Shown here one piece after another: positions 1-38,034 of a stretch of DNA of 38,034 bases. Source of the DNA: Bacteroidota bacterium (GTDB lineage Bacteria > Bacteroidota > Bacteroidia > Chitinophagales > LD1); contig CANJZE010000029.1 of assembly GCA_947479455.1 (NCBI GenBank), positions 1 through 38,034 of the forward strand, written 5' to 3'. The notes under the pieces were generated by a model. It was not told the origin of the DNA. It worked only from the letters and a program-made list of their open reading frames with translations, and did not search any database. Every line of letters begins with the position of its first letter. The stretch's first letter is position 1. Both the position numbers and the translations under genes were made by a program.

Positions 1-1
1 A

Positions 2-385
2 GGAGCAAACGGAGTTACAGGAACCAATGGTACCACCGGGGCAACAGGCGTTGGTATCACTGGCGCTACGGGAAATAACGGAACAACAGGTGCTACAGGA
101 GCAAACGGAGTTACAGGAACCAATGGTAGCACAGGTGCAACAGGTGTTGGTATTACAGGCGCAACAGGAAATAACGGAACCACGGGTGCTACAGGAGCAA
201 ACGGAGTTACAGGAACCAATGGTAGCACAGGTGCAACAGGTGTTGGTATTACTGGCGCTACAGGAAGTAATGGAACCACGGGTGCTACAGGAGCGAATGG
301 AGTAACAGGAACTAATGGAACTACCGGGGCGACAGGTGTTGGTATAACCGGTGCTACTGGAAACAATGGAGCAACGGGAGCTACG
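2..385 (+). repeat. 96-bp tandem repeat encoding collagen-like 32-residue unit
   Basis: Four units begin at 2, 98, 194 and 290 with a constant 96-bp period. Units 2 and 3 are nearly identical at DNA level, while unit 4 has several synonymous changes. Each encodes 32 residues, so the Gly-X-Y triplet phase is broken once per unit at GVG. The array continues upstream beyond the window. It is followed by degenerate Gly-X-Y sequence to about 430. Confidence 0.9.
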
Positions 386-3034
386 GGTATTGGAACTACA
401 GGAGCTACAGGCGCAACAGGACCAAACGGAACCGCAGGAGGAGATTTAAGTGGAAGCTATCCCAGTCCAACCGTTGTAGGTATTCAAACGGTGCCCGTGA
501 GTGCAACTGCGCCAACTACCAATCAAATTTTACTTTATAACGGTACACAATGGATTCCTTCCGATGGTATTTTTTGGAAGTTGACAGGTAATGCCGGTAC
601 AACCTCACCTACAAACTTTGTAGGAACTACCGATAACGTTGATTTGGTGTTTAGAACGAATAATACAGAAGTAGTTAAATACAACACCGCTGGCAAAGTA
701 GGAATAGGAACTGTCACTAATGGAATAGGTGCTACACACACTAATGCAAAATTAGAAGTAGCAAGTCAGGGAACTGTTGTCAATGTACTTTATCGCAGTG
801 CTTCAGCTTCTGCAGTTTATAATATTTTTCAACGAGCTAAAGGAACGCTCTCCGCTCCTACTGCCGTTGCCAGTGCCGATGAATTAGGCACTATTCAAAT
901 GCAGGGATGGGATGGAACTCTATATTCGACCGGTGCACAAATTTCTGCATTAGTAGATAGCACGGTGAATACTGCCAGCTTACCCACGCGCTTAGCTTTT
1001 TCTACTACACCAGGCGGATTTGCCACCTCGGCAGAAAGAATGCGTATTGACAGAAACGGTAGGGTGGGAATAAATACCACAGCGCCTCTAGCAAAAGTGG
1101 ATATTCGCCACGATGGCACTACTTCTGATCCTGAACTTTTGTTGTATGAATCAGCCGATGACCAAATAAGAATGAATTATCAGAATTTGACCGGCTTTAC
1201 CAAATACTGGCAAACGAATGCTTATCCACATGCTACGCAGGATTCCGCTTCGCAGTTTAATGTACGGTACTATAACAACGTTCTAACCAATGATATTTTA
1301 TCGGTAACCGGAAATAATAAAGTAGGGGTAATGAATACCAATCCGCGTACAAAGTTCGATGTGAATGGCGATGTGGCTTGGCGCTCGGCTAACTTAACAT
1401 TGGCTACAGGGGTTACGAACCACAACATCAATTTAGAAACAAGCAAATTTTCATACTACAGAGTTCAGGGACCAACAGGCGCTTTCACAATAACAGGTTT
1501 TCACGGAGGAACAGACGGGCGTTTAGCTACGCTTTACAACACCACCGCTTATCAAATGACTCTGGCAAATCAAAATGGTTTATCGTTAGCTACTTATCGA
1601 ATTATTACTGGTACTGCTGCTGATATTATTGTCAACGCTGGCGGAGCAGCTACACTTCAATATAATGCTACCGATGGAAGATGGATTGTAATTTCTACAA
1701 ACAACCAAGCGGGTGGTGGTGGAACTTCATATTGGTCTTTAACCGGCAATTCAGGAACTACTCCTGCTACAAATTTTGTTGGAACCACCGATGCACAAGA
1801 CCTGGTGTTCCGATCAAATAACTTAGAAAGATATCGTGTATCCTCAAACGGAAACGTAGTAGTTAATAATACAACGCCCATTGGAACGGATCAATTTTCG
1901 ACCTACTCCTATGTTGCTAATACGGCATTAAGTGCCTATTCCATGGGTACCTCCGGTTTGGCTGGGTTTCTATTTGTAAACTCTACCTCCACAGGTGATG
2001 GTTTAGAAATTCAAAAAAATGGAACCACCGGAAGAGGTATTGACCTTTACATGGGTGCTTCTAATACAGACTTAGGAATTTCAGTAGCGCATAACGGTAC
2101 AGGAAGGGCTGGAACTTTCCAACAACAAAATGCTACATCAACAAGTCCAGCTTTATTTGCTTCGCACGTTGGAGATTCAAGAGTTTTAAATATTCAAAAC
2201 TCCTTGATCACTACTCAAAATCCAATTGGATTTTTCTCACAAGCTTCTACAGGTACTAATGCGGCTGTATACGCAAGTGCCGCTGCTGTTTGGGGACAAT
2301 CACCGGGTATTCGAGCAGGAATTTTTCAAGCTAACGCTGCCAGCGATAATTCACAAGCGGTGCATGGCGAGTTTAATCAGGTAGGTAATTTTAATGCAAT
2401 TGGTGTTTATGGTTTATCAACCCCCGCTACAGGTTTTGGTTATGGGGTTTTTGGAGCCGGAAACAATGCTGGTGTGTATGCTTTAGGAAATCAAACAGCA
2501 ACCGGTACCAAGTCTTTTGAAATTGACCATCCACTTGATCCTGAAAACAAATTGCTTCGTCACTTTGCTTTGGAATCGCCTGAGGTGTTGAATGTTTACA
2601 GAGGCAATACAATTTTGAATTCAAATGGCGAAGCGGAAATTCAATTGCCCGATTATTTCCATGCTATCAATAAAGAGTTTTCATATGTGCTTACTCCAAT
2701 TGGAGCTGCAGCTAATTTGTTTGTGAAAACAGAAATTGATGCAACCGGAAAATTCTCTATTGCCGGTGGTAACAGCGGCATGAAGGTGTCGTGGTATGTA
2801 TATGCCGACCGTAATGATTTGTTTGTGCAACAACATCCGGAAAATGTTTCGGTGGAGCGTATGAAACCAAGCGCACAAAAAGGAAAATATATGATGCCTG
2901 CACTTTACAATCAACCTGAAGAGAAAGGTGTTTTCTATAGCGGTAAATTGAAGATGCTTGAAAACTTACCTGAAGGAAAACCTGAGATGCATAAGGTGGA
3001 TGAGAAGAAAATAGAAAAGAAAGAGAAAAATTAA
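2..3034 (+). CDS. Collagen-like / tail-fibre-like surface protein, 5'-truncated by window edge
   Basis: The reading frame is open from base 2 and no start codon lies in the window, so this is the last 1010 residues of a longer protein. The first ~140 residues are Gly-X-Y collagen-like repeats (GATG, GVTG, GTNG) with a regular two-residue interruption at GVGITG. Then follows [13 protein letters not shown], a linker seen in many Bacteroidota fibre-like proteins. Two copies of a module containing TNFVGTTD...DLVFR.NN lie near 570-680 and 1730-1830, separated by repetitive beta-rich sequence with KVGIGT and RVGINTTAP turns that resembles trimeric phage-fibre repeats. The C-terminus (about 2515-2830) carries the conserved DHPLDPENK...[11 protein letters not shown]...LPDYFHAIN...[12 protein letters not shown] domain. 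It ends in a charged Lys/Glu tail, not a T9SS domain. It is probably an extracellular or cell-surface fibre; the ligand is unknown. Domain identity is from memory of the family; adhesion is inference. Confidence 0.85.
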
Positions 3035-3052
3035 GAACTTTACTTTGATATG

Positions 3053-3075
3053 TTTCGACAAGCTCAGCGTGACAT
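3053..3075. repeat. Possible dispersed REP-like intergenic repeat
   Basis: The segment containing TCGACAAGCTCAGCGTGACA looks like a short sequence that I recall recurring between genes in many bacterial genomes. It overlaps the last codons and stop of the minus-strand glycosyltransferase, whose C-terminus GMSR is encoded by it. Only one copy is in the window, so the repeat nature rests on memory. Confidence 0.4.
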
Positions 3076-4182
3076 ACCACTTACAACACTCTTCATCGCT
3101 TCATCATAACCCGAAATCAAATTTCTCCAGTCGTACTTACACGCGTATTGTTGCGTATCCATTACGCGCAGGTATTTTACATCCATAATTCTGCGCTGAA
3201 TTTTATTGACAAAATCTTCTTCGTCATAAAAGAAAGTAGAATGAAACTGCGCTGGTATATGTTCGGGATAGGCTAAGCGTTTAGGCAAGAAAGGAACCAC
3301 GTTGCAATACATGGCTTCTACTACACTTCCGCCAAAAAAATCTTGATTTGATGTTACCGGCAACATATCGGCTATCCATAACCATTTACAGTATTCTTCA
3401 AAGGTTTCAGCATAGCCCCAATGAAGAATTTTATCGGCAAGTTTTTCTTTTGCCACATCAAAAATTGGTGGATGCTTTTCATACTCCTCTCCTAACACAA
3501 TTAGTTTAAAATCAATTCCACGTTCAGCAATTTCAAACAAGGCTTTAAAAAAGCGTTCCGGATTTTTATCGTATTCCCATCGGTGATTCCAAAGAATAAC
3601 AGCGCGATTTGGTTTTACAATTTCAGCAGGTTTGTGTTCATCGAACATTTTTAAATCAAGTGCAAGCGGTAGCACCGATGATTTATTTCGAATGCTTTCC
3701 ACCGTTTCTAAATTGTTGTAATCGGGAAATGCTCTTAGGAATTTAGGGAGTTCATCAAGAAAAGCATCGTGATGGTATTGCGAATTAAAAAACACTTTAT
3801 CGGCAGTTAATGCTGATGAGTAATTGATAAACGCGTAATGATTATCGCGTTGAAGTTTTACATCCTTATCTGTAGGTGACCAGGGATAGTTCAGTTGATT
3901 TTCGTGAAAGTAAATGGCGGTGGGAATATTATGCGACCAAGTTCTTGTGAGCGAAAGGAACAGATTAAGGTCAAGCATATCTGTCGCTAAAATCAAATCT
4001 GGTCTTGCTTTTTCTTGCTGAAACTTTGAAGCAAGAGTAACTGCTCCGCCATGCATTCGCCATTTCCAATGATAACCGCTTATCGATAAGATTTCAATTT
4101 CGTGTTTACTGAACCGTTGAAATTCCTCTGCCCATTTTTTGTGTGAACCGGTAAAGAATGTTTCGAGAAGAAGAATGCGCAT
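3064..4182 (-). CDS. DUF3524 glycosyltransferase, tRNA-queuosine alpha-mannosyltransferase-like
   Basis: The 372-residue protein resembles the DUF3524/GTDC1 family, whose animal member mannosylates queuosine in tRNA-Asp (QTMAN). Visible family landmarks in order are ETFFTGSHKKW (7-17), WHW-like YHWKWRMHGG (37-46), YFHENQLNYPW (91-101), NHRWEYDKNPE (199-209), LHWGYAETFEEY (253-264) and DFFGGSVVEAMYC (281-293), the last being the GT-B nucleotide-sugar acidic site. No signal peptide is seen, so it should be cytosolic. The start at 4182 is the only ATG giving the complete ETFF N-terminus. It follows dihydroorotase on the same strand after 98 bases, which include a REP-like stretch, so co-transcription is uncertain. 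The family assignment is strong; the substrate in a bacterium is inference, and a different sugar or nucleoside acceptor is possible. Confidence 0.85.
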   Translation of the reverse strand: MRILLLETFFTGSHKKWAEEFQRFSKHEIEILSISGYHWKWRMHGGAVTLASKFQQEKARPDLILATDMLDLNLFLSLTRTWSHNIPTAIYFHENQLNYPWSPTDKDVKLQRDNHYAFINYSSALTADKVFFNSQYHHDAFLDELPKFLRAFPDYNNLETVESIRNKSSVLPLALDLKMFDEHKPAEIVKPNRAVILWNHRWEYDKNPERFFKALFEIAERGIDFKLIVLGEEYEKHPPIFDVAKEKLADKILHWGYAETFEEYCKWLWIADMLPVTSNQDFFGGSVVEAMYCNVVPFLPKRLAYPEHIPAQFHSTFFYDEEDFVNKIQRRIMDVKYLRVMDTQQYACKYDWRNLISGYDEAMKSVVSGMSR

Positions 4183-4231
4183 AATGCAAATGAGTAAATT
4201 CGGAAATTAGCAAATGAGTAAATGGAATACA

Positions 4232-4270
4232 AGATTCTTCACTGCGCAAAGCCTACGTTCAGAATGACAT
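4232..4270. repeat. Second possible REP-like intergenic repeat between glycosyltransferase and dihydroorotase
   Basis: The segment beginning GATTCTTCACTGCGC and ending TTCAGAATGACA resembles another short repeat that I recall from bacterial intergenic regions. Just upstream, AAATGAGTAAAT occurs twice (from about 4188 and 4212), a small direct repeat. The whole 98-base gap is therefore composed of repeat-like sequence. Support is limited to recognition. Confidence 0.35.
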
Positions 4271-4280
4271 AGCGCTTAAA

Positions 4281-5621
4281 TTACCGCACAAACTCTAACC
4301 GCTCTCCTTTAATGTTTTCGTCAAAAATACCTTTGTTGTAAACCAAATTACCATTTACAAAAGTTTTAGAAACTTTTCCTTTGAATTCGTAACCATCAAA
4401 CGGACTCCAACCGCATTTGTAAAGAATATTTGAAGGAGAAACTTTCCAGTTGGTTGTTGTGTCAAACAAAACCAAATCGGCAAAGTAGCCTTCGCGAATA
4501 TACCCTCGCTCTTTTACTTCGAAACAAATGGCAGGTGCATGACACATCTTCTCTATAATCTTCTCCAATGAAATTTTTTTATCGTGATAAAATTGCAACA
4601 TGGTGTTCAACGAATGTTGAATCAATGGCAAACCCGAAGGCGCTTTGAGATAAGAATTGTTTTTTTCTTCGATAGTATGCGGTGCATGGTCGGTGGCAAT
4701 AACATCTAAGCGGTCGTCAAGCATAGCAGCAAACAATTCTTTTTTGTGATGTGCATCTTTAATAGCCGGGTTACATTTTATTTTACTTCCCAACCGCGCG
4801 TAATCACTTTTATCGAACCAAAGATGATGCACACAAATTTCGCTGGTGATTCTTTTTTCTTTCAACGGAATATCGTTTCTGAAAAGTTTGAGTTCATCGG
4901 CTGTAGAAAGATGAAACACATGTAAGCGCGAATTAAACTTCTTCGCTAATTCCACCGCATAGCTCGATGAATTCAAACAAACTGTTTCATTTCGAATTTC
5001 TGCATGACATTCGAAAGGAATGTTCTCTCCGTATTTTTGTTTGTAAATTTCTGTTCGTGCCTTTACAAGGCGGTCATCTTCGCAATGCGTAGCAATTAAA
5101 ATATCTGCCCGCTCGCTGAAAACTCTTTCCAAAACTTCAGGTTCATCAACTAGCATATCGCCCGTAGAAGAGCCCATGAAGATTTTAATCCCACAGATTT
5201 TTGTTTTGTCCACCTTCAGCAATTCATCAATATTATGATGATTAGTGCCCATGTAAAATGAGTAATTGGCAAGAGAAGTTTTTTCGGCAATGGAATATTT
5301 GTCTTCTAATAACTCGATGGTGCAGGCAGGTGGGTTGGTGTTTGGCATTTCCATAAACGATGTAACACCTCCGGCAATTCCTGCGCGTGCTTCGGTTTCA
5401 ATTGTTGCTTTTTGCGTAAGACCCGGTTCGCGAAAATGAACTTGGTCGTCAATAATGCCCGGCATGAGGTAAAGACCTTCGGCATCTACTTCTTCCACTT
5501 TAAATTTTACATCAAAAGTAGAATCAACACGCTCTATTCGCTTTCCTCGAATGAGAATATCGGCACTTAATATTTTGCCTTCGTTGATAACACTGGCGTT
5601 TCGGATAATGTAGTCGCTCAT
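4281..5621 (-). CDS. pyrC: Dihydroorotase (amidohydrolase family)
   Basis: This 446-residue enzyme should catalyse reversible cyclisation of N-carbamoyl-aspartate to dihydroorotate in de novo pyrimidine synthesis, in the cytosol. The amidohydrolase landmarks are DDQVHFREPG (58-67), GGVTSFMEMPNT (84-95, substrate Asn), GIKIFMGSSTGDM (144-156, with K146 at the place of the carboxylated Lys of related hydrolases), THC (178-180), HVFHLS (234-239, metal His), and ATDHAPHT (309-316, catalytic Asp311). The usual first metal histidine of the HxH motif is Gln60 here; I recall the DDQVHFREPG form from other Bacteroidota dihydroorotases, so it is probably a lineage trait and not damage. Length is normal. 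Allantoinase or dihydropyrimidinase are less likely because of the overall match to bacterial dihydroorotase. A TACATTTG promoter box lies 14 bases upstream of the start. Confidence 0.93.
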   Translation of the reverse strand: MSDYIIRNASVINEGKILSADILIRGKRIERVDSTFDVKFKVEEVDAEGLYLMPGIIDDQVHFREPGLTQKATIETEARAGIAGGVTSFMEMPNTNPPACTIELLEDKYSIAEKTSLANYSFYMGTNHHNIDELLKVDKTKICGIKIFMGSSTGDMLVDEPEVLERVFSERADILIATHCEDDRLVKARTEIYKQKYGENIPFECHAEIRNETVCLNSSSYAVELAKKFNSRLHVFHLSTADELKLFRNDIPLKEKRITSEICVHHLWFDKSDYARLGSKIKCNPAIKDAHHKKELFAAMLDDRLDVIATDHAPHTIEEKNNSYLKAPSGLPLIQHSLNTMLQFYHDKKISLEKIIEKMCHAPAICFEVKERGYIREGYFADLVLFDTTTNWKVSPSNILYKCGWSPFDGYEFKGKVSKTFVNGNLVYNKGIFDENIKGERLEFVR

Positions 5622-5634
5622 AATTTTATTGGCA

Positions 5635-5642
5635 CAAATGTA
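5635..5642 (-). promoter_or_regulatory. Bacteroidota -7 box upstream of dihydroorotase
   Basis: On the minus strand the sequence reads TACATTTG, matching TAnnTTTG. It sits 14 bases before the ATG at 5621, leaving a very short leader. No good TTG/TTTG -33 element is seen at the expected distance, so this is a half-match. Confidence 0.45.
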
Positions 5643-5754
5643 ATTTCAAAAATTGAATTCATTATGGTAGAAAGTGTAAACTCATAAGTACAGCGCTGCC
5701 TAAATAAAGACGATTATTGTCCATAACTTTTACAGGCATGAGTTACCTCAACTC

Positions 5755-5762
5755 TATATTTG
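5755..5762 (+). promoter_or_regulatory. Bacteroidota -7 box upstream of barrel protein gene
   Basis: TATATTTG matches TAnnTTTG and lies 34 bases before the ATG at 5797, a normal distance for a promoter in this phylum. The -33 element is not clear. Confidence 0.5.
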
Positions 5763-5796
5763 CAGCGTATTATTTCAAACCCAAAAAATTTAAATC

Positions 5797-6411
5797 ATGA
5801 AAAAATTTATTTACACAGCAATGATTGGCATAATCGTTTTAGCAGCTGCAAATACTATTAGCGCACAAGCCTGGAGCAAAGACACGAAGGTTTTAGGTCT
5901 TGGCTTTGGTGCTTCCTATTTCTTTCATTTAGACCCTGATAGAACTACCTCGTCTTTTTTAGGTACCGCACCTATTTGGCTAACAGGTCAATTAAATTTT
6001 CAGGGTGAGTTTGGCGTGCATGATTATGTGGGAATTGGATTTACTACCGGAGTTGGAGGAAGAGCCGGTTATTCAAGAGGCTTTTATTCTTGGTACGGAA
6101 GAACTTCTTACTCTAGCTATGGCGAAGTGAATGTGCCAGTAGGTGTTTTAGCTAATTTTCATTTCTATCAATTAATTGCTGATAAAACAGGTGCGGATAT
6201 TAAAGCCGATAAGTTAGATGTGTATGCAGGTGTAAGTGTTGGGAGTGGTGTGGCGGTTACTTTTTATTCCAACTCAAACCACATTTATCCAATCGTATTC
6301 GGTGGAGCACATGTGGGTGCACGATATTACTTTACCGATAATTTAGGAGCAAATGTGGAAGTAGGTTTTGGTAAATCAATTGTGAATGGAGGTTTGGTTT
6401 TTAAACTTTAA
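5797..6411 (+). CDS. Small outer-membrane beta-barrel-like protein, function unknown
   Basis: The 204-residue protein starts with a clear signal peptide (MKKF, hydrophobic core to about residue 20, cleavage near ISAQA). The mature part is Gly/aromatic-rich with alternating hydrophobic residues, for example VGIGFTTGVGGRAG, VYAGVSVGSGVAV and ARYYFTDNLGANVEVGFGKS, and ends with the strand-like LVFKL, all typical of 8-stranded outer-membrane barrels in Bacteroidota. The YYFTDNLGANVEVGFG segment is a common feature of such OmpW/OmpA-barrel-like proteins. No enzymatic motif is visible. It is preceded by a TATATTTG box and followed 32 bases later by the VOC gene. The exact role cannot be told. Confidence 0.75.
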   Translation: MKKFIYTAMIGIIVLAAANTISAQAWSKDTKVLGLGFGASYFFHLDPDRTTSSFLGTAPIWLTGQLNFQGEFGVHDYVGIGFTTGVGGRAGYSRGFYSWYGRTSYSSYGEVNVPVGVLANFHFYQLIADKTGADIKADKLDVYAGVSVGSGVAVTFYSNSNHIYPIVFGGAHVGARYYFTDNLGANVEVGFGKSIVNGGLVFKL

Positions 6412-6443
6412 TTCCTTCCCGCAGCATTCACACTTTTAAAAAA

Positions 6444-6977
6444 ATGACAATGAAAAAGACAACATTAATTTTTCTAGCATTGGTCACATCATTCTGTTTT
6501 GGTTTTACTTTTAAATCAATACTTGCTAACAAAAACAAAACCCACGTTACAACGAAAAGAGTAACAAGTATTGGTGGCATTTTTTTTAAATGTAAAGAGC
6601 CAAAAAAGATGAGAGAATGGTACAACACACATTTGGGTTTAAACACTAACCAATATGGGACCGTTTTTGAGTGGCGTCAAACCGATGACTCCACAAAGAA
6701 GGGATTTTCGCAGTGGAGTCCTTTTTCTGAAAAGACAAAATACTTTGAACCTTCTACCAAAGACTTTATGATAAACTACAGAGTTGAAAACTTACAATTA
6801 CTAGTTGAAGAATTGAAAAAAGAAGGCGTTACAATTACAGATACCATTGAAACTTACGATTACGGGAAGTTTGCACACATTATGGATATGGAAGGAAACA
6901 AAATAGAATTGTGGGAACCGAACGATATTGAATATGAAAAACTAGGAAAACAACTCGGTAGTCAAACTACAAAATAA
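6444..6977 (+). CDS. VOC (glyoxalase/bleomycin-resistance fold) protein with N-terminal hydrophobic segment
   Basis: The 177-residue protein has a hydrophobic N-terminus (residues ~5-25, TLIFLALVTSFCFGFTF) that may be a signal peptide or anchor; the Cys near residue 18 lacks a good lipobox. From residue ~38 it shows one VOC module: VTSIGGIFFKCKEPKKMREW followed by YNTHLGL (first beta-alpha-beta unit), then FMINYRVENLQLLVEELKKEGV (second unit), FAHIMDMEGNKIELWEP with the typical D.EGN.IELW ending. This places metal-ligand-type Glu in the last strand. The typical members are cytosolic; export is unusual but the N-terminal segment is clear. Substrate unknown. Confidence 0.8.
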   Translation: MTMKKTTLIFLALVTSFCFGFTFKSILANKNKTHVTTKRVTSIGGIFFKCKEPKKMREWYNTHLGLNTNQYGTVFEWRQTDDSTKKGFSQWSPFSEKTKYFEPSTKDFMINYRVENLQLLVEELKKEGVTITDTIETYDYGKFAHIMDMEGNKIELWEPNDIEYEKLGKQLGSQTTK

Positions 6978-7033
6978 CAAATCGATTCTCCCATGATTTT
7001 GCTTTCCTTCCCGAAACTCAAACCACATAAAAA

Positions 7034-7399
7034 ATGAGTAAACAAAAAACTATTTATTCTGCTGTAGAAAAAGAATGCCTTACACTGCTGGACTGGCTGC
7101 TGCAAAAGTTAGAAGCCATGGAACAAGAAGGTGAAAATATAGGGGCTAACGGCAAAAAGTTGACAAGGTTGTTTATTGAAAACAAAGAAAGAATTGAAGC
7201 CCGCGCCCTAAAGCGCATGCGAGAAGTCGAAGAATTGAAAAGAATTGACCTGACCGATACCGACCGTGGTTTATTAAAAGAGTCTATGGAAGCAGGTAAA
7301 AAGACCGATGAAAAATTGGTGGATATACAGACAGCCCTTCTACGCGAAAAATTCAAATTGCTGAACTGGGGCAAGGGAACAGATAAGCCAAAAGCATAG
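7034..7399 (+). CDS. Hypothetical helical protein
   Basis: The 121-residue protein is highly charged and predicted largely helical (DWLLQKLEAMEQEGE, ENKERIEARALKRMREVEEL, ALLREKFKLLNW). No signal peptide, TM segment or enzymatic motif is visible. I do not recognise the family. ATG follows an A-rich stretch, as for its neighbours, and codon use matches them, so it is probably a real gene. It is monocistronic-looking, 56 bases after the VOC gene. Confidence 0.6.
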   Translation: MSKQKTIYSAVEKECLTLLDWLLQKLEAMEQEGENIGANGKKLTRLFIENKERIEARALKRMREVEELKRIDLTDTDRGLLKESMEAGKKTDEKLVDIQTALLREKFKLLNWGKGTDKPKA

Positions 7400-7487
7400 C
7401 ATAAGAAATAATGTTTCGCCCAGGGTCGTGAAACACAGTCTCTGCGAGACAAGTAACAAAAACCAAATGTTCAAATAATTTCACCTC

Positions 7488-7850
7488 ATGCTCCCCGAAC
7501 AATTCATTACTGCTTATGAACTTGCTTTGGCAAGTCAACAATGGAAAAACGTAGAACCATTGATTCATGCAAACGCCTGCGTAACCTTTTCAACAGGCGC
7601 AGTGCACAAAGGCATTGAAGCCATTCATAAGGCTTACGAGAAAAATTTCTCGGCAATTAAAAATGAAAAGTATGCTGTTACCAATGTGCATTGGGTTCTG
7701 AAGAATAATGAAATGGCGGTGTACCTTTTTAACTTCCATTGGAAAGGAATTATCAATGGCTTAGAAGCCATAGGTTCAGGCAAAGGAACAACCACGTTAA
7801 TTTTTGAAGAAGATAAATGGAAATTACTAGCCGAACATCTTGGCGTTTGA
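7488..7850 (+). CDS. NTF2-like / SnoaL-type protein
   Basis: The 120-residue protein fits the NTF2-like cone fold: an N-terminal helix with YELALASQQWKNVEPLIHANAC, then VTFSTGAVHKGIEAI where the ligand loop normally lies, a helix with YEKNFSAI, and three strands ending GKGTTTLIFEEDKWKLLAEHLGV, which is the usual C-terminal T.vfrk.dgkWki...H signature. The family includes ketosteroid isomerase-like enzymes and many binding proteins with no known ligand; no catalytic Asp pair is obvious, so no reaction is assigned. Confidence 0.8.
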   Translation: MLPEQFITAYELALASQQWKNVEPLIHANACVTFSTGAVHKGIEAIHKAYEKNFSAIKNEKYAVTNVHWVLKNNEMAVYLFNFHWKGIINGLEAIGSGKGTTTLIFEEDKWKLLAEHLGV

Positions 7851-7866
7851 ACCAGCTAAATATATA

Positions 7867-8154
7867 GTGCGCGTGGTCGCAAAGCAAAAACAAAAAAAGC
7901 CCTACACATTTCTGCGCAAAGCTTTTAAAGTTGTGGAAGCAAGATACGAGTTATCGAACTTCCTGCAAGACCTCCAAAGAATAGATAACCTACCTATTCC
8001 AAATCACGTCTCGGATTCTTCAACCGAGCAAAAGCGTAATAGAAATATTTCTCCTTCAAAAAAAGTGCGTGGTAAAAATACCACAGCAAGGGGCGGCACT
8101 ATTCCCCAAAAACGTCCGCAAGGGAGCGCCTTGAACAAAAGGCAAATCAGATAA
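7867..8154 (+). CDS. Small basic hypothetical protein, doubtful
   Basis: An open frame runs from the end of the NTF2-like gene to 8154. No ATG is available; GTG at 7867 or 7873 is the best start, and a TTG at 7840 would overlap the previous gene. The product (~95 residues) has a helical N-terminal half (PYTFLRKAFKVVEARYELS) and a Lys/Arg/Ser-rich tail (PSKKVRGKNTTARGGT). It precedes two accessory-looking genes on the same strand. It may be nucleic-acid-binding or simply a chance frame; I do not recognise it. Confidence 0.35.
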   Translation: MRVVAKQKQKKPYTFLRKAFKVVEARYELSNFLQDLQRIDNLPIPNHVSDSSTEQKRNRNISPSKKVRGKNTTARGGTIPQKRPQGSALNKRQIR

Positions 8155-8209
8155 AATCATTCACAATAAATAATCATTCAAATTTTTCAATCACTTAAAA
8201 TCAAACAAA

Positions 8210-8434
8210 ATGAAAAAAGAAAATATCGATTTCGATGAGGCAAAAAAAGACCTCCAACGCATTTTTGATTCACGCTTCGTGAAGATTGTAATAGGCACAG
8301 CCGCTACTGTCGCTCTAATCTATGTTGCGGGAAAAGTCATACGAATCATTACGACAACTGTGATCGAATTTAATGGGTTAAAGGGGGCGCTTAAACCACC
8401 TGCTTTACCACCTAAAAGTGGATCGCAACCATGA
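8210..8434 (+). CDS. Small single-pass membrane protein
   Basis: The 74-residue protein has a charged N-terminus (KKENIDFDEAKKDLQRIF), one transmembrane helix at about residues 23-46 (FVKIVIGTAATVALIYVAGK) and a Pro-rich tail (PPALPPKSGS). Its stop overlaps the next start as ATGA at 8431-8434, so the two are translationally coupled. The family is not recognised. Small one-TM proteins beside an HTH protein occur often in conjugative and plasmid modules, but that is only context. Confidence 0.65.
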   Translation: MKKENIDFDEAKKDLQRIFDSRFVKIVIGTAATVALIYVAGKVIRIITTTVIEFNGLKGALKPPALPPKSGSQP

Positions 8435-9285
8435 GTAAAAGTTCCGCTCAAAAAAGAGGGTTTCTGAATGTTCCGCTTATGCTATGCAAGCATATTGTGG
8501 CAAACAAAATATTCAATCAGGCAAAGCTGTATCTGCTCCTTAAATGGGTAACGGATGGCGAAGTTGTTTTCACAAACGATGTGGCGGAACTTTGCATGGC
8601 TGAATTGAAAATCTGCAAAAGAACTTTTGAGCGGAACCTTAAATGGCTGATAAAGGAACGATGGATAATACATGAATACGGCTTGAAGTATCGAATAATC
8701 GGGTTCAAACCTTTATGCCATGAATTGTGTGAACCGACAACAAAGAGCGGATTTCTGTGGGACAATCCAGATTTCACGATGTGTAAAGCATTTGTTATTG
8801 CCGCTTGTTTAACGAAGTGTGTAAATATCATTAGGGTGAGGAGAGGGGCATCAGCAAAGGGGCGTGCTCGGTTTACCTCACCCACATTTTTGAACGATAG
8901 AAAGCACATAGTTGATGAAGCAATTCTTATCAGCAATAAGAACTGCTATATGGCAAAAAGCTACTTCGCTAAATTTTTAGGCATTCCGCTTACAACTGCT
9001 TTCGATTACATCCAATTTGCAGTAAAGAGCGGCTTAATTGTAAAGAAAAAGCATACAGTGAGAACAACCATTTCAAACAAACAGCTACACTGTTACAGAA
9101 AATATTGTCCAGCCGCATTCATGCCGACTGTATATTACGGAAAAGGGGAAATGGCGATGATGATTTTACCAAACTCTTATGCCAGTAATCTTTACAGCAA
9201 AAAAATCAAAGACCTGTTTACAAAGGACGATAGATTGTCATGGGTGGTTATGACAAAATCCGACAGAAAAGGAGGGGATTTATAG
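8431..9285 (+). CDS. Protein with two winged-helix-like segments, accessory/replication-type context
   Basis: The 284-residue protein begins at the ATGA overlap. Residues ~25-85 look like a helix-turn-helix (NQAKLYLLLKWV...TNDVAELCMAELKICKRTFERNLKWLIKERWI), where KRTFERNLKWL would be the recognition helix. A second similar segment is at ~170-210 (YMAKSYFAKFLGIPLTTAFDYIQFAVKSGLIVKKK). Arrangement as two winged helices recalls plasmid initiators and element-borne regulators in Bacteroidota, but no Rep motif is firm. There are many Cys residues (about eleven) without a metal-binding spacing. It lies just upstream of the metal operon and might regulate it, although it does not resemble MerR, ArsR or CopY types. 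Function unassigned. Confidence 0.65.
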   Translation: MSKSSAQKRGFLNVPLMLCKHIVANKIFNQAKLYLLLKWVTDGEVVFTNDVAELCMAELKICKRTFERNLKWLIKERWIIHEYGLKYRIIGFKPLCHELCEPTTKSGFLWDNPDFTMCKAFVIAACLTKCVNIIRVRRGASAKGRARFTSPTFLNDRKHIVDEAILISNKNCYMAKSYFAKFLGIPLTTAFDYIQFAVKSGLIVKKKHTVRTTISNKQLHCYRKYCPAAFMPTVYYGKGEMAMMILPNSYASNLYSKKIKDLFTKDDRLSWVVMTKSDRKGGDL

Positions 9286-9599
9286 CTTTGCTTATGGCTG
9301 TTGTATTCCGTGTTAGAGACACACTCCAATAGTAAAGACTACACGTTCAATATAAGGGTAAATACCCTATTATATAGAGAATAATAGAGGAAAAGAGGGA
9401 AATTAGGGAAATTTCAAAAAAAAGCTGCTGCGGTTCCTGATAGAATACCAGCAAAAATTCCATCAGCGTTTGATTTTGACTATTTCTTGACAATGCTCAA
9501 ATGCGGCTGCTGTTTTCGATTTTGGTAGTTTTATTCTCTTCTAACTGCAACATTTCCCAATCGTTTTCAACTATCCATAGCATTCCCTACATTCGCCCC
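9286..9599. other. Intergenic region before metal operon, with short palindrome
   Basis: No convincing gene. AGGGTAAATACCCT at 9355-9368 is a perfect 6-bp inverted repeat around AA, set in A/T-rich flanks that extend the symmetry loosely (ATA...TAT). It is followed by purine-rich AGAGGAAAAGAGGG. It could be an operator for the downstream metal efflux genes. Frame fragments around 9420-9520 have no start and are not called. Confidence 0.4.
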
Positions 9600-9908
9600 A
9601 TGAAATTTTTCGCTTTCATCTTTGCTTTCTACATACTCAGCATTTCTACAATGCCGTGTAATGATGTGCATGATGGAGCAAAGAGTTCTATTTCTACTGT
9701 TGAACAAGCACAAGACCACCACGAAAGCGACAATGATATTTGTTCTCCGTTTTGTATTTGTTCGTGTTGTCAGGGTTTTGTGGCGATGACTTCTTTTGCT
9801 GATATAACACCGGTTACTTTCACTTTTACTACGGGGTTTGCACACTACACCGAAAAATTTTTCTCTTCATCTTTTGCCGCTATCTGGCAACCGCCACGGT
9901 TAGGTTAA
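9600..9908 (+). CDS. DUF6660-like Cys/His-rich small exported protein
   Basis: The 102-residue protein starts at ATG 9600; an upstream in-frame start at 9501 would add 33 residues before a clear signal-type N-terminus (MKFFAFIFAFYILSISTMPC), so the later start is preferred. After the hydrophobic segment comes a His/Asp/Cys-rich stretch (NDVHDG, QDHHESDNDICSPFCICSCC) and a C-terminus ending FAAIWQPPRLG. This layout (short N-terminal signal, HH and CSPFC.C.CC cluster, IWQPP end) matches the DUF6660 family, which I recall lying directly before CusA/CzcA pumps in Bacteroidota. The cluster could bind metal in the periplasm; that role is inferred. First gene of the metal operon, 85 bases before the pump. 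Confidence 0.75.
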   Translation: MKFFAFIFAFYILSISTMPCNDVHDGAKSSISTVEQAQDHHESDNDICSPFCICSCCQGFVAMTSFADITPVTFTFTTGFAHYTEKFFSSSFAAIWQPPRLG

Positions 9909-9993
9909 TCACTTTCCTTTCTGCTTTTAATAATCTGCGATAGTGTTTATCGTGGGTTCGTTATTTTCTGATTAACCTTTTCAAAAGTGTAAA

Positions 9994-12900
9994 ATGATAA
10001 ATAGTATCATTCAATTTTCTGTTCGTAATAAATTATTAACGGGTTTGTTTCTCATCATCTTCACGGCTTACGGAATTTATTCTGTAACGCAACTTTCTAT
10101 TGATGCGTTGCCCGATGTAACGAATAATCAAGTGCTGGTGAATACCACTGCGCCTAATCTTGCCACACAAGAAGTGGAGCAATTCATCACTTATCCGCTT
10201 GAATTGCAATTCAAAAATTTGCCCGACTTAGTAGAGTTGCGTTCCACTTCGCGCAGCGGCTTGTCTGTAATAACTGTTGTGTTTAAAGACAACGTTCCGG
10301 TAAACATTGCGCGGCAGTTAGTGGCAGAGCGGATTAAAAATGCTGAAGAACAAATTCCAGCAGGTTATGGAAGACCGGAGTTAGCACCGCCCACCACAGG
10401 GCTTGGAGAAATCTATCAATACACACTCGCGCTGAAACCGGGTTTCGAGAAAAAATATTCCGCGATGGATTTGCGGAGCATTCAGGATTGGATTGTGCGC
10501 AAGCAATTACTCGGTGTGCCGGGTGTTGTTGATGTAAGCAGTTTCGGTGGTTTTTTAAAGCAATACGAAGTGGCGGTCAATCCCGAAAAATTGTTGAGCA
10601 TGAACATCAACCTGCTTGAAGTGTATGATGCGTTGAGTAAGAATAACGAAAACACCGGTGGCAGTTACATTGACAAGGGTCCAAACATTTATTTCATCCG
10701 TGGCGAAGGGCTGATTACTTCTTTAAAGGATATTGAAAACATTGTGGTGAAAACACAAAACGGAATGCCTGTTTACATCAAAGATTTAGGCACGGTGCAA
10801 TTCGGTTATGCTCCACGCTATGGTGCAATGACACGCAACGGCAAAGGCGAAACAGTTGGCGCGGTAGTGCTAATGATGAAAGGTGCAAACTCCGTTCAGG
10901 TAATTAAAGGAGTAAAAGAGCGGATTAAACAAATAGAAAAATCGTTGCCCGAAGGTGTAATGATTGATGTATTTGTTGACCGGACAAAACTGATTGACCG
11001 CACCATCACCACCGTTGGCGAAAATCTTTTGCTCGGTGCTTTGATTGTAATTTTTGTGCTGATTCTGATGCTCGGCAATTGGCGTGCTGGTTTAATAGTA
11101 GCATCCGTAATTCCGCTGTCATTATTGTTCGCAATTATTTTGATGAACTTTTTTGGCGTGAGCGCAAACTTAATGAGCATGGGTGCGCTCGACTTCGGTT
11201 TAATTGTGGATGGTGCAGTCATTATTGTGGAGAGCATGATGTTCTTGCTTCTCGCTAAATTCAAAAACGCATCGCTTAATCAGCAGCAAATGGATGATGA
11301 AGTTATCAGCAGTTCATCAAAGATTATGAGCAGTGCCGTGTTCGGGCAATTCATCATCCTCATTGTTTACGTTCCCATTTTCGCGTTGGTAGGTGTAGAA
11401 GGAAAAATGTTTCAGCCAATGGCGCAAACAGTTTCGTTTTCTATCATCGGTGCTTTGATTTTATCGCTCACTTATGTTCCGTTGATGAGTTCTTTGTTTC
11501 TCTCTAAAAAAATCAGCGACAAAGAAACATGGAGCGAACGCTTTATTCATTGGGTACAAAAACACTACACACCGGTTCTTGAAAAAGTATTGAGACAAAG
11601 AGTGGCAGTTATCATCACTTCGCTGATACTGCTTATTGGTGCTGTTCTATTATTCAATCGTTTAGGTGGTGAATTTATTCCTGAATTAGATGAAGGCGAT
11701 TTTGCGACCAACTATACCATTCGACAAGGAAGTAATTTGCCACAGACGATTGATGTAGGATTGCAACTCGAAAACATTCTGCTCAAAAATTTTCCCGAAG
11801 TAAAAGAAGTGGTTGCTAAAATCGGTTCATCTGAAATTCCTACCGACCCCATGCCGATTGAAAGTGCCGATTTAATTATTGTGATGAGGGACAAAAAAGA
11901 TTGGACGAGCGCACATGACCGCGAAACGATGGCGGAGTTAATGAATGAAAAACTAAGTGCCGTGCCGGGTGTCAATTTATCTTTCGAACAACCGATACAA
12001 ATGCGATTCAACGAATTGATTGCAGGAGTAAAGAGTGACATAGCCATCAAAATTTATGGCGACAACCTCGATATGCTTTTTCAAAAGGGCAACGAAGTTT
12101 CAAAACTCATCAACAATATTGAAGGAGCGGTTGACATTAAAGTGGAACAGGTGGTGGGTATGCCGCAACTTGTGGTGAAATACAATCGTGACCGCATTGC
12201 TCAATACGGTTTAAATATTTCTGACGTAAATAAAATTTTGAACACCGCACTTGCCGGTGGCAAAGCCGGAGTGGTGTATGAAGGCGAACGCAAATTTGAT
12301 TTAGTGGTTCGCCTTGCACATTACCGCGATGCTGATATTGATAAAGTGAAAAACATTTTTGTTCCGCTGCCGAATGGCACACAAATTCCCATCAGTCAGT
12401 TAGCCGATGTTTCTTTCAAATCTGCGCCTGCACAAATCAGCCGCGATAATGGTGAGCGAAGAATTGTAATTGAAGTAAACGTGCGCAACCGCGATATTCA
12501 AAGCGTGGCAACCGATATTGAAAACAAAATCAATAGCGAACTGAAACTGCCTTCCGGTTATTTTATTAAATACGGTGGGACATTTAAAAATTTACAGGAA
12601 GCAAAAGGACGACTACTAATTGCTGTTCCTGTAGCACTGCTTCTCATTTTTGTTTTGCTGTTTCTAACCTTCAGAAATTTCAAAGAGGCACTTATTATTT
12701 TCTCGGCTATTCCTCTTGCTGCTATTGGTGGCGTGGTTGCACTTTGGCTGCGCGATATGAATTTCAGCATCAGCGCAGGCATTGGGTTCATTGCTTTGTT
12801 TGGTGTGGCAGTGTTGAACGGAATTGTTCTCATTTCATATTTCAATCGCTTGGAGCAAGAGGGCGAACACGATGTAATGCAAAGAATTTTGAAAGGCACA

Positions 12901-14292
12901 GCCGCACGATTGCGTCCGGTGTTAGCTACGGCAGCCGTTGCCTCGCTTGGTTTTTTACCAATGGCAATTTCAACATCAGCAGGTAGTGAAGTGCAAAAAC
13001 CGTTGGCAACTGTTGTTATCGGTGGACTGCTTTCTTCAACGCTTCTCACTCTTTTTGTGCTACCGGTGCTTTATAGTTTGTTCAGTAGAAAGAGGAAAAT
13101 AAAAGTTACCGGTGTAGTCACTTCCTTGCTTTTGTTGTTTTCGTTTTCTGCAAACGCACAGACAAAACTTTCTTTAGATAGTTGTGTGAGTATCGCGTTG
13201 CAAAACCATCCATCTGTTCAATCTGCTACTTATGGAGTGCAGCAACAACAACAGTTGAAGAAAACTTCTTTTGTCTTCGACCACTTGAATGTAAATTATC
13301 AGGGCGGACAAATCAATGGCAAACCGATTGACTATAATATTTCTGCAACAACAGGAATTCCATTTCCTACAACTATTGCAGCGCAAACAAAATTGCAGAA
13401 TCAAAAAGTTGAGTTGGCACAGCAACAACTGAATGTTACAAAAGCAGAGTTGATAAGAAATGTTTCTGCGGCTTACTATCAATTGCTTTTCGGCAAACAG
13501 AAATTGCAATTGCTTTCATCGCTTGAAAATTCTTACAAAGATTTCTCCAACTACGCGAACAAAAAATACACGTTAGGTGAAAGCAATCAGCTTGAAAAGA
13601 TTTCTGCCGAAGCGCAACTCAAACAAATTCAGTTAGAGAAACAACAAACAGAAAGTGATATTCTTTCTTTTCAATCTGAATTGCAGCAATGGCTTGGAAC
13701 GCAAAACCAAATTGACGTGGCAGAAGATTCACTTACCTCTTTACCTCCACCATCAATTCTTGATACTTCTTCGCTTTCAAAATATCCATTGCTCAAATTA
13801 CAGCAACAACAAACCGTTGTAAGTTTAGCAGAATACAAATTGGAAAAATCGAAATGGGCACCGGCAATTCAGTTTGGTGGCTTTACACAAAGTTTAGATA
13901 ACGCTGTTCCGTTTTTCGGATGGACTGCGGGGCTTTCATTGCCATTTATTAAAACCGGACAGAACGGAAGAACGCAAGCCGCATTGTTGCAATCGAAAAT
14001 TGCATTGAAGAATTTTGAAGCGGTCAAACTTCAACTCAACAATGCTTACACACAAGCCATTCAGCAATACAATAAGTTTTCGCAGTCGCTTAATTATTAC
14101 AATACAGAAGGTTTGCCATTAGCGAATTCGCTAATCAATGCAGCCGATAAAAGTTACCGCGCTGGAAACATCGGCTATCTCGAATATATTTTAAGCATAC
14201 AACAAGCGCACAACATCAAAAACGATTACCTGCTAACGCTCAACAACTACAATCAGTCCATTATTAACCTCAACTATTTCTTAAACAAATAA
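9994..14292 (+). CDS. CzcA/CusA-type heavy-metal RND pump fused to TolC-like outer-membrane channel
   Basis: 1432 residues. Residues 1 to ~1035 form a heavy-metal-efflux RND permease: N-terminal IIQFSVRNKLLTGLFLI, DALPDVTNNQV, PTTGLGEIYQY, then TM4 GALDFGLIVDGAVIIVES with D400, D406 and E413 matching the proton-relay D402, D408, E415 of CzcA, and GLVLINGIVLISYF-like FGVAVLNGIVLISYFNRL in the second half. Residues ~1058-1432 are an outer-membrane factor of the TolC/CzcC type (SLDSCVSIALQNHP, AYYQLLFGKQKL, AGLSLPFIK, GNIGYLEYILSIQQA). At the joint, TSLLLLFSFSANAQT (~1043-1057) reads as an embedded signal peptide. The proton-driven pump would expel Co/Zn/Cd or Cu/Ag from the periplasm with the adaptor encoded next. 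Such fusions are known in Bacteroidota. Metal specificity is not decided here. Confidence 0.95.
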   Translation: MINSIIQFSVRNKLLTGLFLIIFTAYGIYSVTQLSIDALPDVTNNQVLVNTTAPNLATQEVEQFITYPLELQFKNLPDLVELRSTSRSGLSVITVVFKDNVPVNIARQLVAERIKNAEEQIPAGYGRPELAPPTTGLGEIYQYTLALKPGFEKKYSAMDLRSIQDWIVRKQLLGVPGVVDVSSFGGFLKQYEVAVNPEKLLSMNINLLEVYDALSKNNENTGGSYIDKGPNIYFIRGEGLITSLKDIENIVVKTQNGMPVYIKDLGTVQFGYAPRYGAMTRNGKGETVGAVVLMMKGANSVQVIKGVKERIKQIEKSLPEGVMIDVFVDRTKLIDRTITTVGENLLLGALIVIFVLILMLGNWRAGLIVASVIPLSLLFAIILMNFFGVSANLMSMGALDFGLIVDGAVIIVESMMFLLLAKFKNASLNQQQMDDEVISSSSKIMSSAVFGQFIILIVYVPIFALVGVEGKMFQPMAQTVSFSIIGALILSLTYVPLMSSLFLSKKISDKETWSERFIHWVQKHYTPVLEKVLRQRVAVIITSLILLIGAVLLFNRLGGEFIPELDEGDFATNYTIRQGSNLPQTIDVGLQLENILLKNFPEVKEVVAKIGSSEIPTDPMPIESADLIIVMRDKKDWTSAHDRETMAELMNEKLSAVPGVNLSFEQPIQMRFNELIAGVKSDIAIKIYGDNLDMLFQKGNEVSKLINNIEGAVDIKVEQVVGMPQLVVKYNRDRIAQYGLNISDVNKILNTALAGGKAGVVYEGERKFDLVVRLAHYRDADIDKVKNIFVPLPNGTQIPISQLADVSFKSAPAQISRDNGERRIVIEVNVRNRDIQSVATDIENKINSELKLPSGYFIKYGGTFKNLQEAKGRLLIAVPVALLLIFVLLFLTFRNFKEALIIFSAIPLAAIGGVVALWLRDMNFSISAGIGFIALFGVAVLNGIVLISYFNRLEQEGEHDVMQRILKGTAARLRPVLATAAVASLGFLPMAISTSAGSEVQKPLATVVIGGLLSSTLLTLFVLPVLYSLFSRKRKIKVTGVVTSLLLLFSFSANAQTKLSLDSCVSIALQNHPSVQSATYGVQQQQQLKKTSFVFDHLNVNYQGGQINGKPIDYNISATTGIPFPTTIAAQTKLQNQKVELAQQQLNVTKAELIRNVSAAYYQLLFGKQKLQLLSSLENSYKDFSNYANKKYTLGESNQLEKISAEAQLKQIQLEKQQTESDILSFQSELQQWLGTQNQIDVAEDSLTSLPPPSILDTSSLSKYPLLKLQQQQTVVSLAEYKLEKSKWAPAIQFGGFTQSLDNAVPFFGWTAGLSLPFIKTGQNGRTQAALLQSKIALKNFEAVKLQLNNAYTQAIQQYNKFSQSLNYYNTEGLPLANSLINAADKSYRAGNIGYLEYILSIQQAHNIKNDYLLTLNNYNQSIINLNYFLNK

Positions 14293-14304
14293 AATCACAG
14301 CATC

Positions 14305-15456
14305 ATGCTAAAGCATATAAAATCAATTACAGTTTTCTTTCTTGCTCTTTCAATTTCTTCCTGCAATCAAAAAGCACCGGTAGTAAAAGAAGAACATCAC
14401 GAAGCGGCAACAGCAGAAGTAAAACTTACTTCCGAACAAATCAAAGCCATCAATTTGAAAACCGACACCATTAGTTTTCGTAACTTAAAATCTTCACTCA
14501 AAGTAAACGGCAAACTCATGTTGCCTCCACAAAATCAGGCGCAGGTTTCCGTTTTAATCGGTGGTATTGTAAAAGAAATTCCGATTACCGAAGGCGTATT
14601 TGTTACCAAAGGACAAACCCTTGCTTCGCTCGAAAACATAGAGTGTTTACAGGCACAGCAGGATTTTTTAGAGAATAAATCATCGCTCAAATTTTTGGAA
14701 GCAGAATACAACCGACAAAAAGAATTGCAGAAAGAAAATATCAACTCCACAAAAACATTTCAGCAAACAGAAGCCGATTACAACAACACTGTAACTAAAA
14801 ACAAAGTGCTTTCCGAAAAACTAAAACTCTTCGGCATCAGCGCACAAAATCTTACTGCTGAGAAAGTAAATTCTTCATTTGCTATTACCGCGCCAATCAG
14901 TGGCTACATCAAGCGCATAGATATTTTTATCGGCAAGTTTGCCGAACCCAACAAAATGCTTTTCGAAATAGTTGACAACCGGTTTCTGCATATTGACCTA
15001 ACCGTTTACGAGCAGGACGTTTCAAAAATAAAAACAGGTCAGCAGGTAACCTTCACCATCATCAACGACCCGCACCATGCACACACGGCTACAATTTTCG
15101 CTGTCAATAAAGCATTTGAAGATAATCAACAGGCGGTGATTGCGCACGCAAAAATCAATGAGACGAGTGATGAACTTCTGCCCGGTATGTTCATTGAAGC
15201 CCGTGTGCAGGTAGATAATTACAAAGCCATGAGTTTGCCAAGTGACGCCATTGTAAGCAACGGAAGCGACCATTATATCTATGTAGAAAAAGAGCCAAAC
15301 ATATTTGAGCAGATAGAAGTAAAAACCGGAACTACCGATATGGGCTTTACTGAAATCACACCGCTACAAACTATTTCGCCCGAAACAAAAGTGGTTACTA
15401 ATGGTGCATATTATTTGTTGAGCCAACTTACAAAAGGTGAAGGGGAACACGATTAA
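14305..15456 (+). CDS. CzcB/CusB-type periplasmic adaptor lipoprotein (membrane fusion protein)
   Basis: 383 residues starting with a lipoprotein signal (lipobox SISSC, Cys20), followed by a His/Glu-rich linker (KEEHHEAATAE). The membrane-fusion architecture is visible: KVNGKLMLPPQNQAQVSV and GVFVTKGQTLASLEN (first half of the lipoyl/barrel-sandwich), a helical hairpin about residues 110-180 (FLENKSSLKFLEAEYNRQKEL), ITAPISGYIKRIDIFIGKF (second lipoyl half), YEQDVSKIKTGQQV and LPGMFIEARVQV (beta-barrel), and a membrane-proximal domain at the end. It would bridge the inner-membrane pump with the fused channel. It starts 12 bases after the pump gene, so co-translation in one operon is expected. 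The linker lacks the long N-terminal metal-binding domain of some CzcB proteins. Confidence 0.93.
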   Translation: MLKHIKSITVFFLALSISSCNQKAPVVKEEHHEAATAEVKLTSEQIKAINLKTDTISFRNLKSSLKVNGKLMLPPQNQAQVSVLIGGIVKEIPITEGVFVTKGQTLASLENIECLQAQQDFLENKSSLKFLEAEYNRQKELQKENINSTKTFQQTEADYNNTVTKNKVLSEKLKLFGISAQNLTAEKVNSSFAITAPISGYIKRIDIFIGKFAEPNKMLFEIVDNRFLHIDLTVYEQDVSKIKTGQQVTFTIINDPHHAHTATIFAVNKAFEDNQQAVIAHAKINETSDELLPGMFIEARVQVDNYKAMSLPSDAIVSNGSDHYIYVEKEPNIFEQIEVKTGTTDMGFTEITPLQTISPETKVVTNGAYYLLSQLTKGEGEHD

Positions 15457-15486
15457 AATTTTCATCTTCATTTAAAATTTCACAGC

Positions 15487-16119
15487 ATGGGAAATCAAGA
15501 CCGTAAAAACCATTGGGAGAAAATTTATCAGACAAAAGATTTGAAGGATGTAAGTTGGTATCAACCCACACCGACCACATCACTCGAATTTGTGAAGCAG
15601 TTCGACTTGCCACTTAATGCTAAAATTATTGACGTGGGTGGAGGTGACAGTTTGTTCGTTGACCATTTGCTTGAATTGGGTTTTACAGATGTTACAGTGC
15701 TTGATATTTCCGAAGTAGCATTGGAAAAAGCAAAACAGCGTCTTGGTAATAACGCGCACAAAGTAAAATGGATTATGGCTGATGCTGCTAACTTCAAACC
15801 AACCGAACAATACGATTTCTGGCACGACCGAGCGGCATTTCATTTTCTTACTAACGAGCAAGACATCAACAATTACATCAATACTATTCAGCATTTTATT
15901 AAGCCCAATGCAATTTTGGTCGTTGGCACTTTTTCTGAGCAAGCACCTAAAAAATGCAGCGGTATAGAAATAAAACAATACAGTGAAACCTCTATGACGA
16001 ACCGACTCCAAAATTTCTTCGAAAAAATTAAGTGTATCTCTGTTGACCACGTTACACCCTTCAACACCATTCAGAATTTTATCTTTTGTAGTTTCAGAAG
16101 AATAGCAAACCCAATATGA
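15487..16119 (+). CDS. Class I SAM-dependent methyltransferase in metal operon
   Basis: 210 residues, cytosolic. Early HWEKIYQTKDLKDVSWYQP matches a subgroup of small class I methyltransferases. Motif I is IIDVGGGDS (47-55), the acidic motif II is VTVLDIS (~69-75), followed by IMADAANF (motif III-like) and FWHDRAAFHFLT (motif IV region). C-terminal CSGIEIKQYS is also typical for the subgroup. The substrate is not known; thiol or metalloid methylation is possible in a metal operon but not shown. It starts 30 bases after the adaptor and ends in an ATGA overlap with the next gene, so it is a genuine operon member and not part of the downstream restriction system. Confidence 0.85.
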   Translation: MGNQDRKNHWEKIYQTKDLKDVSWYQPTPTTSLEFVKQFDLPLNAKIIDVGGGDSLFVDHLLELGFTDVTVLDISEVALEKAKQRLGNNAHKVKWIMADAANFKPTEQYDFWHDRAAFHFLTNEQDINNYINTIQHFIKPNAILVVGTFSEQAPKKCSGIEIKQYSETSMTNRLQNFFEKIKCISVDHVTPFNTIQNFIFCSFRRIANPI

Positions 16120-16742
16120 TACATCTCATTTTTAGCAGCATTCTTCTCAGCATCATTCACGCATTCATTCCTAATCATTGGCTGCCGTTGGTAGCTATTG
16201 GTAAAGCAGAACGGTGGAGTAACAGAACGACACTTCTCTCCACCGCCTTAGCTGGCTTCGCTCATATTGCAAGCACAATTCTCATTGGTATTCTGATTGG
16301 TTGGGCAGGTTACTCGCTTTCGACCTCATATAGCTGGATAAGCAGTTTAGTCGCTCCGGCAATTCTTATTGGCTTAGGTTTATTTTATGTGCTTCGCTTT
16401 TTCTTTCACCGCGCACATGCACACGACCATTTTAAAAATGTAACAGCGGGTAAAACTTCTTACACAGCAATCATTATTTCGCTTTCTATCAGTATGTTCT
16501 TTTCCCCTTGCATCGAGTTAGAGAGTTACTATTTCACGGCAGGAATTTTCGGTTGGTTCGGCATTATCGCGGTATCATTTGTCTATCTTATAGTTACTGT
16601 TTCCGCAATGGTGGTTTTGGTTTGGCTTGCGCTTAAGGGAATTCAAAACATCAATTTTAAATGGCTGGAAAAATATGAGAAGCTGATTATCGGTGGCGTT
16701 TTAATAGCAGTCGGCTTGTTCACTTTCTTTATCAAACTCTGA
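16116..16742 (+). CDS. Polytopic membrane protein with His-rich loop, possible metal transporter
   Basis: 208 residues with about six predicted TM helices. TM1 carries HAFIPNH (15-21), reminiscent of the H(x)5H-like first-helix motif in NicO/RcnA, UreH and related nickel/cobalt permeases. A cytosolic-type loop has HRAHAHDH (98-105), and a later helix has SPCIELESYYF (130-140) with potentially metal-binding Cys/Glu. The Pro-Cys in SPCIE resembles the second conserved site of the same superfamily. Start overlaps the methyltransferase stop (ATGA); nine bases separate it from the P-type ATPase. Exporting or sensing a metal is inferred from motifs and context; family assignment is tentative. Confidence 0.7.
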   Translation: MIHLIFSSILLSIIHAFIPNHWLPLVAIGKAERWSNRTTLLSTALAGFAHIASTILIGILIGWAGYSLSTSYSWISSLVAPAILIGLGLFYVLRFFFHRAHAHDHFKNVTAGKTSYTAIIISLSISMFFSPCIELESYYFTAGIFGWFGIIAVSFVYLIVTVSAMVVLVWLALKGIQNINFKWLEKYEKLIIGGVLIAVGLFTFFIKL

Positions 16743-16751
16743 AAACAATAA

Positions 16752-18704
16752 ATGAAACTTCCCTTCCACGATAAAAAATTTCTCTTTCTCCTTTTTGCAA
16801 TTTCAATTGTAATTGCGTTAGAGATTCTCTCCATCATCGGCATTCACATCCCCATGCCTTACGCGCCTTACGTGTTCGCCACTTTTATTATTGGCATTGG
16901 TTATCCGGTAATATGGAGTGGATTAAAAGCACTTGTCAAATTCAATTTTAGCAGCATCAGTTTACTCATGCTCATTGCCGTTATCGGTGCATTTTATCTC
17001 GGTGAATATCCGGAAGCAGCAGTAGTAATTGTGTTGTATGTGTTAGGTGAAAGATTAGAAGACATAGGAATTGACAACAGCAAATCAGCATTAGATGAAC
17101 TCGTTTCTAAATCGCCAAAAACCGCTTTCGTAAAACAGAGCGCAACAGAAATTGGTATTGATAAAATTACAGTTGGCACAATCATTCAAGTAAAGCCCGG
17201 AGATTTAATTCCGCTTGACGGAAAAATAACTACCGGTGAAACAACTATTGATGAAGCCACCATCACGGGCGAACCAATTCCAAAAGACAAACACACAGGC
17301 GACAATGTATTTGCCGGAACACTCAACAAAAACGGTTTCATCGAAATAGAAACCACCAAACTTTCTATTGATACCACCTTCTCAAAAATAATCCGCCTAA
17401 CCTTCGAAGCCACCGCCAACAAATCGAACACACAAAATTTCATTCAGAAATTTTCAAAGTATTATACACCGTCCATCATTCTGCTTGCAGTTTTAATTTT
17501 TGTCATTCCTGTTTTCGTTTTGCATCTGCCTTTAGAAAAATGGCTGAATCAAGCCATCACCTTACTGGTAATCGCCTGTCCGTGCGCATTAGTAATTTCC
17601 ACACCGGTAGCCATTTATGCAGCCATTGGCAACGCATCTTCAAAAGGCGCATTGGTAAAAGGTGGAAAATACATTGAAGCATTGGCAACAATCAAAGCCA
17701 TTGCCTTAGACAAAACACGCACCATCACCTTTGGCAAACCAATCGTAAGCGATGTAATTCCGCTCAACGGAACATCAAAAGAAGAATTGCTGGCTTGTGC
17801 ATCAGGCGCAGAAGTTTTTTCAGAACACCCATTGGCAGAAGCCATCATTGCAGAATGTAAAAAAGAAGGTTACGAACCACACGCAGTAGAAAAATTCAAA
17901 AGCATAATGGGCAAAGGAGCAATCGCAAAGTGCTTAGTATGCGAAGACGAAACAATCTACGTTGGCAAATTGGAATTTATCAGAGAATACCAACCGGTAG
18001 AAGCAGAAGCAGAAAAAATTGTTGCACAACTTTCTGCACAGGGAAAAACAAGCGTAGTAGTTAGTTTCGGAAAAGGAGTTGCAGGAATCATCGGACTAAT
18101 GGACGAAATAAAACCCGATAGTGCGGCTGCACTAAAGGAATTAGAAACACTCAACATACAGCCGATAATGCTTACAGGCGACCACAGCAACGCAGCAAAA
18201 TTTGTAGCAGAGCAAGTTGGTATCAAAAAAATATTTGGCGATTTACTTCCCGAAAATAAATCGGAGAAAATAAAAGAATTGCTTTCGCAATACGGCACGG
18301 TAGCAATGGTAGGCGATGGAGTAAACGATTCACCTGCTTTAGCTCAGGCGACTGTTGGCATCGCAATGGGAGCAGCCGGTAGCGACAGTGCCATCGAAAC
18401 CGCCAACATTGCTCTCATGAACGATAAACTTTCACTCATCCCGTTTCTTATTCGACTTAGTAAAAGAACGCTCACCACAATAAAGTTCAACACCACAGGT
18501 GCAATCGGCATCAAACTATTATTCGTCACCCTCGCATTTCTTGGTTATAGCAACTTGGTCTTTGCGATAGCTGCCGATGTAGGAGTTACGTTGGTAGTAA
18601 TTCTGATTAGCTTAAATCTGATGCGATTTGAGACGGATAAAATCACAGTGCAGCCAAACTTTTCTTTACAAGCTGGAAAGAAAGAATGTTGTGATAATTG
18701 CTGA
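16752..18704 (+). CDS. Heavy-metal P1B-type ATPase (Zn/Cd/Co type)
   Basis: 650 residues, an inner-membrane ATP-driven metal exporter. Order: N-terminal TM helices with no HMA domain, actuator TGEPIPKDK (~174-182), TM6 motif ACPCALVIS with C276-P-C278, phosphorylation motif DKTRT with D320, SEHPLAEAI (the HP motif of P1B pumps), LTGDHSNAA and MVGDGVNDSPALAQATVGIAMG hinge. The C-terminus ends KKECCDNC, a small Cys cluster that may bind metal in place of the missing HMA domain. Oddity: the phosphorylation motif is DKTRTIT, with Arg323 where nearly all P-type ATPases have Gly. The codon is CGC and the context is intact, so it is not a frameshift. I believe similar DKTRT pumps exist in Bacteroidota. 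Last gene of the metal operon. Confidence 0.93.
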   Translation: MKLPFHDKKFLFLLFAISIVIALEILSIIGIHIPMPYAPYVFATFIIGIGYPVIWSGLKALVKFNFSSISLLMLIAVIGAFYLGEYPEAAVVIVLYVLGERLEDIGIDNSKSALDELVSKSPKTAFVKQSATEIGIDKITVGTIIQVKPGDLIPLDGKITTGETTIDEATITGEPIPKDKHTGDNVFAGTLNKNGFIEIETTKLSIDTTFSKIIRLTFEATANKSNTQNFIQKFSKYYTPSIILLAVLIFVIPVFVLHLPLEKWLNQAITLLVIACPCALVISTPVAIYAAIGNASSKGALVKGGKYIEALATIKAIALDKTRTITFGKPIVSDVIPLNGTSKEELLACASGAEVFSEHPLAEAIIAECKKEGYEPHAVEKFKSIMGKGAIAKCLVCEDETIYVGKLEFIREYQPVEAEAEKIVAQLSAQGKTSVVVSFGKGVAGIIGLMDEIKPDSAAALKELETLNIQPIMLTGDHSNAAKFVAEQVGIKKIFGDLLPENKSEKIKELLSQYGTVAMVGDGVNDSPALAQATVGIAMGAAGSDSAIETANIALMNDKLSLIPFLIRLSKRTLTTIKFNTTGAIGIKLLFVTLAFLGYSNLVFAIAADVGVTLVVILISLNLMRFETDKITVQPNFSLQAGKKECCDNC

Positions 18705-18830
18705 GAAAAACTAAGTTTTTATTTTGTTGCAAAGTCAATTTGTGGTTTATAGCTGATAATGTTCGTCTTTGTGGCACGCCTATTCTATCTTACTTTCAAG
18801 AGTTTTTGCCTTTGTGGCACACTGTTAGGT

Positions 18831-19505
18831 TTATGTGGAAGAAGGAATTAGTTGGAAATGTTTATGCACCATGCTCCGCATAAACCCAAATGCTTCCTTC
18901 ATTGAATTAAAGTTTTGTTCATTCCGTGCTTTGCCTTTCCAAATTGTAATTTTTTCTCTTGGCGATATGAATTGCATTTGAAAATTAAGTCGGTTTTCCT
19001 CTAACTCATCCGCAAACACAATATTCATTATGTGGGTTTCTCCTTCTCGCATCATTTTATCAAGTTTTTGTTCCGCTGTCGAAAAACTTTCAAGTGAATT
19101 GAAATAAAAATGGTCGTCCATAGTTTCCCACTTGCCGCCATATCGTTTTAAAAATTCCACAAAGGTCATTAGCTTTTGTGGACGAGGTTTAGCGGAGTTC
19201 CTATGGCTATTTTGTGGCGATGTTGGTTTGGGGCTTAATGCACTATTTCCCTTTCCGGCTTTGTTGCCGAGTTCTTGTGGGCACTTTTCGCAAATACTTT
19301 CCTTAATCGTAACCTCCTCTACTCCACAAACGCGGCAGAAATATTTACTTGAACCGTCCGCAAAGTTGATGGATACTAATTTTGGTTTTGCATAACCCTT
19401 TTGTATGGCATTCGATTTTGCCACTATAATAGCATCATCTGTATTTGTGGCGCGAACCATAGTGCCGTATGAATGAAATGATATGAAGTATTCGTCTTTG
19501 TTCAT
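18831..19505 (-). CDS. Uncharacterised zinc-ribbon-like protein, second gene of a coupled pair
   Basis: 224 residues. The N-terminal ~55 residues form an alpha/beta-looking region (YFISFHSYGTMVRATNTDDAIIVAKSNAIQ), followed by a Cys4 site C57-x2-C60-x11-C72-x2-C75 that looks like a zinc ribbon, a low-complexity linker (SALSPKPTSPQNSHRNSAKP), and a C-terminal domain from ~110 beginning LMTFVEFLKRYGGKW. Its end, SMKEAFGFMRSMVHKHFQL, resembles the end of the upstream partner (TATEVFTYIRSVTEKFFAL), so the two may share a domain. The ATG lies two bases after the partner stop (TAAGCATG), so they are coupled. No known family is recognised. The pair faces away from the type III restriction genes and sits between them and the metal operon. 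Confidence 0.75.
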   Translation of the reverse strand: MNKDEYFISFHSYGTMVRATNTDDAIIVAKSNAIQKGYAKPKLVSINFADGSSKYFCRVCGVEEVTIKESICEKCPQELGNKAGKGNSALSPKPTSPQNSHRNSAKPRPQKLMTFVEFLKRYGGKWETMDDHFYFNSLESFSTAEQKLDKMMREGETHIMNIVFADELEENRLNFQMQFISPREKITIWKGKARNEQNFNSMKEAFGFMRSMVHKHFQLIPSST

Positions 19506-19507
19506 GC

Positions 19508-20344
19508 TTACTTCTTTTTGCTGGTGACTTTGCGGCTTTCCTTTTTCAGCGCGAAGAATTTTTCAGTCACACTTCTTATGTATGTAAATACCTCTGTGGC
19601 TGTGTGGTATTGTCTTGGTGGAAAATCACTCCAGTTACATTCAATTTCTAATAGCGCGAAAGGATTACCGGTCTTGAGATTAAATATCAATTCAGAGCAT
19701 TCGGTGTCATCATTTATCAGGTCGTCAAATTCTTCGCGAAAAGAGATTGTAAAATCCAGTAACCCATCTCTTTCTCTTTTTGCAACAGTTTCTCTCTCGA
19801 AGTTTTTGTAGTCGTCAAAGGATTTCAAATCTCGTTCTTCTCCGAATACTTGCAATTCATGACCTTGCCGTAAAAACTCTTTGAAACTTTTCGGCTTACT
19901 TGTTTTTGTGCGAGGAGTTCTAATATCTACTTTGCCTTTTAGTTGCGGAATTTCCAACGCCATTTTTACATACTGACTGAACTCCACAATATCTCCTTCG
20001 CTTTGCGGATGGTTAAATCTATACTGGTGGAACTTTGTGGAATAGATATCGTTTTCGTCAAGTAACGCCTGAATATTTCCTTCAAAGAAAATTTCAGTTG
20101 CAGAAAGATAAAGTGTGAAATCAAATCGTTCAAGATTCGGCAACAAGGATTCTTGTATGCTTTCCTTTAAAGATTCGCTTGTTCCATATTCGTCAAATTC
20201 AATTACACACCGCAATGCTTTCAGATCGTTGTAGTCTGTATTTTTCAAAGCGGCAATTATTTTTTCCAATTTCTTGGAATGAAATAGTTGAAGTAGTTTA
20301 ATGATCCCTTCTTTTACTTTTTGGTCAATTTCCGTAAGAACCAT
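19508..20344 (-). CDS. Uncharacterised protein, first gene of the coupled pair
   Basis: 278 residues, no signal peptide or TM segment. The N-terminal half is helical and acidic (KVKEGIIKLLQLFHSKKLEK, SLKESIQESLLPNLERF). A linker rich in Lys/Thr/Ser (RTPRTKTSKPK, ~143-153) precedes a C-terminal domain starting SFKEFLRQGHELQVFGEERD and ending HTATEVFTYIRSVTEKFFAL. The layout linker-F.EFL-...-F.Y/F.I/MRS.T/VxKxF.AL is the same as in the downstream protein. A Lys-rich tail (KKESRKVTSKKK) could contact nucleic acid. I do not recognise either as a known defence or regulatory family. Translation of the downstream gene probably depends on this one. Confidence 0.75.
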   Translation of the reverse strand: MVLTEIDQKVKEGIIKLLQLFHSKKLEKIIAALKNTDYNDLKALRCVIEFDEYGTSESLKESIQESLLPNLERFDFTLYLSATEIFFEGNIQALLDENDIYSTKFHQYRFNHPQSEGDIVEFSQYVKMALEIPQLKGKVDIRTPRTKTSKPKSFKEFLRQGHELQVFGEERDLKSFDDYKNFERETVAKRERDGLLDFTISFREEFDDLINDDTECSELIFNLKTGNPFALLEIECNWSDFPPRQYHTATEVFTYIRSVTEKFFALKKESRKVTSKKK

Positions 20345-20754
20345 AGTTTATGTGGTTTTATTTTCCGTGAAGTTCGGGTCGGATGGTTTAGAAAATAAAC
20401 TGGACGTTGAACCTCAAAATGATTAACCCGACAGGAAGGAAAATAACAGAACAACCTCTTTGCGGATGCGCAACCGCTACTGGTTTCTAAAATCTCAATT
20501 TTCAGATTCGGGAAATCATTGTAACGCCAATGATTTTATGTATTGCAATTTGTTCTTAGAACAGAACTTTGACTTGCGACTGCAATATACACCCACATAG
20601 ACCTTGCTACAAATGTTTCGTGATATTTATTTTTTTGACTACCGTTTTCGTTCCGCAAAGATGTTTCAGAAATAAAATATTGTCCTACAATTCATCGTTG
20701 TGGCTTATGTGGATTCACTATTGCAGGTCTTTATGGCACTTTGTGGATACGCTC

Positions 20755-20783
20755 CAATTTTGCAAGCAGTGCTTGCAAAATTG
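20755..20783. repeat. Perfect 14-bp inverted repeat with one-base centre
   Basis: CAATTTTGCAAGCA and its exact reverse complement flank a single G at 20769. With a one-base spacer it fits a dimeric-protein binding site better than an RNA hairpin. It lies 340 bases upstream of mod and 410 bases upstream of the minus-strand pair. Confidence 0.7.
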
Positions 20784-20933
20784 TAAACTGTCTTTGCGGC
20801 TCACAATTTCGTTCTCTTATTTTTCCTTATTCGTCAATGCAGGAAACGCATATATTCGCTCACAACAAAAGCAGAATTTATAGATAAAATTTAAGAACTA
20901 AAGACATATAAGAATTTGCGTTAAGCTGATTCT

Positions 20934-21041
20934 CGTTACGAAAACTGGTAATTTTTACACACACGAGAGATAAAGCGAAACGCTCACGCAATGCGTGGGC
21001 TTTCCTTATTTCGTGTGTGGGCATACCAGTGCCTCGTAACG
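20934..21041. other. Multi-tier imperfect inverted repeat (structured DNA or RNA element)
   Basis: Three paired boxes in nested order: CGTTACGA (20934-20941) with TCGTAACG (21034-21041); ACTGGTA (20944-20950) with TACCAGT (21024-21030); CACACACGA (20958-20966) with TCGTGTGTG (21011-21019). Asymmetric internal loops of 2/3 and 7/4 bases separate them. Inside are AAAGC/GCTTT (20972-20976 with 20999-21003) and two tip hairpins, GCG-AAA-CGC and CACGC-AAT-GCGTG. Twenty-four base pairs in exact complement across the three outer boxes cannot be chance. It resembles sites that act as folded single strands or a structured RNA; it does not match the integron attC core consensus. Confidence 0.75.
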
Positions 21042-21065
21042 GATAGGTGCATTGTCCACGCAGAT

Positions 21066-21091
21066 TTTTTTGTGGCTGGTAACACAAAAAA
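21066..21091 (+). promoter_or_regulatory. Hairpin immediately upstream of mod start codon
   Basis: TTTTTTGTG (21066-21074) pairs exactly with CACAAAAAA (21083-21091) around the loop GCTGGTAA. The stem ends three bases before ATG 21095, exactly where a ribosome would bind, so it may limit translation of the methyltransferase. Read on the minus strand it could also be a weak terminator. Confidence 0.5.
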
Positions 21092-21094
21092 TAA

Positions 21095-22717
21095 ATGCCC
21101 TCACTACACTGGATAGGAAAAGATAAAGTTATCAATCATCACATGGACGTGCCATTTAGGGTGCTGGAACATAGTTATGGTTTTGACAATGGAACACAGT
21201 CAGCTACCGAAACAAAAAGCGGGAATAAAATAATTCACGGTGATAACCTTGAAGCATTAAAATCTTTGCTGCCCGAATACGAAGGGGAAATCAAGTGTAT
21301 ATACATAGACCCTCCTTACAACACTGGGAATGAAAATTGGGTTTACAACGACAATGTAAACGACCCGAAAATTAGAAAATGGTTAGGACAAGTTGTTGGC
21401 AAGGAAAGCGATGATTTAAGCAGACATGATAAGTGGTGCTGCATGATGTATCCCAGATTAAAGTTGCTACATAAACTTTTAGCTGATGATGGAGCAATTT
21501 TTATTTCCATTGATGATATTGAACTTTCCAATTTGAAATTGATAATGGATGAGATTTTCGGTGCTGGGAATTTCATTGAATATTTTTCTTGGCATAAGAC
21601 CTACTCACCTTCCAACCTTTCATATAAAAGCAAAAAATGTCTTGAGTATGTTTTATGCTACGAAAAGAAAAGAAATAACAAGAGGTATAAAGGGCTTTAC
21701 AAAGTTAATGAAGCCGACAACCCATTGATTAAAAGTAACAATCAAAAAAAAGTATTACGATTTCCTAAAGATTCAGTTGAAAGCACAATGGAAGAAGATT
21801 GCTTCTTTCAAGCGGGTAAGTATGGAACAAAAGTCAATGAAGTAGTTCTGCAAAATGATGTTTGGTTTAAAGATGGAAAGTTTAGTGATGACTTAATTCT
21901 TGAATCAAAATTTATCTGGACACAAGAGAATTTAGAAAACGAAATTGAAAGGAAAACCAAAATTATTTTCAAAGGAAAGTCTTTAGCACCTCGATATGAC
22001 AAAGCAACTTATGACCCAGAAGTTCCAAGAAATTTAGTTGATGCTAATGATTACGTTGGAACCACTGAAGAGGGAGGCGTCATTCTTAAAGAAATTTTCG
22101 GCAAGAAAATGTTTGATTACCCAAAGACACCCACTCTAATTCAATACTTGATAAATTTTATCAGCGATGAAAACTCCATTGTGCTTGACTCATTTTCTGG
22201 AAGCGGAACAACAGCACAGGCAGTATTGAATCTAAGCAAACGAGACGGCAAAAAGAGAAATTTCATTTTGATTGAAATGGAGGATTATGCAGAAACGATT
22301 ACAGCTGAAAGAGTAAAAAGGGTTATTAACGGATATAGCGACACCGAAGGCACGGGCGGTAGCTTTGATTTTTATGAAATAGGTGAGCCACTTTTCAATG
22401 AAGATGGAAATCTGAATGAAAATGTTGGAGTTGAAAAAATGCGGAACTACATTTTTTACACTGAAACAAAAAAGCCTCTTGCTGAAAGCAAACACAAAGA
22501 CAACAAGCACTTTTTAAGCAAGTTCAACGACACCGCTTATTATTTCAACTACCAAGCAGACAAAGCAACAACGTTGAATCATGCCTTTTTAAGCACCATG
22601 AAAACAAAAGCCGAACAATATGTAATATATGCTGACAAGTGTTTACTCACAAAAGAGTTTATGGCAAAAAACAATATCGTTTTCAAAAAAATACCGAGAG
22701 ACATTACAAAATTCTAA
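21095..22717 (+). CDS. mod: Type III restriction-modification methyltransferase (Mod)
   Basis: 540 residues. It should methylate adenine N6 in a short asymmetric site and give the type III complex its specificity. The N-terminus MPSLHWIGKDKVINHHMDVPFRVL is typical for the family and fixes the start at 21095. The catalytic motif DPPY is at 72-75 (YIDPPYNTGNENWVYND), and the SAM-binding motif DSFSGSGTTAQAV begins at residue 365, so catalytic motif precedes SAM motif, the beta-class order of type III Mod proteins. The central part between them (about 130-320) is the target-recognition region and shows KKCLEYVLCYEKK, typical of beta-class. No simple-sequence repeat suggests phase variation. The res gene starts 9 bases after the stop. 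Preceded by the structured elements described separately. Confidence 0.95.
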   Translation: MPSLHWIGKDKVINHHMDVPFRVLEHSYGFDNGTQSATETKSGNKIIHGDNLEALKSLLPEYEGEIKCIYIDPPYNTGNENWVYNDNVNDPKIRKWLGQVVGKESDDLSRHDKWCCMMYPRLKLLHKLLADDGAIFISIDDIELSNLKLIMDEIFGAGNFIEYFSWHKTYSPSNLSYKSKKCLEYVLCYEKKRNNKRYKGLYKVNEADNPLIKSNNQKKVLRFPKDSVESTMEEDCFFQAGKYGTKVNEVVLQNDVWFKDGKFSDDLILESKFIWTQENLENEIERKTKIIFKGKSLAPRYDKATYDPEVPRNLVDANDYVGTTEEGGVILKEIFGKKMFDYPKTPTLIQYLINFISDENSIVLDSFSGSGTTAQAVLNLSKRDGKKRNFILIEMEDYAETITAERVKRVINGYSDTEGTGGSFDFYEIGEPLFNEDGNLNENVGVEKMRNYIFYTETKKPLAESKHKDNKHFLSKFNDTAYYFNYQADKATTLNHAFLSTMKTKAEQYVIYADKCLLTKEFMAKNNIVFKKIPRDITKF

Positions 22718-22726
22718 GCCAGCAAA

Positions 22727-25354
22727 ATGGAATTAAAGAAATATCAGCAGGGTGTAATCACAGACCTTGACCGCTTTTTAGAAAACGTGCAACAAACAAA
22801 AGTGGTTAAAGAGGCGTTCAATAATTTTTGGGTAAAACATCCCAAAACTCCTTTGCATCCTTATCCCGGCAAAGCCATTGAACCATACAAAGACAATGTA
22901 ACTCGTGTTCCGCATATCTGTATAAAAGTTCCAACGGCTGGTGGTAAAACTTTTATCGCTTGCAATGCACTCAAAACAATTTTTGATGCCTTTGATTACG
23001 ACAGACCAAAAGCAGTTTTGTGGCTTGTTCCTTCAATCACAATTTTAGACCAAACAATTAAATGCCTTAAAGATTCAACGCACCCTTACCGACAAAAAAT
23101 AAATTCTCATTTCGGGAATAAGGTTGAAGTGTATGATAAAGAAACTTTGTTGCAGGGAGCAGGATTTAATTCGTCATCAGTTAAGGAACAGTTGAGCATA
23201 ATGATTTTCAGTTTCGACAGTTTGAGAGCAAAGAATAAAGAAGACAGAAAAGTATTTCAGGATAATGGGCGACTGCAATCGTTTGAAAACTTAATTGCAA
23301 AAGAAGATGAACTCACACTGGGCGCAGTAATTAAATATCTCAACCCTGTAGTAGTGGTTGATGAAAGTCACAATGCCGAGAGCGAGTTAAGTGTAGAAAT
23401 GCTGAAAGAAGTAAACCCCTGTTTCATTTTGGATTTAACGGCAACACCGCGAAACAACAGCAACATCATAAGTTTTGTGGATGCAATGGAATTGAAGAAA
23501 GATAACATGGTAAAACTACCAGTGATAGTTTACAATCATCAAGATAAAACAGAGGTGATAAATTCTTCTTTGCAGTTGCAGCGTAAATTAGAATTGCAAG
23601 CAATAGAAGACGAAAAAAACGGTGGGAAATATATACGCCCTATTGTTTTGTTTCAGGCACAACCCAAAAACGGTAAAGATTTTTTAAACGATGACGAGGA
23701 AAAAACAAATGTTCAAAAACTTAAAGAGAAACTAATTGAACTTAAAATTCCGGCTGAACAGATTAAAATAAAAACAGCAAACATCAATGAGATAAAAGGC
23801 ATTGATTTAATGAGTAAGGATTGTGAAGTACGATATATCATTACGATAAACGCATTGAAAGAAGGTTGGGATTGCCCTTTTGCTTACATACTTGCTTCGC
23901 TTGCTGATAAAAGTTCGGCAGTAGATGTTGAACAGATTTTAGGAAGGGTTTTGCGTTTGCCTAACGTGAGTAAGAATGCAACTCCGTTCTTGAATTTCAG
24001 TTATGTGATTACCGCATCGGCAAAGTTCATGGATACACTGCAAAACATTGTAAAGGGATTGAACAAAGCAGGGTTTAGCGATAAGGATTACAAATTGGCA
24101 GATGAATTGCAATTAGAAGAAGCGAAAAAAGCGGATGTAGTTACGCAACTTGAATTAACGCCAACAGATGAAACAGCAACAGTTGGAGAAGATATTACGG
24201 CAGATATTGACACAACACGAATTTTAGATTTAACCAATACAGAAACTCCAAAATCTGTAGAGCAAATTTTAGAACAGGCAACCATTCAAAATACTGAATT
24301 AGAAAATAAAATTGCCGAAGCCGAAAACTCCAACGAAATACAACTGCCAAACGAATTAAACGACATGGTAAAAAAATATAGCATCAAGGAAATTTTCAAA
24401 GAACAAGCCGCACAAATTGTGATACCACAATTTTATTTAAAAATAGCGGCAATGGATTTATTCGGTGCAGAAGCCGAAGAAATTTTATTAGACAAAGAAA
24501 ATTTGTTGGAAGATTTTGCTCTGAGTAAAGCCGATACAAATATTTCTTTTGACAGTGTTACATCAGAGTTGTATGCAGTAGATTTAGACCCTACAAAGAA
24601 AGACCACACTCCAACTTTTGTAAAAGTTGATGGCGATGTAAAAGAAAGAGTGCTGGCTTATATTCTTGACCCTGTCCGTAAAGACAGTAGAATTAAAAAC
24701 CTTACAAGTAGAATTTTAGCAATCATCGGAAATATGTATCCGATAGATGATAAGGAAATTGAAAAGTATGTGAATAGAATTTTAGAAGATTTTACGGATG
24801 AACAGTTCAAAGATTTTACCGACCACGAATACAGTTATGTGCGGAAAATTAAAGACAAAATAAATTCATTAGCAGCAGTAGCAGCCGAAAAAGCATTTCG
24901 CGATTTTTTAGACATTGACAAATTATATCTCAAACCTGTTTACACTCTACAACCGCAGATAACACCAAGCGAAACTTCAAAGGACATAACAAAATCACTC
25001 TACGAAAAAGAAGGTGATATGAATGGCTTTGAAGAAATGGTTATAAATGAAATTGCAAACCTGCCTACAATTTCTTTTTGGACAAGAAACATTGAGCGAA
25101 AAGGATTTTGTTTAAACGGCTTCATCAATCACTATCCCGATTTTATTATTCAAACCAAAAGCGGCAAAACAATTTTGCTGGAAACTAAAGGCGATGACAG
25201 AGATAACAGCGATAGCGAAATGAAAATCCGTTTAGGTGCTGCATGGGCAAATAAAGCAGGAAGCAACTTCAAATATTTTATGGTGTTTGATAAAAAAGAA
25301 GTTGCAGGCGCGCATAAGTTAGACGAGTTCATAAAACTCATGCAACAGATTTAG
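22727..25354 (+). CDS. res: Type III restriction endonuclease subunit (Res)
   Basis: 875 residues, the ATP-dependent translocase/nuclease that cuts after meeting a second unmodified site, acting with Mod. Superfamily 2 helicase motifs: Walker A VPTAGGKTF with K74, Q-tip-like LVPSITILDQT (~105-115), motif II VVDESHN with D212-E-S-H215, motif III LTATPRN (~236-242), motif VI region VEQILGRVLRLP. The C-terminal nuclease is PD-(D/E)xK: YPDF with D805, then LLETKGDD with E819 and K821. All key residues are present, so the enzyme looks functional. Length is slightly below the ~970 residues of EcoP1I-like Res but normal for environmental type III systems. The gene pair ends at a strong hairpin (25421-25467). 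Confidence 0.95.
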   Translation: MELKKYQQGVITDLDRFLENVQQTKVVKEAFNNFWVKHPKTPLHPYPGKAIEPYKDNVTRVPHICIKVPTAGGKTFIACNALKTIFDAFDYDRPKAVLWLVPSITILDQTIKCLKDSTHPYRQKINSHFGNKVEVYDKETLLQGAGFNSSSVKEQLSIMIFSFDSLRAKNKEDRKVFQDNGRLQSFENLIAKEDELTLGAVIKYLNPVVVVDESHNAESELSVEMLKEVNPCFILDLTATPRNNSNIISFVDAMELKKDNMVKLPVIVYNHQDKTEVINSSLQLQRKLELQAIEDEKNGGKYIRPIVLFQAQPKNGKDFLNDDEEKTNVQKLKEKLIELKIPAEQIKIKTANINEIKGIDLMSKDCEVRYIITINALKEGWDCPFAYILASLADKSSAVDVEQILGRVLRLPNVSKNATPFLNFSYVITASAKFMDTLQNIVKGLNKAGFSDKDYKLADELQLEEAKKADVVTQLELTPTDETATVGEDITADIDTTRILDLTNTETPKSVEQILEQATIQNTELENKIAEAENSNEIQLPNELNDMVKKYSIKEIFKEQAAQIVIPQFYLKIAAMDLFGAEAEEILLDKENLLEDFALSKADTNISFDSVTSELYAVDLDPTKKDHTPTFVKVDGDVKERVLAYILDPVRKDSRIKNLTSRILAIIGNMYPIDDKEIEKYVNRILEDFTDEQFKDFTDHEYSYVRKIKDKINSLAAVAAEKAFRDFLDIDKLYLKPVYTLQPQITPSETSKDITKSLYEKEGDMNGFEEMVINEIANLPTISFWTRNIERKGFCLNGFINHYPDFIIQTKSGKTILLETKGDDRDNSDSEMKIRLGAAWANKAGSNFKYFMVFDKKEVAGAHKLDEFIKLMQQI

Positions 25355-25420
25355 CCACTGGGAAATTTAGAACTGTAAAAGAATAATCTCAATTTTATTG
25401 GAGAAATCAATCGAAAATAA

Positions 25421-25467
25421 ATTCTATAAAACGGCAGTAAATCGTGTTTACTGCCGTTTTATAGAAT
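25421..25467. terminator. Perfect 21-bp stem-loop after res
   Basis: The arms 25421-25441 and 25447-25467 are exact reverse complements around the loop TCGTG. The arm centre is ACGGCAGT and the ends are A/T-rich, so the hairpin carries its own T-rich 3' strand in both directions. It lies 66 bases after the res stop and likely ends the mod-res transcript. An uninterrupted 21-bp match is long for a simple terminator. Confidence 0.75.
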
Positions 25468-25556
25468 GTTAATTCCCGCCAAATGGTCTGTATAAAAATC
25501 TATCTCGTTGAAAATGACCATGATAAAAAAATATTAAATACTATTTGGTATTTAAA

Positions 25557-25587
25557 TTTGCAAATTAAATACATAATTGTATTTTTG
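25557..25587 (+). promoter_or_regulatory. Near-consensus Bacteroidota promoter before HTH gene
   Basis: TTTG at 25557-25560 is followed after exactly 19 bases by TATTTTTG at 25580-25587, matching TTTG-N19-TAnnTTTG. Transcription would begin about 4-8 bases downstream, on or next to the GTG at 25592. This is the best promoter in the window. Confidence 0.65.
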
Positions 25588-25591
25588 TGAC

Positions 25592-26575
25592 GTGATAGCA
25601 CAAAACCATTCTCTTGATTCCTTACTTAATCCTAAAACCAGCGATGATTTGTTTGAGTTAAGGAATAAGTTGAAGGCAAAGTGCTTCACTCTATCGGATA
25701 CCCAACTCACCCTTAAACAATTTATTGATTGGCGAAAAGTAGGACTTGTGCCACCGACTTTAAATAGTTATGAAAAAGGAAAGAGAAATAGAATTGAACT
25801 AAATGTTTTTGAATACATCTGGTTGGATATGCTACTTGACTTAAAGGCACTTGGCATTGCAAATCTTGCATTAAAGAAAATTACAGAATGGGCGTGGGAA
25901 AAAATCGATATAAAGGAAACAATCGGTAAGATGCTTTCACCAGAAATTCTTGCAGCGGCAATTCCAAATGTAGAAGAAAAGGATAAAATAATTCAGAGCC
26001 TTCTATCGGCTAACCAATCGGATTTAGAAGATTTTGCGCTGTCGGTTCAAGGCGAACCTGTTTATCCTTTTGAAACCTTGTTCCTTCAAGTATTCACAAC
26101 AAATGCTGACTTTAAAATTGTTTATAGATACGATGGCATCATAACTGGAGTTTGGGAGCATCAGACTTTTCGAGATTCAGATACGAATGAAAAAGTAAGT
26201 GCTCTTGGAGTATATAATACTCAATTTGCACCTCACCCCCATTTCTCATTTGGTGTCGCTAAATATCTTTCTAAGTTCTTATGCGATGACAAGAAGCTGT
26301 CATTCCTAAAGCCGTTAGGAATGATTGATGAGGATGAACAAGAGCTACTTGAACTAATTAGACGAGGAAATCTAAAGCAACTTATCGTAAAATTTGATGC
26401 TGGTAGCGGAAGAATGAGTGGTTACGAACTTCATAAGGATAGGAATCTGACACTCGAAGAATCAAACCAGATAAGAAAGATTCTCGCCCTCAAAGATTAC
26501 GAGAGCATTACATATAAATCTAAAAGCAATAAGACAGTTTATCTTGAGAAAACAACTCAAAAAAGATTTTCATAG
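25592..26575 (+). CDS. MerR-like HTH protein of unknown function
   Basis: 327 residues from GTG 25592; a TTG at 25577 is the only earlier start and lies within the promoter box, so GTG is preferred. The N-terminal third has a MerR-type winged helix: LTLKQFIDWRKVGLVPPTLN, KGKRNRIELNVFEYIWLDMLLDLKALGI, LALKKITEW. The rest (about 105-327) is not a known MerR effector domain; it is mixed alpha/beta with YPFETLFLQVFTTNADFKIVYRYDG and a C-terminal KSKSNKTVYLEKTTQK. It may regulate the restriction system or the recombinase, being between them on the same strand. The start is likely leaderless or nearly so. Confidence 0.75.
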   Translation: MIAQNHSLDSLLNPKTSDDLFELRNKLKAKCFTLSDTQLTLKQFIDWRKVGLVPPTLNSYEKGKRNRIELNVFEYIWLDMLLDLKALGIANLALKKITEWAWEKIDIKETIGKMLSPEILAAAIPNVEEKDKIIQSLLSANQSDLEDFALSVQGEPVYPFETLFLQVFTTNADFKIVYRYDGIITGVWEHQTFRDSDTNEKVSALGVYNTQFAPHPHFSFGVAKYLSKFLCDDKKLSFLKPLGMIDEDEQELLELIRRGNLKQLIVKFDAGSGRMSGYELHKDRNLTLEESNQIRKILALKDYESITYKSKSNKTVYLEKTTQKRFS

Positions 26576-26580
26576 CTACT

Positions 26581-26628
26581 GGCATCCCCGGAGCAAAGGT
26601 TAAGATAGTGACTACATCGGCATCCCCG
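26581..26628. repeat. Direct repeat GGCATCCCCG
   Basis: The 10-mer occurs at 26581-26590 and 26619-26628, 38 bases apart, in the 78-base gap between the HTH gene and the 53-residue gene. It is GC-rich in an AT-rich setting. It may be a regulator or recombinase binding site. Confidence 0.4.
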
Positions 26629-26653
26629 ACCCCTCACACATCACTAAATCAAA

Positions 26654-26815
26654 ATGAACGCGAATGAAAAAAGTTATGAAATAACTATCGCTGACTTAAA
26701 AAAAGAAAACGGATTTGAAAACATCACAGATGATGAAGCAAACATTATCGTAAGACATTTGGTTAATTTCTGTGATGTGTTAGCGGCAATAATTCTTGAA
26801 TCTAAATTTATCTAA
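26654..26815 (+). CDS. 53-residue small protein preceding the recombinase
   Basis: Starts at ATG 26654 and ends with TAA one base before the recombinase ATG at 26817, so the two are translationally coupled. The product is MNANEKSYEITIADLKKENG followed by a helical C-terminal half (DDEANIIVRHLVNFCDVLAAIILESKFI). No signal peptide. Tight coupling and codon use argue for a real gene. I do not recognise it; a recombination directionality or regulatory role is only a guess from position. Confidence 0.65.
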   Translation: MNANEKSYEITIADLKKENGFENITDDEANIIVRHLVNFCDVLAAIILESKFI

Positions 26816-26816
26816 A

Positions 26817-28466
26817 ATGAAAAAGAACAAAAAAGAAATCTCAACTAATAACGAGAATGATTTAGACATATTCTCAAAATTTGACCAAAAGTCATACAGA
26901 AGAAAACCAGTTATCAAATCATCTGATGAACCGCCAGTAGGTGTTTCCTACACGCGAGTTTCATCCAAGGAACAGTATGACACAAATGGAAGTATTGATA
27001 CTCAAATCGAGATGGTAAGAAAATTATCGGAATCGCGCAAAATCCCAATAGTTGCGATATTTGGCGGCACGTTTGAATCTGCAAAGTCAGAGGAGAGGAA
27101 GGAGTTTCAAAGAATGATGACTTTCATTAGAAAATCCAAGCATAACATCAAGTATATTCTTGTTTCAGATATAGACCGATTTTCAAGAACAGGCGGAAAT
27201 GCAATATACATTGCAAGCCAATTACGTGCGAGCGGAATACAGATTTTAGCTGCTTCTTCTCCTTTTGACACTCTAAATCCCTCTGGAGCACTGCACCAAG
27301 ATATGCTGCTTCTGTTCTCCAGCTACGATAACCAAGTTCGGGCGCAAAAATGTGTTCGGGGAATGAAAGACAAGTATTTGAAAGGGTTATACTTCGGCAG
27401 ACCGCCACTTGGATATGAAGTAGTAAAAACAAATGACGGTTCCAAGATAGTCATTAACGATAAGGGCAGACTTCTTGCAAAAGCGTTTAGGTGGAAAGCC
27501 GAAGGCAAATCCATCATTGAAATTGCCAAGCGTCTGAAAAAACTTGGACTTGTCTTAACCGATAAACGGTTAAGCTGGGCATTTAGAAATGTATTCTATT
27601 GTGGTTTGCTACGAAACAATTTACTTGGTGATACTGTATTGGAGGGCAAAAACTGGGAACCAATAGTTTCAAAGAAATTGTTTTTAGAAGTAAACGAAGT
27701 GCTTGAAGAAGGCAGGGAAAAATTTCAAAACCACAAAGAGGATAACAACATACCGCTGCGCCATATGGTAGGGTGCGAGAAGTGTAAAAAGCCGATGACG
27801 GGTTATGTAGTAAAGGCAAAGGGGTTATTTTATTACAAATGCAACACCAAAGGCTGCGGCAGCAATACGAGCGCAAAGGCAATGCACTCCCAGTTCGTTT
27901 TGCTACTTGACAGTTTTCAGCCAGACAAAAAATTCATTCCGCTTATTCGGAAGCAAATGCAACTCTCGTTTATCAAAATAGATAGCTCACTTGCACAGAA
28001 GCAAGAAGATTTTTCCGTCCGCGAAAAAGAAATTAAAGAAAGGATAGAAAAATTAGAAGAGCGCTTCGTTATGCAACAAATCAGTGACGAACTTTTTCAA
28101 AAGTTTCATAAAAAATTTAAGGCGGAGCTAATGAAAATTCGGTCAGAAATGAAGTATGATAGCAATGGTTTATCGAACCTTGAAAAATTGGTAGAAAAAA
28201 GTATCAATCTTTCGCAGAACATAAGCCAGTATTGGGTTTCAGCATCCTTCTATCAAAAGCAGCAACTGCAAAAAGCCATTTTTCCTGATAAAATATACTA
28301 CCAGAAGAAAAAAGGAACTTATCGAACCACAAAAGTGAATATTATACTGCTTGAAATCACACGACTGGCGCGGGTTTTAGAGGATTCTAAACAAAAAAGT
28401 CCCTCGAAAAAATCGAGGGACTCTCATTGGGTGGACCTGGTGGGGATCGAACCCACGTCCGGATAA
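26817..28466 (+). CDS. Large serine recombinase (resolvase-recombinase-zinc ribbon)
   Basis: 549 residues from ATG 26817. N-terminal resolvase domain: VGVSYTRVSSKEQ with catalytic Ser49, then DIDRFSRTGGNAIYIASQLR (the conserved Arg region) and LLFSSYDNQVRAQKCVRGMKDK. The recombinase domain follows (GRPPLGYEVVK), then a zinc-ribbon with C320-x2-C323 and a later CNTKGCGS pair, then a coiled coil (~395-440). It would mediate integration/excision or inversion. The last residues (about SHWVDLVGIEPTSG) are read through the tmRNA terminator and 34 bases into the ssrA 3' end on the opposite strand, a sign that the gene abuts an attachment site there. The natural C-terminus may be changed by integration. 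Confidence 0.92.
   Translation: MKKNKKEISTNNENDLDIFSKFDQKSYRRKPVIKSSDEPPVGVSYTRVSSKEQYDTNGSIDTQIEMVRKLSESRKIPIVAIFGGTFESAKSEERKEFQRMMTFIRKSKHNIKYILVSDIDRFSRTGGNAIYIASQLRASGIQILAASSPFDTLNPSGALHQDMLLLFSSYDNQVRAQKCVRGMKDKYLKGLYFGRPPLGYEVVKTNDGSKIVINDKGRLLAKAFRWKAEGKSIIEIAKRLKKLGLVLTDKRLSWAFRNVFYCGLLRNNLLGDTVLEGKNWEPIVSKKLFLEVNEVLEEGREKFQNHKEDNNIPLRHMVGCEKCKKPMTGYVVKAKGLFYYKCNTKGCGSNTSAKAMHSQFVLLLDSFQPDKKFIPLIRKQMQLSFIKIDSSLAQKQEDFSVREKEIKERIEKLEERFVMQQISDELFQKFHKKFKAELMKIRSEMKYDSNGLSNLEKLVEKSINLSQNISQYWVSASFYQKQQLQKAIFPDKIYYQKKKGTYRTTKVNIILLEITRLARVLEDSKQKSPSKKSRDSHWVDLVGIEPTSG
28393..28422 (-). terminator. Intrinsic terminator of ssrA
   Basis: On the minus strand AGTCCCTCGA and TCGAGGGACT form a perfect 10-bp stem with a five-T loop, followed by five T. 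It lies 10 bases after the tmRNA 3' end and inside the 3' coding part of the convergent recombinase gene. Confidence 0.85.
28433..28466. other. Putative attachment site at ssrA 3' end
   Basis: This 34-base segment is shared by the tmRNA T-arm/acceptor and the recombinase C-terminus. Integrase genes that end in a tRNA or tmRNA 3' end usually mark the att site of their element. No matching direct repeat is found elsewhere in the window, so the other end lies outside or has diverged. Confidence 0.4.
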
Positions 28467-28796
28467 GTTGACGATAAACTTTCTACATGCGTATCTACTT
28501 ATTGATTTTCGTAAACAAGCCGCATAAGCAGACCTCCAACTTGTTTCTTACATCCGTTGTTCATACATCGTAAAGGGGATGAAACTTTACGAGTACGTTA
28601 CCAGGTTTTGTTTGTCAGTGCGCTGTGTATGGTACCTCAAGCGCAGGACAATTGGTTGTTAATCTCTAAGATTAAGCAGCCATAGCGTATGAATATTCGC
28701 CATTTAAAACTGTTTGTGAGATGGATTAACGTGGTATCAAACACCCACGGCACGCGGGTTTACCTGCAAGGCTTCCCGTCAATTCCAATCAGGCCC
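28433..28796 (-). ncRNA. ssrA: tmRNA
   Basis: The 364-base RNA runs on the minus strand. The 5' end GGGCCTG (28796-28790) pairs with CAGGTCC (28439-28433) as the 7-bp acceptor stem with one G-U. The T-arm reads GTGGG-TTCGATC-CCCAC. The tag frame ends AAT GGC GAA TAT TCA TAC GCT ATG GCT GCT TAA, giving NGEYSYAMAA, which has the usual -A(L/M)AA degradation end. The base triplet after the discriminator A is CCC, so a full CCA is not encoded. The RNA rescues stalled ribosomes with SmpB. A terminator follows it and a TACATTTG box lies about 75 bases upstream. The 3' end overlaps the recombinase gene. Confidence 0.95.
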
Positions 28797-28869
28797 GGTT
28801 TCACTTCGCAGCAGCAATTTACCAAAGTAGTCAACTGCCAAAACACGAATGAAGTTTCAAAGAACAGCA

Positions 28870-28877
28870 CAAATGTA
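28870..28877 (-). promoter_or_regulatory. Possible -7 box of ssrA
   Basis: The minus strand reads TACATTTG, the same box as before dihydroorotase, with TTGACA 17 bases upstream. The leader to the tmRNA 5' end would be about 65 bases and removed by RNase P. Confidence 0.5.
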
Positions 28878-28927
28878 ATTGCTTTTGTGTTTGTCAATCA
28901 CAAAAAAAATAAAAGAATAAAAATGAG

Positions 28928-28971
28928 GTGGCGCTCCCGCTCGGTCACTTCGCTTAATAGTTGTGCGCCAC
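28928..28971. repeat. Inverted repeat GTGGCGC/GCGCCAC between hypothetical gene and ssrA
   Basis: GTGGCGC (28928-28934) and GCGCCAC (28965-28971) are exact complements around a 30-base GC-rich loop in otherwise AT-rich sequence. It lies about 53 bases after the stop of the minus-strand gene ending at 29024. It may be a terminator-like or REP-like element; no T-run follows on the minus strand except a T-rich stretch further on. Confidence 0.4.
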
Positions 28972-29023
28972 GCGCGCAGAACGTTGCGTGCGTTGCGCTA
29001 TCAGTAAATACAAAACCGCAAAA

Positions 29024-30484
29024 TCATTTGTTGTTCGCCCATTTTACAAAATCAAACCAAGTCAAAAAATCATTCTGTTTTTCAAACGCAAGAATCGTTT
29101 TCAAATCATCGCTCAATTTTTCAAACAACCTTCTCCTCTCCTTTTTATCTATCTGTTTTAAAATTTTCAGCAAAGCATTGCCAAGTGTACTGGTAAGTTT
29201 AGATTCAATGCCATGTTTGCTGAAATAAAACCGTGCACTTCCTATCTGGCTTTCGAGCAACGAGTAATTGTTTTCTTCAAAACAAAAAATCATTGCCATG
29301 CACCGTGCCAATACTTGCAAAATATCATACTGGCGTTTTTCATCCTTCATGCCTATAATGCGTTGTGCCCATTCCAACGATTTACTTTTTCTACCGTCAT
29401 AATAAAACACAACCATCAACCGTGCATATTGTGGAGGAATCACAATTTCCAAATGGGTAGAATAAAATTTTTCAATTTCATCAATCCGTTTTATCGCTTC
29501 ATCAAATTTTTGTAATGAAACTGCTTTAGTTAAAAGATATTCATATCGAATAGAAAGATTCCAATCCTTATCAAATTCATTTTGCGCTTCAATTTTTTCC
29601 AGAGCACAGAAATAGCTATCGGCTTCTTTAAACTTACCCAGCGAACAAGCCATGCGAATCAGCGAATCGAGCAAACCTAAATGACCCGTAGAATTATTAT
29701 GTGCATATTCCTTGTGCAGTTCATACACTGCCAAATTGTTTTTTAAACAAGCGTAGCTTCCGGCTCTATCATCCTTCATTTGGCAAATCATAGAGCCTAC
29801 ATAATTTCGAATCACTTCTGTACCAAAATGAATTTTCTTTTTCACGTTCAACAGTGCGTGCTTTTCAATTTCCTTTAATCGCTTATTATCCTTTTGGCCA
29901 AAACCTATTTGCGCACGGTAGAGTTGCTCCACTTCTTTGAACAAAGTGTAAACTTCAAAACGTTCTTGCAAGTCAGTTAAGTTCACTTGCAATTTTGGTT
30001 GAATATCCTTCCACGATTGAAAATGCTCGGACAGCGAAGAGGTGTTACGCGTAAAATTTTCAAACCAGAACAAATACAACTGCAACGAATTCAATCCTGA
30101 TTCTTCAGCTGTTTTCATCGCCTTGTTCAGCTTGCGCGAAAGCAGATGGTCTAGTTTTTTCGATTTCAATAAATGCAGCTCCTGAATCTCTGTCAACAAA
30201 TCATACTCTGCCGAAAACTGTTGATGAAACATGCGAAGTGCTTGTAGAATTTTTTCGGTCAGATAATTTTTAAGCACGGAAAAGTTTACCGACTTGTTTT
30301 CGCGTTTCAATTTCTTTTTAACCTCTGCTTCTTCGTATTCATTTGCTTCATCCACCAAATCAAACAGCAACAAAAAATCCTTATCCTTTCCTGTTTCAAA
30401 TGCTGCATATAACTTTTTGAAATAGCCCTTCTCATTCTTTGAGAGTGATTTTACCAATAAAAAAAGGTCGTCTTGGCTTTGCAT
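29024..30484 (-). CDS. Helical-repeat (TPR-like) cytosolic protein, function unknown
   Basis: 486 residues, almost all helical, no signal peptide or TM helix. The N-terminus SQDDLFLLVKSLSKNEKGYFKKL with FLLLFDLVDEANEYEE and NFSVLKNYLTEKILQALRMF is a pattern I recall in uncharacterised Bacteroidota proteins. The middle contains repeated helix pairs such as LYLFWFENFTRN, FEVYTLFKEVEQLYRAQIGFG, GLLDSLIRMACSLGKFKEADSYFCAL and DWNLSIRYEYLLTKAVSLQKFDEAIKRI, close to TPR consensus (x8-A/G-x-F-A..). It is likely a scaffold or regulator interacting with another protein. Nothing suggests an enzyme. It is divergent from the T9SS propeller gene. Confidence 0.75.
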   Translation of the reverse strand: MQSQDDLFLLVKSLSKNEKGYFKKLYAAFETGKDKDFLLLFDLVDEANEYEEAEVKKKLKRENKSVNFSVLKNYLTEKILQALRMFHQQFSAEYDLLTEIQELHLLKSKKLDHLLSRKLNKAMKTAEESGLNSLQLYLFWFENFTRNTSSLSEHFQSWKDIQPKLQVNLTDLQERFEVYTLFKEVEQLYRAQIGFGQKDNKRLKEIEKHALLNVKKKIHFGTEVIRNYVGSMICQMKDDRAGSYACLKNNLAVYELHKEYAHNNSTGHLGLLDSLIRMACSLGKFKEADSYFCALEKIEAQNEFDKDWNLSIRYEYLLTKAVSLQKFDEAIKRIDEIEKFYSTHLEIVIPPQYARLMVVFYYDGRKSKSLEWAQRIIGMKDEKRQYDILQVLARCMAMIFCFEENNYSLLESQIGSARFYFSKHGIESKLTSTLGNALLKILKQIDKKERRRLFEKLSDDLKTILAFEKQNDFLTWFDFVKWANNK

Positions 30485-30633
30485 GCTAAATGGAATGAGA
30501 AACTGACGGTATGACCATTATCATAAAAGGAGTCCCTGTTCTACTCTATTTTTCGGAACCTAAATTTAGACTAAAAACTCTTTTGCCTCAGGTTACCAGG
30601 TTGCCGACTTTTGTCTCACAAAAATTAAAAGCC

Positions 30634-32262
30634 ATGAAAACAAAAAACAAAACTCAAATCTTAATGATCGCCTTACTATTATTAACCGCTTCTCTCTTTT
30701 CGCAACCGGTTGAACAATGGGTAGCGCGATACGATAGTGGTGGCACTGACCAACTATACGCAATGACTGTAGATGCCTCGGGCAATGTATATGCCACAGG
30801 TGCAAGTGTGCAGCTTCCGTTTACTGCCGACTACCTCACCGTTAAGTATAATGGTGCAGGAGTTAAGCAATGGGAAAAAGCTTACAACGGAATTGCCGGA
30901 AGCGATGACCGCGCTTATGCTATTGCTGTTGATGCTTTAGGCAATGTTTATGTAACCGGTGGTACAGCTTACGATAATTCAATTGTTACAATCAAATACA
31001 GTTCGCTTGGCGATTCACTGTGGACACGTACTTACACCGGTCCAACAAGCGGACATAACTGGACTTTTGCGAAAAGTATTTTTGTTGACGACTCAGGCTA
31101 TGTATATATAGCCGGAACCAGCGAAGGACTGATAGCCGTTCACGGTCTGCGACAAGATTACACAACCATCAAGTATTCTCCCCTCGGTGTTCAGCAATGG
31201 GTATCACGATATAATGGTCCAGGTACAGATGCTGATGTTATAAATTCAATGACAGTTGACCTCGCGGGTAACGTTTATGTTACTGGATTTGCCGGTGGCG
31301 GGTCAACTGGTAGTGGCGATAGTTACAATAACATTACTACTATCAAATACAATCCACTTGGAGATACGCTCTGGACAAAAACTTTCGCTGGTACAGGAAT
31401 AAGTTCAGATGTAGCCAATATGCTTGCACTCGATAATCTCGGCAATGTTTATATAACCGGAACTACTTATGTGGATACTTCGGTTGACGAAAATATAATC
31501 ACGATAAAATATGCCGCTGACGGTACAGAGTTATGGAAGAAATTTTTCAAAGGGCCTGGTAATAATACTGATGAAGGAATTGCGCTTGTGGTTGACTCAT
31601 TTCATAACATTTTTGTAACGGGTAAAAGTGTTTACAGTGTAACTGACGGATTTGACATTGTAACTATCAAATACGATTCAATGGGCACGCAACTTTGGGA
31701 CAAAAACTTTAACGGCTCGGCTAACATGCACGATTTAGCAGAATCCATCACCTTAGATAATGCCGGAAACGTGTATGTATTCGGAACCTCTGTGAACACA
31801 ACTACTGCCGAAGATTTTCAACTTATCAAATACAATACTGAAGGAACACAGCAATGGGAAAAAACCTATACCTATTTGAACGCTGCCGGAAGTCAGGAAT
31901 ACGCCATGGCATTGTTTGTAGATGACTTGAATAACATCTATGTAGCAGGAATGAGTGCATTGGATTATACCATTGTAAAATACGGTCAGCCTACCACCAT
32001 TCAAGAATCAAAAGAAGATTTGGTTGATGTTGTTCTCTATCCTAATCCTGTTTCAAATTTTTTGTTTATAGAAACCGAAACTCTTTTGTTACAGCAAATG
32101 AATATTTATAACACTGCCGGAATTTTAGTAAACAAAACGCGAGAACATTTTATTGATGTAAGTTCTTTGGCTGCCGGTTTTTATTTAGCCGAAATAAAGT
32201 TGACCGATGAAAAAACTGGCATGAAAGACTTGTGTCTTAAGAAAAAGTTTGTGAAGATGTGA
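30634..32262 (+). CDS. Secreted SBBP-type beta-propeller protein with T9SS sorting domain
   Basis: 542 residues from ATG 30634, chosen because a clear signal peptide starts here (MKTKNKTQILMIALLLLTAS, cleavage near SLFSQ); an ATG at 30511 would bury it. The mature part has about eight repeats of the SBBP type, each with D-x-x-G-N-V-Y-x-T-G (DASGNVYATG, DALGNVYVTG, DDSGYVYIAG, DLAGNVYVTG, DNLGNVYITG, DSFHNIFVTG, DNAGNVYVFG, DDLNNIYVAG), with intervening TIKY..LGD/TQ.W. These should fold into one beta-propeller. The C-terminal ~75 residues are a type IX secretion sorting domain (VVLYPNPVSNFLFIE, SSLAAGFYLAEI), so it is exported across the outer membrane and probably surface attached. Ligand unknown. 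Confidence 0.88.
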   Translation: MKTKNKTQILMIALLLLTASLFSQPVEQWVARYDSGGTDQLYAMTVDASGNVYATGASVQLPFTADYLTVKYNGAGVKQWEKAYNGIAGSDDRAYAIAVDALGNVYVTGGTAYDNSIVTIKYSSLGDSLWTRTYTGPTSGHNWTFAKSIFVDDSGYVYIAGTSEGLIAVHGLRQDYTTIKYSPLGVQQWVSRYNGPGTDADVINSMTVDLAGNVYVTGFAGGGSTGSGDSYNNITTIKYNPLGDTLWTKTFAGTGISSDVANMLALDNLGNVYITGTTYVDTSVDENIITIKYAADGTELWKKFFKGPGNNTDEGIALVVDSFHNIFVTGKSVYSVTDGFDIVTIKYDSMGTQLWDKNFNGSANMHDLAESITLDNAGNVYVFGTSVNTTTAEDFQLIKYNTEGTQQWEKTYTYLNAAGSQEYAMALFVDDLNNIYVAGMSALDYTIVKYGQPTTIQESKEDLVDVVLYPNPVSNFLFIETETLLLQQMNIYNTAGILVNKTREHFIDVSSLAAGFYLAEIKLTDEKTGMKDLCLKKKFVKM

Positions 32263-32393
32263 TTGCTTAAACAGCAAGTTTATATAGCGAAATAGATGGT
32301 GCGTTAACCTGCAATAAAACTCGATTCCTTCTTTTGGAAAAAATAAAATATTTTGCACTCACTAACAAAATTTCTTAAACACCATTTAGTAGT

Positions 32394-35300
32394 ATGAAAC
32401 TACACTTGAACCTCAATGCAAGTTTAATTCTTCTATTTTTTGTATTGCTTCTTGCAAACAACATTTCTGCTCAATGTATTTATAACGGACCAGAACCTGA
32501 TGATGTGTTATCTCCTAATTGCACATCACAAAACACCTCAGCACTAGGAAACGGAGTTGGCGCTGGTGCATACCGTTTCTATTCTGGTTTCAGCGGAGGA
32601 ACTTGGTATTATTTCAATTTAGAGAATACTGCTGGAAATCTTACCTGTGCTTCCGCCAATTTTGCCGATGCCAGCAAAACAACGGTTGGATTATGGAATA
32701 ACATTTTAGGAACTACCGCTTACATGTTAGCTTCTGCTACCACCAATTATGTTTGGGTGCAAACTGCAAGTAATGGTACCTGGAGTTCTACTTCATCACT
32801 ATTAACTTATGGTGTTGCAGTTCCTTCTACTCCTGTTTGGAATGCAAATCCTTCTAATGTTTGCTCAAGTACAGGTACAGTTTACTCTGTAAATACAGTA
32901 GATTATGCCACCGAATATGTATGGTCGATAAGCGGTGGAATAGGTTATTTAAATGGAAACGTTGGAGTAACAACCCTCACGACCACCACTAATAATGTTA
33001 CTGTAACCTTCACTGGAGTTTCATCCAGCGATTCAATAACCGTTTACGCAACTAACAATGGCGTATGTTCTTCTGCACCAATTAGTACTTACATTAACTC
33101 CTTTATATCACCTACAATTAGCGTGGACTCAAACGCTGTTATGTGTGCCGGCAACGCAGCATCAATAAGCGTTAGTTTTAGTGGCGGAGGTTCCCCTCAA
33201 TTTCAATGGCAGCTAAGCGATAACGGAAATTGGATAAATGTGATTGACGGAATTCCTGCTTCAACCACTTACATAGGTTCTACGAGCACTTCGCTAAACA
33301 TACTGTCCTCTCCAAGTACTCCCTCCAACTCCTATTCTTATCAGTGTGTTTTGGTACAAAGTGGCTGCGCTTCTAATGCGGTTACTATAACAACTAATCC
33401 AATTTTTAACGATACAATTTACCAAACAATTTGCGAAGGTCAATTAGCTGAAGGTTATGCAGTAACGGGTATTTTTACTGATCTTTTTGTTTCTGTAAAT
33501 GGTTGCGATAGCACCCGCACCTTAGACTTAACTGTGCTTCCAAGAGTAAATGGCTCGGTAACTCAAACCATTTGTGAAGGCGCTTCATTCGAAGGTTATT
33601 CAACTTCAGGAACTTTTGTGGATACGCTTGCCAACGCTGCTGCAAATGGTTGCGATAGTATTCGTACGTTAGACTTAACTGTTTTACCTCGAGCAAATGG
33701 CTCAGTAACACAAACAATTTGTGAAGGCTCTTCATTTGAGGGGTATTCTACCTCAGGAACTTTTGTGGATACGCTGGCTAATGCTGCTGCAAATGGTTGT
33801 GATAGTATTCGCACGTTAGACTTAACTGTTATACCGAGAGCAAACGGCACGGTTACACAAACCATTTGTGAAGGCTCTTCATTTGAGGGGTATTCTACCT
33901 CAGGAACTTTTGTGGATACGCTGGCTAATGCTGCTGCAAATGGTTGTGATAGTATTCGCACTTTAGACTTAACTGTTTTACCTAGAGCAAACGGCACGGT
34001 TACACAAACCATTTGTGAAGGCTCTTCTTTTGAAGGTTATTCAACTTCAGGAACTTTTGTTGATACGTTTACTAATGCGGCTGCGAATGGTTGCGATAGT
34101 ATTCGCACGTTAGACTTAACTGTTTTACCGAGAGCAAACGGCACGGTTACACAAACCATTTGTGAAGGCTCTTCATTTGAAGGTTATTCAACTTCAGGAA
34201 CTTTTGTAGATACGTTTGCAAATGCTGCGGAGAATGGGTGCGATAGTATTCGTACCTTGAACTTAACTGTTTTACAAGGTGTAAATAGTACTGTAACGCA
34301 AACAATTTGCGATGGCGAAACTTTTGAGGGGTATTCAACTTCGGGAACTTTTGTAGATACTTTTGCAAATGCCGGGGCGAACGGTTGCGATAGTATTCGC
34401 ACTTTAATTCTTACTGTTTTACCAATTGCAACAAGTTCAATTTCGCAAACTATTTGCGATGGCGAATCTTTTGAAGGGTATTCAACTTCGGGAACTTTTG
34501 TAGATACGTTTGCAAATGCCGGGGCGAATGGTTGTGATAGTATTCGTACCTTGTTGCTCTCCGTTTTACCAAGTGTTACAAGTTCAATTTCTCAAACAAT
34601 TTGCGATGGCGAAACTTTTGAGGGGTATTCAACCAATGGAACTTTTGTAGATACTTTCGCAAATGCCGGGGCGAATGGTTGTGATAGTATTCGCACATTA
34701 ATTCTTTCTGTTTTACCAAGTGTTACAAGTTCAATTTCTCAAACAATTTGCGATGGCGAAACTTTTGAGGGGTATTCAACCAATGGAACGTTTACCGATA
34801 CTTATGCTAATGCCGCAGCAAACGGTTGCGATAGTATTAGAACTTTAATCCTAACTGTTTTACCAATTGCCACAAGTTCAATTTCACAAACAATTTGCGA
34901 TGGCGAAACTTTTGAGGGGTATTCAACTTCGGGAACTTTTGTAGATACGTTTGCAAATGCCGGGGCGAACGGGTGTGACAGTATTCGTACGTTAAACCTA
35001 ACGGTATCTCCTCTTCCTGCAGTTCCTACTATTACCCAGTCAGGAAACACCTTAACCTCAAGTGCGGCAGCGCAGTATCAATGGTATCTAAATGGAAATT
35101 TATTGGTTGGGGAAACCAATCAAACCTTGGTGATAACCACTAATGGCAGTTATACTGTAGAAGTAACCGATGGTTCATCTTGCAGCAATACCTCTGCTCC
35201 GTTCAATGCTATTTTCAATAGCATTAGTCACATAGCAGAAGCACGTCTTGTAAATATTTATCCAAACCCTACCACCGATGTTTTGAATCTACAGTTTTCG

Positions 35301-35498
35301 AACCTTACAAATTCCGAAGCTCTTTCGTTACGTATTTTCAACGATGTTGGTCAGCAAATTGAAGAGAAGACCATAATCATTAAGAGTACAAGTTTTTCGC
35401 TTATTCAATCTTTTAAAGATTTCGGTGCGGGAGTTTATTTATTACAACTTCAGCAGGGTAGCTGGACTCACTGTCAACGAATAATGAAAAGCAATTAA
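32394..35498 (+). CDS. Large T9SS-secreted repeat protein
   Basis: 1034 residues. Signal peptide at residues 1-27 (FVLLLANNISAQ, cut after Ala). An N-terminal ~300-residue part has Ig/PKD-like features (VPSTPVWNANPSNVCSSTGT, VYSVNTVDYATEYVWSISGG, and a second CAGNAASISVSFSGGG module). Then come eleven repeats of ~49 residues with TICEG/DG...FEGYSTSGTFVDT.ANA.ANGCDSIRTL.L.V, each with two Cys that could form a disulphide. An Ig-like block (TITQSGNTLTSSAAAQYQWYLNG) and a C-terminal T9SS domain (NIYPNPTTDVLNLQF, DFGAGVYLLQLQQG) follow. It is exported by T9SS and likely an extracellular stalk or adhesin. The terminator at 35516-35551 follows. Confidence 0.88.
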   Translation: MKLHLNLNASLILLFFVLLLANNISAQCIYNGPEPDDVLSPNCTSQNTSALGNGVGAGAYRFYSGFSGGTWYYFNLENTAGNLTCASANFADASKTTVGLWNNILGTTAYMLASATTNYVWVQTASNGTWSSTSSLLTYGVAVPSTPVWNANPSNVCSSTGTVYSVNTVDYATEYVWSISGGIGYLNGNVGVTTLTTTTNNVTVTFTGVSSSDSITVYATNNGVCSSAPISTYINSFISPTISVDSNAVMCAGNAASISVSFSGGGSPQFQWQLSDNGNWINVIDGIPASTTYIGSTSTSLNILSSPSTPSNSYSYQCVLVQSGCASNAVTITTNPIFNDTIYQTICEGQLAEGYAVTGIFTDLFVSVNGCDSTRTLDLTVLPRVNGSVTQTICEGASFEGYSTSGTFVDTLANAAANGCDSIRTLDLTVLPRANGSVTQTICEGSSFEGYSTSGTFVDTLANAAANGCDSIRTLDLTVIPRANGTVTQTICEGSSFEGYSTSGTFVDTLANAAANGCDSIRTLDLTVLPRANGTVTQTICEGSSFEGYSTSGTFVDTFTNAAANGCDSIRTLDLTVLPRANGTVTQTICEGSSFEGYSTSGTFVDTFANAAENGCDSIRTLNLTVLQGVNSTVTQTICDGETFEGYSTSGTFVDTFANAGANGCDSIRTLILTVLPIATSSISQTICDGESFEGYSTSGTFVDTFANAGANGCDSIRTLLLSVLPSVTSSISQTICDGETFEGYSTNGTFVDTFANAGANGCDSIRTLILSVLPSVTSSISQTICDGETFEGYSTNGTFTDTYANAAANGCDSIRTLILTVLPIATSSISQTICDGETFEGYSTSGTFVDTFANAGANGCDSIRTLNLTVSPLPAVPTITQSGNTLTSSAAAQYQWYLNGNLLVGETNQTLVITTNGSYTVEVTDGSSCSNTSAPFNAIFNSISHIAEARLVNIYPNPTTDVLNLQFSNLTNSEALSLRIFNDVGQQIEEKTIIIKSTSFSLIQSFKDFGAGVYLLQLQQGSWTHCQRIMKSN
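33426..35036 (+). repeat. 147-bp tandem repeats in T9SS protein gene
   Basis: One divergent 141-bp unit at 33426 is followed by ten units of exactly 147 bp starting at 33567, 33714, 33861, 34008, 34155, 34302, 34449, 34596, 34743 and 34890. Early units carry ICEGSS and PRANG, later units ICDGET and SSISQ, so two subfamilies expanded in turn. Long runs are identical between neighbours. Confidence 0.92.
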
Positions 35499-35515
35499 TG
35501 TTCTTGATACGATAC

Positions 35516-35551
35516 AAAAAAGGCGAGGGTGATAATTATCCTCGCCTTTTT
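35516..35551. terminator. Bidirectional intrinsic terminator
   Basis: GGCGAGG (35522-35528) pairs with CCTCGCC (35540-35546), flanked by A5 on the left and T5 on the right. It would end the T9SS gene transcript and works on both strands. Confidence 0.85.
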
Positions 35552-35621
35552 CTTTTGCCTTCTTGCAAGTAAATACTAAAACAGGTTTGGGAAAAGCACA
35601 AGGTCTTCACATATTCACTCC

Positions 35622-36821
35622 ATGAAAATTGGAATTTTAAAAGAAACAAAAACCCCGCAGGATAATCGTGTGCCACTAACGCCTTCGCAATGTGCCATAT
35701 TGAAAGAAGAAAATCCGGAGTTAGAAATTTATGTGCAAAGCTGCACTTATCGTTGTTATACCGATGATGAATATCGTTATCAAGGAATTGAAGTAAGAGA
35801 AGATTTAAGTGATTGTGATGTACTTTTGGGAGTAAAAGAAATTCCTGTTGAGTGTTTAATTCCAAACAAGACCTACTTCATTTTTTCACACGTCATAAAA
35901 AAGCAACCGCACAATAAGAAATTGCTACAAGCGGTTCTCAAAAAAAATATACGACTTATTGATTGGGAAACACTCACTGACGAAAAAGGAAAACGACTCA
36001 TCGCATTTGGGCGGTGGGCCGGAATTGTCGGAGCGTATCATGCGATAAGAATGATTGGATTGGGAACAAAAACATTTACGCTCAAGCAAATGAGCGAGTG
36101 CCACAACTTTAAAGAAGCACAGCAAGAGTTTTCGAAAATACAATTTCCAAAACTGAAAATTGTACTCACCGGCACTGGAAGGGTTTCAAACGGTGCGGAT
36201 TTTCTTTTAAACCTCTTGCACATCAAAAAAGTCTCTCCTTACAATTTCTGTTACAACGAGTTTAATGAAATTGTTTATACGCAATTGACCAGCGGGGATA
36301 TGTATCATAAAGAAGGAGAAGAAAAGTTTGATCGCAATGATTTTCATTCGCATCCTGAATTGTATAAGTCCAACTTTTATCCCTTTACTAAAACATGCGA
36401 TATCTTAATTAACGGAGTTTATTGGGATAAACGAATTCCTGTTTTCTTTTCACAAGAGCAGATGAAAGAAAAAGATTTCAGCATTAAACAAATTGCCGAC
36501 ATTACTTGCGATGTGGCACCTTCGTCTATTCCTTCTACACTTCAAACTTCCACTATAGAAAATCCCTATTACGGTTACGAAGCTGCAACTGAAAAAATTG
36601 TTGAGCCCTTTTCTAAAGGGGCAATCGATGTAATGGCCATTGATAATTTGCCTAACGAATTACCGAGAGATGCCAGCGAAGACTTTGGAAATATGTTGAT
36701 GAGCCGAATCCTTCCGGAATTAAAAAAGCCCGATAGTAAAATTATCTACCGGGCTACAATTGCTTTAAACGGAAAGTTGAATAAACCGTACGAGTATCTT
36801 AGCGAATACGTACAGGCATAA
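35622..36821 (+). CDS. Saccharopine/alanine dehydrogenase-like NAD(P) oxidoreductase
   Basis: 399 residues, cytosolic. The N-terminus MKIGILKETKTPQDNRVPLTP is the alanine dehydrogenase/PNT N-terminal signature shared with lysine-forming saccharopine dehydrogenase (LYS1 type). Later FGRWAGIVGAYHAIRM and LKIVLTGTGRVSNGADFLL (Rossmann, with the G.GRVs.GA loop) favour the saccharopine dehydrogenase-like branch; DILINGVYWDKRIPVFFS and IADITCDVAPSSIPSTLQTSTI also match that family. The likely reaction class is reductive/oxidative conversion of an amino acid-2-oxoacid adduct, but the true substrate in this organism is unclear. ATG at 35622 gives the complete N-terminus. It is convergent with a damaged gene seven bases downstream. 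Confidence 0.85.
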   Translation: MKIGILKETKTPQDNRVPLTPSQCAILKEENPELEIYVQSCTYRCYTDDEYRYQGIEVREDLSDCDVLLGVKEIPVECLIPNKTYFIFSHVIKKQPHNKKLLQAVLKKNIRLIDWETLTDEKGKRLIAFGRWAGIVGAYHAIRMIGLGTKTFTLKQMSECHNFKEAQQEFSKIQFPKLKIVLTGTGRVSNGADFLLNLLHIKKVSPYNFCYNEFNEIVYTQLTSGDMYHKEGEEKFDRNDFHSHPELYKSNFYPFTKTCDILINGVYWDKRIPVFFSQEQMKEKDFSIKQIADITCDVAPSSIPSTLQTSTIENPYYGYEAATEKIVEPFSKGAIDVMAIDNLPNELPRDASEDFGNMLMSRILPELKKPDSKIIYRATIALNGKLNKPYEYLSEYVQA

Positions 36822-36827
36822 TTTCTA

Positions 36828-37173
36828 TTACTTCGTCACTTCTTTTACAACTGGCTCTTCTTTTACAGCAGGCTCCGTTGGTTTATGACCGCAATTTCTA
36901 TTGATTGGAATAAATACAGTATCGGTGATACATCTGTCTGCAGTAAATCGAACTTCATTCTGCGCACCGGTTTCCTCATCCTTTGCCATAATTAGAAAAT
37001 TTCCAGGACCTAAAGCCCCACCTGAAGGTCTGCGAACACGAATCTGTCCGTTTGCATCGGTCTGTCTCGTACCATGGTGCGTTGAAATCCACTATACTCG
37101 ACAGAATTGTGCACGATGCACATCGAATAGAACTATCCGGTGAATCGTTGAGAAAGAAATCTATCTTTACCAA
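36828..37173 (-). pseudogene. Frameshifted remnant of a gene with a carboxypeptidase-regulatory-like domain
   Basis: On the minus strand one frame (37173 to ~37060) reads VKIDFFLNDSPDSS and ends FNAPWYETD; it then continues in the next frame as ANGQIRVRRPSGGALGPGNF and on to NEVRFTADRCITDTVFIPIN and a Lys/Glu/Val tail (KPTEPAVKEEPVVKEVTK) with stop at 36830-36828. Joining at YETD-ANGQIRV restores the TDANG turn typical of carboxypeptidase regulatory-like domains, so a one-base insertion near 37060 is likely. The 5' end is also missing. Either a sequencing error or a decaying gene; the IS21-like remnant upstream favours decay. Confidence 0.5.
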
Positions 37174-37277
37174 ACAAGAAGCTGATAAAAATTAAGTGAA
37201 ACAGTATTTAGACAGGTAAGAATTATTAACCGCTTAAACTAACCTTAAAATGTTCCTTTATGCAACTACAATCGCCC

Positions 37278-37325
37278 TGGTCAGTTTGCTCCGAAATGAG
37301 GTGGTCAACTACACCGAAAAATCCA
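37278..37325. mobile_element. Possible IS21-type terminal repeat remnant
   Basis: Two adjacent near-copies begin TGGTCA and contain CCGAAA: one at 37278-37301 (TGGTCAGTTTGCTCCGAAAT), one at 37302-37325 (TGGTCAACTACACCGAAAAA). Multiple TGGTCA...CCGAAA units are characteristic of IS21-family ends as I recall. No transposase genes (istA/istB) are nearby, so it would be a remnant. It lies just upstream of the frameshifted gene and before the DUF3050 gene. Confidence 0.4.
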
Positions 37326-37359
37326 GTTAATCAAAGTTTGGTTCTCCGCATCAACATTT

Positions 37360-37376
37360 GTGGTGAAAATCGCCAC
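37360..37376. repeat. Small hairpin GTGGTGA-AAA-TCGCCAC
   Basis: A 7-bp stem with one G-T and an AAA loop, followed by CCAAGCCCGAAAACGTTAGC. The rest of 37196-37488 has no convincing gene. It may be a short intergenic repeat or part of a leader before the DUF3050 gene. Confidence 0.35.
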
Positions 37377-37488
37377 CTTCGCCAAGCCCGAAAACGTTAG
37401 CAGTAATTGTGGCAGACCTCAATGAAAGCATAGAAATTCAAACATTTGTTCATTTAAAATGTTAATCTAGTAATAAAAAAAGACAATA

Positions 37489-38034
37489 ATGAAAACTCAA
37501 ATTGAAAAAATTAAAAAGACAATTGAACCCTTAAGACAAGAGATTATTAATCATAAAGTATATTCAGCTATTAAAGACATAGAAGACTTGAAAGTATTTA
37601 TGCAATTCCACGTTTACGCTGTTTGGGACTTTATGTCTTTATTAAAAACTCTACAAGGCAACTTGACTTGTACATCTGTTCCTTGGTTTCCCAAAGGAAC
37701 CGCAGACACAAGATATCTTATTAACGAAATTGTTGTAGGTGAAGAATCGGACGTAGACCTTAATGGCATAAGGAAAAGTCATTTTGAATTATATTTAGAT
37801 GCTATGAGACAATGTGGAGCAGATATCTCTAAAATTGAAGTTTTTATAGATGTATTAAAAAATACTAGCGACTTTGACTCCGCTTATTTGGATTCAGAAA
37901 CTCCAAAGGAAGCAAAAGATTTTGTTGACTTTACTTTCAAAGTTATTGAAAGCGGTAAAGACTATTTGCAATCAGCTATTTTCACTTTTGGACGTGAAGA
38001 CCTAATCCCAGGAATGTTTATCTCCATAATAAAT
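37489..38034 (+). CDS. DUF3050 protein (haem-oxygenase fold), 3'-truncated by window edge
   Basis: The frame starts at ATG 37489 and is open to the end of the window (182 codons). The start MKTQIEKIKKTIEPLRQEII with NHKVYSAIKDIEDLKVFMQFHVYAVWDFMSLLKTLQ and LTCTSVPWFPKG matches the DUF3050 family, which is predicted to adopt the haem-oxygenase/TenA-like all-helical fold; the FMQFHVYAVWDFMSLLK helix carries the His expected at the metal or cofactor site. GREDLIPGMF near the window end is another conserved stretch. Some members act as diiron or cofactor-dependent oxidases, but no reaction is assigned here. Confidence 0.85.
   Translation, partial: MKTQIEKIKKTIEPLRQEIINHKVYSAIKDIEDLKVFMQFHVYAVWDFMSLLKTLQGNLTCTSVPWFPKGTADTRYLINEIVVGEESDVDLNGIRKSHFELYLDAMRQCGADISKIEVFIDVLKNTSDFDSAYLDSETPKEAKDFVDFTFKVIESGKDYLQSAIFTFGREDLIPGMFISIIN

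What the first reader, a model, noticed from the sequence alone, without database searches (positions are those of the whole stretch)
28433..28466. Serine recombinase gene runs into the 3' end of ssrA: probable att site of an integrated element
The recombinase reads on the plus strand through the tmRNA terminator and stops inside the tmRNA T-arm. Elements that use tRNA/tmRNA as att sites leave the integrase at that border. Most known ssrA-integrated elements use tyrosine recombinases, so a large serine recombinase in ssrA of a Bacteroidota would be unusual. The accessory genes to its left (type III RM, unknown pair, perhaps the metal operon) would then be cargo.
Basis: partly seen in the sequence, partly recalled or inferred. 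Interest (0 to 1): 0.7.

Follow-up and report, generated by a model that had tools for sequence, protein, structure and literature searches.

The report
Integrase gene split by its integration
A 20-kb mobile DNA block in this bacterium sits at the end of the tmRNA gene; its enzyme appears to recognise a sequence common to tRNA-like genes, and insertion cuts a tail off the enzyme's own gene and puts a few host-encoded residues in its place.

Summary
In detail: a large serine recombinase ORF (26796-28466) runs antisense into the 3' end of ssrA. It is the integrase of a 20.5-kb element (7933-28435). A same-genus genome (G115) has the empty site: one alignment with the joined window flanks spans the junction.

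This is not peculiar to ssrA. Most relatives examined in this order, and many across the phylum, run the same way into tRNA genes of many isotypes. The T-loop motif TCGAAC lies 16 nt from the core in the tRNA gene but 21 nt at the element's far end (19 sites in 15 of 40 elements; control 0). That matches the published 5-bp zinc-ribbon shift between attB and attP.

attP lies inside the recombinase gene. At the far end the frame continues into a tail, roughly SNxFxxDLxxL (16 of 19 sites; background 7 of 286; pattern framed on part of these sites). Integration strands this tail. An intact tailed gene (G580) and 71%-identical integrated copies diverge at the core. The gene's 3' end also carries an antisense terminator for the tRNA.

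Closest precedents: Dehalococcoides DsiB and archaeal 'suicidal' integrases. What losing the tail does is inferred.

The parts
7933..28435 (.). integrated element, 20,498 bp from core to core
   Evidence: Empty site in G115 (L054) and G132 (L050): joined window flanks align across the junction, 83.6% over 1274 columns (60 gaps) and 90.4% over 418 columns
7933..7937 (.). att core GTGGA at the far (left) end; crossover dinucleotide inferred at offsets 2-3 (7935-7936)
   Evidence: 31-nt identity of L054 with window 7907-7937 ends here; symmetry of GTCC (-10) and GGA/GGAC (+12) motifs
7954..7959 (+). TCGAAC motif of the P' half-site, offset 21 from the core
   Evidence: 19 sites in 15 of 40 elements at offset 21, none at 21 in the reverse-complement control
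7933..8154 (+). stranded native 3' end of the recombinase gene: 73 codons and stop, same reading frame as the recombinase (VEARYELSNFLQDLQRID...)
   Evidence: tail pattern in other elements
7886..7932 (-). displaced native ssrA terminator
   Evidence: hairpin and T-run; a near-identical sequence directly follows ssrA in G115
26796..28466 (+). large serine recombinase as it reads in the integrated state; the last 11 codons (28431-28463) are encoded by ssrA
28389..28421 (-). replacement terminator for ssrA, coded antisense inside the recombinase gene
   Evidence: stem 13, MFE -22.1 kcal/mol; control windows average -5.1
28431..28435 (.). att core GTGGA at the ssrA (right) end
   Evidence: L054 is identical to the window from 28431 for 66 nt
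28447..28452 (+). TCGAAC (antisense T-loop of tmRNA), offset 16 from the core: motif of the attB-derived half-site
28430..28796 (-). ssrA (tmRNA), target gene, left complete
8431..9908 (+). cargo: unknown protein (8431-9285) and DUF6660 protein (9501-9908)
9994..18704 (+). cargo: metal efflux operon: CusA/CzcA pump fused to an OEP domain (1432 aa), HlyD-type protein, SAM methyltransferase, unknown 208 aa, heavy-metal P-type ATPase
18831..20344 (-). cargo: pair of unknown proteins (224 and 278 aa)
   Evidence: no family at E<=0.001 in Pfam, NCBIfam or PADLOC
21095..25354 (+). cargo: type III restriction-modification (Mod 21095-22717, Res 22727-25354)
25577..26575 (+). cargo: unknown protein, 332 aa
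   Evidence: no family

Best explanation
This is a genomic island moved by a large serine recombinase that targets the 3' end of tRNA and tmRNA genes. Shown by sequence: the motif TCGAAC (the T-loop read antisense) is 16 bp from the core in the tRNA gene (attB) and 21 bp from it in the element's other half (attP). attP lies inside the 3' part of the recombinase gene. In the circle the gene would run across the core into its own tail (roughly SNxFxxDLxxL); on integration the tail stays at the far end and the gene instead runs into the tRNA-like gene, which supplies a variable number of codons and a stop. Just before the core the gene also encodes, antisense, a terminator that replaces the one displaced from the tRNA gene. 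Inferred: that TCGAAC is read by the zinc ribbon; that the full-length enzyme made from the circle carries out integration; and that loss of the tail makes the event self-limiting (weaker, less stable, or dependent on a directionality factor), so that the tail acts as a built-in state switch.
For: Empty sites. Frame phase identical at 7933 and 28431. TCGAAC at offset 21: 19 sites, against at most 3 at any other offset from 6 to 45 and 0 in the control; the rule came from 3 of these sites, 16 are additional. Tail pattern 16 of 19 against 2 of 158 and 5 of 128 background TCGAAC sites read in the same frame, with synonymous codons (GAC CTC, GAT TTA, GAT TTG, GAC TTA) and one-codon length shifts. 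The pattern was framed on sites seen; of the 4 sites first seen, 3 have it. G580: intact 555-aa gene with tail VALTGQFSNHFINDLKILG and TCGAAC at 21; its 71%-identical relatives in G757 and G822 end in tRNA-Met with VAGTGLEPVTFGL; they diverge at the core. G822's stranded tail lies at its far end; G757's far end joins a decayed recombinase 3' end to the same kind of tail. Synteny supports the G252 far end: the gene next to tRNA-Phe in G325 matches 1.3 kb beyond it. Antisense terminator: mean MFE -20.0 against -5.1. 5-bp zinc-ribbon shift published (PMC3783163, passages).
Against: No far end was found for 25 of 40 elements within the 4.7-56 kb searched. Three of 19 sites lack the tail pattern, among them G043 Val, the best-scoring relative, whose tail is short (VEARYDLSNYFW). 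The G822/G757 tail (SNQFLVDYYKI) resembles it but fails the strict pattern. None of the IMG/VR loci held (best 80 of 115, 12 of 12, best 80 of 160 relatives) shows the pattern; one contig (L400) has TCGAAC at 21 but stops before it. The window tail (73 aa) is longer than the others and gave no other significant hit in 57 genomes. Seven of 52 loci end in no tRNA (less G047 Arg), nor does a second recombinase in G101. No circle was observed, and no effect of the tail was measured. The model of the full-length G580 protein has no confidence in the tail (pLDDT about 25).
Confidence: 0.87

Rival explanations
1. The sequence beyond the core is conserved as DNA (P' arm) and not as protein; the open frame is incidental.
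For: The TCGAAC part behaves as a DNA motif. G043 Val keeps a P' sequence almost identical to the window's but stops soon after it, and L400 stops before it.
Against: The DL codons lie beyond the half-site, vary synonymously and shift by whole codons. 13 of 19 tails stop after 20-32 codons. An intact gene with the tail exists.
Confidence: 0.12
2. The tRNA-encoded C-terminus (GIEP/GFEP) is the functional one, and the overlap is selected as protein.
For: Same frame in 40 elements.
Against: Its length runs from 1-2 to about 50 or more residues depending on the target. In G252, G202 and G140 His the ORF stops at the core. Four distant relatives use other frames (G091, G177 twice, G190). The residues follow from the T-loop. 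The end has low model confidence.
Confidence: 0.05
3. The overlap is accidental and the element, if any, is moved by another enzyme.
For: Only a 5-bp shared block.
Against: Empty site at the exact position; the family-wide overlap; no other integrase domain among the element's proteins that were scanned.
Confidence: 0.02
4. The tail is removed without consequence: the gene simply tolerates a host-encoded end.
For: Catalytic, DNA-binding and coiled-coil parts are all upstream of the core. Tail length varies and 3 of 19 sites lack the pattern.
Against: The tail pattern recurs across divergent elements, which suggests that it is used in the circle.
Confidence: 0.35

Closest known systems
Dehalococcoides ssrA genomic islands with DsiB (PMC3146451; passages and section 5 read)
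   Same: Large serine recombinase at the 3' end of ssrA; its 3' end always overlaps att without a clear stop of its own; tandem islands; the authors guessed that the gene may be fully functional only on the circle
   Different: Dehalococcoides; ssrA only; insertion inferred in the T-loop and 20-bp repeats (here the core is at the acceptor end and 5 bp); companion recombinase DsiA; they report DsiB alignments diverging in this part. Sequence relationship to the window protein not tested here.
Archaeal 'suicidal' (SSV-type) tyrosine integrases (PMC8371274; passages read)
   Same: att site inside the integrase gene; integration splits the gene
   Different: Tyrosine family; the split leaves two inactive parts, the C-terminal one with the catalytic domain. 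That review calls them exclusive to archaea. Here only the tail is cut off.
A118/LI, SPbeta and Bxb1-type phage serine integrases (PMC3783163, passages; PDB 4kis, 9dxh, 9iu2)
   Same: Domain layout; 5-bp shift of the zinc-ribbon motif between attB and attP
   Different: Their attP lies beside the gene and their targets are not tRNA T-loops (both recalled, not checked)
DLP12 integrase overlapping argU (recalled, nothing read)
   Same: Integrase gene overlapping a tRNA
   Different: Tyrosine family
CcrB of SCC elements
   Same: Weak match, NF047343 E 7.9e-21
   Different: 74 bits against a cut-off of 900; target rlmH (recalled)

Membership tests
Large serine recombinase / serine integrase | Resolvase plus Recombinase domains | tested here: met
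   PF00239 75 bits, PF07508 36.6 bits, both over cut-off
Large serine recombinase / serine integrase | conserved YxRVS serine, zinc ribbon and coiled coil | tested here: met
   S56 invariant in 17 sequences and Cys pairs in most of them; long helices 378-425 and 431-455 in the model; Foldseek matches to SPbeta and Bxb1 integrases, E<=1e-15 but TM 0.3-0.4 over the flexible whole
Large serine recombinase / serine integrase | zinc-ribbon motif 5 bp further from the centre in attP than in attB | tested here: met
   offset 21 against 16; rule from PMC3783163. That TCGAAC is the zinc-ribbon motif is inferred from this agreement.
Large serine recombinase / serine integrase | catalysed recombination | not testable with these tools
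   no experiment
tRNA/tmRNA genomic island | empty site in relatives, target gene left complete | tested here: met
   G115 and G132; ssrA complete
Dehalococcoides DsiB islands | companion small serine recombinase DsiA | tested here: not met
   no second resolvase domain among the 13 proteins of the element that were scanned; small ORFs were not scanned
Dehalococcoides DsiB islands | insertion inside the T-loop | tested here: not met
   core at the acceptor end
Suicidal (SSV-type) integrases | att inside the integrase gene so that integration splits it | tested here: met
Suicidal (SSV-type) integrases | tyrosine recombinase | tested here: not met
   serine recombinase
CcrB (SCC) | NF047343 above curated cut-off | tested here: not met
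   74.3 against 900 bits

The most novel reading that the evidence does not exclude
A bacterial, serine-family counterpart of the archaeal suicidal integrases, widespread in Bacteroidota: the recombinase gene contains its own attP, its conserved tail exists only in the circular form, and losing it on integration acts as a built-in directionality switch. One short stretch encodes protein, att site and a replacement terminator, and recognition of the common T-loop lets one family move between tRNA isotypes and ssrA.
Probability: 0.45. Interest if true: 0.88.

Novelty: new variant of a known kind. Interest (0 to 1): 0.76.

Why it matters
It offers an explanation of how a serine integrase can target tRNA genes in general: its half-site motif matches the T-loop. 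It gives a set of natural attB/attP halves with a common rule, and turns a 2011 speculation about DsiB into a testable model. A reading frame that changes its C-terminus with the state of the element would be a new kind of control for serine integrases, and recombinases with tRNA attB sites could be useful for inserting DNA into Bacteroidota. It warns annotators too: the '...GIEPxS' ends of these proteins are tRNA sequence.

Tried and rejected
Long direct repeat of the ssrA end elsewhere in the genome: none. Search for the window's tail as a protein in 57 genomes: only itself was significant, best other E 0.029. Mapping far ends of G250 ssrA and G140 Met by DNA or protein synteny with genus mates: none placed. 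For G252 Phe, synteny later agreed with the motif-based far end: a gene next to tRNA-Phe in G325 matches 1.3 kb beyond it, and the far-end flank matches G334 2.4 kb from tRNA-Phe. For G250 Lys synteny gave nothing clear. Repeats alone as far-end finder: clear only for G196 and G174 Arg. Circular forms: no relative covering 80% of the protein in phages and plasmids; one IMG/VR scan found nothing, three found relatives, none held with the tail pattern. Genome-contig scan: one distant relative. Structure of the tail: model uninformative. R. anatipestifer islands as precedent: tyrosine integrases (passages). The idea that the sequence left of the G043 Ser far end is a second recombinase: no similarity found, rejected. 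Not done: PHROGs scan, search for a directionality factor, comparison with the DsiB sequence.

Full report
OBSERVATION. The recombinase ORF, the complete ssrA and their antisense overlap are as described. The stop is about 36 nt inside the tmRNA 3' end, slightly past the T-arm. The 27-nt T-arm stretch occurs once in the genome at up to 3 mismatches, so there is no long second copy.

THE ELEMENT. A search for tmRNA in 30 genomes of the family gave loci with flanks. In G115 (L054, same genus) the sequence 3' of ssrA matches window 7029-7932 (77.5%) and the sequence 5' of ssrA matches 29039-30399 (82.3%). The last 31 nt of the G115 flank, core included, equal window 7907-7937, and G115 ssrA equals the window for 66 nt from 28431; the shared block is GTGGA. 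Joining window ...7937 to 28436... gives a sequence with one BLAST alignment to G115 that spans the junction (83.6% over 1274 columns, 60 gaps), and one to G132 (90.4% over 418 columns, about 50 nt of it left of the junction). The element is thus 20,498 bp from core to core. It holds a metal-efflux operon (CusA/CzcA pump fused to OEP, HlyD, P-type ATPase), a type III RM system, several unknown genes and the recombinase. The 13 proteins scanned showed no conjugation or phage family; smaller ORFs were not scanned and PHROGs was not used.

A FAMILY THAT ENDS IN tRNA GENES. The recombinase has matches at E<=1e-20 in 57 of 298 genomes of the order and at E<=1e-30 in 31 of 395 genomes of the phylum. 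Of the 94 places listed I examined 63: wide stretches around 52 (window included) and 11 short loci. In 44 of 52 the 3' end overlaps a tRNA or tmRNA antisense; in a 45th (G047 Arg) the ORF reads through a whole tRNA-Arg. The seven others are G140 C23 (40% identity) and six of 24-27%. Of the 11 short loci 8 overlap; the other 3 are cut by, or end within 69 bp of, a contig end. A second recombinase in G101, seen in passing, does not overlap. Of 22 new phylum loci 15 overlap by ARAGORN; of the other 7, one abuts a tRNA (L379), three have T-loop-like ends without a called tRNA (L356, L358, L363), one is the tailed gene L359, and two (L369, L371) have nothing. Targets include Val, Leu, Glu, Arg, Ser, Phe, Pro, Met, Asn, Lys, Ala and His tRNAs, and ssrA in G019, G250, G351 and G177 besides the window. 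In 40 elements the T-loop is in the same frame (...GIEP/GFEP), three of them stopping at the core; four distant ones use another frame.

THE ATT RULE. In the tRNA, TCGAAC starts 16 nt from the first core base. In three elements whose far end was known from an empty site or a long repeat (window, G196, G174 Arg) it starts at 21. I then scanned about 1.37 Mb upstream of 40 recombinases (these three included) for places with at least 4 nt identity to the tRNA end: TCGAAC at offset 21 occurs 19 times, at any other offset from 6 to 45 at most 3 times, and 0 times at 21 on the reverse strand. The 19 sites fall in 15 of 40 elements, some elements having two; in 25 no far end was seen in the stretch searched (4.7-56 kb). 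PMC3783163 (passages) reports the zinc-ribbon motif of attB shifted 5 bp toward the centre relative to attP; the numbers here agree. A second motif (GTCC at -10 in 17 of 40 P halves; GGA at +12 in 31 of 40 tRNA halves; GGAC at +12 in 5 of 19 P' halves and 4 of 40 tRNA halves) suggests a centre between offsets 2 and 3, in the acceptor stem. Left of 15 of 19 far ends stands a terminator-like hairpin, as expected for the displaced 3' flank of the tRNA gene; elsewhere in the recombinase genes 231 of 720 windows have one. Synteny agrees for G252: the gene next to tRNA-Phe in G325 matches 1.3 kb beyond the G252 far end.

A GENE SPLIT BY INTEGRATION. The recombinase codon that begins at the core (28431) is in the same phase as the frame starting at 7933, which stays open for 73 codons. 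At the 19 sites chosen by DNA alone, the frame gives SN, 3 or 4 residues, then D/E and an aliphatic or F residue in 16 of 19. At other TCGAAC sites of the same regions read in the same frame it does so in 2 of 158 (forward) and 5 of 128 (reverse). SN is forced by TCGAAC; the rest is not. The pattern was framed after seeing sites, so those do not test it independently; of the 4 sites first seen (G043 Val, G043 Ser, G236 Leu, G130) 3 have it. Codons vary synonymously and spacing differs by whole codons. The strongest case is direct: G580 carries an uninterrupted 555-aa gene ending FDGSFS-VALTGQFSNHFINDLKILG with TCGAAC at 21 and no tRNA called. Two 71%-identical genes in G757 and G822 end VDGSSL/VDGSFL-VAGTGLEPVTFGL inside tRNA-Met, TCGAAC at 16. 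G822's tail, VAGNFEKSNQFLVDYYKI..., is stranded 11.7 kb away; in G757 a decayed recombinase 3' end is joined to the same tail 13.7 kb away. That tail resembles the others but fails the strict pattern. In G580 a second recombinase with tRNA-Met lies 27 kb downstream, so the intact gene probably sits at a tandem junction (inference).

A TERMINATOR IN THE CODING SEQUENCE. In the 62 nt before the core, the antisense strand has a terminator-like hairpin in 32 of 40 elements, against 231 of 720 windows elsewhere in the same genes; the mean folding energy of the 45 nt next to the core is -20.0 against -5.1 (sd 3.0) kcal/mol. The recombinase gene thus brings the tRNA gene a new terminator.

STRUCTURE. 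The model of the window protein has the layout of a serine integrase (mean pLDDT 81); residues 543-556 have pLDDT below 50. Foldseek finds SPbeta, Bxb1, phiC31 and A118 integrases with strong E-values but whole-chain TM-scores of 0.2-0.4, as domain positions differ. The model of the G580 protein does not resolve the tail.

MECHANISM. Shown by comparison of sequences: attP in the gene, the att rule, the swap of 3' ends, the terminator. Inferred: the tailed protein is the one that integrates, and the swap limits further action. The swapped-in host codons look arbitrary. How excision is driven is open; no directionality factor was sought.

NOVELTY. The listings of searches showed no paper on serine integrases of Bacteroidota in tRNA genes, on T-loop recognition by a serine integrase, or on a conserved tail lost on integration. 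I saw titles and starts of abstracts there, and passages of seven papers (of PMC3146451 one section too); subscription papers are mostly not held, and island databases (TIGER/Islander) may contain such islands unremarked. PMC3146451 described the overlap for DsiB and guessed its meaning. PMC8371274 (passages) describes suicidal tyrosine integrases as archaeal only. PMC12884075 and PMC12424338 (passages) give general figures on integrases and tRNA sites. I rate this a new variant of a known kind.

Noticed in passing
L042 (G103) and L057 (G137): Contigs end exactly at the ssrA 3' end in two same-genus genomes, as would be expected if insertion there is polymorphic in the sampled population.
   Followed up: no
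L115 (G174), also G047 SerCGA, G125 Arg and G101 Ser: Two or three far-end halves stand one behind another at one tRNA gene, possible traces of repeated insertions.
   Followed up: partly
L086/L182 (G140:C23, about 310000): A recombinase whose 3' end meets only 14 nt like a tRNA-Arg end and then unrelated sequence, without TCGAAC at 21; not explained.
   Followed up: partly
L385, L397, L399 (IMG/VR): Relatives in viral contigs end in what look like partial tRNA 3' halves with TCGAAC at 16 and no tail; their crossover may lie elsewhere in the tRNA.
   Followed up: no
G580:C19:1250594 (L380): A further tail (VIFTVQNSNQFMEDLKILNEV) begins with GTGAT like the end of tRNA-Lys, inside the tandem region.
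   Followed up: no
window 9994-14292: Heavy-metal RND pump and outer-membrane efflux domain fused in one 1432-aa protein.
   Followed up: no
window 18831-20344, 25577-26575, 8431-9285: Cargo proteins without any match at E<=0.001 in Pfam, NCBIfam or PADLOC.
   Followed up: no
G177:C1 about 2536000 (L350): A distant serine recombinase also ends in ssrA, but in another reading frame.
   Followed up: no
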